The position numbers were made by a program, and so were the translations under genes. From Tetrapyrgos nigripes (Eukaryota; Basidiomycota; Agaricomycetes; Agaricales; Campanellaceae): a stretch of 64,000 bases of DNA. The notes under the pieces were generated by a model, which had not been told where the DNA came from, searched no databases, and saw only the letters and a program-made list of their open reading frames with translations. Below, one piece after another: positions 1-64,000 of the stretch (the first letter of the stretch is position 1; each line of letters opens with the position of its first letter). The stretch covers positions 46,181-110,180 of the forward strand of contig JAACJM010000267.1 of NCBI GenBank assembly GCA_013368315.1, in the 5' to 3' direction.

Positions 1-753
1 CGGAAAAACGCTTCCCCATTGCATTCGTATCCAAGCGCACCTCAGTGTCAGAACGCCGTTAAAAACCATTCCTACTCGAATTTGCTGCCCTCAAATTTAG
101 CCTAGACAAATTCTCCGACATCATCTGGGGCTTCCCTGTCGAAATAGAAACAGATTGCCAGGCACTGAGGGACGTACTCAGTAACAGGGAGCTAAATGCC
201 GCTCACGCTCGGTGGCGTGACGGTATCATGTCATATTGCATTGTGGACGTCAGGCATATACTAGGGAGACTGAACGTGGTAGCTGATGGCCTGAGCAGAA
301 AGTGGGAGGGTAAGCCGAGGGAAGATGGAGATGGTAGCGAGTGGACAGTCTCCGAAGATTGGGAGGTTAGCTGAGGTCTGGTTAATGATGTTTGTCAAGT
401 GCAGGAGTGGTCAAGCAGGTATGAAGACATAAAAGAAAGGTTTAAAGATGAGCGGTTGTTTGTGGAAGTGATTGAGGCACTAGAGGGGCTGCATTTGGCG
501 GGTTCATATGAACGAAGAAGAAGGGCCAGGCACCGCGCAGAAGGTTACATGATTGACAAGGAAAGTCGGAAGTTGTGGTGGGTAGGAAACTCCAAAAGTA
601 TCTGTGCGAGAACTAAGGGATTGGGGACATTGGATGGAGTACAACTTGAGGGAGAAGTGAGGAAGGAGAGAACTCAGAGTGGGAAGATGTTGAGGAGGAG
701 TAGAGCTTGGGTAAGTTCTTACAGGTGACGAGGGCGTTGCCATTTTTAGTGGG
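1..753 (+). pseudogene. Truncated Ty3/gypsy pol 3' end (RNase H / start of integrase)
   Basis: Frame-by-frame reading gives the end of an RNase H domain (FLLEFAALKFSLDKFSD, DCQALRDVLSNRELNAAHARW, then ILGRLNVVADGLSRKWEGKP), a linker with SEDWEVS, and the start of the integrase zinc-binding region (RHRAEGYMIDKESRKLWW). It matches the second half of the gypsy element at about 25.2-25.8 kb. After about position 590 the integrase core is missing and a short C-terminal tail runs to the stop at 726-728, so this copy has a large internal deletion. A TGA (about 373) interrupts the linker where the other copy has coding sequence. The 5' part lies outside the window. It is a dead fragment of the same or a sister family, lying head-to-tail with the full element that begins at 996. 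Confidence 0.75.
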
Positions 754-922
754 GGCACATGTAGTAGGGGGTTCTGTGAGGATTAGTCATTGTTTGTACA
801 TGTTTGCCATAAGCTTTAGGTAGAGTAGAGCCTTGTAGGCGAGGCAGAATGAATCAACCAGATCATCATCTTCTAGTCTTCATCACTGCTGGCTACACCA
901 GCACACTGAGCAGTCACAACAC
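754..922 (+). repeat. Probable 3' LTR of the truncated upstream gypsy copy
   Basis: A purine tract (TTAGTGGGGGCACA) directly precedes TGTAGTAGGGGG, the same arrangement as the polypurine tract and LTR start at 27136-27148. The following bases align loosely with the 996-1157 LTR (shared TTGTTTGTAC, GTAG, GAGGCAGA-type stretches) but are clearly diverged. The right boundary is uncertain. Confidence 0.4.
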
Positions 923-995
923 TGAAGGATGGATGGCTGGACTAGCTTAAGTAAGCTCTAGCATGACTATAGAGAATGGGTACACGTTAGTATGT

Positions 996-1157
996 TGGAG
1001 TAGGAGGATAAGGGATTATGGCTCCTTTGTTTGTACTTGTTTGGCTGCAGCCTCTACCTAGATACAGCTTTGTAGTAGATACCCGAGAGACACAGAACCA
1101 CGACGTGACTCCACGTTGGCACTCGAGTTAGGTCAGGTTCCCCCTCAGCTGTCTCCA
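996..1157 (+). repeat. 5' LTR of gypsy element
   Basis: The 162 bp begin TGGAGTAGGAGG and end TCTCCA, and are repeated at 27148-27307 with about 5 percent difference. Both LTRs contain TTTGTTTGTACTTGTTTGGC and end in CTCAG(N)4CTCCA. This is unusually short for a gypsy LTR. Confidence 0.85.
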
Positions 1158-1160
1158 TCT

Positions 1161-1178
1161 TGGTGACGAGAGTGAGCT
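1161..1178 (+). other. Probable tRNA primer-binding site
   Basis: TGGTGACGAGAGTGAGCT starts three bases after the LTR end. A PBS begins with TGG, complementary to the tRNA CCA end, and this spacing is normal for Ty3/gypsy elements. The primer tRNA was not identified. Confidence 0.6.
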
Positions 1179-1593
1179 TCGATACCTGTGAAACTTCCCT
1201 GCACCACCATCACAACCAGACATAAAAGAACACACGTCACCCACATTTTCAGTCCACATTGCCGGTTTCCAGTCTCTTATATGTCCTCACTGCCAGTTTC
1301 TGAACCCGAACCACTCACTACACCCTGGCGCTATACCGTGGTCAATTTTTTGACAATTCTCGCTCCCCAAGTCCTACTACAAGAGACAGTTCAACTACAC
1401 TAACCGCACCTGACTTTGACTTGTGGTTCACTCCAGTCACCTGGAGAGAATCCCAACCAATTATATTGTCCTCCACTGAGTCATCCATATCAACATCATC
1501 AGAAAGTGATGACGGTCTACTGTCCTTCCCACCATACAACACACCTTTTCCAAAAACACAACCCCTAGACCACACCCTAACCGCCAGCGCACG

Positions 1594-2883
1594 ATGCCCT
1601 TGGAGGAACTTAGTCTCTTCTATGGTGATGGCCATGCCTCCGAAAATCTGCATGTCTTCATCAAAAAAGCAAAACAAAGATTATCACACGTCGTCAATGA
1701 CAAAGAGCGTATTGAAGACTTCAAGGACCTTCTATTTCCATCTGGTCCAGCAGAAGTATGGTATGAGAAGGTTATGGAGGAGGAAACACCACCTACTATA
1801 TGGAAGGAATTAGTAGCAAGGTTCGAGAAGCGTTGGCTGAAGCCAGTCCAGGTCAAGAAGAGTGCAGGAGATTATGTAACAGAGCTATCAGTGTACAGGA
1901 TGCCAGAGGAGGATCTAGGAAAGAAAGTTGAGAAAGGAGGAGTTGAAGTGTGGAGTCACATCAAAATGGCGAATAAGCTTGACGAGCTGGCACATAACGC
2001 CGGTATTCACGAGAGTGAATTCCTCATTGTCCCAGTTTGGCACAACCTTCCCAACATTCTTCAAGGCCTGGTGCTGTCAGCACAGAAAGATTGGACATCA
2101 TTCTGGGAGGCAATCAAGGCAGCCGACATCGAGTTCATTAAGAAGGAGGTGAAGAAGTTACAGGAGGAAAAGGAGAAGGAAGCAGAGAAGGAGAAGAAGG
2201 AGAAGGAGTTGATGGAGAGGTATGATCAGATTTTGGGCATGGCGGGTCCAGCGCCAGAGACACCAACAAGAGGACTCACTGGACGTTTTGCAGCTGCTAG
2301 CCTTGGAGCCAATGTCCCAGTCTATGGTGGTTTCAGGGGTGGATACAATGGTGGAGGATATGGAGGTTGGGGATATGGACAAAGAGGTGGAGGATTCAGA
2401 CAGCCACAACGAAGCATCACACATCTTACTGAGGCACAAAGAGCCATCCTCCGAAGGAACGTCACAGCATTAATATGCCACCCCAACACTGAGACAGGTC
2501 GGCAGGCATACCATACCCAAAAGGAGGAATGGGCTCAGCGGCATGGAGGCAATGCTACCCTGGTCACATTTGAACATCCCTACCCTCTCGAGCCTGGCAC
2601 TTCCAACGTGTGTACTGGTGAGTGCTTCCAGTGCGGAAAAGGTGGCCACTGAGGCGACATGTGTCAAAACTGAACCCTGAATGAGAAGGAGAAGGCATGG
2701 AGGCGACTGTACAGCAGCGAGCTGGGTCCATACTTGCGAGATGACCCCAATAGCGTAGTTATGGCTTTCATGGACTATGGTTATGAAGGGTATGGTTATG
2801 GAGGGTATGGATATGGAGGATATGGGTATGAAGGAATGTATGGGAGTGAGAGCCAGGGAAATGGAGAAGGGCCGTCTGCATAA
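1594..2883 (+). pseudogene. gag: gag polyprotein of gypsy element
   Basis: An ORF of 352 codons opens at MPLEELSLFYGDGHASENL. It has a retrotransposon Gag-like alpha-helical region (VWYEKVMEEETPPTIWKELV, then ARFEKRWLKP), a Lys/Glu-rich coiled segment at about residues 190-212 and a Gly-rich stretch (about 245-270). It ends with a CCHC zinc knuckle, C-F-Q-C-G-K-G-G-H-x4-C, which binds genomic RNA. The TGA at 2650-2652 falls inside the knuckle right after the His. Reading continues in frame through a second TGA (about 2671) and a GYGYGG-rich tail to TAA at 2881-2883. Both TGAs sit where Arg (CGA) would fit. The Gly/Tyr-rich C-terminus is low complexity. The upstream 1158-1593 is untranslated leader. 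Confidence 0.8.
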
Positions 2884-3074
2884 ATGCCCAACAGACGGCC
2901 CAGAATGATACAAGGCTGGGAGGAGTAGAGGTCCCTAGGCGGGAGGAGGCTTGGCCTAGGGAGAACGAGGCAGGCCCCACATGGACTGAACGTAACTATA
3001 CTTCTGTTCCTGATGTAAACAAGTCACCCGAATGTGAGATTGTCGATCTGTACTCAGTGCAAGATGAGGACAAA

Positions 3075-5167
3075 AGAGTGGTACCATTCGTCCATGAGTT
3101 GGGAATACTCGGAGTAGATGGGGTGGTTTTGGTGAAAGGATTTTTCGATGATGGGGCTATGGTAGCAGCAATGTCAAAGGATGTTTATCACCAAGTTAAG
3201 GAATGACTCACAGGGTGGAAAGCATCATACAAGCAGTTACGCATGGCAAACAGCACCATAGTTCCAAGCCAAAGATGCTGGGAAGGACGGCTCAGTCTTG
3301 GGGGTGTGGAAATAGAGGGTAGCTTTGAGGTATTTGACAGTGGAGGGGCTTGGGAGTTCCTGGTTGGAAAACCATTATTAGCTCAGTTCAAAGCTGACCA
3401 CAATTATGATGGGGACATTATACACACACCTTGTGGGACAGGTTCAGTGGTTTTGCAGAACGAGCTCTTGATACAGCATGGAGAAGAAATGGGGGGCAAT
3501 CAGCATGATCCCCCCTCGAGGCGAGTCTCAAACAATAACCTGATACAAACTAAGAGCATTACTAATCCCATCACAATGGTAGCCTTGGAGAAACATGAGC
3601 AGCCCACCTTCAAGTGCAAGGTTATACTGGAGGAGGTAGAGGACGAAGAAGAGCCATGGATATTTTGGCAACAACGGGGTGTCAATATATTTGCAAGAAG
3701 AAGAGCTAAACGAAACGTTTGGAAACAAAAGAAGAAAAACTTACAGTGGCAGACAGTGGAAGGCATCAAGAAGGTGGTGGAAGAAGTTGCACTGAGATTG
3801 ATAAAAAGGAGAGCAAGAGTGGTTGGGAGACGACGGTGGACACTGAGTAGAAGGAAAAGCATGCGAAAAACTTCGTGGGGGGTAGTCGTGCACCCCCCTT
3901 GAGGGAAGTCTCTGCCAGTAATCCTCTCGATATGAACCCTACAACTGACACAGCTGCACTTTCAGACCACCCAGTATGTCATGTATCAGTCGATGACGCC
4001 GTCGTCGAGGGACCTCTCAGTGATGAAATGCCTACAGAGGGGTTGAAGGATGAGGAAATCTTTATGTGAAAGTCAAATCCATTCTTACCACCTAGGGTTG
4101 ACCGCGTCTTGAAAGAGATCACTATTGGGGACGACTTGTCAGAGGAGGAACTGCTTTGCACTATCAGTCAGCAAAGTCCATGCTGTACTCATGGTCACGG
4201 AAAGTGACGGTCCCATGATCCAAACGTATATAAAAAGTTTGAGTCCATCTTGCACACGCAATGTCGGCTTTGCCCCGATCTTTTGCCACAGATGGGTATT
4301 AAACATCCCAAAGATCAATGGACTGAAACTTGGGCTTAAGTTGGGTATTGTCTAGCTCAAGGTGAAGGAAAATTCTACAGCACAAAGAAGCATGGGAGAC
4401 CGTCACTTTCCGTGACCATGAGTAGAAGGTGCTGTGCATTGGCTCAACATACCTGAAAACACCCAATTTCCAAAAAAATGTACATCAACAACCTCTAACA
4501 CCACCTCAAAAACTGTTCTTCCACCAAAAGATTGACGAGATGTTGAAGGCTGGCATAATAGAGCAGTGCCGCCCAGATCAGGTCAAGTGCGTATCACCTA
4601 CGACACTAGCCCAAAAGGCTCATGAGGGTGGCGGCTTGACATTGGAAGAGCTACAGCATCGTGTCAACGATCAATGCTTGCTTGTGGGAATAGGGCCCTC
4701 CTTTCCACTGCCACCGAGGCCCAGAGAGAAGCCTGCACAGAAATGGAGGATCTGTCAAAACTTTGATGTGGTCAACAAAGTCATGAAAGTCGCACCAATG
4801 CCTCAAGGGGATATCCAACCCAAACAACAACGGGTTAGTGGACACCGGTACTTATCCCTCTTCGACTTGGCTTCAAGATTCTATGCCTGCGAGGTCGACC
4901 CGGAGTCCCAACCATATACGTGTTTCTTCGTGGAAGGAAGGGGTTACTTTTGGTACAAATGAATGCCATTTGGACTCACAGGTGCCCCATCGACATTTGC
5001 ACAAATGATGGCAGACCTTCTGGGAGACCTTTTGGTAGAAGGAGTTTTGGAGCTCTTTGTGGATGATGGGGCGTCAGCAGCAAATACCTTTGAGGAGATG
5101 ATGGAGAAGCTTACCAAGTTACTGACGAGAGTCAGGAAGAGAAAACTGTCCCTGTCGGCATCAAAAT
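3075..5167 (+). pseudogene. pol: pol (first part): aspartic protease and reverse transcriptase of gypsy element
   Basis: The protease region reads GVVLVKGFFDDGAMVAAMSK, with DDGA at the usual D-T/S-G-A active site, then VEIEGSFEVFDSGGAWEFLVGKPLL, a retropepsin-like flap and C-terminal region. Reverse transcriptase follows: the palm entry KIDEMLKAGIIEQC, the WRICQNFDVVNK motif, RYLSLFDLASRFYACEVDP, MPFGLTGAPSTFAQMM, and the catalytic box ELFVDDGASA (FVDD rather than the common YxDD). In-frame TGA codons occur at about 3205, 4067 and 4960 (YK*MPFG), all where Arg is expected. The reading frame is also broken by the MITE at 4188-4422. It stops after KLSLSASKS, where the 19.5 kb transposon sits; the same frame resumes at 24716. 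Confidence 0.85.
4188..4422. mobile_element. MITE with TA target duplication (mariner-like)
   Basis: Terminal inverted repeats CTCATGGTCACGGAAAGTGA (4188 on) and its complement (ending 4422) extend about 25 bp and are flanked by TA on both sides (4186-4187 and 4423-4424). Internal sequence is non-coding. Excising the element with one TA rejoins the pol reading frame exactly (KVHA before, EGAVHW after), which confirms the boundaries. TA duplication points to mobilisation by a Tc1/mariner-type transposase. The TIR is not the same as that of the Tc1 copy at 5793. Confidence 0.85.
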
Positions 5168-5455
5168 CACCTCAGGCACCCCCTGGGAGCTACCTCCTTA
5201 GGCTGTACTCTCTCTGTACAGATTTCAGCCTTAAGGTAGGTAAATACCTGGGAGGCTCCCTGGCTGTAGGGAGCTACCCACACTCCCTGGGAGCCTCCTG
5301 GTATTGTGTGTCTAGGCTCCCATAAACCCTAGATTGTGTATGCTGGGAGCTCCCAATGTCCTGAGGGAGGTACCACCTCCTGTCACTCTGTCACAGGGTG
5401 TCCGGGTCTTTTTTTCTCAAAAATGCGGCTTTTCTGCTTTTTAGATTGTTATTTT
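5168..5455 (+). repeat. Left terminal inverted repeat of KDZ giant
   Basis: 288 bp, nearly identical to the complement of 24427-24715. Contains several GGGAGCTACC/GGAGCTCCC motifs, the same core found in the subterminal arrays. The inner end is at AACAATC/GATTGTT followed by TTTTA, after which the two sides diverge. Confidence 0.9.
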
Positions 5456-5792
5456 ATAAGCTTGGTTCTTATGCTTTTTAAAGTCTTACTTGTGTCTCAT
5501 GTATGTAGTTAATGTAGCTAGCTACCACAAAAATATGTCTCTACATTGTACTTACTACTTAGCAATATTACTTATAGCTTTCTAGTCATCATTGCTCAAA
5601 CATAGAGGTGGCACCTAGGCAAATGAAATTCTTGGTAGTCAGTTTATTATATAGTTTAATATATAAAGCTGGTATCTATCCGATTTTTATCAGGCCTTAT
5701 AATCGGGTTAGGGAAAAAGTATAGACACTTTAGATTGCTTGTCAGACCCAGGAATCTAACGGGAACTCTTGCAACATCAATTGAATCAGATA
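5456..5792. other. Unassigned subterminal DNA of KDZ giant
   Basis: AT-rich DNA between the left TIR and the Tc1 copy. I see no ORF or repeat of note. Confidence 0.5.
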
Positions 5793-7414
5793 CAGTTCAA
5801 AAAATTGTCCACATGTTTCGCATTTTTGGAAAGATTGCCAATTTAAGCAATACTGAGTAGAGATATTGAAATGTGGTCAGTGATGGCAGAACGCCCTTGA
5901 TAAGAGCTACAATAATCTGTTTTATTTGTCCTATTTGGCTCAAAACTCATGGAGATATGATTGATTTAAAATGGTATGTCATTTGGACAATTTTTTGAGT
6001 TGCCACTTCAAAATCAGTATTGTAACTATGTGATGTCTCATAGATGACATCATAAGTGGAGTTGTACAATGATGCAATGGCTACATCATAATGATATCAT
6101 AGCTGCCAGCTGGACCATATATAAGGGCATCCAGTTGTTCTATAGCCCTCATCAAATCATGAGACCCATCACATCCACCCAGAAAGACAATATCCTCTCT
6201 CTCCTCCAAACTTCTGCTTCATCCAGGGAAATCTCTGCTAAAACTGGGGTATCCAAGTCAAAGATTGCTTCTCTGGCCAAAGAGATGTATCCTGACAAGG
6301 AGAACCATCAAGCAGGGCGTCCTAGAAAGCTGTCTACCACTGATGAACGTGCTGCTATCCAACAAATCAACACTGGCAAAGCTGAAAATGCTACAGAAGT
6401 GGCCAGAAACATCAATCCCCTCCTTGACCAACCTGTCTCCACCCAAACCATTCGAAATTCCCTTCTCAGGCATGATGTGGACACATCTAAAACGAAGAAG
6501 AAGCCCAAACTCACTGCAGCTCACAGGAAGGCTCGTTTAAACTTTGCACAGAAGTACAGAAACTGGACTGTGGATGACTGGAAAAGGGTTATTTGGTCAG
6601 ATGAGACTAAAATCAATCGATATGGGTCAGATGGACAGCAGTATGTGTGGGGGAGGAAGGGTGAATCCTTGGGAGAGAGAAATGTGGTGGAAACAGTCAA
6701 ATTTGGAGGAGTAAATATCATGGTGTGGGGATGTATGGGTGGGAAGGAGTTGGAAACATGGCAGAGGTGGAGGGCAGGATGAATGCAGAGCAGTATGTGG
6801 ACATTTTGGAGAACAACCTTCTGGAGAGCATGGATATTTTGGGTGTTGATCCAGAGGTGGCCATTTTTCAGCAAGACAATGATCCTAAACACAAGTCAAA
6901 ACTGGCCACCAAGTGGTTTGAAGACAACAACATCCATTGCATGAGCTGGCCTGCTCAATCTCCTGACCTGAACCCCATTGAACACCTCTGGACAACCCTC
7001 AAACACAAGCTCAATGGATATGACACAGCACCCTCTGGAGTTTGGGAAATATGGGACAGAGCAGCTGAAAAGTGGGATGAAATCACAGAAGAAGATTGTC
7101 AGAAATTGATCAGGAGCATGCCTAGAAGGATTGAGGCTGTGTTGAAGGCCAAAGGAGGGCATACCAAGTACTGAGCTAGCACTTTCTGTATTTTCACTTG
7201 CATGTCAAAAAATTGTCCAAATGACATACCATTTTAAATCAGTCATATCTCCATGAGTTTTAAGCCAAATAAGACAAAACAGACAGAATATTGTAGCGTT
7301 TATCAAGGGCTTTCTGCCCATCACTGACCACATTTTAATATCTCTACTCAGTATTGCTTAAATTGGCAATCTTTCCAAAAATGCGAAACATGTGGACAAT
7401 TTTTTGACCCACTG
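5793..7414 (+). mobile_element. Tc1/mariner transposon, nested in the KDZ giant
   Basis: The 1622 bp element is flanked by TA (5791-5792 and 7415-7416). Long terminal inverted repeats cover 5793-5998 and 7205-7414, starting CAGT and CAGTGGGTCAAAAAATTGTCC respectively; three bases are missing at the left tip. Each TIR carries the TCAAAAAATTGTCC motif at its outer edge and again, inverted, at its inner edge, a double-site arrangement known from IR/DR Tc1 elements. A single transposase gene lies between. TIRs differ at scattered positions, so it is not brand new. Confidence 0.92.
6160..7174 (+). pseudogene. Tc1-family DD34E transposase, one frameshift
   Basis: The N-terminal paired-type helix-turn-helix region (STQKDNILSLLQTSASSREI, AKTGVSKSKIASLAKEM) is followed by a GRPRKLS hook and a second helix-turn-helix (VARNINPLLDQPVSTQTIRN). 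The catalytic domain shows the first Asp in VIWSDETKINRYGSDG, the second in IFQQDNDPKHKSK and the Glu in SPDLNPIEHLW with 34-residue spacing, i.e. DD34E, the cut-and-paste transposase triad. MRPITSTQ at 6160 is the likeliest start; the upstream in-frame Met at 6069 adds an unrelated tail. A single missing base near 6738 (after VWGCMG) moves the frame to WEGVGNMAEVEGRMNAEQY, so the protein is interrupted before the second catalytic Asp. The C-terminus GGHTKY is the normal end. Confidence 0.9.
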
Positions 7415-7583
7415 TATATAGTTAGATATATACATAGATTATTACCTGTGGCCTCACCTTCCCTCGCATCACTTTCTTTGGCCCACCCGCCTGCTCTTTC
7501 CCTTGCCTTGCCAATTAACTAGTTTATGTGAATATGTACCTAGCAATTATACATCTCGTTTGTATGCCACCTCCCTCTTCCTC

Positions 7584-7806
7584 TGGTAGCTACCAAGCCT
7601 TCTCTGGTAGCTCCCACTCTCTCCCTGGAAGGTGATGGTAGCTACCAGAGAAGGCGTGGTAGCTCCCGCTCTCTCCCTGGAAGACAGTGGTAGCTACCAG
7701 AGAAGGTGTGGTAGCTCCCACTCTCTCCTGGGAGGGGAGTGGGAGCTACCACGCCTCCCTCGGTAGCTCCCACTCTTTCCCTGGAGGACAGTGGTAGCTA
7801 CCACTC
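7584..7806. repeat. Left subterminal repeat array of KDZ giant
   Basis: Four 52-53 bp units start at about 7584, 7636, 7689 and 7741, each with TGGTAGCTACCA and, about 25 bp on, GGTAGCTCCC. The GGTAGCTACC core is a perfect 10 bp palindrome. The same core dominates the array at 23.4-23.9 kb at the other end and occurs in the TIRs, so these are candidate transposase-binding sites. Confidence 0.8.
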
Positions 7807-7971
7807 TGCTACTCTGCCTTCAAAATTGACAAGCTGTAGTTCACGCAAGTGCAACAGCTTGTACAAGGAAAACTTTTCAATAAATGATTTTCATAACTAC
7901 ATAAGACAAGACACGTTAAACTATTCGGTTCCTAATATTACAACGTTAAACAACTCAATTTACTGTTAGTG

Positions 7972-10900
7972 TCAGGTCAAGTTAACTTCGCCCCGCTCCA
8001 AATCTCTGTATCCCTCGATTATGTCCTGGGAGTCAAGATGCTCCGTCAAACTATCGCTGTGTCCCTCCATGTACTCCGTCCCGAATTCATCATCACCCTC
8101 GCTATCACCGATTGTTGAATTGAAAAGGTTTTGTCTTCGTACTTCTCCAATTTCACCATCTGTAGGCCGTTTTGCGCCCCAGGCAAGGTTCTCGTCAATC
8201 AGAATGGACCGCTCCCAGTGGACATAGGCCGTCAAGAGGAACTGCTTGCGCTGTTGCAGTTGATGAAGAAGACCTTCATTTTCTGAATCATAAAAGCCAA
8301 TAAGTTAAAAGCTGTAACATATAAAAAGACCCTCACCTTTGCACGACTCAATTGCCAGCAAGACTGTCTGCCATTCTTCTGCAAACCACTCAAACAACGA
8401 CTTTTCCTCCCTCACTAAGCGTTCCTCCTCCTTAGTTGCCCGGTTGAGCTCCAGAAGAGCTCTAATACCCTTGCGGACATCGTCGTTGGCCATCCACGGT
8501 GGTGGCAAATCATTTTCATCTTCACCGAGGCCTGCATCCTGCCAAATGTCCTCATCAACGTCCAAGTTGAAGAGGCTTCCTTTCTCTATCCTCTGTGGTG
8601 CAACAGCCTGAACAGGAGCCTTTCCCTGGCATATGAGAGAGGAGATCTCATCACAGAGTGTGTTGTATTTATTAGCCAACACGTTTATACTCAGATCTCG
8701 GTGTTGAATGGCATCCTGATTATGAGCGTGAAGGCGTTCTTCTGTGTAATACAAATCATTATCGTAGTCAGTACTGTACTCTGCTAATCCATAGAGATGC
8801 TCACCGCTTCTTTGGTGTCGATAACACCTTTCGAGCCAGGTTAACTCAAACTTCCGGGCAATCAACTTCTGACGCAGGCGTTGCTTGAGAGCAAGTGCAT
8901 TCAGACGTTTCGTGTAAAAGGGATGGTTTTGGAGGTTCTTGAGCTCTCTTTGTTCTGCTGCACCTAGTTGCCATTCCTTCTGAGCGAGCTTAATCCTGTT
9001 GTTGGTCCCTTGTTTGACGAGCTTTGACTAGTTCGTCATACATAGCCACAGTCTTGTAACGTTCGGTATTTGGTGAGATTATCACCCGCTCGAGGTCAGT
9101 TATCTTGGATTCGATGACGTCCAGGCTTTCATGAAGGCGAAGGGCTTCTTTTACGACTGCTTTACCTGCATGAGCATGTTGTCCTAAATAAAGCATCCCA
9201 TACTCGTCAGTCTTGTCAATATTGTAAACCGAATGTAAACGCACTAGGAAGAGGTCTAGTTTGTGCTTCAACCTGCTCATTCCACTGCGCCCTGAGAAAG
9301 CTTTCGTCTTGTGTGGATTCGGCCAGGTCTTTGGTGGCGTCCTCACGCCGATTATATACCATCCTCTTCTTCCTCTCTAGAGAGCTCACCGAGCTAAGGA
9401 AAACCAGATCGTTATGGCGGTGGAGTTGCATGTCCAACGTGTATAGCTGGAGATAATACTGTAGACTTGTTAACAATTTTTTCCATGCAATGAATAATGA
9501 TGACTTACCCCAACAACTCTGGTGTACGCTACCAAGTGATTCAGGCAGCTCCAACACTGCTCACAGCCTTCGCCATCACAGAAACCAAACCAGACCCGTT
9601 TCCGTGGATGGTAGATTAGTTGACATGCCCAGTTATGACCATAGGCATGAAATACGGAAACGGCCCAAAAAATCTGCTTGTGGAATTGCTTTAAAAACCC
9701 CCACTTGAGGCAGCTTTGTTCTAGCTAGCATGCGATGTCGTAGAGCAATCCTATCTTCCAGTCATCAGGCAAATGTTCGAAAAGAGTCGCAATCATGGCT
9801 AGGGCGTAGTGTTGTTTCTCGCCCACAGACTCCATGGATACCATAAAGAGCGCCGCATCGTGGATACAAAACATTCTGGCGCAAGCGGTCGCGTCATAGC
9901 CTGCAGCTGGTGACTTAGCCAAGTTCTCCTGAGCAGCGTGAAAGCTGGATTGGCACCCGTCGAGGGCAGACTTGGGTACACGCATCCCATGCTCGAAATG
10001 GTCCTGCGGTAAGTCTTCATCGTCTCTCTTTCCATGCGTGGGCGGACGACCAGACCTTGTATCCTCAACAAGCCTCTCCCACTCTTTCACTGTCATCTCT
10101 GGAATGAAAAAAGTGTCCGGGTGGAACCAGGGAGGGTCTCGTCCACTCTTCTTGTTGTGTTTCTGGGTGAAGCAAGCGTCTATGGTGACGAAACATCGAG
10201 GTCCAGGGGTGGGCTCCTCCAGCGATGTGCTCCCAAAACATTTTGGACATCGTGAACGGAGATATTCACTAGGACGATTTCGTCGTTCACTTGGTTCTGG
10301 TGGAGTCTCGGATGGGGTAGTTGGGGGCAAGGTTGAGCCGGCAATGATAGGTGTGGACGGTGCTGGCTCCTGAGGCCGTGCAGAACTTAACAGCTGATCT
10401 CTAGCATGTTCCAACTTGATTTTGACCACTTCCTCAGTTGCGTCCTGGCCTGAGAGCAGTTCCCAAAACGCCGGCGTAAGGGGTCCTGCCCATGCAGTCG
10501 GTAACCTTGCTCTGAAAGTTGCTCCATAAGTGCTCCAGTCCAGGCTGTCACGTTGGGTGATATCCGCAGGTACAGACGAGCCACGAATTCCAGCATACAG
10601 ATATCAACCGCCAGCATGGGCAACACTGGCGCACATGGAAATAAACCGTTCTTGACGAGCTGGACCGCGGCAGGAGCACATTGGTCACAAATCCACAGCT
10701 TGACGGTCTCGATACCTAAATAATAGTCATTTTTAGTAGATGATTGAATGTGAAAAGTATAACAGACGTACTGAAGAAGCGAATAATGATCACCGAATGC
10801 CAGCGACCCTTCTGACACTCACAGCTCTCCTCAAACTGGTTATCAGGGTCATGACGCAAGTTTTTTAGTCCTTCTAAGCAAATCCATATAGGGTTCCACC

Positions 10901-11289
10901 AGCGTCGGTATGGTGACCTTCAGCCAACGTCTCCACTGACGCTCTTTCTTCAGCTTTTGGGATTGTTTATGAGGTGAGGCTGGCTCGGGATGCATAAACT
11001 CCTGCAACAATGGAACAACGTCGTCTTCTTTGGTTGGCGCTATGGCAGCAAGTGGTTGATTTTCCTCATCCAGTCGAGCAGGATGATCACCATTCAGCCC
11101 AACTTGGCCATGAAGACGGGGATGATTTGATTTCTGGGTCAAAGACACACCTCCACCGAGGTAGACCAGATCTTCCTCCCCCTTCCTTCGTCATTTCATG
11201 CCTGCACCAGGGCCGATGACCTTAGGCCTATAATCCTGGGCTGTGAATTTGTCCCGAGGTTTCTTTGGCGACCTATAGCGACTGGCCAT
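7972..11289 (-). pseudogene. KDZ-family transposase, decayed
   Basis: Reading downwards from ATG at 11287-11289: MASRYRSPKKPRDKFTAQDY, a TGA at 11191-11193 (GMK*RRKG), then the conserved QWRRWLKVTIPTLVEPYMDLLR, a Cys-bearing CECQKGRW segment, NGLFPCAPVLPMLAVD and DPLRRRF. The core follows: FVTIDACFTQKHNKK (catalytic Asp region), CIHDAALFMVSMESVGEKQHYALAM and LYDIAC, with a TAG at 9725-9727 directly after. It then reads FHAYGHNWACQLIYHPRK, DGEGCEQCWSCLNHLVAYTR, a helical C-terminal part ending QTRPLP, and the long tail (LFNLDVDEDIWQDAGLGEDE, EEWQTVLLAIES) to 7972. KDZ enzymes are DNA transposases of basidiomycete genomes. At least two stops (both explained by C-to-T change) and two frameshifts (after DPLRRRF, and near 9300) make this copy inactive. 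Several short introns are probable. Confidence 0.88.
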
Positions 11290-11680
11290 GCTGCAATAGA
11301 CAAAATCATGAAAATGATAGCGGTGGTGGTATATTGCAAGGTGCTGAACACTGTACTACGCCAGCACGTGCTGCTGCAAGCCAGGAAAGGAAACCTAAGA
11401 TTGAGTCCTTCAGAACTTAATATTAACTCGTAACTTACCATTGTCCTTGTGGCTATTTGAGCTGCAAAAGGAAACCAAAACAATATGCTGATTGGGGTAA
11501 GCGGAGGCAGTACAACTCATCCGATTGTTGTTGTCGCCATCGGCTAATCCCGCTAGTTTTACATCATTGTGGACACCATTTCTTTTGAGCAAGACAATGG
11601 TAATAAAAAATCTTTATTGTTCTACTACTACGAGATGACTACTCCATCTGATACTCTCAAAAAATAGTGACCATGAAGGG

Positions 11681-11688
11681 TATTAAAA
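11681..11688 (+). promoter_or_regulatory. TATA-like box of first paralogue
   Basis: TATTAAAA lies 42 bp before the ATG at 11723. The second paralogue has TATAAAA at 12841-12847, 41 bp before its ATG. The surrounding promoter DNA (TTTATTGTTCTAC, TACGAGATRA) is conserved between the copies, which supports a real core promoter. Confidence 0.5.
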
Positions 11689-11722
11689 CGTCATCTCAAC
11701 CATCCTAGGCCCAACTCCAGTC

Positions 11723-12450
11723 ATGTCCTACCTCGCTGACCTTGTTGCAGCGACCTCCCTCTCACAGGTGATCCGTCAAGCTGGCTTGCGAGAGTCATTC
11801 ACTTCTACCTTGCATCCTCCGGTCAACACTGTGCCTTACCTCAAAAACCACCTCTCCATGCGCGAGCAAGCCAAATGGTCTATCGTTCTTCAAGTCGCTC
11901 CTAAGCTCGCTGAGGAAGTACTTGAGTTCCTTGTCGCAGAGGATCCACTTCTCCACCTCACCATCAGCGTCTCTGACCGAGGTTGGATCACCACGCACTC
12001 TCGCTTCCACGACCATGACGACACGGACGACGAGTACCACCAGATCTCGGTCAGTGAAGATGAGGGGATTGATTTCATGTTGGCTTTGGCAGCGTGGGAC
12101 AGTGAAGAAAAGGCTATTGTTGCACACAGACGGGGTGAGTTTTCTTCTAAGCTGGCCCTCAGAACCCACACTCACCGACACACTCTTATTAGAATATGAG
12201 ACCATAGAACATGAATACCTGGAATTTTGGACAATAATTGCAGAGTTTGGAAAGGAGATTTCATGTGCATGCTCACCTTCTCACTCATATTCGTCCTCTA
12301 ACAGCTCTCTTACTAGCTGACCATCCCTGTCTTCACGAACACTTATTCAAGCTTGGCTTTAATCAAGCATGCCCTGAGTGCTTTACCAATCCTTCTGTCG
12401 ACCTCCCCCTTGGCACGATGTCTGATCCTATCCAGCTGGATAGCAACTAG
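11723..12450 (+). CDS. Unknown small gene, copy A of a tandem pair (cargo)
   Basis: The first exon encodes MSYLADLVAATSLSQVIRQA and continues with STLHPPVNTVPYLKNHLSMR, VAPKLAEEVLEFLVAEDPLL, LTISVSDRGWITTHSRFHDH, an acidic DDTDDEYHQISVSEDEG and IDFMLALAAWDSEEKAIVAH. A GTGAGT donor follows at about 12135. A later exon in another frame (12238-12447) reads RRFHVHAHLLTHIRPLTALL, ADHPCLHEHLFKLGF and ACPECFTNP before a stop; the exact splice or a frameshift between the two is unresolved. I do not recognise the family. There is no signal peptide or membrane segment. It sits between the KDZ and SPT5-like genes, and a duplicate follows at 12882. Confidence 0.55.
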
Positions 12451-12881
12451 CGACTGTTAAAATCTAGTAAGTAAAACCGTTTTACATTGGGCAGATAGCG
12501 CAATCTAACTTACCTTGGATTCCCCCTCATCTATAGCTTCAGTCAGTCTCCCATCGGTATGGTCAGGGTAATGTAGTTTAACGTCGTGTCTCGGACAAGC
12601 GCCTTTACGATCAGACTTAGTATTACCATGTAACTCTATTCAAAAGACTTGAAGGTATCTACAAATGAATCCAAGTAAAGTATCTACACTGAAAGAACTG
12701 AAAGCAACCACGAAAAAGAGAAGTTGAACAGTGTAGCTGAGGCCATTGTCGTCACCCTCGGCTCATCTAGTTTTTATTGTTCTACATCTACGAGATAATG
12801 AGACAAACACATACATTCTCGACAAATTGGTCATGAACAGTATAAAATGTGTTCTGAACCACCCAAGGCCCCACTACAAAC

Positions 12882-13416
12882 ATGTCCTACTATTACATAT
12901 ACTATCTCAACGACATGTTCTATTTCAACGACGCGTCCATGTACGACGACGACTTTACTGCAGAGTGCTCCGTCTCTGCAGCGTCGGACTTGACTGCAGC
13001 GTGCTCCATCTCCAGAGTCCTTCAGTTTGCCGACTTGCCAATTTCCTTCACTTCAGCCCTGCATCCTCCAGTAAACACCGTGTCTTATCTCAAAGACAAC
13101 AGCTCCACACGTGAGCAAGCCAAGTGGGCCATTGTTTCTCACGTTGCCCCCAAGCTCGCTCAGTCAGTCCTTGACTGCCTTGCCTGGAGGATCCTATTCT
13201 GGGCCTCACGATCTGCGTTTCCGACGGTGGTATTGTCACCGTACACACTGACTATCACGACATCTACGATGACTATGACGAGGACGACGAGTACCAGCGC
13301 ACCTCTATCAGTGAAACCGAGCAGATTGACTTCTTGCTGGCTTTATTGGCGTGGGACAATGAAGAGAACGCTATCCATGCGCACAAGACTAGCGACTGCC
13401 AAATTATAGTCAGTTA
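12882..13416 (+). pseudogene. Unknown small gene, copy B of the tandem pair, frameshifted
   Basis: Starts MSYYYIYYLNDMFYFNDASM and aligns with copy A over SFTSALHPPVNTVSYLKDNS, STREQAKWAIVSHVAPKLAQ and VLDCL. One base is missing after this (near 13186), and the homologous sequence continues in another frame: EDPILGLTICVSDGGIVTVH, YDEDDEYQRTSISETEQIDF, LLALLAWDNEENAIHAHKTS. The 5' promoter region and the 3' region (the TAATGTAGTTTAACGTCGT stretch at 12569 and 13514) are also shared, so the whole transcription unit was duplicated. Copy B has an N-terminal extension that copy A lacks. Function unknown. Confidence 0.6.
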
Positions 13417-13736
13417 AACCATTTTCCATCAGCCAGCTAGCACAATCTAACTTACCTTGGAGTGATCCTCATCTGTTGCTTCTGTCCATCTCCCATTACA
13501 ATGGGTCGTAGTAATGTAGTTTAACGTCGTCTCGGACAAGCACCCTTATGATCAGTCTTAGTATTACAATGTATCTCCATTATCAAGAATTGAAGTATCT
13601 ACAAATGAATACAAGTATTTACAATGAACAAATACACGCAATATTGATACCAAACCGACAGCAAGTCCAAACAAGTATGTTCATGCAAAGTAGATGTAAT
13701 ACAGGGGGTATGGATGCGTGCAAAATGTCCAATAAA

Positions 13737-16700
13737 TCACTCCTCCTTCTTCTTCTTGGACGGGTGTTTCTGCTGTCGCTTCTTTCTCAACGCTGCTTTT
13801 CTCTCCTGCACCCAGGAAGAGCATGGACTATCACGAGATATCGGACTGGCACTCGCACAATCGCTCGCTTCAATAAGCAACTCCTCGTCCCAGACCTCCT
13901 CCTGTGCTGTTCCCCAGTTTCTGAAAGTCGCCACCACCATCCAGGGCTCCTCGTCGTGGCCGTCCTTTGTGTTAAACCGAACATAGAGACGACGAGCATA
14001 TTTGCCTGCATGTTCCCCAAAACAAATGAGGATGCCTCCTTCATGAGCTGTAGCTCTCACAGGCATTGGATAGACCTCCGCCAGATCCACAAGGAAGGGT
14101 TTGCTTTTACCATATTGAAGGCGCACCTTCTTGAGATCCAACAAGGGAGTCGCATGCCTTCGGTCTTGTTCAGGTCGGTTTTTGGGTTTGTGAGTAGCTA
14201 TGAATGTCTTCCCGTCGAGTGGAGGGTGCATCCACGTCGGTAGAGATTCCGTAGTAAGTAATGGCCAGTCGAGTTCGGAGTAGGTGGGGTCCCAGGCACC
14301 ACCATCATGAGCCACTTGTTCGTGATGGGGTGGAGGTGGAGTGAGAGAGCGGGGAAGAGTGGATGCAGACGAAGAGGCTTTGGGGATCTTGATGGGTTTG
14401 ACAGAGAACTTAGGCTGATAGTACCGCTGGGAGTGCTTTAAAGGGTGCGCTTCGTTTAGTCCCTGTCCAGTACTGCTCACGAAGTCAGTCGTTGGATCAT
14501 GAGAGGCAATAAAAAAGCTAATACTCACTTCGCATCACGAATCCAACTATAATCAATCTCCATTCTCCCTGCGTTTCTGTGAGTGTATGTCATGACCTGA
14601 CTGAAGCTGATTGTGACGTGCAATCCACTAGGGAATGCCCGCATGGTGTCTCCTCGCGAAACATTGACAACAATGCCTTCATAAAATTTCATCGGACCAC
14701 GAATGACAATGACATTAATGTTCTCCCAAGGTGCGCGAGGTGTCTTGGGCACCATCTTTGCAGAGGTTTCCGGCATGGCTAGGGATTGAGACGCTGGATC
14801 TCCTTGTGCTGCACCGTGGTCCTGGTCTTCGTGATCCTGATCCCAGTCAAGTTGATGAAACTGCTTTTGATGCGGAGCAAGAGGCAATACGTCCTTCAGC
14901 AACATTCTTGACCTGTTTTTACAATTCAAGGTGAGGAAGAGATCATAGCAAAAAAAAGTATAAGACTCACAACACCTGAACAATGTCGTCGTGTTGCAGG
15001 ATGGCTGACTCATTCAAGAGAGGAAAATACACTTCTACCTTGGTATACGGATTGGGGTAGAAGACGTTTGTGATGTAGCCTGTGTAGCTAGCGTATTTTC
15101 CAGCGCCTTGACGGCTGGAGACATGCTGGTCTATCCAGGGAAGACAATGACCTCCATCTGAATCTTGGGCACCAACACGCTTACATGTGTTGACATGGAA
15201 ATGGTAGACCTGCTCTAAGACTCAATTTGTATGTAAATCTCGATAAAAAGATAACTTGCCCTATAATCTTGATGGCCTGCCATTTCTATGACCTTGCAGG
15301 TCTCGCCAGAAATATTGACTATGACTCCATGAATGAGAGCGTCTCCATGAGAAACAACGACATTATCTGTGCAACGGAACCGCTTCCGGATGTTGAGTTG
15401 CTTGACCCATTCTTCAGGCTGAGCAGGATCCAAGTATGACACCAAACATTTTTCCCCACTAACTTCCCGAACCATTCCTGGCCGTATCAGCGTTTTCTCT
15501 ATCTGTGGTGACCTCACTGCTATTCTTGTTTTCTTCTTCTTGTCGAGTGTCTCCGCTAGAGCCATGAGCTGATCGAAGCATTGCGGGTTGTCCTCTACAT
15601 CCGACTGGCCTTCTTCCTCTCGGTTCTTCCCTCGACGTTCTTCGACCTGAGCCCAAGCTGGCTTCTCGGCACCATCAGCTAGCCTCTTCAAGGTATCAAC
15701 TTCTTCATCTGCTTCAAAAATCCAACTAGATGGCACTGGAAGTGGATGGGTCTGCAACAATGGATGTTGGCATTGGTTGAAAAGGACCCTGGTGTGGTAC
15801 GAGATATCGACGTCTGCATAGCTCACAGAACTGATGTCAAATGCCTTGACCAATAGTCCGTTCTCGTATTCCAAACCGTTCCCCGCTCGCCCAGTCATCA
15901 GTGGCTCGTCGACATTTTCTCTGAATAGGTGCTGTTCACCACGACCTTCGGTGGCTTTCTGTTTACCCTTGACTGAGTCGCTGCTAGACCGAGGAATGAC
16001 GAGAACGACAACTCGCCGGGCTGGACCCGAGGTTTCTAGTCTGACTACGAAACCCACATCACCAGTATACATGCCCTTCCTCACTCTGACCCAGCTCATT
16101 GGTTTGATAGCTGGCGGAGTCCATTGAAGCAGCTGACCCATCTCTTGGGCAGAGACCAATTCTCCACTGCGACTACGCCTCACATAGTTACAACTTTGAA
16201 GAAACTGGATGAGAGGTGCTGACTTGGCAAAGGATGGATGGAGTTTAGGCTCTGCTTCGATGTAGACCCACCCCGAGAGGCTAGGTATGCGCAAGGCAGA
16301 ACAGATGAGACAAGGTGACGTGAAGGGGGCAGATGTGATAGCTGAAGGATGGGTGACTGGAGAAGGATGGGTGACTGGAGAAGGATGGGTGACTGGAGAA
16401 GGATGGGTGACTGGAGAAGGATGGGTGACTGGAGAAGGATGGGTGACTGGAGAAGGATGGGTGACTGGAGAAGGATGGGTGACTGGAGAAGGATGGGTGA
16501 CTGGAGAAGGATGGGTGACTGGAGAAGGATGGGTGACTGGAGAAGGATGGGTGACTGGAGAAGGATGGGTGACTGGAGAAGGATTGGTGACTGAAGACGG
16601 ATTGACTGGTTCGGTGACTGATGATGGCTCGGGGACGGTGGTCATATTCCTGGTGAGCCAAGGAGCGACTGGACCAAAGGATGAGATTGTAGCTGCAGGA

Positions 16701-17539
16701 GCAGGACTAGGGACTGAGGCCTGGGTGGATGTGGTCATCCCCTGAGAGACACTGTTCTGGGACAACCACTGCTGCTCCAACGAGTTGATTGTATCCAAGG
16801 CAGCCTGCAGCCCAGTCTCCTCTTCCAGGATGGTAGCTGATACAGCAGCATCCCAGTCTTTACCGACGTATTCGTTTTGCAAGATTCGCTCCAATTCGGC
16901 ATGGATCTCAGGTATCTCGCTCCCTGAGTGAAGACCTCGCCAAACAGTGTCAAAGGCCTCATGGAAACGGGACATCCGAGGGGTTTGAGTTGGTATTGGG
17001 ACCTGCAGTGGAGGTGTGGTTGAAGGTTGGACAGAAGGAAAGCCGTCTGGTGTGGTAAAACGCTCATATAGCACAGAGACGAGCTCATATTCTGACCCAG
17101 GCTAGATGATGTAGCTCCTATGTCAGTATGGAAACGGGACATTACCACAAATCCTACTTACTTTACATTTGACATGCCAAAACGCGGGTGGGTTGACCTG
17201 TCGGAGCAGCGAGATATGTAATATTTCATCACTGATATCCGAGGACACGTTAATTGGAGGAACACTGGTGTTTGCACGCGTCTTGCTGCGCTGGATAAAC
17301 GCGTCCCACAGTGTACTTTCTTCAGCTTCTTCATGATGGTGCAGTGCTTGGTTTTTCATCGTGAAACACTACAGAAAAGGGTCAATAACTATTCTATACA
17401 CTTGGACATAAAAAACATACTTTCTTCTCCCTCCCACTTCTCTGCCTCCTCCTCTTTTTTCCTCGCTATCTGGAAGAAAGAGCGGCTCTTCTTCTTTGTC
17501 TTCTGAGACGCCGGCTTCTGTATCAATAAACGGGTTCAT
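13737..17539 (-). CDS. SPT5-like protein (NGN and KOW domains), transposon cargo
   Basis: Spliced from ATG at 17539: an acidic start (MNPFIDTEAGVSEDKEEEPL), then an NGN domain beginning FWHVKCK, an intron, and PGSEYELVSVLYERF. The NGN domain is split by about 220 residues containing some 13 PSPVTH hexapeptides, and resumes at LSGWVYIEAEPK. The first KOW region is PMSWVRVRKGMYTGDVGFVV. Further KOW-like blocks are FRCTDNVVVSHGDALIHGVI, YASYTGYITNVFYPNPYTKV and NINVIVIRGPMKFYEGIVVN. It ends in a Lys-rich tail (HPSKKKKEE). SPT5 partners SPT4 and travels with RNA polymerase; here that role is inferred. Introns look clean (GTAAGT...TAG at 17158-17103) and one uses GC-AG (after GHQDYR, about 15268). 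I see no stop or frameshift, unlike its neighbours. The usual C-terminal heptad-type repeats are absent. Confidence 0.75.
16340..16590. repeat. 18 bp coding minisatellite (PSPVTH)n
   Basis: About 13 nearly perfect copies of GGATGGGTGACTGGAGAA, encoding PSPVTH on the minus strand inside the NGN insert of the SPT5-like gene. Copies are almost identical, indicating recent expansion or homogenisation. Unit length is a multiple of three, so copy number can vary without a frameshift. Confidence 0.95.
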
Positions 17540-17767
17540 AGGGCCTGCCAGCCTGAACCGTCAGCATAACGTTTAGGATTTTTTCAACTACAGAAGACTA
17601 TAAAATAATATCGTTGTCAATGGACAACTTCACCAGCGTTTGGGCAGGTGGAAAACATTCTATTCTCATTCTAGCACTATCTATACTACGTAGTTCTACT
17701 AGAAGGGGCGTACTCACAAGGAGGAGGAGGAGGAGGCATAGGCAGTGGAGGGACTTGAGTGCTTGAG

Positions 17768-17990
17768 ACAAGATGGAAAACCTGACAAAGCTGGTGACGC
17801 GTGTACTGTATGGTTCCCGACAGAAAGAAATCTTCACACTTTTGGGCGCTTAAGGGCGCTAAAGCTATGACCAAGCATTTCCAAGCATTTAGGTCCTTTA
17901 GCGCCCTTAAGTGCCCAAAGTGTGAAGATTTCTTTCTGTCGGGAACTATACAGTACATGCGTTGCCAGCTTTGTCAGCCTTTCTTGTTCT
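17768..17990. repeat. Long foldback hairpin
   Basis: Two arms of about 82 bp, from CTGACAAAGCTGG (about 17783) and its complement (ending about 17981), pair with only a few mismatches around a loop of about 35 bp. The arms include CCCGACAGAAAGAAATCTTC. Weaker pairing continues outwards. An RNA from either strand would form a long near-perfect stem. No target duplication was seen, so it may be an inverted duplication rather than a MITE. Confidence 0.85.
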
Positions 17991-19403
17991 CTCCACAACT
18001 CTCATCACCGTCTGGGACGGTGGCCTCAAACCTTCTCCATCTCCCTCTGTTGTCCATGGTAAGGTTGATGGTGCCCATGGCCATCTGGTACGTCCCCATC
18101 CTCTTTTGTCTGTGGCTACCGTTGACGAGCTAACTGGTCTTCAAGTCACAAGTCTCATCGTCTGTGACAGTCACTTGTGAAGTTCTTTGTCCCCTCCGTT
18201 AATGCTAAGGTTTGCAGTGTTCATAGCCATCTTGTAAGTCCCCGTTTCATCATCTTTTATCTGTTGCTATCGTTGACGAGCTGGCCTGCAGGCTTAGTCT
18301 GACCAACGCAGACTCTACCCATCATCCTCTTCATGTGTACGTCTGGCAGGCGCATCTACACTTAGATCGTCGTCAAGGTACATCAGCCTGTTCATGTCAC
18401 TGCCAGCTAGAGTCTATGTGGTGAGTATCCCATGGTCCCTGTGATGGATGACGCCCTCACACCTCTCTCTAGCTCACTTCATTGTCTACAACATTGAGCT
18501 GCGGCATCCTCCTCATGTCCTCTAGAGCAGCTGGAGCTCATAGGAGCCGGTGAGTATCTCTTCCTCCCTCATTGACCACTGGTTGACCTAATGTTTGGAA
18601 CAGCTCTCAGAGTGTCGGACATCTTTGACAGGTTGACCGGTTTTACTCGCCGTCACATTGTCCTCACCAGTTAGTTCTCCAGGGTTTTTTTTATGACACG
18701 GTAAGCAGTCCCAGTGTCGAGTTTCCAGTATCACGCCTGCTCACTGAGCATTGTAGCTTCACTGACGTTCACTCCAAGAGAAAGCTGCTGCAAGCGTGCA
18801 GTTGTTGGGTTTTTATCTTCTTTACCCAGACATTGTATTTAGTTCTGCCTGTACTGTATCAAGTAGGTCCTATGAATATATTATACATTGTATCAATTAT
18901 GAGAGTGTCTCAAAGAGCCACGTATGTGGCTGAGAGTCAGTCTAGCGTAGCCCAAGGTGCCTCTGTTTTCACGTGATCTGACGCGACGCGTTTGTTTATT
19001 TGGCATAGCATCCGTGAGGACGTTAAACTAACCTCGGCAAAGAGCCTCGAGGAACTCAGAGTGTCGTCTGCAACGACGGTAAACTACCTATGCCCCAGTC
19101 TTGAATGAAGTTGATCTCAGTATTATTACATGACAGGTATGTACATTGTTTGCCCTTCCCTCCACGTCCATCACTCAATTATTATGGGATCCCTTCGTGC
19201 ACCAGTTCCTCTCATCAACAATCTCTGCAGCCAACGAAGACGTGCTTGTCCTAAGATTGGTGGGTAAGCAAGTTTACAAGTTTAGATAGAACTGAAGGAC
19301 TCACTAGCTTTGGCTTCCCAGTCTCTCACCATAGATTGAAGACGATGACGTGCACGCAAGCTGTCTGGTACAGGGTAAGTGATATTGTGTCTCTCCAGAG
19401 ATT
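17991..19403. other. Cargo region without a convincing gene
   Basis: Short open stretches occur on the plus strand (for example TVWDGGLKPSPSPSVVHGKV and GAHGHLVRPHPL, with a weaker second copy PSVNAKVCSVHSHLVSPR near 18200), but no continuous or spliceable reading frame. It may be a decayed gene with small internal duplications. Confidence 0.4.
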
Positions 19404-19751
19404 CTAGTGCTCACCTTCGTCCAGATTGCCCCTCAGATGGTTTAACCGACCCTCCCGCTCATTCCTGGTGTTAGCGTACTGCTGCCATTCCTCAAATGCT
19501 GCCCGAAGGAGCAGCTGCTCGTATGGAGACATGAAGGCGCATCGGGAAGCAACGTCGCAGTGAGCACAGTGGATGTCAAGCACGCCTTGTCCATTGATAT
19601 CGACATCATGGTATTGATCCCCTACTGGTCCATTGGGACAAATTGTGAGCTTGGTGAAGATGTTGGGATTAATTTCGCAGCGGATCATGAACCGAGCTTG
19701 CAATGCCTCGTCCCTGGGGATTAAATAGGTTGGAGCTTGAGGAGGCTGCAT
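19404..19751 (-). CDS. Hypothetical protein, 115 aa (cargo)
   Basis: Starts MQPPQAPTYLIPRDEALQAR and encodes a compact soluble protein with Cys residues in RCEINPN, LTICPNGP and DIHCAHCDVASRCAFM. The CxxC...C arrangement could bind a metal ion. The C-terminus is helical and charged (EQLLLRAAFEEWQQYANTRN). I recognise no family. It may be one exon of a larger gene; a TATA-like motif was not seen upstream. About 440 bp to the next gene hold nothing recognisable. Confidence 0.4.
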   Translation of the reverse strand: MQPPQAPTYLIPRDEALQARFMIRCEINPNIFTKLTICPNGPVGDQYHDVDINGQGVLDIHCAHCDVASRCAFMSPYEQLLLRAAFEEWQQYANTRNEREGRLNHLRGNLDEGEH

Positions 19752-20192
19752 GGCGAGTTGGAGGAAATCGTGAGTAGGGATGTGGTATCGGGACGGTTTG
19801 TAGGAATGGGCAACAGTGGTGATGCATCGGTTCGGGGGTATTTCAGGGTATGGTTGAGTCTGAGCAGGATTGGGACTTTTATTATCAGCTGTGTCATGGT
19901 ACGATACATATTAAACGAAATGACCAAATCGAGTACATAGGACAGTGGGCCCTAAATTGTAATTGTGCCTCGTCTTTCCCAGGACAAGTTAGGGAAACAA
20001 TGATTACATTTTGTATACCTGGATAGATCTATTGTCGATGTATCACCTGGTTCTTTGTCCAAGAGTTGTCAACCACCTTTTTCCTGGGAGTTCCAAATTT
20101 TTTCAGGGAATCTACCAAATTCGTAAGTTGTTCCAACTTAAACCAAGTTCCACCTCCTTACTCAAGAACTACTCCTTGTCTGCAGACCATAC

Positions 20193-23100
20193 CGATGTGT
20201 CTTCGCTCTAACGGCACCGCCAACGCTCCTCCTCCTCTTCCTGGAAGAGCCAAAGGACGCAACACCTCAAAACCACCCCAACGTCGACGAAGCTATACGA
20301 CTACTCAAGATTTACACACCGTGGAATCCTCGGCCAGTGTGTGTCTGCAATCACTGAGCAGCTCTTCGACAATTTCAAGTCAGCAGCGACTGAGTTGCCT
20401 CCGGAATGGGTCAAAGCCATTGACCAGGCGACAGTAGAGCCAGACGAGGAGCATGATGCCGGTGTTAGGCATTTAATGGCCTATCTGCCTACTTTACACG
20501 AGCACTGGTCAATGACAACGTCACAAACTCTTTCTTGCTCTATCAACTCCACCACAGTGTCTCGTTCAGCGACTCTGTCTGCTGATGAGAATGGTCGTAA
20601 ACACAACACTTCTGGGGAATCTACAGGCAAGCAGGAGGCAAACGACATAGTAGACGATGAGTTGGAGAACGATGATGTCACCGACGACGACAGTAGCGAC
20701 AATGGTGATGATTATGGTAAAACCATCGAGAAGGCGATGAAGATCAATATGGGCAGGATGCGTACCAGGAAAGCTGTGCTCAAATGCATGAGAGACGAGG
20801 CTAAAGGAGATTTCGCATCCGGGAAGAAAGACAAAGAAGAGGATGAACACCCGGTGACTAAACAAGCATCTGGGAAGAAAGGCGAAGAAGAGGTAGAACG
20901 GCCAGTGATGACAGGACAAGGAAAGGGTAGAAAACCCAAGGGCAAGGGGAAGGAGAAGGAGAAGACGACTGACGAGGGCAATTCTGACACAGCTGTTGAC
21001 TTTGTCACTGCAGCTGATGGTGACGAGGTGGAAGACGAAGAAGACAACCAGTCCAGTGAGCAACGGAAACGAGGCCCAATACCTGCAGCGGTAATGGCGA
21101 AGCTTTACGCTCACAGGTCAACATATGAAGCCTCAGTCAAAGAGGTTTGCAAGGTGGAGGGTATCTTGGTAGAGGCAGCATATTGCGCTATTGGGGACAG
21201 TGTGATTGCCTCCCGGGATCCAAACTGGTTCAATATGTATGAAAAGTGGTGGACAGCGGAAAATGGCAATCATGGTGACATCCCTAGCGACTGTAAGTCC
21301 TTGTTGCTTCTATTTTGTTTCCACTGATCATTTAAACGTGAATCTTTTCAGAAAACCCTGCATCCTTCCTGGCTCAGAAATGGTCAGAGAGCGGAAAAAG
21401 GACTCTTGGACCCGACTGGAGCGACCCCAAGAAGTATGGCGACACTTTCGCCTGGCTTAGGACCTGGTATCAAAACGAATACAACTCTCAAGGGCAGATG
21501 AAACAAGGACCGACGAAAGGGGCGATCAAATCAATTGCCCACACGATGGCGAATATGGTACGTCTACACGTCTTCCTCCCGCCAGTCTTTAAACCTGACG
21601 ATGTCCGGTAGGCAAGGCAAGCTTATCTGAACCGTGGACTCTGGGTCGTTGGCTACGTTGTTGACCTGAAAGGGAAGCACAGCGTCATGTTCGGCCACAG
21701 AGAGGAATACAAGGGTTTGAGGGAGAATAATGCAACCCAGATCAGGGCTCAGCTCCATGATCTGGAGGTCCTGATGGGTTGTGAGCATATTAGAGTCGCC
21801 TTCGCGTCAAACGTCAGCGAGACCGTCGACAAATGGCTTCAGCTGCCTCAAAGGTCACTGATCGTGACAGCGAGCGTGCGTTTTTGTCTCTTATGCTTAA
21901 GGGAGATCATGCAGCTTCGCTGTCTCTACAGAACTCTAATGCTATTGATATCTTCTAGACGAGCTCGGAATCTCGTGTGGTTGAGGTTTCCTGTGGAGAG
22001 GCTGGGCCGATTTTGCTTACAAACACCAACTGCGTATCGTCAACTGGGATGACAGCGTGAAGGTCCCTGGAGCAGGTGGGGTCAACGATGCCGTCAAGAA
22101 AACCCAAACTCCGACTTCTCTCACAAAAGCAAGAATCAATGAACTCCTCTGGCTGAAAGAGGCTTGGAAGAATGGGGTACACGATGATACTCCTCCCGAG
22201 ATCATCTCCAGGAAGGCCTTGCGAGTGGTGTCTTGGACTGACGGTATGTTCTCGGGATTTTTTAAGACCCCAACAAAGATTGACGATGTCGTTATCAGAT
22301 GAGAAGAGACTGCCGAAAGCGGAACAAGGCAACGTCGCACTAGTGATGTCAACCAACGGGGCCAAGAAAGTCGCTGTCTGACAGTCAGGAAAGTGGACTC
22401 TTGAAACCTCAGACAGCAACAGCGGTCCTGGCAAACCCAAGAAGACCAAGAAGTGCAATGCGAAGAAAATGAGCCAATCTGCAGCTAGCGACGATGAGGA
22501 GAATGAAGAAGATGAACCCCATGAGGAGGTCAGTAAGGATGTAGAAGAACAGCCCGAAGAGTATCCTTCACCCCCCCATCATCTTACTATGCATTTTAGC
22601 CCCTCTGCCGACAGCCAGCTGCGCCAGCACCCTGACCCCAGTCCTCTATCCTCACCAGTTCGCCGGGAACCTACGACAAAAGTTCATGGACGGTTCATTG
22701 GTGCCGGTCATCAAGAACGACACTTGCAATCGAGTGATGGAGAAGATCAGGACGTTGACAGAGACGAGTGGTACGAAGAAGGCTCCCCTAGGTGCGTTGC
22801 AGGTCCAAGCAACTCGAGGACATTGTTCGACACGAGCGGTGATCTCCCTATGCCCCGTAGGCTTCACACGAGGAAACATACTCACCAGCGAGGTCTTTCC
22901 CGTCCAATTTCGCCTGTAGTTGATGAGGATGTGGATGGGTTTTCTGCTGCTGGTGACACTTCAGAGTACGTCATGGTACCCATTCGCGTGGCCGATCTCG
23001 AAGCCAATCCGACGGCCTATGTCCAACGCCTTCCCAGACTATATCGCCCGGCGAAAGCCCTTCCGCATGTTCCACTGACAGGCAAACATCAAAGAGAGGA

Positions 23101-23212
23101 AGACAGCGACTCTGAAGAACCGTCGCCCAAGTCCAAAAAAATATGCAGTATCGACTTCATGCAGTTCCACCCAGGGATGGGAAAGGGGAAGGGGAAGCAG
23201 AAGCAAAACTAG
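20193..23212 (+). pseudogene. Unknown multi-exon Agaricomycete-type gene (cargo)
   Basis: A possible start at 20193 (MCLRSNGTANAPPPLPGRAK) leads, with an unresolved frame change, into the long exon from 20341: an acidic and Lys-rich disordered part, then KLYAHRSTYEASVKEVCKVE. After introns at about 21292-21351 and 21556-21611 it reads NPASFLAQKWSESGKRTLGP, AYLNRGLWVVGYVVDLKGKH, then FAYKHQLRIVNWDDSVKVPG and ISRKALRVVSWTD. The last exon is acidic and Ser/Pro-rich and ends MGKGKGKQKQN. It resembles in layout a repeated Agaricomycete family of unknown function (from memory of such layouts, not a search). Two in-frame TGAs (near 21980 and 22378) suggest recent decay. Confidence 0.5.
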
Positions 23213-23406
23213 GAAGTGGAGTGTCTTGTACAATTAGCAACCGTGTATTTTAGTCTGTCTTATGTGGTTTTGTTGTATGAAAATGGTTTATTCAAAAGTC
23301 TTTCTTGTATATGAAATGTTGAACTTGCGTACTCGACTCTCAGGACATAATATACAAGTACTCAATGATCGCTCTCCAAGTGCTAACAGAGACTCTAATA
23401 AGGAGT

Positions 23407-23895
23407 GCAGAAGGGCTGCGAGAAAGAGGCTGGGAGCTACCAGACTGGGACCGGGAGATACCGAGGGCTTCAAGGAAGAGAATGGTAGCTACCAGACTGG
23501 GATCGGGAGCTACCAGAGGCTCTGATAAGGAGTGCGGGAGCTACCACACTGTTGAGTGGTAGCTACCAGAGGTTACGAGAAAGAGGTTGGGAGCTACCAG
23601 ACAGGGATTGGGAGCTACAAAGGGCTGCAAGAAGATAACGGGAGCTACCGGACTGGAGTTGGTAGCTCCCAAGGGCCGCGAGGGAGTCTATGGGAACTAC
23701 CAGAGAGAAGTGGGTAGCTACCACACCCTGCGAGGGAGTCTATGGGATCTACCACACTGGAGCTGGGAGCTACCACAGGCTGCGAAGGAGTATATGGAAG
23801 CTACCAGATTGGAGTTGGGAGCTACCACAGGCTGCGAGGATGTGTATGGAAGGTACCAAACTGGAATTGGGGGCTACCAGTTGGAGCCACCAGGG
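23407..23895. repeat. Right subterminal repeat array of KDZ giant
   Basis: About 20 loosely spaced copies of GGGAGCTACCA or GGTAGCTACCA, often followed by GACTGG, spread over some 490 bp with irregular spacing. The core matches the left array (7584-7806) and the TIRs. The ORFs that run through it are by-products of the repeat. Confidence 0.8.
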
Positions 23896-24426
23896 AGTCT
23901 CACATACATAGTTTAATCCTACGTTATGGCGTTCATTCCTCTAAGATTCCTTAATATTTAATTTTAGGTCTTACTTTCCATTGCTGCATTCCAATATGGC
24001 CAGACATACAAACCCAGATTCAGTGTATTTTTTCCAGTTGACATATAGTGGTCATCTGGTCTATTTTGAGTAACTTATGGAGTTAAATACGTCTGCTGTA
24101 TTTTTATTCATCCACCCCACCACTAAGAATTAGTTGGCATTATTGTATCAAGTCTAAAGTGAAATGGAAGAGTATAAATAACAATCTAGAAAGCAAAAAA
24201 AAAAAAAACAGCATACCAATACAATGTCAAGCATTATTTTCATTCTTTTCCCCCGCTTTTTTTGTATTTTAACAGTTGCAATAAGAACAAGTACATCGCA
24301 AGGCTGATCCACAAGCACTTGAATTTGGTGGCATAATTGTAGTAATTCTAAGGTGAAATGGAGGTTCACAAGAACTTGAATTTGGTAGCATAATTGTATT
24401 GATTCTAAGGTGAAATGAAAGAGTCT
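23896..24426. other. AT-rich subterminal DNA of KDZ giant
   Basis: No gene. Contains two extra partial copies of the TIR inner edge (ATTCTAAGGTGAAATG with AACAATCTAGAAAGCA near 24150-24200 and 24340-24360), showing repeated slippage or partial duplication at this boundary. Confidence 0.5.
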
Positions 24427-24715
24427 AAAATAACAATCTAAAAAGCAGAAAAACCGCATTTTTGAGAAAAAAAGACCCCGGACACCCTGTGACAGAGTGA
24501 CAGGAGGTGGTACCTCCCTCAGGACATTGGGAGCTCCCAGCATACACAATCTAGGGTTTATGGGAGCCTAGACACACAATACCAGGAGGCTCCCAGGGAG
24601 TGTGGGTAGCTCCCTACAGCCAGGGAGCCTCCCAGGTATTTACCTACCTTAAGGCTGAAATCTGTACAGAGAGAGTACAGCCTAAGGAGGTAGCTCCCAG
24701 GGGGTGCCTGAGGTG
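24427..24715 (-). repeat. Right terminal inverted repeat of KDZ giant
   Basis: 289 bp, complement of 5168-5455 with very few differences (one extra G near GTCCGGGG and one C/T). Followed by the target duplication TCAAAAT at 24716-24722. Confidence 0.9.
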
Positions 24716-27098
24716 TCAAAATCCAGTTTCTCTGTGAAGGAGGGTGTTTTTGCGGGTGCTAGTGTTGGACCAGAAGGAGTGATGCCGGACTTGACCAAAT
24801 TGACTGCCATTGTCGACTGGCCACAGCCAGAGGATGCTCTTAATCTGGAGTCATTCCTAGGATTGACTAGCCACTTCAGAGACCTCATCAAGGACTATGC
24901 CAAGGAGGAGAGGGCATTAAGGAGCCTGGTAAACATCCCATTACCCACACCATGCTCCAAAACAATGTATAGGACACTGAAGAGGAAGCACAAGTTGTCG
25001 GAATGGTGGACAGATGAGCATACAAAGGCTTTCATTAAGCTGAAGAAATTACTCACCTCAAAACCTATTCTCAAGTGTCCCAAGTTTGACGGCACCCCCT
25101 TCATCATCACCTCTGATGGATGTAAGGAAGGCTTTGCAGCAGTACTCTCTCAGCATTTCGAGACTGTGTTGCCAAATGGCCGCACAGTTTGGAAAGCACA
25201 TCCTATTGCATTCATGTCAAAACGCACCTCGAGGACTGAAGAGAAGTACAAACCTTTCCTCCTGGAGTTTGTGGCCCTGAAGTGTGGATTGGACAAGTTC
25301 TCGGATACCATTTGGGGATCACTAGTCGAGATCAAGACCAACTGCCAAGCACTTCGGGACGTCATCATGAACCCCAACCTAAACACTACCCACGCATGCT
25401 GGCGAGACGGTATTATTGCCCATAACATCATCGAGGTTAGGCACATACCCGGGAAAAAGAATGTTGTTGCTGATGGGTTAAGTAGGATGTGGGAGGAGAA
25501 ACCGAGGGTACCTGGTGACGGAAGCGAGTGGACTGTTAGCGAAGACTGGGAATATGCACATGGTCTGGTACAAGACGTAATGCATGTTACTGTTGACGCC
25601 GAAGGGCTGGAGTTACGCAGGCGTTTCGCTGAGGAGCTGGTGCTGTTGGAGGTTGTAGATGCCTTGAAAGGAACAACAGATGGAATGACAGTGAAACAGA
25701 GGCACCGAATGAGACATCGAGCAGAGGGGTACATGATTGATGACAGGAAGTTGTGGAAGTTGTGAGGTGGCAATAGGACCCAGGCAAGATCCAGGGTGGA
25801 ATGTATAGCACAAAGTGAGGCAGTTGAGTTGGCATACAAGGAGCACACTGAGCATGGTCATTTTGGGAGGGACACCATCAAAGTCATGTTACTAGACAAG
25901 GTGTGGAGTCCAGACCTGGATGAGTCCATATTGACTGTGATTAGCCAGTGTGCGAAGTGCAAGAATTTTGGGTGGACTCACCTACACTCCCTTATGAACC
26001 CAGTAACCCACTGACATCCCTTTGAGCTCCTTGTGGGGGATTACCTTGCTATGCCAAAAGGCAAGGCCGGATACACAACTCTAGGCGTCTGCCTTGATTC
26101 CTTCTCTCGTCACATGTGGGCATTTAAATACAAGGTGAAAGGAAGCGGAAAGACGATGGTTGAAGGCTTGTCCCAGATATTCCATGGATATATACCACCT
26201 GAGGTCTTCCAGAGTGACGGGGGTTCCCACTTTGACTGTGAAGAAGTCAGAGAGTACTGCGAACAATATGGGGTGAAAACTCATGTAGTCACACCATACT
26301 TGCGATGGATTAACGGGCTCGTTGAAGGGGGTAACAAACTGTTACTAAGCTCTCCCGGTTTAGGGGAGGATGGCTATAACGACGTAAAAACAGAAGACTT
26401 ACCACATACTTGGCCTGATTTCCTGGACGAAGCCCTCTGGATGATCAACCACCGCATCCTGAAGTCCCTACAGTTCTCACCCAAGGAACTATTGCTCGGA
26501 TCCATCATTAACACAGAACAAACTCCAGTTGAGGAGAGTTCCATGGTCCTTCACCCTAGTGCCGTGGATATACACATGTCATACGTTGCACAACAGCAAC
26601 TAGACGGGTACAATGCAATGATGCGCAATGCAGAGGGCCGGAAAAAGGCTTTTGATAAAAAAGTCCTAAAGCGGTCCCCATGGGAAGTTGTATTGCAGAA
26701 AGGTCAGCTGGTGCAGATATATTGCAGTGACTTGGATTATACCCTAAAGACTGAGCGAAAAACTGCTGCCAAAATGGTCCAGACCTTGATGTGTTGTGGA
26801 GTGGATATCCACTTCATACCGCTTGGAGAACTTGGACAGTACACCAATAGATGGGCTTTTCAGTTCGAGACGATTGAGGGAGTTCATACCAAGAGAGGGG
26901 ACAAGGCTGTACGAAGAGCAGAAGGAGGTGGAACAGAAGATGAAGGAGTTGGAAGAGAAGCAGCTTCCCATGGCTGTCAATGCTGAAGAAGCTTTGATGG
27001 AAGACGACGGGCGCAATATTAGTAATGATACTGAGGTATCGGACTTCACAGACATCGTGGGTGAGGTCTACTTTTTGGAGAGTGCATCGAATATGTAG
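24716..27098 (+). pseudogene. pol: pol (second part): RT connection, RNase H and integrase of gypsy element
   Basis: Continues the pol frame of 5167. It reads DLTKLTAIVDWPQPEDALNL and ESFLGLTSHFRDLI (RT connection), then RNase H: PFIITSDGCKEGFAAVLSQH, AFMSKRTSRTEEKYKPFLLE and RHIPGKKNVVADGLSRMW. Integrase follows after a TGA at 25763: HTEHGHFGRD with CAKCKNFGW (the H2C2 zinc domain), a TGA at 26012 (H*HPFELLVGDYLAMP), the core Asp in LGVCLDSFSRHMW and the second Asp in EVFQSDGGSHFD. The third acidic residue is probably the Glu of INGLVEGGNKLL. The C-terminal part is frameshifted around 26890 and continues, acidic, to 27098. Integrase inserts the cDNA. I see no chromodomain here. Confidence 0.85.
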
Positions 27099-27135
27099 AA
27101 GGTGGTTAGACAGCGACGAGGACGTCGCTTTGTTT

Positions 27136-27147
27136 GGAGGGGGCACA
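27136..27147 (+). other. Polypurine tract of gypsy element
   Basis: GGAGGGGGCACA sits directly before the 3' LTR start at 27148, the standard plus-strand priming site. Confidence 0.7.
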
Positions 27148-27307
27148 TGGAGTAGGAGGATAGGGGATTATGGCTCCTTTGTTTGTACTTGTTTGGCTGC
27201 AGCCTCTACCTAGATACAGCTTTGTAGTAGATAGCCGAGAGACACAGAACCACGTGCGACTCCGTGTTGGCACTCGAGTTAGGTCAGGTTCCCCTCAGCC
27301 ATCTCCA
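27148..27307 (+). repeat. 3' LTR of gypsy element
   Basis: 160 bp, TGGAGTAGGAGG to TCTCCA, about 95 percent identical to the 5' LTR at 996-1157. Confidence 0.85.
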
Positions 27308-27560
27308 ACGTAGGTACCCAGGAGCCACACAATAGGTGAGAGAACTGGAATTGCTACAGTACCTATAGAGAATGAGTACATGTTAGTATGTAGGTACTGT
27401 AGATAGATATAATCAGTAAATATGTAGTAAGTATATGAATGATTGAATACATACCCCAGGAGCCACACAATAGGTGAGACGACTGGGGTATTAGATACGA
27501 GATGGCTAGGTATATGTGAGGCAGATGTTGAACCCGGGTCTCTGTGCCTTGAATTAAGAG
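27308..27560. repeat. Repeated block, possibly SINE-like
   Basis: The block CCAGGAGCCACACAATAGGT occurs at about 27318 and 27454, each followed by GACTGG-type sequence. On the minus strand a GGTTCAACATC stretch (about 27540) resembles a tRNA-type B box. The neighbouring TAGAGAATGAGTACATGTTA at 27364 matches the DNA just left of the gypsy 5' LTR (970-990). A tRNA-derived SINE is possible but no A box was located. Confidence 0.35.
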
Positions 27561-30232
27561 ACGGTAGAAGGAAACAGATATGAATAAAATAGGAAGGAGC
27601 CCCTATCTAGGGACTCGTATTCTCGACAACGACTGCCTTTCCCGAGCCCCTATCAATGATGCAGCATGTATGGAACAGTGTAAGAAAGATCTTCTCAGTA
27701 AATTGGCAAATTTACAGCCCATGAAGCTGCATTATACACTGGCATACTCATCTACACGCTTAGAGACACTCTCTTCAATATTACAACATTCTAAGATTAT
27801 AGGTCATTTGTATCAATGTGTGTGTATTTGAGATGAAGGTGTTGGGCTGATTGCGACTGAGGATACATCTTAATGTGTGGATAATACAGGCATGGACATG
27901 GGCAGGGACATGTATGCCATATGCATATATGTATACCATTGAGTTTCCTCTAATTTTCTTCTTTTCTTCTTTAAATTTTCTTCCATTAGTATATCTTTCC
28001 CCCCTTTCATCACTGCCCACTGCCCATGGTGACCTTGAGTTTCTTTTTTGTTTCTTCATCTTCTGTCCTTCATTATTGTTCTTCTCAAATTTGTTTACTC
28101 GGAATCAACACATGCTCACACCCTTTCTTTCCCCCTTTCCCAGTTTTCCTGTTTCTTGCCTTTTTTCGTTCATTTTCGTTCTTCCAATCTTCCAGATACC
28201 TGACTCGACATCACGGAAAAGAAGAAAGAAATAAATTCTCCAGGACAGCAAACATGACAACTGACAAGGGAAAGGGACAGGGGAGGGGGGAATGGGGGAA
28301 AAGGGGGGGGTTGCTAGACTATGAGAATGGGAAAATAAAGTGTTTACTTAGGCAGTTAGTCAATGAGACACCAGGGGAGGGGTTGGTAGGGCTAAGGTTT
28401 ACTTCTGGTGATATATTGTTGGTAGATGAGGGTAGGCTGGGGAAAAGGGGGAGGGATAACGGGTAAGAGGAAATGTTGGGGGGAAGGGGTAAGGGGAAAT
28501 GTGGGAGTGTGGGGGATTTAGGCATTTATGGTGAGGAGAATGGTTTGATAATCCAAGAGGTGCATTATGACAATATGATTTAATAACTTTGAGTCTATAT
28601 AAATTATTACTGGCTGTACCCATCTATTTGTTTTCCTTTTGACCTTAAAATGTAGTTGACCACTTTTCTCACCCTTCCCTGAATTTCTTCAGGTCCAGGT
28701 CAAGGGGAAGATGTATGCATTGTTGCAATCTGCATATCACTAGTACCACTGGTACAACTGGGTGACAATGGGTTTTCTCTTCTAGTTCAACACCTATGAG
28801 CATATTAATATTAACCTTCACTGACTCTATCTACAATTACTGGTGGTAGTAATACCACAACCTACTTCATAGTCCAAACAATATTGGTCAAGGGACTCCT
28901 AGCACTCCAGAACAGGCTATCTCAAAGTATGAATACTTGCTCTTGGACCAGTACCAATTCGTTGGAGCCGTCAACGTGAAGAAAAACCTGTGTCATGCTG
29001 AGTCGCTGGGAAAAGCCTAAAAGTTCAACGAAAATGAATTATGTACGTAGACCAATGAACAGAAGTTGCGAGAGAGAGAAGTTAACTTACGTTCGTGACC
29101 ACTACACCATCAAAAAGGATTAGCCTTACTCAACTACCCCAAAGGAATATATTATATTCCACCAATCTTTGCCTCACGTTTTATTTCAACTATCCCTATG
29201 TAGCTGCAAACAAGGTTGCAGGTCAGCATGGTGCAAACTCATGCCATTACTTGTCAATGTTTGAACTGGACTAGCAATCCTGACGCACGCGCCATTACCA
29301 CCGTATTCCCTATATGACTAATTCGCTTATGTAAGACAACCAGACCAAGTTCTGGCGCGTTCCTCTGAGTCGACAACTATGATGGCGATGACCTGGGGAT
29401 AGAGAAGAGGAGGACGTGTTGGATGCACTTGCTGATTGCAATGCTGACATCAACAACTGCATTAATTGGCTCCATATAGTCTTGTAATTTGTAATTTGTT
29501 CTGTTCTGAATTTATTATATTTTTAGGCTATTTAATACTACTCACATAGTACAGTACTAGTAGGGTGGGACAACGCGCTGGTGGATATGTTGTCAGCGTA
29601 GGAAAGTGCCCAGCCTCGCTCTCACATGTACCCAAAAGTCTCTAACCCTTTCCAGCTAGTACCTTCCCTATACCTTGCCTTACCCAGCTCCCAGCTCCCT
29701 ATAAGTCCCAACTTTAACACACTTGAGGGAGATATTGCCTTATATACAAACAGATACAATATTGCTCACCAGCTTGTTGGTATTAGTAATAGCAATGTGA
29801 AGGGGACAAAACCCAAATAGGGTCAGGAAAGTCGCACGACTTTTCGAAATTTAACCTTGACCAGTCTGCCTATGACACCAGCCAGCTGACAGCCAGACTG
29901 TTACACAGTAACTCAAGCCATAGTACTAGTACTAGTACTGTTCATGTCTGAGTGCAGGTACATAAAGTGTATCATGTAGTGCCCAGAGTGCTTGTGCACC
30001 CCATGAGATGATGAGAAACACTCGCAGGCACCTTCCAGTTTTGTTGCCCTTTGATGATGGTTAAAAGTTGTGGTGAGTGATTCCTTCCAATCCTCCCTTC
30101 CATGGCTGTCACACGTCCTCAATTGGACAGAGGTTTTGAAGATATTGACCTTGGGTCAGGCATACCATTATTTGAGACTGACAAACTATGATATCATCCA
30201 TCTCATCAGCAGCACCATTGGATCTCAATTAG
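27561..30232. other. Unassigned, partly low-complexity DNA
   Basis: No convincing gene. 27940-28200 is pyrimidine-rich; 28255-28520 is strikingly purine- and G-rich (runs of G and GGGGAA), giving long but biased ORFs. 28900-29460 has the look of a decayed coding region with no intact frame. The second large inverted-repeat element begins at 30233. Confidence 0.5.
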
Positions 30233-30985
30233 TAAGTCAGCAGGTCATACAGTAGTATTACTGGAATGAAATGTTGAAAAAGGTATTTGATAATACATCT
30301 GTAAGTCACCTTGACTTACTGAAGACTTTCAATGTGACATCTTGTCACAATAAAGTATACTGTAATACATTTCGAAATTAGAGAAGTATTTCAGTGTGAC
30401 TTTTTTTGTCACAGTAAGACATTAATAATACAAGATGGAATTACAGTAGACTTTCAGTGTGACAGTAAGTCACAGTATGTTAAGCAGTAATACTGCAAGG
30501 ATATACACAGGATTTACAATGACATGAAAATTGTAACATTCTGAAAAGCAACAGTGATTTGTAGTGTATTAACAATAGATTTACAGTGTGACTTTAAGGT
30601 CACGGTAATACACCAGTAATGTAACTTGTATTAGTGGGAAATTACTGGAGTGCAAGGAATCCTTGCAAAAACGTAATTACTATGACAAGGGTATTATAGT
30701 GTGACAGGAAGGTCCCTGTAATACATTGAAAAGTCAGAAAGAATTACAGTGGACATACATAGTAGAAAAATATTCAATAATACTCCTGTAAATCAGGCAG
30801 ATTTACAGGTGATTTACAAGAGAAGGATGGCATGTTTGACACATAGCAAAGAATAGTATTTTGGACCAGAACCACTCAGCAAGGGGAGAGGTTCAATAAT
30901 TGCAAATGACGGGTCAGCAAAACAAAAGTACATTCCAGGACAATTCTATGTCCATGACAACTTTGGGAATGCACATTCAGGGTGC
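30233..30985 (+). repeat. Left terminal inverted repeat of the 16.4 kb element
   Basis: About 750 bp with five or so hairpin motifs of the form CAGTGTGAC, 4-9 bases, GTCACAGTA (for example near 30331, 30395, 30458 and 30587), each tied to GTAATAC or TTACAG. The complement is at 45912-46672. Confidence 0.85.
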
Positions 30986-31590
30986 ATGACACCTCCACAA
31001 AGTGTGGATTCCCAGTTCGTGAATGCATTCTAGGTGCATTCCAGGTGCACAACACCTGTGTGAAGTGTGGATTCCTGGTTCGTGAATACATTCTAGGTGC
31101 ATTTCAGGTGCACGACACCTCTGTGAAGTGTGGATTCCTGGTTCGTGGTGCATTCCAGTGCATGACACCTGCACAAAGTGTGGATTCCAGGTGCACAACA
31201 CCTCTGGGAAGTATGGATTCCTGGTTCATGAATGCATTCTAGACACCTCCATGAAGTGTGGATTGCTTGTGCATGAATGCATTCTAGGTGCTTTCCAGGT
31301 GCACAACACCTGTGTGAAGTGTGGATTCCTGGTGTGTGAATACATTCTAGGTGCATTCCAGGTGCCCAACACTTTCATGAAATGTGGATTCCTTGTTTGT
31401 GAATACATTCTAGGTGCATACCAGGTGCATGATACCTCCACAAAGAGTGGATTCCTGGTTTGTGGATGTCTTCTAGGTGCATTCCAGGTGCACAACACCT
31501 CCACAAAGTGTGGATTACTGGTTCGTGAATGCATTCCAGGTGCATGACACCTCCACAAAGTGTGGATTCCTAGATGCATTGCAGGTCCAC
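30986..31590. repeat. 63 bp satellite array, left (part 1)
   Basis: About ten tandem units of 63 bp with the pattern GTGGATTCCTGGTTCGTGAA, then CATTCTAGGTGCATTCCAGG and TGCACAACACCTC. Units differ by point changes and partial deletions. ORFs across it are repeat artefacts. Confidence 0.9.
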
Positions 31591-32288
31591 AACTGGGGTA
31601 AAAAGCCATCGCTTCACGTGGCAAGCTACGAGGCCTGTTCAATAAAGCCAAAATTTTACTCTTATATTGACTATGCTGCAGCTGCTGAGAGAAAGAGAGC
31701 TAAAACAACAAGAATTACGAGGTTTGTACTCGATGCGAATGCAAGCTTGAGGAGTGGAGGAATAGGCACACCCAGCACTAACCAATATTTATTGGCCAAA
31801 AGTTAGTTCAGAAAGGTCAAAATTCCGAGGGACCAGGAAACTCATTTGGAAACAAAAGGTTTTCGTGCTTCAGAAATCTATCGGAAGCGGATCCGAGCTA
31901 ATCGGATCGCTTGCTGAGGCTTCGGAAATTTAAACTTTTCGAATCCATTTTCAAGCACCAGAGATTTGATGTTTCCTAATTAACTTCTGGACACAGGATA
32001 TTGGTTACTGCTGGGTGTGAGGGTGGTGGACATTGTCAACGCTGGCAGTGAAAACGAGAGAGTCGACACGCTGCCAGCTGGCATGACGTTTGCATGACCT
32101 TGTGGTTGCTGACAGAAAGGCCTGGCGTTGATCCGAGGAAGCCGTGAACAACGTCATGGGTCTTTGATGGGTCTCGACCATGATTCCAGATGAGCGCCTA
32201 ATGAGCGCCAATGAACAGGGGTGGGAGTTTGAACCCGTGGAAAAGATCTGGGAGGTCGCTATGACATAAATTAACTCAGCCTAAAGGC
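31591..32288. mobile_element. Unclassified insertion within the satellite array
   Basis: About 700 bp of unrelated DNA interrupts a satellite unit between CACAAC and AACACC, consistent with a 3 bp AAC duplication. It begins TGGGGTAAAAAGCC and ends GGCCTCGT. The minus strand has GGGTTCAAACTCC (about 32230), resembling a tRNA B box. No coding capacity. A SINE or a small DNA element are both possible. Confidence 0.4.
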
Positions 32289-32597
32289 CTCGTAACACCT
32301 TTGTGAGGTGTGGATTCCTGGTTTGTGAATGCATTCTAGCTGCATTTCAGGTGCACGACACCTCCACAAAGTGTGGATTCCTTGTGTCAATCCATTCAGG
32401 CTGCATTCCAGGCACATGACACCTCCACAAAGCATGGATTCCTAGTGTGTGAATGCATTCTAGGTGCATTCCAGGTGCACAACACCTCCACAAAGTGTGG
32501 ATCCCTTTTGTGTGAATGGATTTGCGGTGCATGTCACCTCTGTGAAGTGTGGGTTCTTTGTGTGTGAATGCATTCTTGGTGCATTCCAGGTGCATGA
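32289..32597. repeat. 63 bp satellite array, left (part 2)
   Basis: About five units of the same satellite, in the same orientation as part 1, interrupted at 32598 by a solo LTR. Confidence 0.85.
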
Positions 32598-32909
32598 TGT
32601 TGGAATTCATATAATTAGCCACATACGCACCACTCACTTTCCACTTTACTCCATACTTACATAGCTACTTATATCATTACTTCAGACTGATCTCAGACAT
32701 TACATTGTAGTATCCACTTAGCACCACTTTGTTCTATTTACAGATTTGCTCAGCCACAGTAGTATATAGTATAAAAGCTTGTAAAATTAGATACATCATC
32801 ATGCGATTGCAGCAAGTAACTCATTCAAAGCTGCAAGCGTAATACATTCTATCAACTCCATTATGTGGTCTATAATTTTACTATGAATTACTTCATTGTA
32901 ATACCTACA
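32598..32909. mobile_element. Solo LTR (copia-like) in the satellite
   Basis: The 312 bp begin TGTTGGAATTCATATAATTA and end CCTACA. A perfect 5 bp duplication CATGA lies on both sides (32593-32597 and 32910-32914), and joining across it restores the satellite unit (GGTGCATGACACCTCC). TG...CA ends with 5 bp duplication identify an LTR left after recombination. The TGTTGGAAT start is common in Ty1/copia LTRs, so the family call is tentative. Confidence 0.8.
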
Positions 32910-33358
32910 CATGACACCTCCACGAAGTGTGGATTCCTTGTGTGTGAATACATTCTAGGTGCATTCCAGGTGTACAACACCCTGTGAAGCGTAGATTCCT
33001 GGTTTGTGAATGCATTTTAGGTGCATTCCAGGTACCTCCATGAAGTATGGATTCCATGTGTGTGAATGCATTCTAGGTGAATTTCAGGTCCATGACACCT
33101 CCACAAAGTGTGGTTTCCTTGTGCATGAATGCATTCTAGGTGCATTCCAGGTGCACAAGACCTCTGTGAAGTGTTGATTCCTGGATTGTGAATGCAAAAG
33201 AGCTTTGGGAGAAGATTATTTTGGAGATGACAAGGACAGTGAATCTGACAGTGAGGAATGATCCAGAAAATCCACACTCCATGGAGGTGTCATTCACCTG
33301 GAATCCACACTTCCCAGAGGTGTTGTGCACCTGGAATGAACCTAGAATGCATTCATGA
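32910..33358. repeat. 63 bp satellite array, left (part 3)
   Basis: About four units in the same orientation as parts 1 and 2, then about 33180-33280 of non-satellite DNA, then two units in the opposite orientation (from about 33285), ending at the chromovirus LTR. Confidence 0.75.
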
Positions 33359-33359
33359 A

Positions 33360-34236
33360 CCCTAGTACACTCAAATAAACACCCAAGTCACACACTGAGA
33401 GAGAAGATCCAAAGCAGATAGATTGAGAAGGATGTAGATGAGAAGAAAAGATAGAGGTAAATGAGTAGGCTCACTAGGCTCTACACTGTGTAGTACTATG
33501 GTAATAGCGCTAGGAACTGCACCCAAACACAAAACCGTATACAAACGTAATGAGATGAGTGTCCCGAGTAGTCAGAGTACTCAAACTCCTAGTTTACTTG
33601 TACTATAAGTACTTTTGATTGGGGTTTTTCAATGAAGTTAGCGCTTAGCACACAACACAATAAACTCTTTATCATTTGGTGGGTCTGCTATTATAACTCC
33701 CAACTCATACATATCTATCATAGTACTTAGAATGAGTTGTTTCTCCATTCGTAAGCACTTAATATTCTTGTACTGTTGTTTTCTTAGTCCTGCTAGGTAT
33801 TAACTAGCAGTTCAGGGCTCACCCTAGTCCTCTTATTCCCTTAAAAGAACGTCAAAACTGATATTATGAACCAAAATCCAAGTATGTATACTGCGATTTT
33901 GTACGGCATATCAACAGAGTGGAGATGAAGTGAACGAACTGGGGAATCAGTTACAAGAGATCTCGAGTATATATAAGAAATGCGAAGGGATGGGAAGAGT
34001 AATTAAAAATAGAATCATACCATATGGTTGAGAAATCAAGTTAAAGATAGGAACAATGGATACATGATACGAAAGATGGGACAATTGATCAACAGTTATT
34101 ATAGAGTTTGACAGGTTTTATAAAGTTCAAAGTCAGAAATATAACTGAGGAAATGCGATGGACAAATGATCAGAGAAAGGGTTCAATAGTGAAGTAAAAG
34201 AGGAAGGAGGGCAAAGAACTGTAGCAGTTTGTGACA
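33360..34236 (-). repeat. 3' LTR of the chromovirus
   Basis: On the minus strand it starts TGTCACAAACTGC at 34236, right after the polypurine tract AAAGAGGGGGTAA (34237 on). It shares CACCCAAGTCACACA, a TATATAAGAAATG TATA-box region and other blocks with the solo LTR at 38187. The far end, next to satellite DNA, is not exactly placed. Confidence 0.65.
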
Positions 34237-37200
34237 TTACCCCCTCTTTAAGCTGTGCTTTCGCCTGGAGCACACACATACTTTTCCAAATATCCGCAAA
34301 ACTAATTCCCATTGACCGTACTGTAAATCCTGATTGTATGAGGTTTGGTGGACAATATGCATCTGGATGTTGTTGATGGAAGGTTTCAATCATATCCTTC
34401 AATATTGTCAATCCTGATGCTGGTTCCCATGAATTTTCTGAGTCTGCATAGTCTAACCGTTTGACCAAATATTGCACTCCCCGTCAATTCATAGTTGGTT
34501 TTGAATCCAAAATTGCTTCAACATCGTATTCGTTATCTTCTGGAAGCAATTCGGCTGGTTCACCTGGGTAATTCACTCCATGGACTTCAGTTTCTTTGTA
34601 TGGTGTTAGAAGCGAAGTATGGAAGATCGGATGAATTCGCCAGGTGTTTGGTAATTTGAGACAGTAGTTAACTTGACTGATTACATCAGTGATCTCAAAT
34701 GGTCCATGACGATGATTTTCCAACTTAGCTTTTGGCCTCATTGTCTTTAAGTTCTTTCCATCTAATAGTACCTTGTCTCCGACTTTGAATTTCACCCCTT
34801 TTACATGATCCATATTTTGTCTCTTCATCAGCTCTGCGGTGGTCGTCAGACTCACTTTCAACTCTTCTCATAGTACTTCCAAGTTCTGAAGGTGTTCTTC
34901 AACCTTTGGGATGTGTGAGGAAGGATTGATGGATGAGAAAAGTCGAGGGAGATATCCATGAAGTAATTCGAAAGGTGATTTTCCGGTAGTGGAGAGTTCA
35001 GGTGTCATGGCAAAACTCTGCGTATGGCAAGTATTTGACCCAGTCGTCTTGTCGATAGTTGCAAAAGGTTCGTAGGTATTGTTTCAGTTCTTGATTGAAC
35101 CTTTTGGTCTCGCCATCTGTTTGCGGGTGATAAGCTGTACTGAGTGCTGAGGTAATACCTAACTTAGCGTATATTCCTTTCAGAACTTGAGATGCAAACT
35201 GAGGTCCTCAATCTATATCATTTTATCCAGAGACCATAACGCTGCCAGGTGTTATTGAACAATATGTCAATTATCCCGTCACTATCAATGTCTTTCTTGC
35301 ATGGCAAGATTACTACAGTTTTCATTGATCAGTCCACTGTAACATAGATCACTGGAAGGTCTGTGATGAAGTCTGTTGTAATCATGCCAAAAGGTCTTTC
35401 TGGTGTTTTGTTTGGGATTAATGATGGATGGTTTTGTGCCTTGGTCAATTGGCAAGTAGCACATCCTTCAACATAATCACAGACAAATACTGACATACTG
35501 GGCCATCAGAATTCTCTACTTGTCAGTTTATAGGTCTTAAACCAGCCTGGGTGTCCTGCATCTTGACTATGTCTCTTTGTAGCTGTTGGTCATTTGGGAT
35601 GTAAATTTTTCCTCAGAACAATATAATACCATCTTTGTAGTTCCACTCCTGTAAATGTTTGACCAGCGAGTGTGGACCATTGTTCAAGACATTCCTTGAT
35701 ACGTCTTCTCAGTTCAACATCTCCAATTGCAACTACTGTTCCTGGTCTTGTTGCTCAAATTCTGAAGAATTTGGGGTCAAGTAACACTCTGTCCTTGTTG
35801 TCATCCTCAACCCCCTCTTTATGATCTGGTCTTCAAGAAAGGGCATCACTTCAATTGAGACTTCCAGGTTTATGTATTAACATGAAGTTGAATCTAGTTA
35901 GAAACAAGGCCATCCTTGCTTGTCATCAGCTGAGTTTCTGAGCAGTAGTGAAGTACTTCAGGTTTTCGTGATCAGTTAGGATTTTGATAGTGTATGGTCC
36001 ACCCTCAAGGTAGTGTCTCCAGGCTTCTAATCCATGTATGATTGCATGTCATAGTTCCGTTCGGTTTCTGACAAAGACTTTGATAGATAAGTGACTGGGT
36101 GCCATTTATCATCATCTCCCTTCTGTTGTAAGATACCTCCTGTAGCATAATCAGAAGCATTGACCTCTACTCGATATGGTTTAGAATGCTTAGGCATTAA
36201 AAGAATTGGTGAAGAGGTGAATGCATCTTTAAGTGCTTGAAAAGCTTTTTCTGTCTCCGCTGACCATTTCCATGGTTTGTCCTTGACATTTCATGGCGTT
36301 GGCCATTTAGTGACACCTTTAACTTTGACTGGGTCCATAGCCAATGTATTGTGGGAGACAATAAGACCCAGGAATTCTACCAAACTAGTTTCAAAGGTCC
36401 ATTTCTCTGGCTTGGCATAAAGGTTGTTCTCTTGGAGTCGCGTGAGCACTTGTTTGACCATACATTGATGCTCTGCTAGGGTTTCTGTGAAGATCAAGAT
36501 GTCGTCCATGTAAATTACCACCTTCCCAGAATCAATAAGATCTTTAAAAAGGGTATTCATCATTGCCTGGAATGTTGCAGGAGAGTTCATAAGACTGAAA
36601 AACATCACTGTTGCCTCAAAAAGTTCTCTATTCATTTTGAATGCTGCTTTCCATTCATCTCTTTCTTTTATTCATATGTACATTGTTATATCCCCATCGA
36701 AGGTCGATTTTTGAAAAGACCCATACTCCTTTGAGTTTATCTACCAGTTCCGATATGAGTGGTAAAGGGTATTTGTTCTTGATGGTTCCCTTATTTAGTG
36801 CTCGATAGTCCTGTACAGGACATAGTTTTCTGTCTTTCTTTTTGACAAAGAAGAAAGGACTTGCCATAGGAGACTTTGACAGTCTAGTGTATTCCTTTTC
36901 CAAATTTTCCTTAATAAAATTGTTGAGCTCTTCCTGTTCATTTGGAGATAAGGGATAGGTTTTGCAAGGGCAGGATATGAAGTCTGGTTTCAATTCAATA
37001 GCGTGATCCCATTCTCCATGTTTTGTATGTCAAAAACTGATAAGAACTGATGATATTGGGATGGAATCCTCCTTCCATTTTCTGGGCTGCTTCTGCAAGT
37101 TCTTGAGCCTTGGTAAATCCCACTCGTATAGGTAATTCCGAGTCTGATGTTGAGTCCTGTCCTTCTTTTCCAAATAGCTTCTCTAACACTTCCTTTTACC

Positions 37201-38186
37201 ACTGACTCGGGATCTCGTCCTGACCAAAGTCTTCTTCAGTAAAGATAGCAGTAGAATTTGAAAAGTGATGGGATGATCATATAGGAATTCGGCGACATCA
37301 GCCCACAACCTTTGATTGTATAATTGGTTTAAATTGTCCATTTGGTTCCAACCATGTTACTTGATAATCTTTGTGGTTGGTTCATGGATTGACAATATTC
37401 AGTTTAGAAGTTGTGGGTTTAGTTCATAAATTGAGAATGGGGGGTTGTTTTAAGGTCCATGTTTCAGGACATCTAACCATATTCATCCTGGAGAATGACC
37501 AGTCTATTTCTGGATTATGCTTCCAGTATTATTTCATGATCTCCAATGTGTGTAACATAGATTTCAGCCATCTCTTTGTGATACAATTTATTGTCCTGGG
37601 AATAGATCCGGAGTTTTTGAGTGGTGTAATGGCGTACCCATCCCATGGTATTTTTGGAGCCGTCAACGTTTTGTACCAGAAATGGATTTTTGATGGGAAG
37701 AAGGGTTAATTGATTTGATAATTATGCCTTCTGCACCACTGTCTATTAGGGCATCTGCGTCGATTTTTCTGCCAGTAATTTTGCCAATAAGTTCAGTTTT
37801 GAGTGTTATCGAAGGTACCTGTCAGTTACAAGTGATTGCCGACACTCTTAATTCTGAAGGGAGGGTACACTCACTAGAGGGATATAACACACTATATCGA
37901 TTGTTCAAAAATTGTCTGGTATACTGTACAACTCCTTCTGATGACGTAGCAGAGGAGTGTTTCAAAAATCCAATTTTGACATAATGTCCTTCAAATATAC
38001 AGCTGCTTGTTCCTTCTCTTCTCCTTCCAATCCTTTGACCTTATTTACCATATCCAAAATGTCCTTGATTACGTTACGAGATGAAGATGACAATGATGTT
38101 TGAGCTACTGTTACTGGTGGTGAACTAGATGATGACAATGGAACTGAAGTTTCAGCTATCCTAACAGCACAAGGAGGCAGGGAATG
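34237..38186 (-). pseudogene. pol: Chromovirus pol with integrase chromodomain, decayed
   Basis: Protease: ADALIDSGAEGIIIKS near 37720. [95 protein letters not shown] and the catalytic VVIYMDDILIF (about 36510). Integrase: GKIYIPNDQQLQRDIVK with GHPGWFKTY (zinc domain), later KGVKFKVGDKVLLDGKNLKT, and a chromodomain NEYDVEAILDSKP with YLVKRLDYADSENSWEPASG. Chromodomains in this clade steer integration to histone-marked chromatin. A TGA splits the chromodomain (TMN*RGVQ, about 34484) and another interrupts LF*GKIYI (about 35623), both at Arg positions. RNase H and the integrase core are only recognisable in pieces. Confidence 0.85.
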
Positions 38187-38602
38187 TGTCAGGAATGTTG
38201 CCAGTTAGCAATAACCACCCAAGTCACACAATGAACCAAATAGATTGATGAGTTACAGAAGAGACGATATGGAGAGAGAGAGAGAAAGATAGAGAGAGGG
38301 ATAGTAGAAACAAGTAGAGGATGAGTAGCTGACTATACTCAACACTGCACTGTACTGAGAGCGGAGTGGGGACGAAGTGAACAGACTAAGGAACTAACTA
38401 CAGGTCCTTTGGTATATATATCTAAGAAGTGAATTGGGAATAAGTGAATAAGTGGGAATGTCCATGGAGATAGGAATCAGAGGAGATAAAAGATGAATAT
38501 GTCAGATCAGGTGATGGTAACCGTAGACAGAGAATATGATGATGAGAGAAGTGAATAGTAGTCTGTGGAGATAAGAAATGTATAGATCGGCGATTCGTGA
38601 CA
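38187..38602 (-). mobile_element. Solo LTR with 5 bp target duplication
   Basis: 416 bp, plus strand TGTCAGGAATG to GATTCGTGACA, flanked on both sides by GAATG (38182-38186 and 38603-38607). The insertion cuts the gag sequence just after the zinc knuckle Cys (GHISNECPT). It shares blocks with the chromovirus 3' LTR, so it is a related family, and includes a GA microsatellite (38271-38300) and a TATATATAT box. Confidence 0.88.
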
Positions 38603-39830
38603 GAATGTTGGACATTCATTGCTGATGTGTCCAGGTTATCTACATGCTTTCAAAGTCAATCCCTTTCTTCAGGTGTTAGTTTAGATAATGGAGTGAAGGA
38701 CGAGTTAGCACCTGGTCCCATGTTCATAAGCATATTCACGCTTGCTACCATCCTTCCTTGAGAAGGGCCTGTACTTGTCTTTGGTGTAGAGAACGGCCTT
38801 GATCGTCCTTCCCTCGTTCTCTCATTCATCCATTCCAAATGGAGATCCATCGTCCTCTCCCTATACTCGTCGAAATCATTCCACTTCAGCCAGGTCATTC
38901 CCACTGTCTTCCAAAGCTTTTCTGGGAGACCTTCCTTGTAATACTCCAACAGGGCCATTTCCCCAAAGTCTGATTCTTCCCCATATGTGTCAAAAATACT
39001 ATTATAACTACTGATGTCCATTCCCTTCATCCTAGCATTCTTGATCTTCGTTCTTGCAACCTCATCAGAAGCAAGTGCTTTGAAGTCCTTTTAACCCTAT
39101 CTTGGATCTCTTTCAATGTTGTCCACCGCCTTTCATCTGTTTTAACCTTTGTATCCTCTTTATCTTCTTCCCACTCTGTAATTTGTTGGGTTGCCCAATC
39201 TCCTCCCTTTTCTCCTGTGAAGAACGAGAGGAACAAGAACACCTTGGAGTCCTCTGTAGCATATCTAGTCTTGTTCTGATGTAGATAATTGTTGAACGAG
39301 GCTAGCCATTGCTTTGCCTCATCACATTCTCCATTGAAGGCTTCTGGTTTCCTTCCTCATTCAGAAGTGCTGTTAGGTGCTATGTCTGACATGGCTGGTT
39401 TGTCTGGATCTGACAGTTCGGGGATGGAGTAGGGGCTGGGTGACAAGGGGCTATGGATGGTCCTTTGGTGGATGGAATGATGGGAGAAGAAGGGTTGTTT
39501 GGTTCTGATGGATCAGGGGAAGGTTCATGGGGAGGGGTTGATGGGTTGTTAGAAGGTGGATCTGGTAACAGGTCTGATGCTGAGGATGGGTCAGGTGGTA
39601 CAAGAGAAGAGTGTTTGTAGGGGTAGATGATCCCTGTTCTGGTTCGAATAGCGAGTTCTTGGTTGTGTGTTACTACTCGATAGGGAGGATTTCAGTTTCA
39701 GGAAAGATTTGGGTGTTATACCTGTTAATACAGGGCTGGTTTTCACAGAATTGGTAGGGTTTTGGGCTTTCTGAGTTATAATTACAGTCAAGGACTCTTG
39801 GCTTAAAGAAGACGTGTGGAAGATCTGCAC
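38603..39830 (-). pseudogene. gag: Chromovirus gag, decayed
   Basis: ORF MKGMDISSYNSIFDTYGEES with FGEMALLEYYKEGLPEKLWK, WNDFDEYRERTMDLHLEWMN and LSKLTPEERD, the usual Gag helical core. A zinc knuckle (AC-R-x-PGHISNEC, with a TAA in the second position of the loop) follows. Upstream are fragments reaching 39830 that are Pro/Ser-rich (SSPDPSEPNNPSSPI). Frame breaks and stops show it is not functional. Confidence 0.7.
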
Positions 39831-39851
39831 AGGGAAGACTTGGGTCTGCAG

Positions 39852-40804
39852 ATGTGGATCGTCAACTCATCATATACTTTGGACAAAAATCCCAGTACCA
39901 TCCAAATTATTGCCTCACCTAGCTTCTATTGCTTGATCCAGGTGGCCAACCACTACATCGGTTATATCAATGATGATGTTGATCTTCTTCTCCAATGGAA
40001 GGACCTGAAGGGTACCGACTACCACAGCATTGACAACATTGTCCAGGTCATCGAACTCACTGAAGGTTGGACGAACTTGTGGTCTTATCTGTCTGGCGAA
40101 ACCGAATACTTCAATCCTGACTTGGTGGCTGAGGACTATTTCAGATTAATGGATGTGGATGCCAATGAGGACAATGCCCCCCCTGCTCCTGTTACTCCCC
40201 CTCCTCATCATTCACTACCCACCTTTTTCGTCTAGATCAGCAACTTGCCCTCCTTCAGCCACCCCCAGACTTTCTTCCACACAAACCAACTCCCCATTTC
40301 ACTTCTACTTGTATGCCATCTCCATCTCAGCTCTTCGATGACAATCTCAACATTGTCTCAATAGGATCACCAACCTGTCGTCCCTCTCCAGTACCTCAAG
40401 ATTGCGACAAAGAGGTAGAATCCGAAGATGATCTGCCTCTCACCAAATGTCTTCACAAACGCTGTCACTCCCAACCATCCCAGCCTTCTCGAAAGGCTCC
40501 CAAAACTGCTCCCGATGTTTCTCCACAAGCGTTGTCATCATCATTGTCATCATCTCGTAAACGTGCATCCAGTGCTCAATGCTGTCGTCTTCAAAAAGAG
40601 AAGGGGAAAGGAAAGGGAAAAGTGAGAGTGATTCGTGAGGCCAACAAGGAGACTGCAGAGGTGACTGTTCCGATGATGAAACTGCACAAATCCAGACAGT
40701 TCAGGGTGAAAAACCCTCAACAAGATTCTGGTCCAGTGCTACCTGAGAGATTTGTCCAGCCATCTAATCGAGATTTGTTGTTTGAACAGCCTCAAGTTCT
40801 CTGA
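39852..40804 (+). CDS. Unknown gene inside the 16.4 kb element (two-exon or broken)
   Basis: The first block, from MWIVNSSYTLDKNPSTIQII, encodes ASPSFYCLIQVANHYIGYIN, VDLLLQWKDLKGTDYHSIDN and an acidic tail before a Pro-rich stretch and stop at about 40233. A second block from 40313 reads MPSPSQLFDDNLNIVSIGSP, then Ser/Lys-rich disordered sequence with KEKGKGKGKVRVIREANKE. An intron or a frame break could join them. I do not recognise the family. Layout (small folded head, Lys-rich tail) resembles repeated ORFs near transposons elsewhere in this window. Confidence 0.4.
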
Positions 40805-41000
40805 TCTAGCAACTCCCACACCCCTGTTCCTGTCTTCAACTTCCAGGATGACAACAATGTCACTGAAAATCCCTTTGCCAACAACCAAAACATTGAGTCC
40901 CCCTTGACAGCTGACAGGGCACTAAGGTGAGATCCCCTTTCACCAAGTATTTCTTTTTCTGATATTTTATTTATCATTCATCTCCCTAGCATCTTGAACC

Positions 41001-41381
41001 ATGGAAGACATATCCAGAATTCTGGGTATGTCGTTTGTCCACTCCATGATTATCAGTCGACCACCCCAATCCTTCACCTCAGCCCTTCCAATGTGGCTAA
41101 AAACATTGGAAATTTCTGTGTTAACACCACACCTGGGATTATTTATGATATCCCAAGGTTTCCTTGTGAATGGTGTGAGGCATAGGCTACCCTGCGTCTT
41201 TGAAAAGATCGTGAGCCAGTCTTGGTGTCTAGTGTGTCGGTGGAAGGCAGGAACAAATTGTTCCTTGAAGGACTTGAGGGACCCATCATTCCGTCCCTAT
41301 GAGTTCATGGGCAATACATTCGCGCCATTCCATCATGGGCACACATGGTGTAAGCTCCAAATTTCCTCCAAAGGATTTTGA
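41001..41381 (+). CDS. Hypothetical protein with Cys pair, 126 aa
   Basis: MEDISRILGMSFVHSMIISR leads through FTSALPMWLKTLEISVLTPH to SQSWCLVCRWKAGTNCSLKD. The CxxC followed by a Cys seven residues on is a possible small zinc-binding motif. It may be the last part of the gene starting at 39852. Function unknown. Confidence 0.35.
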   Translation: MEDISRILGMSFVHSMIISRPPQSFTSALPMWLKTLEISVLTPHLGLFMISQGFLVNGVRHRLPCVFEKIVSQSWCLVCRWKAGTNCSLKDLRDPSFRPYEFMGNTFAPFHHGHTWCKLQISSKGF

Positions 41382-41547
41382 TACTGATTAAACTTTCCAG
41401 TGGCTCCAAAAGACTTCACTAAGCGTAAGTTTACCAGCAACTGGGACTTCCTCGTCTAGGCATCATCGATGCCCTGAGTTTGATGTCTTCGTTATCGTCG
41501 ACTTGTTGATTGTGGCATATCTTGGTCGCACAAATGGACTTGTAGCA

Positions 41548-42670
41548 TCATTTTCTTCGACACTCATCTCTCGTCATCTCCCTACAGACTTTAATCGATT
41601 TTATGTATTTTTTTTTTCCGTTGTATCCATTGCAGATTTTGGAGTTTTTGGTGTAGAGTGAATGAGTGCATCTCGAATCTTCATGTGAAACTAAGTTGAA
41701 TGTCAAAATTTGCAAAAGCTGAAAAGAGTCAATGACAAATAAGATGAAACAGTTCGAGATGAGAGGAAAATGATATCCGAGATCTTGAATCCAAGTTGGT
41801 ACACCTGTCTTGGCCCTCTGTTCGACCAGGAATGAGACAGAGAACCTGCTGTAGGTTATCCACATCGAGATCTGTAAACAAAACAAATAGGAAATGTGAT
41901 TGACTCAGCCCAAAGTGTGTAAGGTGGTCAAAATCCCTTTGAAGGGTTTCCAAATCCAGCTTTCCCGATCACCTCTTCCAAATATGATACATAGCCTTGA
42001 TATTGCAGCCTTGTATTCCTAGTCAACCCACCAGAGAAAAGGGGTACATGACTTCCATGTGTCAAACGTTGAGTCATCTGTCCAATATGAAATATCCAAG
42101 CCATAGCTGTCCGAAAAGGATTTGAAAATCCCTCTAAAAGTTTCTGGTCGTCAAGAACCTCTTCTGTTGTCTCCCTTGTAAACATGCATTATATACTCCA
42201 GAAGCACGTTGATCCGTCGAACTTCACCTTTATGATTGTACTTAGTAGTACTTATACGCTTCTTTGATGGTTATCCGGTAGTTGAATCAACTCTTATTCT
42301 CTCTTTATTCAGTTCTTCCATTCTTTCCTCACCGAGCATATTTCCCAGTTCAGTGCCCAAGGAGATCGCTGTTGTCCTTTTCTAGTTGACCAAACTCTCT
42401 AAAATCTCCGAAATACTGGAAATCCTCATGACGATCACCCAGCAACTGTTTGCAGCCCAATTGCAGCCTGTTTACACTGTCAATAGCGATTGTCACTAGA
42501 GGCACTTCCCCACTTATAAAGCCAGAGCTTTCATTTCGGCACGAGTCTATGAAATTCACAGAAGGATTAGAAGATGGAAACTCTGGTTGGGGTCTAGGAT
42601 CCAGGACCCATTGAAGTAGTCCAGACGCAAAAGTTGGCAGAGTGGAAGAAGGATGATCAGGGGTTTGCAT
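41548..42670 (-). CDS. Hypothetical gene fragments, minus strand
   Basis: Open blocks at 42670-42350 (MQTPDHPSSTLPTFASGLLQ, IAIDSVNRLQLGCKQLLGDR), 42185-41928 (MFTRETTEEVLDDQKLLEGF, RTAMAWIFHIGQMTQRLTHG) and 41953-41729 could be exons of one gene. No family recognised and splice sites not assigned. Could equally be chance ORFs. Confidence 0.25.
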
Positions 42671-43264
42671 CCATTACTACCTTTATAACCAATGGGTACC
42701 CTCCAATGTACTAAGTAGTGTTGAGCTTGGCTCTGAGTGAATATAGTATTTCCAGTGCCACTTCAACAAATAATCTACCGTCTTCATATGACTATGCATG
42801 ATCTACATACAGTCATCAGTGACAAGAGTACAATGAGTAGGCGTTTGTTGCTCATTGTCATGCGATAACTGTACGATGATTAGGCATTTGTTGCTCATTG
42901 TCGTGCAATAACCGTACATTGGTGGGCACTCAACGCCCAATATTCAGGTGCCAATTGGGTGTTTTGTTTTCGGAATGAAAAAGAAAAAGTTTATTACATG
43001 AAACAGGATTTAAATCTTTTTGTCTTTGTTACCCCAAAAAGTCATTGTTTATTGGAAAAATAAAGTATTCTTTCAGATATAGAAAAGATAAAGTGTTTCT
43101 TTGCTTTTTTTGTGTAAATACTCTATTCATTTTCAACCAATAATGGTATTCTTTTATGGAGGAAAAACTTAACCTTTTGCACAGAAAATAAACTTCTCTT
43201 TTCAAATCAGACACACAATCTTCATCTTCAAGGTTTTTACAGTAGAAAGAAAAGGGTTTGGGCA
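42671..43264. other. Unassigned AT-rich DNA
   Basis: Contains a direct repeat (CGTTTGTTGCTCATTGTCRTG near 42840 and 42890) and an A-rich stretch; no gene. Confidence 0.4.
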
Positions 43265-43409
43265 GTGTCATGGAGGTGTTGTGCACCTGGAATGCACCTA
43301 GATTGCATTCACACACAAGGAATCCACACTTCTGGAATGCAACTAGAATGCATTCATGAACCAGGAATCCACACTTCATGGAGGTGTCATGCACCTGGAA
43401 TGCACCTAG
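43265..43409. repeat. 63 bp satellite array, right (part 1)
   Basis: Two to three satellite units in the orientation opposite to the left array, ending GCACCTAG at the insertion point of the foldback element. Confidence 0.85.
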
Positions 43410-44940
43410 CACTGGAGGCAAATCCCTGTAAATCATCTGCCATACAGAGGTATTACAGTGACCATACAACAAGTCATTCAATAAGTAATCCACCTTGTAT
43501 TACAGAGGTATTACAGAGAGAAGAATTTTCCAGAGCAATGCTGTAAGACTGCTGTAAGACAAGTTGTATTACAGGGAGATTTCAGAGGCCAAATCACTGT
43601 ATATCCAGTGCCCTACATAGGGATTACAGCAAACTTACACCAAGCCATTCAACAAGTATTCTGCCTTGGATTACAGAAGTATTACAGAGAGAAGAAATTT
43701 TGGGAACAATGCTGTAAGACTGCTGTAAGACAAGTTGGATTACAGGAACATTTCAGAGTGACATGGTGTCACAGTAATACATTAGGTAATACAGCCAAGA
43801 AATACAGAAGTATTTCAGTGTGACAAAAGTGTGCAGGTAGCACAGGTTGCGTCCAGAGTGCGTGCAGGTTGTGCCCAGAGTGCACGCAGGTTGCGTCCAG
43901 AGTGCATGCAGGTTGTGTCCAGAGTGCGCGCAGGTTGCTTCCAGGGTGCGTGCACGTTGCGTCCAGAGTGCGCGCAGGTTGCTTCCAGGGTGCGTGCACG
44001 TTGCGTCCAGGGTGCGCACAATTCCCAGAGTGCATGCAGGTTGCGTCTAGAGTGCGCGCAGGTTGCTTCCAGGGTGCATGCACGTTGCGTCCAGGGTGCG
44101 CACAATCTGGACGCAACTTGCACGCACTCTGGACGCAACCTGCGCGCACTCTGGACGCAACCTGCATGCACTCTGGGCGCAACCTGCGCGCACTCTGGAC
44201 GCAACCTGCGCGCACTCTGGACGCAACCTGCATGCACCCTGGACGCAACCTGCGCACACTCTGGACGCAACCTGCGTGCACCCTGGACACAACCTGCATG
44301 CACTCTGGACGCAACCTGCGCGCACCCTGGACGCAACCTGCACGCACCCTGGACGCAACCTGCGCGCACCCTGGATGCAACCTGCACGCACCCTGGACGC
44401 AACCTGCACGCACCCTGGATGCAACCTGTGCGCACCCTGGACGCAACCTGCGCGCACCCTGGACGCAACCTGCCCGCACTCTGGACGCAACCTGCCCGCA
44501 CTCTGGACGCCACCTGCGCACTTTTGTCACACTGAAATACTTCTGTATTTCTTGGCTGTATTACCTAATGTATTACTGTGACACCATGTCACTCTGAAAT
44601 TTTCCTGTAATCCAACTTGTCTTACAGCAGTCTTACAGCATTGCTCCCAAAATTTCTTCTCTCTGTAATACTTCTGTAATCCAAGGCAGAATACTTGTTG
44701 AATGGCTTGGTGTAAGTTTGCTGTAATCCCTATGTAGGGCACTGGATATACAGGGATTTGGCCTCTGAAATCTCCCTGTAATACAACTTGTCTTAAAGCA
44801 GTCTTACAGCATTGATCTGGAAAATTCTTCTCTCTGTAATACCTCTGTAATACAAGGTGGATTACTTATTGAATGACTTGTTGTAAGGTCACTGTAATAC
44901 CTCTGTATGGCAGATGATTTACAGGGATTTGCCTCCAGTG
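43410..44940. mobile_element. CACTG-ended foldback transposon, non-autonomous
   Basis: The 1531 bp have near-perfect inverted arms of about 418 bp (43410-43828 and 44523-44940), starting CACTGGAGGCAAATCCCTG. A 3 bp duplication TAG flanks them (43407-43409 and 44941-44943), and joining across it restores the satellite unit (CACCTAGAATGCATT). CACT-type ends with 3 bp duplications fit the CACTA (En/Spm) superfamily. Each arm contains two related tandem blocks (CTGTAAGACTGCTGTAAGAC). No transposase is encoded. Confidence 0.82.
43829..44522. repeat. 22 bp minisatellite with central inversion
   Basis: About 12 units of TGCGTCCAGAGTGCGTGCAGGT run to about 44105. From there about 19 units run in the opposite orientation (GGACGCAACCTGCGCGCACT). 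The whole core is therefore itself an inverted repeat. Overlapping ORFs in all frames (RVRAGCVQSA-type repeats) are artefacts of the 22 bp unit. Confidence 0.95.
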
Positions 44941-45911
44941 TAGAATGCATTTACGCACAAGGAATCCACACTTTGTGGAGGTGTTGTCTACCTGGAATGG
45001 ATCTAGAATGCATTCACAATCCAGGAATCCACACTTCACACAGGTGTTGTGCAGCTGGAATGCACCTAGAATACATTCACACACAAGGAATCCACACTTT
45101 GTGGAGGTGTTGTGCACCTGGAATGCACCTAGAATTCACTCACAAACAAGGAATCCACACTTCGTGGAGGTGTCATGCACCTGGAATGCACCTAGAATGC
45201 ATTTAAAAACCAGGAATCCACACTTCGTGGATATGTTGTGCACCTGGAATGCACCTAGAATGCATTCACAAATCAGGAATCCACACTTCCCAGAGGTGTC
45301 GTGCACCTGGAATGCACCTAGAATGCATTCATGCACAAGGAATCCACACTTCGTGGAGGTGTCATCCACTTGGAATGCACCTAGGATGCATTCACACATA
45401 AGGAATCCACAATCCACACTTCCCAGAGGTGTCGTACACCGGAATGTACCTAGAATGCATTCACACACAAGGAATCCACACTTCATGGAGGTGTCGTGCA
45501 CCTGGAATGCACCTAGAATGCATTCACAAACCTGGAATCCGCACTTCGTGGAGGTGTCATGCACCTGGAATGCACCTAGAATGCATTCAAGAACCTGGAA
45601 TCCACACTTCATGGAAGTGTCATGCACTTGGACTGCACCTAGAATGCACTCACACAGAAGGAATCCACACTTCATGGACATGTTGTGGGCCTATTCACAA
45701 ACCAGGAATCCACACTTCCCAGAGGTGTTGTGCACCTGGAATGCATTCACACACAAGGAATCCACCCTTTGTGGAGGTGTCATGCACCTGGAATGCACCT
45801 AGAATGCATTCAGACACAAGGAATCCACACTTTGTGGAGGTGTTGTGCACCTGGAATGCACCTAAAATGCATTCAGACACAAGGAATCCACACTTTGTGG
45901 AGCTGTTGTGC
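44941..45911. repeat. 63 bp satellite array, right (part 2)
   Basis: About 15 units (GAATGCACCTAGAATGCATT, CACAAGGAATCCACACTTTG, TGGAGGTGTTGTGCACCTG), opposite in orientation to 30986-31590. Some units have internal deletions (near 45414 and 45695). Confidence 0.92.
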
Positions 45912-46672
45912 ACCCTGAATGTGCATTCCCACAGTTGTCATGGGCATAGCATTGTCCTGGAATGTACTTTCATTTTTCTGACCTCTCTCCTCACTGCATG
46001 ATTCCAGTCTGTTTTCACATCCCAAATCCAAACTACTATTCTTTGCTCTTTGTCAAACATGCCATCCTTCTCTTGTAAATCAGCTGTAAATCTGCTTGAT
46101 TTACAGGAGAATTATTGAATATTTCTCTACTATGTATGTCCACTGTAATTCTTTCTGACTTTTCAAGGTATTACAGGGACCTTCCTGTCACACTGTAATA
46201 CTCTTGTCATAGTAATTACTTTTTTTGCAAGAATTACTTGTACTCAATTTCAGTGTGCTTTCCAGTAATTCCCCAGTAATACAAGTTACATTACTGGTGT
46301 ATTACTGTGACCTTAAAGTCACACTGTAAATCTACTGTTAATACACTGCAAATTACTGTTGCTTTTCAGAATGTTACAATTTTCATGTCATTGTAAATCC
46401 TCTGCATATCCTTGCAGTATTACTACTTAACATACTGTGACTTTCTGTCACACTGAAAGTCTACTGTAATTTCATCTTGTATCATTGTCTTACTGTGAAA
46501 AAAAGTCACACTGAAATACTTCTGTAATTTCAAAATGTATTACAGTATGCTTTATTGTGACAAGATGTCACACTGAAAGTCTGCAGTAAGTCAAGGTGAC
46601 TTACAGATGTATTATCAAATACCTTTTTCAAGATTTCATTCCAGTAATACTACTGTATCACCTGCTGACTTA
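45912..46672 (-). repeat. Right terminal inverted repeat of the 16.4 kb element
   Basis: Complement of 30233-30985, with the same series of TGTCACACTGAAAG-type hairpin motifs. Some central parts (about 45960-46060) are more diverged. Confidence 0.85.
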
Positions 46673-49600
46673 TTAATGGAGTGGTTCAAAATAAATCCTT
46701 CATAATATTCCCACAAGGCAGAGCATTTATGCTAATTTGCGCCCAGTGACTGTAGTCAACACTGGAACCAGACCTGAAGCTATGCTCAGCACCTGATAAC
46801 CAAGCTCCAAAACCCAACACTAATACTTGCATCTTCAGCTCGTGAACTCAACCTCACCCTATGACACAGGTATTGTATAAAAACGATGGATCAACCACTA
46901 TTTATACTTTTGTAAAATTCATTTTTGTAGCCATGGCCGCTTTTATAAAACCTCACTACACTTACCCATGGCCAAACACAGCGAAGTTGCTGACTCAACA
47001 TTGCTCAACGCAGTCTCTGTGTCCATGCGACTAGTCTGGAGGTCTAGTCAGGCCCCCGCTCGGCATGGCAGCACCAACTTACTAATACACGAGATAAGAT
47101 ACTAAAAACAAGCAGCGACTTACTAATGCATGAGATACGACAAGATATGATACTACTACTGACTCTAAAACCTGCGCCAGACTGTCCATACATACTCGGG
47201 CATTCTGAAGTAAGATAGCACCTTCTCCCGTCAAGAATTTTGGGATGGAGGGTTATTTCGCCTTACATCCATTTGCCATCTTCACGTGAACCGACATCTG
47301 AGCATACGCTTTCCTTCTATAAACTCCCCACCCATTTAGCATGTTCCGACCACTGCTTGTCCTCATATCCCATGGTGAAAACTATGCTTCTCATCTCCTT
47401 CTGCAGCAAAATCGACTCTTCCTGATAACAATGAGCACGCGATACGGAGTACTATATGCTGATCACATTAAAGACACCATTCTGAGAGCGTGAACCATGT
47501 ACCATCTTGAACCTCCTCCTCATTTGTACTGAAGATCGACAGTCTCTGGTCTATACTTCGGAAAATGCTTTCCCCCGGTGCTCACTTGCTGTCGGGATTT
47601 TTGGAAAACACTCTGGGCTCAGGTTATTTGGAAAATTCTTGGGCTCGGACACGTACCCGATCCCCTGGGAATATTCCCGCCCTGCTTGGGCACACGGGGA
47701 TATTGCGCCTACATGTACACCAATCATATTAGTGCACTGTAGTGTAGCGGTACATAGATAAAAATTTAAATTGTCGGTGGGCTTTCCAAGAACTGGGCTA
47801 TTCACGATCGGTGCATGCTATTAAGGGCTGCACCCTGGGAATATTTCCCGCCCTGCTTGGGCGCCGGCCCATTGCATCCATATGTTGCGTTCATCATTAT
47901 AAATATGCATCATAGCACTCTGTATGTAGTATGTAGGTAAATATACAGAAATACGCATAGATTTCTTTGGGAAATGCTCCGGGTTCAGGCCATTGCACAG
48001 CCCCTGGAAATCCTTACATCGCCAGGGTTCCATTCCCTTACCCCTCCTCACCTTTTACTCTCGAATCCTTGCATCTGTTACTCGGGTCAGTCGAGAGTCT
48101 AGACTCGGATTTATCAGCATATTCTGTAGTGCCGGCTTTTACGGGGATCAGGGTCGGGCATGCCCCGCTCTGGTCCTTATGTGCGCATTCCCCCAATTTG
48201 TACACCTATACCAGAGCACAATCGATTGATGAGTCGTTTAGAACACTCTTAAGTGAAGGAACCATATTATCTTCTCTTCCTAGGCATTTTTGGGTACTAA
48301 ATGGCAAGCTGCACTTGATCAGCAACAATTGTGGCTGAAAGAATAACCATCATTGTAAATTCTTGGGCATGTACAGTCCATACCGGTTCATTGTAGATGT
48401 ATCAAGTGTGCATAAAATTACTTGAAGGTTGCTTTCTGGGTCCAGAAAGCAACTGCACCAAGTTGCTATATGCATAGTTCGACACTAATTTAGTGATCAT
48501 TCGCAGGTGTGACACGTTCTGACTTGATGAACCATTTTAAATGGCACCCAGAGGTCAAAGTTAAGGATTTTACATGTATGAAGACTCAGCCGCAGGTATT
48601 GGTGCCAAGTGTCACTATATGCCAGGGGGTTTAACAAGTGATGTATGCGTTTGAGTCTTTGGATGATCACTTTTTTGAAGTTTTTGCAACCAAGGTGGCT
48701 TTAAAGCTCTGCCATTTTCAGACAGCTGTTTATGACTGGATACCTTTAGATTACTACTTTAAATGTTATTCAGCACATTTTCCCATTTTTTTAGTGATTT
48801 TCAAAGCGCTGCATGGTACCTCTAATCCAAGATGAACGTCCCAGATTGACCATTTTATGACAGTTATGTATCGACATGCAAACATATTGCGTATCACTCA
48901 AAAGATGGCCACAAAAAATATTCTCAAGCTACAAATACATATCTAGATCCTATCCCGAACCTCTCCGAGGTGAAATATGCTCCGTTGTTTCAACGCGAAG
49001 CGAAGTAAAGACCGAGATGGTGGCATAAGCGCCCAGGAAAAGCGTGGGAATATGCTACAAAGGGTTCGACCTGTGTTCGACGTTAATTCGACGTTATTCG
49101 ATGTTTATTCCGCAATTGGAACGTAACGCGTCAACCGCCAGCAAACTTCCAACACAACTCTTGGCCACCACTCGTTGTCCACTTTGCTCTAAAGACTCAT
49201 GGGTACGACGATAGCCCCTTTATGGGTCCAATAATGTATGGGCGGGTGCCCAAGCAGGGCAGAAATATTCCCAGGGTGTAGTGCCCCCTGCCCACAGCAT
49301 CCTTTTGGCAAACCCAACAGCAATCTCAGTATCTACCATTATTTACAGATGTACTAATGTAATTTGTATAATAATACAGTAGTGTTAGGGCAATATAGCA
49401 GCAATGACGCACGCGCAAGGAGGGCGGAAATATTCCCACGCACGGATTAGCCCGAGCCCAAGCGCTTTCTGAATAACCCGAGCCTGCATCATTCGGCAGA
49501 CCCAACAGTAGGCTCACTTTAACTTATGTACCATTACTTATAAACGTACTAGTGTAATTTTTGAAACAATACAGTAGTAGGACAAAATACGATATAGTAG

Positions 49601-50183
49601 CAACGGCGGACGCGCAAGGAGTTCCTACGCACAAGCGTTTTCCGAATAACCCGAGACAGTGCAGTCTGGTGCCGAGCTACGCCTAAGATGGCATTTTCCG
49701 GTTTGGGATACTGGTATACCGGTAGGCATATTTCCGATGTAATCCGAAAAGGGTGGATTTTGACCGAATAGTCCGAATAAGGTCACGCGTCGAGAATACG
49801 GCAGACTGACACGCCGGAAGTACGTTTCTATCGGCTCGACGGATAGATGAGCAGATAGGTGTACAGAAGTAGGATGTATTTGGAGTTCAGATATATATAC
49901 AAATAAATGCTATATTTTGACTCTAAATATTTGTACAGAAAGAACGTATATCTGGAAACCCCTAATTACACTTGATAGGTAAACAAAAAGATGGCACATG
50001 TAATCTATGTAAAGATGTACAAAAAGACGCCTAATTTGTATAGCTATTCGAACAAAAGAAAGATAACCTTTTAAAGCTCCGGATACATGTCCAGAAATCC
50101 CGTATATCTGAGGCACATATACAGGTGCAGATAGGAGTCCAAATGGACCATCTATCCAGAGTTCAGATAGGTCTGCAGATATA
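46673..50183. other. Gene-poor intergenic region with small repeats
   Basis: I find no supportable gene. It contains several copies of a GGGAATATTCCC-type motif with CGCCCTGCTTGGGC (47667, 47837, and inverted near 49250 and 49430), a diverged tandem duplication (see 49302), and a partial MITE end (near 49808). Confidence 0.5.
49302..49630. repeat. Diverged tandem duplication, about 187 bp unit
   Basis: Two blocks from about 49310 and 49497 share ACCCAACAG, ACTAATGTAATTT, AATACAGTAGT and GACGCGCAAGGAG in order. The first copy runs into GGAGGGCGGAAATATTCCC. Confidence 0.6.
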
Positions 50184-50204
50184 TCATATTTCCGGAGTCA
50201 GAAT

Positions 50205-50258
50205 AGGATGCAGTCGCGTTTCCAACGCGTCCACGGCAAGGCGCATCTGCGTCAGAAG
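50205..50258. repeat. Short dispersed repeat replacing the TRS33 3' end
   Basis: CGTTTCCAACGCGTCCACGG and CGCATCTGCGTCAG match 53838-53887 (CGTCTCCAATGCGTCCACTG, CGCATCTACGTGA). It probably marks a small insertion or a rearrangement breakpoint. Confidence 0.5.
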
Positions 50259-50261
50259 TCG

Positions 50262-51020
50262 TCGTGTACGCTGTTGCTGCCAAGTTTGGCTTTGCGTGTA
50301 GCATCGGCCCGTCCTTCCCAAGACGATAAACATGTGATGGTCTTGAAAGCGTTGTCTTGCAAAATGTAGATGCCCTGGATTGAGTTGGTGAGCTGGAATA
50401 CCTTGAGGGATGGGGTAAAAACGCACCCTATGGTTCGTCCGCAGGTTGTCCACTTGTCTATCCCAACACGCTGCCCACAGATCCTTGCATACAAATTTGA
50501 TGACGTCCAAGGTTTCTGTCAATAGAGAACTGTCCTGACATAATCTAAGGACAGTTAGAGTGGTATTGATTACACTGTCTCTGCAAAGTTCGCGCCAACA
50601 TGCAATCCGATAGCTTCAAGACGCGTTCTGATAGCTTCTTCCTCTTCATCCACTGCAGCGTTTTTCCCTGAACGAGAATTGAGACTGACACGCCAAAAAG
50701 ACAAAAATATCCGCTCGACGGATAGATCACATCACTACTACTGATATAAGATATATCTGTAAAAAAGTGTGTTTCTGTACGCCTTTCTGCCGAGCGGATA
50801 TTTTTGTATTTTCGGCGTGTGACGGTTGAGTCTCTGGGGTTTTCGGTCTTTAGAGGCAAAGTCGATAGTGCAGGTTGTGGTGGTGGGATCAGTCCAGTAT
50901 CGACCATTTCTTTTTCTATATCCTCTTGGACCGAGCAGTCACTACAGCTGAAGATTCATGTAGAGTGTTGACGACTGCAATCAAGAAATAGTCCATCATT
51001 GCGCCGTCGACATAGCGCAT
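50262..51020 (-). pseudogene. TRS33: TRAPPC6 / Trs33 relic, split by a MITE
   Basis: Minus-strand exons give MMDYFLIAVVNTLHESSAVV, EKEMVDTGLIPPPQPALS, KNAAVDEEEEAIRTRLEAIG, LHVGANFAE, then TETLDVIKFVCKDLWAACW with DRQVDNLRTNHR. After a 52 bp intron it reads GIYILQDNAFKTITCLSSWE and GRADATRKAKL. This is the TRAPPC6/Trs33 signature (KFxCKDLW, DNLRTNHxGxYVLQDN). Trs33 is a core Bet3-like subunit of the TRAPP vesicle-tethering complex at the Golgi. The gene is dead: a 2 bp insertion near 50918 shifts the frame, a 131 bp MITE splits the coding part (50689-50819), and the C-terminal third after KAKL is replaced by unrelated DNA. An intact copy must exist elsewhere if the pathway is complete. Confidence 0.82.
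50689..50819. mobile_element. 131 bp MITE with 3 bp target duplication
   Basis: Inverted ends CACGCCAAAAAGACAAAAAT and the complement of CACGCCGAAAATACAAAAAT, extending to ATCCGCTCG, about 33 bp each. TGA is duplicated on both sides (50686-50688 and 50820-50822), and removal rejoins the TRS33 exon in frame. Related pieces lie at 49808-49850 and 52223-52281. Confidence 0.88.
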
Positions 51021-51718
51021 TGGGGACTCAGAGTGACCAGTGAGCTGGCGGATTTGGAGGAGCTCGAGATCTGTATGGAAGGGCGACTGGACATGGTGGT
51101 TGATGGAAGAGGAGACACGGCGAGTAGTTGTACCAATGGATGATCTTCATGGGCTCCCGGAAACAAGTGCACCGACAGCGGATGAAGTTTGGACTGTACG
51201 AGGCACAGTCTGAGTGGAGGTTTGAAGCGAGGAACGAAATAGCATCTGATGCCAAGCGCTGCACAATGAACTGAGAGAGAGTGGAGGGTAACTCTGCATT
51301 ATCCTCATGTGGAGAACTTTGTTGGTTGACCTTCACAGAGGATTCCAAAAATACGGGCTAACAGCTCGACGTGCAAAGACGGAGGAATGGCCGGCTGGGA
51401 TGGCAAATGTCCAAATCTACACCCAAGAATGTACATACAACGCAGATACGAAAGCAAGAAACATGATAGCAAACAGAAAACAACAATGCTAAAGAAAAAG
51501 AGGAGAAAAGCCCCAATTGCTCAGCCAACAAGTTCCCTCGCCCTATCAACAGCGTCGCAGGCATCTCTCAATCCAAATGCTGCTTTGAAGACGAATTCCT
51601 CTTGGTGCTTTGAAGAGCAATTCAGGCAAGCGCCATTGCTTTTGTGGGTATATTTAAGTACTTGCTGATGAGCTTCGTGTTCTGAAACATTTGTGAGTGA
51701 AAAGACTGATGGATACTC
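51021..51718. other. No supportable gene
   Basis: Upstream DNA of the TRS33 relic and short overlapping ORFs without recognisable motifs. An antisense promoter between here and the next gene is possible but not visible. Confidence 0.4.
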
Positions 51719-52057
51719 TCAAAACGTACCGATACCGAACATTCTCTCTTCGCTGACCCGAACCGAAATATACCAGTTTGAATCCCTTCGACTGTCTTTG
51801 CACCTCCACTCCTGCAGTCTGTGTCTTGGTGTGCGACGGGTACAGCCGATTTTGCAGGCTTTACCGTTTCTAAATGACAGGATGTACACCCAAGCATCCC
51901 TCTTCACCCTAGCAGAAACTGGCCTATCCACCCAGTCACGGAAAACCAGAAACTTGCGGAAACAGTGAATGAATGATATGTAGAGTAGCATATCACGTAC
52001 CACCATGAGTACATGAATGTATTTGGGGCTTTGAGGACGTGTAGGCCCAGGCGGCAA
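51719..52057 (-). CDS. Possible T5orf172-like GIY-YIG domain protein (fragment)
   Basis: The ORF reads RPVSARVKRDAWVYILSFRN, then GKACKIGCTRRTPRHRLQEW. The pair VYIL ... KIG(C/R)TR followed by RLxEW matches the N-terminal GIY-YIG-like core of the T5orf172 (DUF1766) family, putative nucleases also found in fungi (Mug113-type). The catalytic Arg would be in TRRTPRHR. The usual C-terminal half (H-x-E type helices) is not visible, so this is probably one exon or a truncated relic. The call rests on about 35 residues. Confidence 0.4.
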   Translation of the reverse strand: MPPGPTRPQSPKYIHVLMVVRDMLLYISFIHCFRKFLVFRDWVDRPVSARVKRDAWVYILSFRNGKACKIGCTRRTPRHRLQEWRCKDSRRDSNWYISVRVSEERMFGIGTF

Positions 52058-52222
52058 TGACAGAGGCGGGAGGCGGTGACCAAAGTGTCGGTCGCATGAT
52101 TATTGCTCACGTCAATTCCTTCCTCCCAACTCCCTCTCATTTCCTTCCTTTCCCTCTCCTTCTCCCTACAATCTTTCTACACCTCCAATCCCAACTCCAA
52201 CTCTATGTCATCAAAATACCCA

Positions 52223-52281
52223 CACACCGAAAACACAAAAATATCCGCTCGGCAGAAAGGCGTACAGAAACTTTCGGCGTG
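52223..52281. mobile_element. Deletion derivative of the CACGCC MITE
   Basis: CACACCGAAAACACAAAAAT and ATCCGCTCGGCAG at one end and TTTCGGCGTG at the other; the middle matches the right arm of the 50689-50819 copy (GCAGAAAGGCGTACAGAAAC), so one arm is largely deleted. Confidence 0.65.
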
Positions 52282-52654
52282 CCAGAATTCCTCCTCTTCT
52301 TCTTAAAACTCGAGGGCACAGACACCAAAACCGACCCCAATTGATGGCGAGGGATATATAATATGAAGAGTTTGAGGGGGAGGGGGAGGCCATTTCCTGG
52401 TATTGGTATGTCGACGCTGGGGATGGGGATAGGTTCTCTGAGCCCGAGTCTGTGAAGAGGGGAATGGGTACCAGTGGTGGTAGCGAGGAAGGGATGCTTA
52501 TGGAGGTCTTGGAGAGGAGGGATTTGAAGAGGAGGATGTGCAAAGGGCCAAGGCCTGTCGACAGTCGAAGCCAATGCCAATGCCAAAGTGAGAATACAAA
52601 TCAGTGTCGACCACTTCCACAATCCTACTAGTCTCGTTCTCGTTCACCTCTACT

Positions 52655-52940
52655 TTGCTCCAAATGCATTTGTCAGTAAAAACAAAGCCATGACAAGCTT
52701 AAGGGAACACATGTTTTTGGGTGCTTTGGTGAATGCGTATTCGAGGCCGGTGATGGAGGCAAAGATTTCGCTGAATGCGATCAGGATGTAACTGCAGTGC
52801 GATTAAGTAGTTTTAGTATCAGTTTAAAAACTAAAAGTGACTTGAAAAGACTCACGATCTACTTTGTATCCAACGTTGAGAGGAGAAACAGCGTCACAGT
52901 CGACAGCGTTGGCAAATTTCCCACATGGGGATGTCTGGCT
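52655..52940 (-). pseudogene. PTR2: POT/PTR2 peptide transporter fragment
   Basis: Minus strand reads QTSPCGKFANAVDCDAVSPL followed by NV. One base is missing (GTTGG for GTTTGG), and the frame resumes as WIQSR, then a short intron (GTGAGT...CTGCAG) and SYILIAFSEIFASITGLEYA, FTKAPKNM, then LVMALFLLTNAFGAK. These are the late transmembrane helices of fungal PTR2 di/tripeptide transporters (plasma membrane, proton-coupled). The rest of the transporter was not found. The upstream ORF (53289-52894, LVYFKDFLGDEEWTQNRW) is in a different frame and I do not recognise it. Confidence 0.75.
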
Positions 52941-54182
52941 TCAGATCAATCCTCAAAAATCTATCATCCTCGTTCCATCTATTCTGTGTCCATTCTTCGT
53001 CTCCCAAAAAATCCTTAAAGTAGACCAAACGAGCCCTCGGAATAGCAGAATGCATGTAAACCTCCTTTCCTTCAGCCCTGTAAAGCGACGTCTGGGGGAG
53101 CACCAGGTTTAGGCAATGTATTAGGGTGAGGATGTGAATGAGAAGCGTCTGGTTGGGATTGCCATAAAAAGTTCCTCGACTGCTATCCATCTCACTGCCA
53201 TGTTCTACCCCGTCCAATTCTACCTCCTGCGCACTACGCAACGCACTTGTCTGTATATCCAAATTCTTCGGCCTGGTTTCCGAGGCCACCCGTGCTCCAA
53301 ACCCATGTGGCCATCAGAAGTGAGAACTGGGTCAGCAAGAGGTGTCGGGGCCATGGAATGGGGTCTGAAGACGGATTGGTCTGACCCTTCGTCTTCAGTG
53401 ACGGTCTGCATTGCAGATGAGAGTGGTTGACCCCTCATCGGAATAGAGTCTGGACCTGTAAGGAAGATAAAAGGATAACATCTTCCTTTGCTGGAGCTGT
53501 TGGTGGTCTTGGGGACTTTCTGGCGTGTTTCTGGGGCATCAACATTGTCAAAGACGATGAGAACACATCAGACGGGGCAGTCAAGGTATCATAGGATGAC
53601 ATGATGGGAAGCTTTTTTTTCTTCGAGTTCTTGGTGACCCAGAACAATCGTGAAAGGATGGAGAAGAGATATGAGTACGGGGAATGGGAGAAAAGAAAGA
53701 GACGTGTCAGTATGACATGAAAAATGATGAGAAAGAGAAAGGTAAGGCTTACCTTCTTGGTCTTCTCGTCGAGGCCGTCGTCGAGAAAGAACTCTTCGGT
53801 GAAGAAGATGAGGGATTGCAGGTGCGTCAGTGGCTTGACGCGGTCACGTCTCCAATGCGTCCACTGCGAGACGCATCTACGTGAAAGAATACCGTAGTAG
53901 TGATGTGACAAATGGGCCAATAAATTGAGTGCAATTGGAGTTCGTAACTGGTTGATGTTGGCATCATATGAGTCGGTCAGTGCGTGAGTTGTGACTCTGT
54001 ACGTTTCTTATCTTTTCTTCTCTCCCTTTATCTCATTGATTCAGCAAGCAGCCTCGCAAAGGTCTGATTAGAATCAGAGGTACCAGGAGTTGGTAACCAC
54101 ACTCTGACTGCATCCTCCATTTACCCTTGACCTTCTGGAGCGTTAACAATGATACTTGCCACCAGCAAAACGTTCCACTCAC
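52941..54182. other. Unassigned region with possible gene fragments
   Basis: Minus-strand blocks IPRARLVYFKDFLGDEEWTQ (about 53010) and THLQSLIFFTEEFFLDDGLD (about 53800) look like exons of host genes but no family is recognised. The second ends at a GT donor within the 53838-53887 short repeat neighbourhood. Confidence 0.35.
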
Positions 54183-54372
54183 CCAAATTCAACCATGAAT
54201 CTCGCAACAGGATACGTGCTGTAGTCGAAAGCATGGTCTGCAACGTAATTGAAGCGTTCTGCAGATAATGGTATAATCAAGAGGATTACTGGCAAGGGAT
54301 AAAAACACACCTGAATTGCCATAGAGGTTACCTTGAGTGCCATTTTCAAATCCGAGAGGCCCGTTATTACAA
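54183..54372 (-). pseudogene. GH2 beta-mannosidase fragment
   Basis: Two exons joined by a clean GTGTGT...CTGCAG intron read LSCNNGPLGFENGTQGNLYG, NSERFNYVADHAFDYSTYPV and ARFMVEFG. Fungal GH2 beta-mannosidases (hydrolysis of terminal beta-mannosides from oligosaccharides) have a matching block YG-x-x-E-x-F/Y-N-Y ... DYSTYPVxRFxNEFG around an Asn-Glu pair; here Val replaces the Asn. No other exons are recognisable, so this is a relic. Confidence 0.6.
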
Positions 54373-54415
54373 CTCAAAGCTACAGAAATTGGATCAAAAC
54401 ACTACGATATTCTGT

Positions 54416-54727
54416 CCAACTTGAACAGCACTCTCCAACACCATTGCAACCCTGAGGACTCTAGTTACCTCGTCGTTGTTCCCCTCAGCTACACCATTAG
54501 CATCAGCAGCAGCTCTGGCTTCCACTAAAATATTCACAACTGGTGGCCCACCCATCAATTTGCATGCTCTGTCCAACTTGAACAGCACTCTCCAACACCA
54601 TTGCAACCCCGAGGGCTCTAGTTACCTCGTTGTTGTTCCCCTCAGCTACACAATGAGCATCAGCAGCAGCTCTGGCTTCCACTAAAATATTCGTAACTGC
54701 TGGCCCACCCATCAATTTCCATGCACT
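54416..54727. repeat. Tandem duplication, about 158 bp unit
   Basis: Two adjacent copies of TCCAACTTGAACAGCACTCT ... TGGCCCACCCATCAATTT. On the minus strand they read LMGGPPVVNILVEARAAADA and EVTRVLRVAMVLESAVQVGQ, open in both copies, but function is unknown. Confidence 0.85.
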
Positions 54728-54864
54728 TCCCAAACCTCCCACCGAGACCTTCCACGGTCCTTGAAATGATCGAGCATTTCAAGCCGCTGGTCACTCAGCT
54801 GGTCCTGCTCATGGCCAAAGTGACCAAAACCTTCAATTTAGAGGGGCTTGGATTAGCCTTCCAT

Positions 54865-55945
54865 TTGTGAGAGATGGTCCTCTTCCTGCTTGAAGTCTTG
54901 ACGAGGTCAATGAGAACACTACTAAATCTATTGAGTCAGAGCGTGAGATGCAGCAAAAGTGAACACGCACTCTTGCTTGGGCTTGTCTGTCAAAAGGACA
55001 AAATGGTTTTCCCAATCGGAGGTGGTCTAAAAAATCGTATGAATCATGAGAAGTGTCAGCATTGAAGAACACCCCCAGTCACAAGTCAACGCACCTGATA
55101 TTTAAGATACAAATCATCCATGAAAGTTTTTCCTTGGTTCTGGTTTCCAAGGAATGAGGAACCTGGAGTATAAGCATCAGCTTGGAAAGAAAAGGAGGAG
55201 GAGAAAAAAACTACCTTGCTACTGTACTGCAGATCTTCACACAACAGTGTCTCCTTTGCAAAGAAAGACCGATGTGGCGATAGAAGCGCAATCTATCTGC
55301 ACCAGAGGATGAAACGCATTCGTCTTCAGATATTGTAGCACCAAAACGAATTCAAATGCTAGAGAGGGAGGGAGAGAGAAAGAGCAAGAGGAAGTTCAAG
55401 ATGGTTTGATTTGTGAGATGGTCCTCTTCCTGCTTGGGGTCTTGACGAGGGCAATGAGAGCACTACTAAATCTATCGAGTCAGAGCGTGAGATGCAGCAA
55501 AAGTGAACACGCACTCTTGCTTGGGCTTGTCTGTCAAAAGGACAAAAATGGTTTTCCCAATCGGAGGTGGTCTAAAAAATTGTATGAATCATGAGAAGTG
55601 TCAGCATTGAAGAACACCCCCAGTCACAAGTCAACGCACCTGATATTTAAGATACAAATCATCCATGAAAAAGTTTTCCTTGGTTCCGGTTTCCAAGGAA
55701 TGAGGAACCTGGAGTATAAGCGTCAGCTTGGAAAGAAAAGGAGGAGGAGAAGGAGAAAAGAACTACCTTGCTACTGTACTGCAGATCTTCACACAACGGT
55801 GTTTCCTTCACGAGAAAAGACCGATGTGGCGATAGAAGTGCATTCTTTCTGCACCAGAGGACGAAACACATTCGTCTTCAGATATTGTAGCATCAAAAAC
55901 GAATTCGAGAGAGAAAGAGCGAGAGGAAGTTCAAGATGGGAGTCA
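54865..55945. repeat. Tandem duplication, about 540 bp unit
   Basis: Two copies offset by 544 bp (GAGATGGTCCTCTTCCTGCT at 54871 and 55415), about 95 percent alike through CAAGAGGAAGTTCAAGATGG. Minus-strand exon-like blocks (ADAYTPGSSFLGNQNQGK) occur in both, suggesting duplicated fragments of a host gene that I cannot name. Confidence 0.85.
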
Positions 55946-56219
55946 AGACAATAGATTAGACCCTGACGCAAGTTGATTACTCCTTCCCACACGTGACGCA
56001 GAACAATAATGCAGACTCAGACTGTATCCGATGTCGATAATCCTGTAGATAATAGACAATGCTAGGAGAAGCTCAGCGGGCACCCCATCATGCAATAGCT
56101 TTCGTTGTCACTTTGATATTGAGATAAAATCAAGTCATAATTCATAACTACAAGTCACATAATAATACATATTATTGTGACCTTATGTCCCTGTCCGACA
56201 GAACCAGCCTTCAACGTTA
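55946..56219. other. Intergenic, nothing recognised
   Basis: Short AT-rich spacer before the minus-strand gene that ends near 56220. Confidence 0.4.
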
Positions 56220-58581
56220 TCAGACCCTGCCTCCAAGTCCAACGCTATGCAAGGCAACCCACTGATCAAATTGAGGGTATTGCTTGTCTGAGATGTCTAA
56301 AGTTTCCTTGGCGGGACCTGATAGTTTGTTGAAGAACGCATCATCGTAGCAGTAACGAGGTAAACGTTTCACGATCTGGCTAGTAGAATCCTGCTCCATA
56401 TAGCGGCGCTTCTTGGATGCAAGAAGGCGCTTGCGGAATCCAATTTGCTTCATCGACCGCTCATATGAAGCTGCACCTTGCACGTCAATGTCATGGAGAA
56501 TGGGGCGATAGCCTTGTGCCTGTACTTTGGAACAAGAACCTTAAATCCAGCTGGGTTCTCGTCATCTGTATATTTGGAGGATCGACAGTCAACGTCGAGG
56601 TCATCAAGGAGAACTTGCCCAATTCGATGTTCCAGATGATTGTTAACCTCGAGGAGCTGTTCGACGTGCTCACGACGCTTGTTGAGTTTCTCCGTAGATC
56701 TGAAAACTCACCTGTATCTTGCGGGAGCGAACCCTCATCCTATCATTTGTGTAGTCTTTATACTCTTTTACTCGAGCATCAGCTTCTGCCTCGCTTTCGT
56801 CTGCACGAGGAAGAGACCTCTTGTATGCACCCTGGACCTGCACCACGAAAACTCCAAATGATAGCTTGCATTACTTCTGAAAACAAGTCAACTGTCTTCC
56901 CCGCATCGTCTAATGCTCCAAATACTGCCGCAGCAATGTTTGAGACAAATTCTCGCCAAAGTAGAGAGAATACTGGAGTGCACCCTGGGAACCAGCGTGA
57001 GTTCCGATAAGGTGACTGAGAGCGATTTCTTCATTGACAGGTTGATAATCGCTGCTGTGAAGAGTCTTGATCCCGCAAAGCTCCTTGAACTCATCGAGGA
57101 TATCAGTCTTACAACAGTGAGCATCAGGTCTGAGCAGGCAACAACAAGATATACATACATTCAGCTGTTTCCTGATTTTTGGGGGCAAAGTATCATAAGT
57201 CGTCTTCTTCAGCTCCATTTTATGGCCATAGCTGCCTTGCTTCGTTGCACGCTTCCCACGACATTTGGCTGCGGACGTGGGTGTCCCTTGCGTGCGGCCG
57301 GTGGAGTCTGCGAGTTTTGTAGGAGTTGTTTGATATCGCCTGTGAACTCCCGAAAGAGTGCTGCAAACCCAGCCTCTCCAGCGGTCGGAGCAGTGCTAGC
57401 AGGGACGGAATCAGAGGTGGTTGATCTGCTGACAGGAGTGGTTCCCGAATGGTGAGGAGGGGTAGAAGTAACCTGAGGACGATCCATGTCTACATCCCGA
57501 TCGTCGCCACGACTCTGAGATGGCTGAGATTGGGATGAGGGTGGCGATTGAGCTGAGTGTTTGGGTTTGGCTCAGAGAGTTTTTATCTTGTTGTCCTTTT
57601 GTAGCTGACAATATCACGTCGTCAACCTCTATCCAAGCAGGCTAAAGAAGCACTCACCAAGTCCCGCTGGGCTTTTTGCATTTCGGTGGTGAATTGAGTG
57701 GACTGTTACGAGTCACATGAGTTGAGGATCAGTCTCGAGCTATGTCTAAGAAAGTTTAAGGAGGCACTCACCAACTCTTGCCGGACTTTTTTGAACATCT
57801 TCAGCAAATTGACTCCGCTGATATGAGTTAAGAATCAGTCTCACAGACTGGAGCTGCGGTGAATGCTCACCAACTCTGATATGACCTTTTCCGACTGGCT
57901 ATACGGATTATGGTAGCCCGAAGCAGTCTCTTGAAGAATTTTGTACTGTTGTCGTGCTTCTCGGAGTTGTGATTGCTTGTAAAAGGACCTATTAGTACTA
58001 CAGAAACGAGAAAAAGAGAAAAAGTAACAAGAGGAAACAACCTGCTTCACGTACCAGTTCATCGTCCACATCCCGCTGCATTGATTCATCCTGCAAAAGC
58101 TCCTTCAGCTTTGATATCTCGCTTCTTTGGAAAGATAGATCGTTGTTGGCTTCTTTGAGGGCAAGCTCCAGTTTTTCTTTTGCCGCGCGCTCCTAAGAAC
58201 ATTGTAAGTCACTGGCTATGTGCGGTTGGTAACCACTCACCCTGTCGAAATCTTCTTGGGTCAGTCCTGCCCAGCGCAAAATTTTTCTCCATGGGGCCCA
58301 ATGTTCCTGTCAGGTCCAACTTTTGTCATCATTGGCTTTGACTCCGCGTTTACGGGATAAGGGTATGGATTGTCTGTTGGACGACTGAGTTTCATTCAGA
58401 TTGTTTTCGTCAGATGTTGTTGGTCCATGAAGTATGAGAGAACATTGTATCTTGATGAAGCCGGAGGCAGAGCTGGGAGCTCCTGTGTGGTAAAAAAATC
58501 ATTTCTTGGTTTCAGGAGACAATTGTATTCCCATACCTTTGCTCCAGAAGATGAAATGCCAGCGGGGCCATCGTTGTTCAT
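56220..58581 (-). CDS. Unknown multi-exon coiled-coil protein gene
   Basis: Starts MNNDGPAGISSSGAKVWEYN near 58581. Exons then give PWRKILRWAGLTQEDFDR, a coiled-coil RAAKEKLELALKEANNDLSF with EISKLKELLQDESMQRDVDD, PGEAGFAALFREFTGDIKQL, YDTLPPKIRKQLN, ILDEFKELCGIKTL, a block RREHVEQLLEVNNHLEHRIG and VLLDDLDVDCRSSKYTDDEN, and finally an ORF to 56220. Introns are short and mostly GT-AG. The frame breaks between some blocks are not resolved, so it may be a pseudogene. I do not recognise a named family. It could be a nuclear or cytoplasmic scaffold, but that is only inferred from the coiled coil. Confidence 0.4.
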
Positions 58582-59640
58582 GATAAAACGTTATTAAAGT
58601 AGAAAAATAGGGTTGAAAAGAAATGGGGTAATGACTGTGGTCGATTTCAGCTGGGGCACCAGGCTGTTGAGGTATAACTGCACGAAGAGGGGTTATTATA
58701 AGTAGGTTCTCAGTATGGAAAATGTGCTACGCACCTGACTTGGTGCAAGAAGACAATTGGAGACTTAGAGAACAAAAAGGGCTGACGAAAGCACCAAATG
58801 TCCTCTATTTTTAGGATCAAAATTCCCTAGAGCAGTAATGAGAGCATGTGGAATCAGTTCTCGAGGTTTGAGCCCTAGAACCTAGAAGCAAGGTGAAGGG
58901 ACGATAACGAATACACGTCTGTCATTTCTCCGACTTGGCACCGGAAGACAAATGGAGAGTTGACGCACAATTCCGGCCAGAAGTGTGAATTTGGTTCTGT
59001 CCACAAGGTGACCACATACATTGTTCAACGTTTTAGAATGAGAACCTCATTATTGATAATGTACAGTACGTTCAACTCTACAACTGAAGCAACTGAGGTA
59101 GTTGTCGCCCACGACACTCCTGGAACCACTGGAGATGAGGAGCAAAGCTGTGAAGCAGCATGTAAGTAATGTTTTCGAAAGCAAAAGCACGATACTGACT
59201 GCTTCGTGATGACTTGAGCCTTTTTGGCATCTCCCTTCTGGAGATTGACAATGTTCTGGGCATTCTTCTTGCCAACTCGCATAATGATTGATGTCCACGT
59301 GAATGAAAAGAGCTGGATTGACAGGGAGGCATTTGTGTCGTCTGAAGAATAACCGAAACCGTGTTTTTCGGTACACCACGTCGGTGTCATGGACATACAG
59401 CTGAAGAAATGGCCAAGATTCTAATTGATGCTCAAGCAACGCATCCGTTCGACTTGATGCAACCTGGGCAGCCGTGAGGAGCGGTGACTCTTGCGATTTA
59501 AGAGCACAAGTGGAGCCTGCTTGGTGATTACCCATTGAGGCGTGACGAAATCATGGATCTGGCCCGCAAACAACCTGGCCTTCTACCCTAGAGTCTTCGT
59601 TCAGGCATCCTCTGGATAACGTCGTAGAGGACATTTGGAC
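58582..59640. other. Unassigned, gene-fragment-like
   Basis: Overlapping short ORFs on both strands (for example minus 59535-59050), none with a recognisable motif. Confidence 0.35.
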
Positions 59641-59645
59641 ATCAC

Positions 59646-60545
59646 ATGGACTACTGTGAGTGCTTCCATCACTACATTGTGACCCTACCACTAACACATT
59701 CCAGAGTTCAACTATTTGTGGAGCGTCTCGTTCGACCAGTAGTTAACAGCTCTAAGGACCTTGGGCTGAGCGAATTACTACAGAGCCAATCAATATGTCA
59801 TAATCAGTCTTTCTATTGGGCCAACGCTTACACAAGAACAGTTGGTTTATATAACGACTCTTCTGGACTGGACTATGCTTAAAGAACGAATTCCAAAGCC
59901 ATTGCACGGGCATAACTTGACATTCCTGCCTTGGTCCAGGAGTTCCGTGTAGCCCAATTTGAGGTCGCTAAGAACCAGGTTTGTGCCGGTCTCCTCAGTG
60001 GTGCCGCCGTCTATGCATGCCTCAACATACCGTATCCGCTCTATGGTCTTGCTACCAGTATGCACATATCCACGCTCTTTGTGGCTCGTGCTCAATTCGT
60101 GAGTCTCTATATATGCCAGGTCTTTTAGCCAGTCACTGATGGATACTTATAGAAAGATGACGGCAACTGCGGTTTGCAATCCAGAGGGTCCATGAGTGGG
60201 ACCTCTGGTTGATCCTGTTAATTATTTCAACTATGTCTCCACTGTGGATGCACATGCCCAATGGTCAATAACCATGTTTGGAAACACATACAAGATTCTC
60301 AAAACAAAACTTCTGCACTGGACTGGGTGTTGGAGAATTTGAAAAATAGGGATATTAAAAGGCCCTGGATGAAGTCAGGTAAAATTTCAGGTAAATCAGT
60401 TTTGAGCTCGTCTGATATCATTGACTCCAGATTTGCCTTATCAGCCAGCCGATCCAGTCGAAGTTGACCACGTCAAAGCTGATCACGAGCAAAATGAAAT
60501 AGCTCTCGCTGATAGCTCAGACGATTCTCTGCAAGCGACCGAATA
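59646..60545 (+). CDS. Unknown multi-exon gene
   Basis: Blocks in order: SRVQLFVERLVRPVVNSSKD and SICHNQSFYWANAYTRTVGL (to 59882), then LVQEFRVAQFEVAKNQVCAG with LLSGAAVYACLNIPYPLYGL (about 59930-60098). A GTGAGT...TTATAG intron follows, and later LDWVLENLKNRDIKRPWMKS. The hydrophobic LLSGAAVYACLNIPYPLYGL could be a membrane segment. Family unknown. Confidence 0.35.
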
Positions 60546-61400
60546 GTAGACTGGGTACATGAAACATCCCACCAAAACATCCCGCCATGTTGTCCCAGAC
60601 GATTCTCCCTCCCACAATGACAATGACAATACCTTTCTCACCGATGACACCTTCCCCAACTCCAAATCATCCCCTGACGCCGAGAAAGATGACACTATGG
60701 CCAGTGACAGCTTCCCTAACTCTAAAATCCTATGGCGTCGAGTTAGAAGACACTGTCGTCGCTTCCAGTTCCACCGCCCCATCTTCCTGGACCCCGCTGT
60801 TGATGGGGCTGTTGATGGGGACACTCCAAATGTAAAAGAGAGGACGAGTCAGACAATTCCCCTTTTCCCGATAGTAACAATCCCATTATTCTTAAGGACT
60901 CTTGGAGCTTGATCTGCTGTACTGTGGTTCTCTTAGGCATTTATTCATTGTACTCGTTGTCGGTACTTTTGGGTTCTATAACAGTCTCTTTTCTATTTTC
61001 CCATGATTAGTCATTATAGACTCTTCACACCTCTAGAATATCCCTCCTTTACACATCTGTATTTATTTTGTCATTCCACATAGACTCGTCTGTCAATCCG
61101 CCTTGTTGTAGAGTTCGCCTCTTCAACAACTCACCTTCTGAGCAACCAGTTAAAGGATGGGCTCCTCTGATCACAAAACCCCTTCTGGCACATCCTCCCC
61201 TACAAAGCGCGTAGAGGGCCGGATCTAGAATCACATGACAACACAGGCATTATCCTCGAACGCCATTGTTCCTTGTACTTGTATCTCGCTTGTATCGCTT
61301 ACTGACTTAATCCCAACTGTTAAACAACATAAATTTCTTAAGGGTACGTTTTAAAGCTGCTACATCTAACCACTGTAGCCACTTGACGCTCTATTTCAGA
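60546..61400. other. Ser/Asp-rich open stretch, no clear gene
   Basis: 60559-60909 is open (SHNDNDNTFLTDDTFPNSKS, with a partial internal repeat DSFPNSKI). It may be the tail of the preceding gene. The remainder, to about 61400, shows nothing. Confidence 0.3.
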
Positions 61401-61418
61401 CATCTCATCCTCCACCTA

Positions 61419-62178
61419 TGCTGTCTCAATCCAACATCCAGGACCCTTTGTCAATTGCATCTGCACCCACAGCATCTATACCCCAGTTCTCCCTGGTGGT
61501 GAGCCATCTGGAGAAAAGGAGGGAGCGGCCTTAATGGAACCGAGGTACAGGTGCATGCAGCCAGCACATGTGAAGGAGGAAGCTCTTATGATGAGCTTGA
61601 GGGACAAGATCGGCCAGCCGCAGATAACATCCCTGGCGACGTCGCTCCCCGTCACTCACAATGTCCTGACCAAGCCGCAGACAACATCCCCGGCGATGTC
61701 GCTCCCCGTCACGGCGTCCTGACCAATCTATACCCAGAGCCAGCACACCTGAAGGAGGAAGTCCATATGATGAGCTTGAAAAAGGACGCAGACAACATCC
61801 CACACTCTTCCATTATACCAATTGATCCCCTGTGGCTTCGTTGCCCGTCCCTCATGGGATTCTGACGTGGTCACGGTCTTCCCTGAATCTAGTGTCCTTG
61901 TTTGTGCACGCGACGCAAGTGTTAATCACTTCAGTAAACGACTGGCATACAATGTTCTACTTCCAGATATTCGTTTTCAGCTACCTACATTGTCTACTGT
62001 CAGGATCCAGTCTCGAAACTTCATTGTTCGCCCCACTCGTTCAGCAGAGAGTGATTCGTCCTCATCAGAGTCATCAGAGGACAATGATTCGTCCTCGACA
62101 GAGAATACTGTTATCCCAACAGAGAATGCTTCGCCTACAACAGTTGATGGTCCGTCTCCCACTGCTGTGAATTTGTAA
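61419..62178 (+). CDS. Unknown gene with acidic Ser-rich tail
   Basis: Open blocks MLSQSNIQDPLSIASAPTAS with PQFSLVVSHLEKRRERP (61419 on), then an internally repeated stretch (PQITSLATSLPVT / PQTTSPAMSLPVT, 61620-61715). The block 61822-62175 reads NHFSKRLAYNVLLPDIRFQL and TVRIQSRNFIVRPTRSAESD, ending in SSSSESSEDND. Frame changes between blocks imply introns or decay. Not recognised. Confidence 0.3.
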
Positions 62179-62248
62179 GTCTTTACTATACGACGCATTT
62201 GTGTTCCTTGGGGATAAACAGTTATTGTAACAGGGGATTCTCAATGCA

Positions 62249-62297
62249 GGACGACAACGACAACGACAACGATGACAACGACAACGACAACGATGGC
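62249..62297. repeat. Microsatellite (ACGACA/ACAACG)n
   Basis: Imperfect hexanucleotide run GACAACGACAACGACAACGA, about 48 bp. Confidence 0.9.
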
Positions 62298-62935
62298 AGT
62301 GTAAAGCAGGATCACAATGGGAGATTGTGACCGCGTTTCAAGGCTATGTGGGCTTCCATGATGCACCCAGAATAGGTCGCTGTTTTCTTTTAAAATCGTT
62401 GGTTGGTTACTTGACCTATAGACACTACATAAACGTTTGCGATAAACGTTTGCGTCATGATATGTTCTCTTCATTACGATATGAAACATTGTAGTTTATA
62501 AACACTTTGTAGTAGTATCTTGTCCACTCTTAGAGCTTAGAGACCTGTAGCATTGAGGTACTGTAACTGAATTTATGCGTTCGAGCTGATTACACCATCC
62601 TGAGGCTCGTTTTTCGGCTATTGATCAAGGCGGTCTACCATCTAATTAGGCGCACTTATTATGTTCCTTATGTAACTTGGTCAATTGTCGTCTTGGCTCT
62701 CACTCCCACCCCCTCCATCTCATTGGCATTCGAATACGTTTCGGTGCGACACGATTCGGGGACAAATTGTGTTCGTTCTTTGGTACAGTTAGAATCCGCT
62801 TCTATCTGTGGAACCCAGGGCCTGCTAGCGTTTTGTCAACGCTTTTGTCTAAACCACATGTGCGTCACCGTCATTCATTTCTAACTCCCCTCCTTCTACT
62901 CCAATCTTACGCTCATGGCATCCACATTTTCTCGT
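62298..62935. other. Intergenic, nothing recognised
   Basis: No repeat or ORF worth reporting. Confidence 0.4.
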
Positions 62936-62969
62936 TGCCTAATACTGACAGAGAACAGCAGCTCCAATG

Positions 62970-63991
62970 TCATTTGTCGCAAAGCCAGGCAGTCCAATGT
63001 CGACAGGCCAACCGAGTGATCAAGAGAGCGCTAATCAAGAGACTGATGATGGGAGTAGCTACGAAGAACACATGACAACGACGAGTCAATCCTCCTCCAT
63101 CTGACCCGACACATCATCCAGCACTGATGAGCTACTTGAAGAACAAAGACACAACCATGGGCCTGAAAAGCGCCTTCCCAAGCAGCAGACGTCCCGCAAA
63201 GGCAAGCGTGGAGAATTAGCATCCGGGACATTCTCATAATGGGAGATGCATGGAGTCTGTAAGTAGACCGGTTGGGCCCTATCTTCTCTTCTTCTCTTCA
63301 TGCTCAAAGTAATTTGTAGGATAGCGAATAGTTCAGAGCATTTTGAGGAATACTTGGGGAAGCTCAAGGTCAATGTCAATGTTCATCAGACAAATACCCT
63401 AATTTGGGAGAAGTGGCCTCATGTTGTAGATAATTTCTTTGCACTTTATTTATAAGTACTAACAGGCTTTAGATGTTGGACCAACACCTCAACAACTCAA
63501 TTTCTCCTGCTCTTGCTCAAATGACACCTGACTGACAGTTCAAAATCGCAGATCAGGTGAAGCACCTCAACAGGACCTGGGGCAAGCCCAATTCTGAGGA
63601 GGAGGAAGGCAGCACCAGTTCTGGGGAGGAGGGGGGCGGATTCAGTTTGGGGGAGCCGCAACTCAGAAACTTTGTACTCGCGACACAGTATGGCCTCACT
63701 AGTGAATTTTTTGAACAATTTGGTGATATTCCTGATATACCTACCTCGACTGCATATGCTTACATCCTTGAGTATTATTGGAAGAAGAAAGCCCCTCAAG
63801 AGAACTTCTCTAGACCATTCCACCGCAGTGAACAAATATCATTTATCAAAGCTATGGAAGTGTACAGCCATACTGCAAGATGGCATGACAAGATGGATGA
63901 AGGGGAGATGAGGCTTGATGTTGATGTGGCAATTTGGGACATTGTCAGAATACATTTGGAGAAGGAAACTATAGGTAAGTTGAATCATTGA
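62970..63991 (+). CDS. Unknown multi-exon gene at the window edge
   Basis: A probable first exon MSFVAKPGSPMSTGQPSDQE runs to a TGA near 63102. Later blocks are ANSSEHFEEYLGKLKVNVNV and NTLIWEKWPHVVDNFFALYL, then the exon 63557-63974: an acidic Ser/Glu stretch followed by LGEPQLRNFVLATQYGLTSE, FGDIPDIPTSTAYAYILEYY and DVAIWDIVRIHLEKETIG. A GTAAGT donor follows at about 63974, so the gene likely runs out of the window. Family not recognised; the TGA suggests decay or a mis-placed start. Confidence 0.35.
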
Positions 63992-64000
63992 TGATTCTAT

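What the first reader, a model, noticed from the sequence alone, without database searches (positions are those of the whole stretch)
5168..24715. A 19.5 kb KDZ-type transposon with multi-gene cargo, caught by a perfect pol interruption
Seen: ~288 bp near-identical inverted ends, exact 7 bp TCAAAAT duplication, and a gypsy pol frame that resumes without loss after one copy of TCAAAAT. Inside are a KDZ transposase, an SPT5-like gene, a tandem pair of unknown genes, a hairpin and an unknown multi-exon gene. KDZ elements are known for carrying extra genes in basidiomycetes (TET/JBP genes are the established case). A version with SPT5-like cargo and no TET/JBP that I can see would be a different cargo set.
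Basis: partly seen in the sequence, partly recalled or inferred. Interest (0 to 1): 0.88.

Follow-up and report, generated by a model that had tools for sequence, protein, structure and literature searches.

The report
Jumping gene carrying its own SPT5
A mushroom genome holds a family of large cut-and-paste transposons that carry, besides their transposase, a selected copy of the transcription elongation factor SPT5 behind a long hairpin, which suggests that the element brings along part of the machinery needed to read its own genes.

Summary
The element (5168-24715) has 289-bp inverted ends (288 of 289 aligned bases identical plus a 1-nt indel) and a 7-bp duplication; another gypsy copy shows the uninterrupted site. 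The host is almost certainly the agaric Tetrapyrgos nigripes. Of 6 copies whose two flanks could be read, 5 have 7-bp duplications (C153 has none). The transposase is KDZ; 7-bp duplications and CA..TG termini match published Kyakuja, but no tree with named Kyakuja was possible. The SPT5-like gene is real and not incidental: it lies upstream of KDZ, same strand, within 8 kb at 20 of 31 loci of this KDZ lineage, against 0 of 126 other listed KDZ matches. Its dN/dS against divergent copies (0.23, 0.29) is about the transposase's (0.19, 0.29). A long hairpin matches on 18 contigs; on 15 of the 16 with an SPT5-like exon-3 match it lies 646-831 nt upstream of it. Other SPT5-like loci, C144 among them, gave no hairpin match. 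A palindrome, GGKAGCTMCC, occurs 26 times in the window, only in the element's ends and subterminal arrays. No TET/JBP lies inside. An anti-silencing function is inferred. Verdict: new variant of a known kind.

The parts
5161..5167 (.). left copy of the 7-bp target-site duplication TCAAAAT
24716..24722 (.). right copy of the 7-bp target-site duplication TCAAAAT
5168..5457 (.). left terminal inverted repeat, begins CACCTCAGG
   Evidence: 28 genome matches
24426..24715 (.). right terminal inverted repeat, ends CCTGAGGTG
7585..7802 (.). left subterminal array: 9 GGKAGCTMCC palindromes, alternating 21/31-nt steps
   Evidence: same kind of array in other copies
23432..23826 (.). right subterminal array: 11 GGKAGCTMCC palindromes
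5793..7414 (+). nested Tc1/mariner insertion between TA dinucleotides (transposase ORFs 6048-7174); absent from C497
7972..11289 (-). KDZ transposase gene, multi-exon, approximate model; in-frame stop inside the KDZ domain of this copy
11687..12199 (+). tandem gene A, unknown function
   Evidence: dN/dS 0.53 against C335
12858..13414 (+). tandem gene B, paralogue of A, split over two frames in the window
   Evidence: dN/dS 0.78 against C335
13737..17539 (-). SPT5-like gene; model exons 17421-17539, 17162-17285, 15293-17101, 15010-15209, 14529-14912, 13737-14472 (1123 aa)
16344..16602 (-). 18-bp repeat, 14.4 copies, inside SPT5-like exon 3; not expanded in the other aligned copies
17776..17983 (.). 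long near-perfect hairpin about 240 nt upstream of the SPT5-like ATG
20212..23212 (+). right-hand multi-exon gene, unknown function; 5' limit not settled

Best explanation
This is one copy of a multi-gene KDZ DNA transposon family, about 17.9 kb long without the nested mariner. Shown: the ends, 7-bp duplications, an empty site, shared gene content between copies, purifying selection on the transposase, the SPT5-like gene and the right-hand gene, and a conserved hairpin in front of SPT5 at many loci. Inferred: the KDZ transposase, or a partner, binds the GGKAGCTMCC palindromes in the ends and subterminal arrays and moves the element by cut and paste with a 7-bp stagger. Inferred and weaker: the element-encoded SPT5 paralogue acts as an elongation factor that helps RNA polymerase II read the element under host silencing, the role that TET/JBP is thought to play in other fungal KDZ elements, with the hairpin as a control signal of that gene. 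Odds: transposon with SPT5-like as a working element gene 0.85; the anti-silencing role 0.35.
For: Ends and duplications; empty site; shared interiors of 8 other copies; SPT5-like upstream, same strand, within 8 kb at 20 of 31 lineage loci against 0 of 126 other listed KDZ matches, Fisher 1.7e-16 on 20 of 31 against 1 of 126 in any orientation; dN/dS against C335 and C144: SPT5 0.23/0.29, KDZ 0.19/0.29, right gene 0.19/0.22, off-frame SPT5 0.98-1.47; Spt5-NGN over cut-off and SPT5 chains at E 3.7e-6 with the exon-3 profile; housekeeping SPT5 is a separate locus on C28; palindromes 26 found, 0.13 expected, 0 of 100 shuffles; hairpin z -24 and fixed distance at 15 of 16 loci. Spt5 restricts heterochromatin in fission yeast (PMC10659198, abstract).
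Against: No expression, binding or silencing data. KOW domains score below their Pfam cut-offs. 11 of 31 lineage KDZ loci lack SPT5-like within 8 kb on the same strand. C153 has no duplication. Only 16 contigs with an SPT5-like match gave a hairpin match, while one search counted 44 SPT5-like loci; C144, C118 and C485 gave none. The host has only 2 DNA methylase matches, which neither helps nor hurts. Tandem genes are weakly constrained. The KDZ gene model contains an exon read in a doubtful frame, so its ratio is rough.
Confidence: 0.6

Rival explanations
1. KDZ transposon in which the SPT5-like protein works in transposition itself, as a DNA- or RNA-binding partner of the transposase or as a copy-number regulator, not against silencing.
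For: Constraint equal to that of the transposase and steady linkage to it fit a transposition partner equally well.
Against: NGN is the polymerase-binding part of SPT5 (recalled), and that domain is the best-supported match.
Confidence: 0.25
2. The hairpin is a source of double-stranded RNA that makes small RNAs, either self-limiting or a decoy, and the link with SPT5 is only by position.
For: About 100 nearly perfect base pairs, -162.5 kcal/mol; changes on both sides of pairs.
Against: Distance to SPT5 exon 3 is nearly constant at 15 of 16 loci. Two of the covariation measures are weak: further pair types 43 against 41.3, reached by 123 of 500 shuffles; pairs changed on both sides 22 against 17.4, reached by 4 of 500. 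Conversion between the arms could also keep them alike.
Confidence: 0.2
3. SPT5-like and the hairpin are hitchhikers captured once, with no use for the element.
For: Ratios between near copies are high (SPT5 0.59-0.98, KDZ 0.48-0.61); several copies carry stops and frameshift-type codons.
Against: Against divergent copies the ratio is 0.23-0.29, like the transposase, and the link spans KDZ domains down to about 46% identity.
Confidence: 0.08
4. Chimera of nested elements: the SPT5-hairpin part is a separate mobile element that landed in a KDZ transposon.
For: Nested insertions do occur: a Tc1/mariner sits inside.
Against: No inverted ends flank that part alone; same order in copies with the same ends; linkage through the lineage.
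Confidence: 0.04

Closest known systems
Kyakuja transposons with TET/JBP from Laccaria bicolor (Kojima 2025, PMC12730594; passages and sections 1 and 3.2 read)
   Same: KDZ transposase, 7-bp target duplications, 5'-CA..TG-3' termini, an extra gene that may counter silencing, agaricomycete host.
   Different: Those are said to have no inverted repeats and carry TET/JBP; this one has 289-bp inverted ends, no TET/JBP, an SPT5-like gene, a hairpin and further genes. SPT5 occurs 0 times in that paper.
Cryptococcus KDZ1, KDZ2, KDZ3 (PMC12810828; passages seen)
   Same: Large KDZ elements with long inverted ends (241, 139 and 169 bp), shown to move.
   Different: About 9-11 kb, duplications of 8 bp (KDZ1) or 4-8 bp; SPT5 occurs 0 times in that text.
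Specialised NusG/Spt5 paralogues: RfaH (PMC7593976, abstract) and plant KTF1/SPT5-like (PMC10229537, start of abstract)
   Same: A second NusG/Spt5-family protein beside the housekeeping one, linked to foreign or silenced DNA.
   Different: Not carried with a transposase between inverted repeats; recruitment to a DNA signal is unknown here. An analogy of function, not membership.

Membership tests
KDZ superfamily | KDZ transposase domain (PF18758) | tested here: met
   81.9 bits against 26.6 on one exon; genome match spans profile positions 2-205 of 217
KDZ superfamily | acidic catalytic residues (motif recalled) | tested here: inconclusive
   VTIDAC, YDIAC and DGEGCE stretches are present and alike in related loci; that these are the catalytic residues is recalled, not tested
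KDZ superfamily | CxC cysteine cluster before the transposase | tested here: inconclusive
   CxC1 21.4 bits, below its cut-off of 26.9
Kyakuja | 7-bp target duplication and CA..TG termini | tested here: met
   5 of 6 copies with both flanks readable; C153 has none
Kyakuja | no inverted repeats (as described for the L. bicolor families) | tested here: not met
   289-bp inverted ends, so it is not filed as Kyakuja
Kyakuja | transposase groups with named Kyakuja in a tree | not testable with these tools
   no reference Kyakuja sequences at hand
Zisupton | 8-bp target duplication | tested here: not met
   no 8-bp match in the 4 copies tested
SPT5/NusG protein family | NGN domain | tested here: met
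   28.9 bits against 22.4, in two stretches parted by an insert; P0001 carries PF03439 in the database
SPT5/NusG protein family | KOW domains | tested here: inconclusive
   KOW1 11.9, KOW5 12.6 and KOW6 13.8 bits, below cut-offs of 22, 27 and 27; the exon-3 profile matches solved SPT5 chains over the stretch after NGN
SPT5/NusG protein family | binds RNA polymerase and Spt4 | not testable with these tools
   structure models failed
RfaH-like specialised paralogue | paralogue distinct from the housekeeping factor, on mobile DNA | tested here: met
   separate SPT5 NGN match on C28; SPT5-like inside the transposon
RfaH-like specialised paralogue | recruited by a specific DNA signal | not testable with these tools
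   the hairpin is only a candidate

The most novel reading that the evidence does not exclude
A eukaryotic transposon lineage has evolved its own dedicated SPT5 with a cognate hairpin signal in front of the gene, so that RNA polymerase II is fitted out to read the element despite host silencing: a eukaryotic counterpart of specialised NusG paralogues such as RfaH and its DNA signal.
Probability: 0.15. Interest if true: 0.92.

Novelty: new variant of a known kind. Interest (0 to 1): 0.7.

Why it matters
KDZ elements are known mainly for one kind of extra gene, TET/JBP. A KDZ lineage that keeps an SPT5 paralogue under the same constraint as its transposase, with a hairpin at a fixed place in front of it, would be a second, transcription-based kind of companion gene. 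It makes a sharp question testable: can a transposon overcome silencing by bringing its own elongation factor? It also gives a name to a repeated family of which at least one member is now annotated as a hypothetical protein.

Tried and rejected
AlphaFold2 on SPT5-like exon 3 (12 sequences) gave mean pLDDT 32, on the tandem genes (9 sequences) 49; no fold search was run on either. The first protein-database search found nothing, probably swamped by the 18-bp repeat; in the first PDB search the best-scoring chain was a repeat-driven match to a transporter. Two later protein searches found only the T. nigripes protein among 5644 and 7490 candidates, so presence in other species is untested rather than excluded. 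My gene finder with loose penalties gave spurious exon chains; it was used for gene extents, except the SPT5 model, which P0001 supports. KDZ ratios came from wrong frames and were replaced, where one KDZ exon (10552-10715) is still read in a doubtful frame and the first contains a stop. KDZ trees have long branches and fragmentary rows; SPT5 presence needs 4 changes on the tree, shuffled mean 9.1, but I give this little weight. Rfam: no match at gathering scores in the window. Rejected: chance inverted repeat, nested chimera, TET/JBP cargo.

Limits of counts: 150 of 173 KDZ matches were listed, and 150 of 345 candidates scored. One search used 45 of the 84 SPT5-like rows, about one per locus, 31 lineage loci drawn from the 53 matches, and 126 other listed KDZ matches (a few of them two pieces of one gene). 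Hairpin alignment A4 used 10 sequences out of 18 contigs: C497, C403, C51 and C293 were left out as near copies, C104 and C571 were fetched but left out, C301 and C237 hairpins were not fetched; the C48 row is badly trimmed. The C104 stretch does not fold into the long hairpin. Some contigs may be alleles of each other (C459 has the window's left flank; C118 and C485 are alike), so loci are not all independent.
Full report
What was checked. The window lies on contig C262 of a 98.5-Mb genome in 587 contigs. The inverted ends at 5168-5457 and 24426-24715 agree at 288 of 289 aligned bases plus a 1-nt indel and are flanked by TCAAAAT. The interrupted frame is a gypsy pol, reverse transcriptase before and RNase H after the element, in register across one TCAAAAT. 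On C308 a gypsy copy 98% identical to the right flank carries TCAAAAT once and no element.

The family. The end sequence gives 28 matches in the genome. Both flanks could be read for 6 copies. In 5 they repeat 7 bases: TCAAAAT (window), TGCACTT (C43), TGTCTCA (C335), AATATCC (C144) and CTACCAC (C18). In C153, whose left end has an inner deletion, they do not. Eight other copies (C497, C403, C293, C51, C43, C153, C335, C144) share large parts of the interior. The window copy has in addition a Tc1/mariner at about 5793-7414, absent from C497.

Host. A search with the SPT5-like core returned one protein, hypothetical protein D9758_014235 of Tetrapyrgos nigripes, on a contig of 343,893 bases, the length of C83 here. 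Its residues 225-917 of 1237 are identical to the C83 stretch. The host is therefore almost certainly T. nigripes, an agaric of the Campanellaceae.

Genes. The transposase has a KDZ domain over the Pfam cut-off and runs over about 7972-11289, minus strand; this copy has an in-frame stop inside the domain. The SPT5-like gene has a six-exon model of 1123 aa; the annotated T. nigripes protein aligns collinearly with it from residue 110 to 1220. Spt5-NGN scores 28.9 bits against 22.4 in two stretches parted by an insert, and a profile of exon 3 matches solved SPT5 chains at E down to 3.7e-6. KOW models stay below their cut-offs. The housekeeping SPT5 is elsewhere, on C28. The tandem genes are paralogues of about 160-190 aa; B is split over two frames here. 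No Pfam family was found for the tandem genes or the stretch of right-hand gene tested (one exon has a match far below cut-off). TET/JBP: 2 matches in the genome, none here.

Selection. Against the divergent copies C335 and C144, dN/dS is 0.19 and 0.29 for KDZ, 0.23 and 0.29 for SPT5-like, 0.19 and 0.22 for the right gene; tandem A and B give 0.53 and 0.78 against C335. Off-frame ratios for SPT5-like are 0.98-1.47. Between near copies the ratios are higher (KDZ 0.48-0.61, SPT5 0.59-0.98), as expected if single copies decay after insertion.

Linkage. Of 31 loci of the close KDZ lineage, 20 have an SPT5-like match upstream on the same strand within 8 kb; of 126 other listed KDZ matches none has, and 1 has in any orientation (Fisher 1.7e-16 on the latter comparison). 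Within 21 kb the figures are 23 of 31 and 1 of 126 (5 of 126 in any orientation). Eleven lineage loci have none within 8 kb.

Cis elements. GGKAGCTMCC occurs 26 times in the 64-kb window, 0.13 expected: 3 in each end, 9 and 11 in the two subterminal arrays. Similar arrays recur in the other copies, though C144 keeps only 4 exact sites, on one side. The hairpin at 17776-17983 folds at -162.5 kcal/mol, z -24. DNA matches to it fall on 18 contigs. On the 16 of these with an SPT5-like exon-3 match it is upstream in 15, the nearest hairpin 646-831 nt away; on C48 it is not. C144, C118 and C485, which carry SPT5-like, gave no hairpin match. On 10 sequences 22 of 76 pairs show changes on both sides; covariation score 0.294 against 0.139 in shuffles, 0 of 500 as high, and 0.033-0.056 in slid controls; two other measures are weak (22 pairs against 17.4, reached by 4 of 500; further pair types 43 against 41.3, reached by 123 of 500). 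Conversion between the arms could produce the same pattern.

Interpretation. The element is a KDZ transposon. Seven-base duplications and CA..TG termini match the L. bicolor Kyakuja families of Kojima (PMC12730594), which however are said to lack inverted repeats, so I do not file it as Kyakuja. I infer that SPT5-like helps the element to be transcribed under silencing. In fission yeast Spt5 negatively regulates heterochromatin (PMC10659198, abstract), and RfaH, a NusG paralogue, activates foreign genes (PMC7593976, abstract). None of this is shown for this protein.

Novelty. Searches of the held open-access library for SPT5 with KDZ and for SPT5 with transposon, captured, fungi and transposase returned no paper. 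The original KDZ paper (Iyer et al. 2014, recalled) is not held, so an earlier mention there cannot be excluded.

Noticed in passing
window 30224-46681: A second large structure with long inverted ends (arms 94-95% alike) and 63-bp subterminal repeats, probably another big transposon; no target duplication seen at these limits.
   Followed up: partly
window 43399-44951: A fold-back structure with 443-bp arms, 97% complementary, and 22-bp repeats, nested in the structure above.
   Followed up: no
C335 and C18 element flanks (L022, L059, L060): By eye these two insertions also seem to lie in gypsy-like pol sequence, as in the window; no domain search was made.
   Followed up: no
C337, C376, C380, C301, C237: Each has two hairpin matches about 430-540 nt apart upstream of SPT5-like.
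   Followed up: partly
window 4960-4962 and L058: The gypsy pol carries an in-frame stop just before the MPFGLT stretch, and the C308 copy has the same stop. Described only.
   Followed up: no
C459:27900-29915 (L027): This contig has the window's left flank and the start of the element (99.4% over 528 bp), so the assembly probably keeps alleles or duplicate contigs.
   Followed up: no
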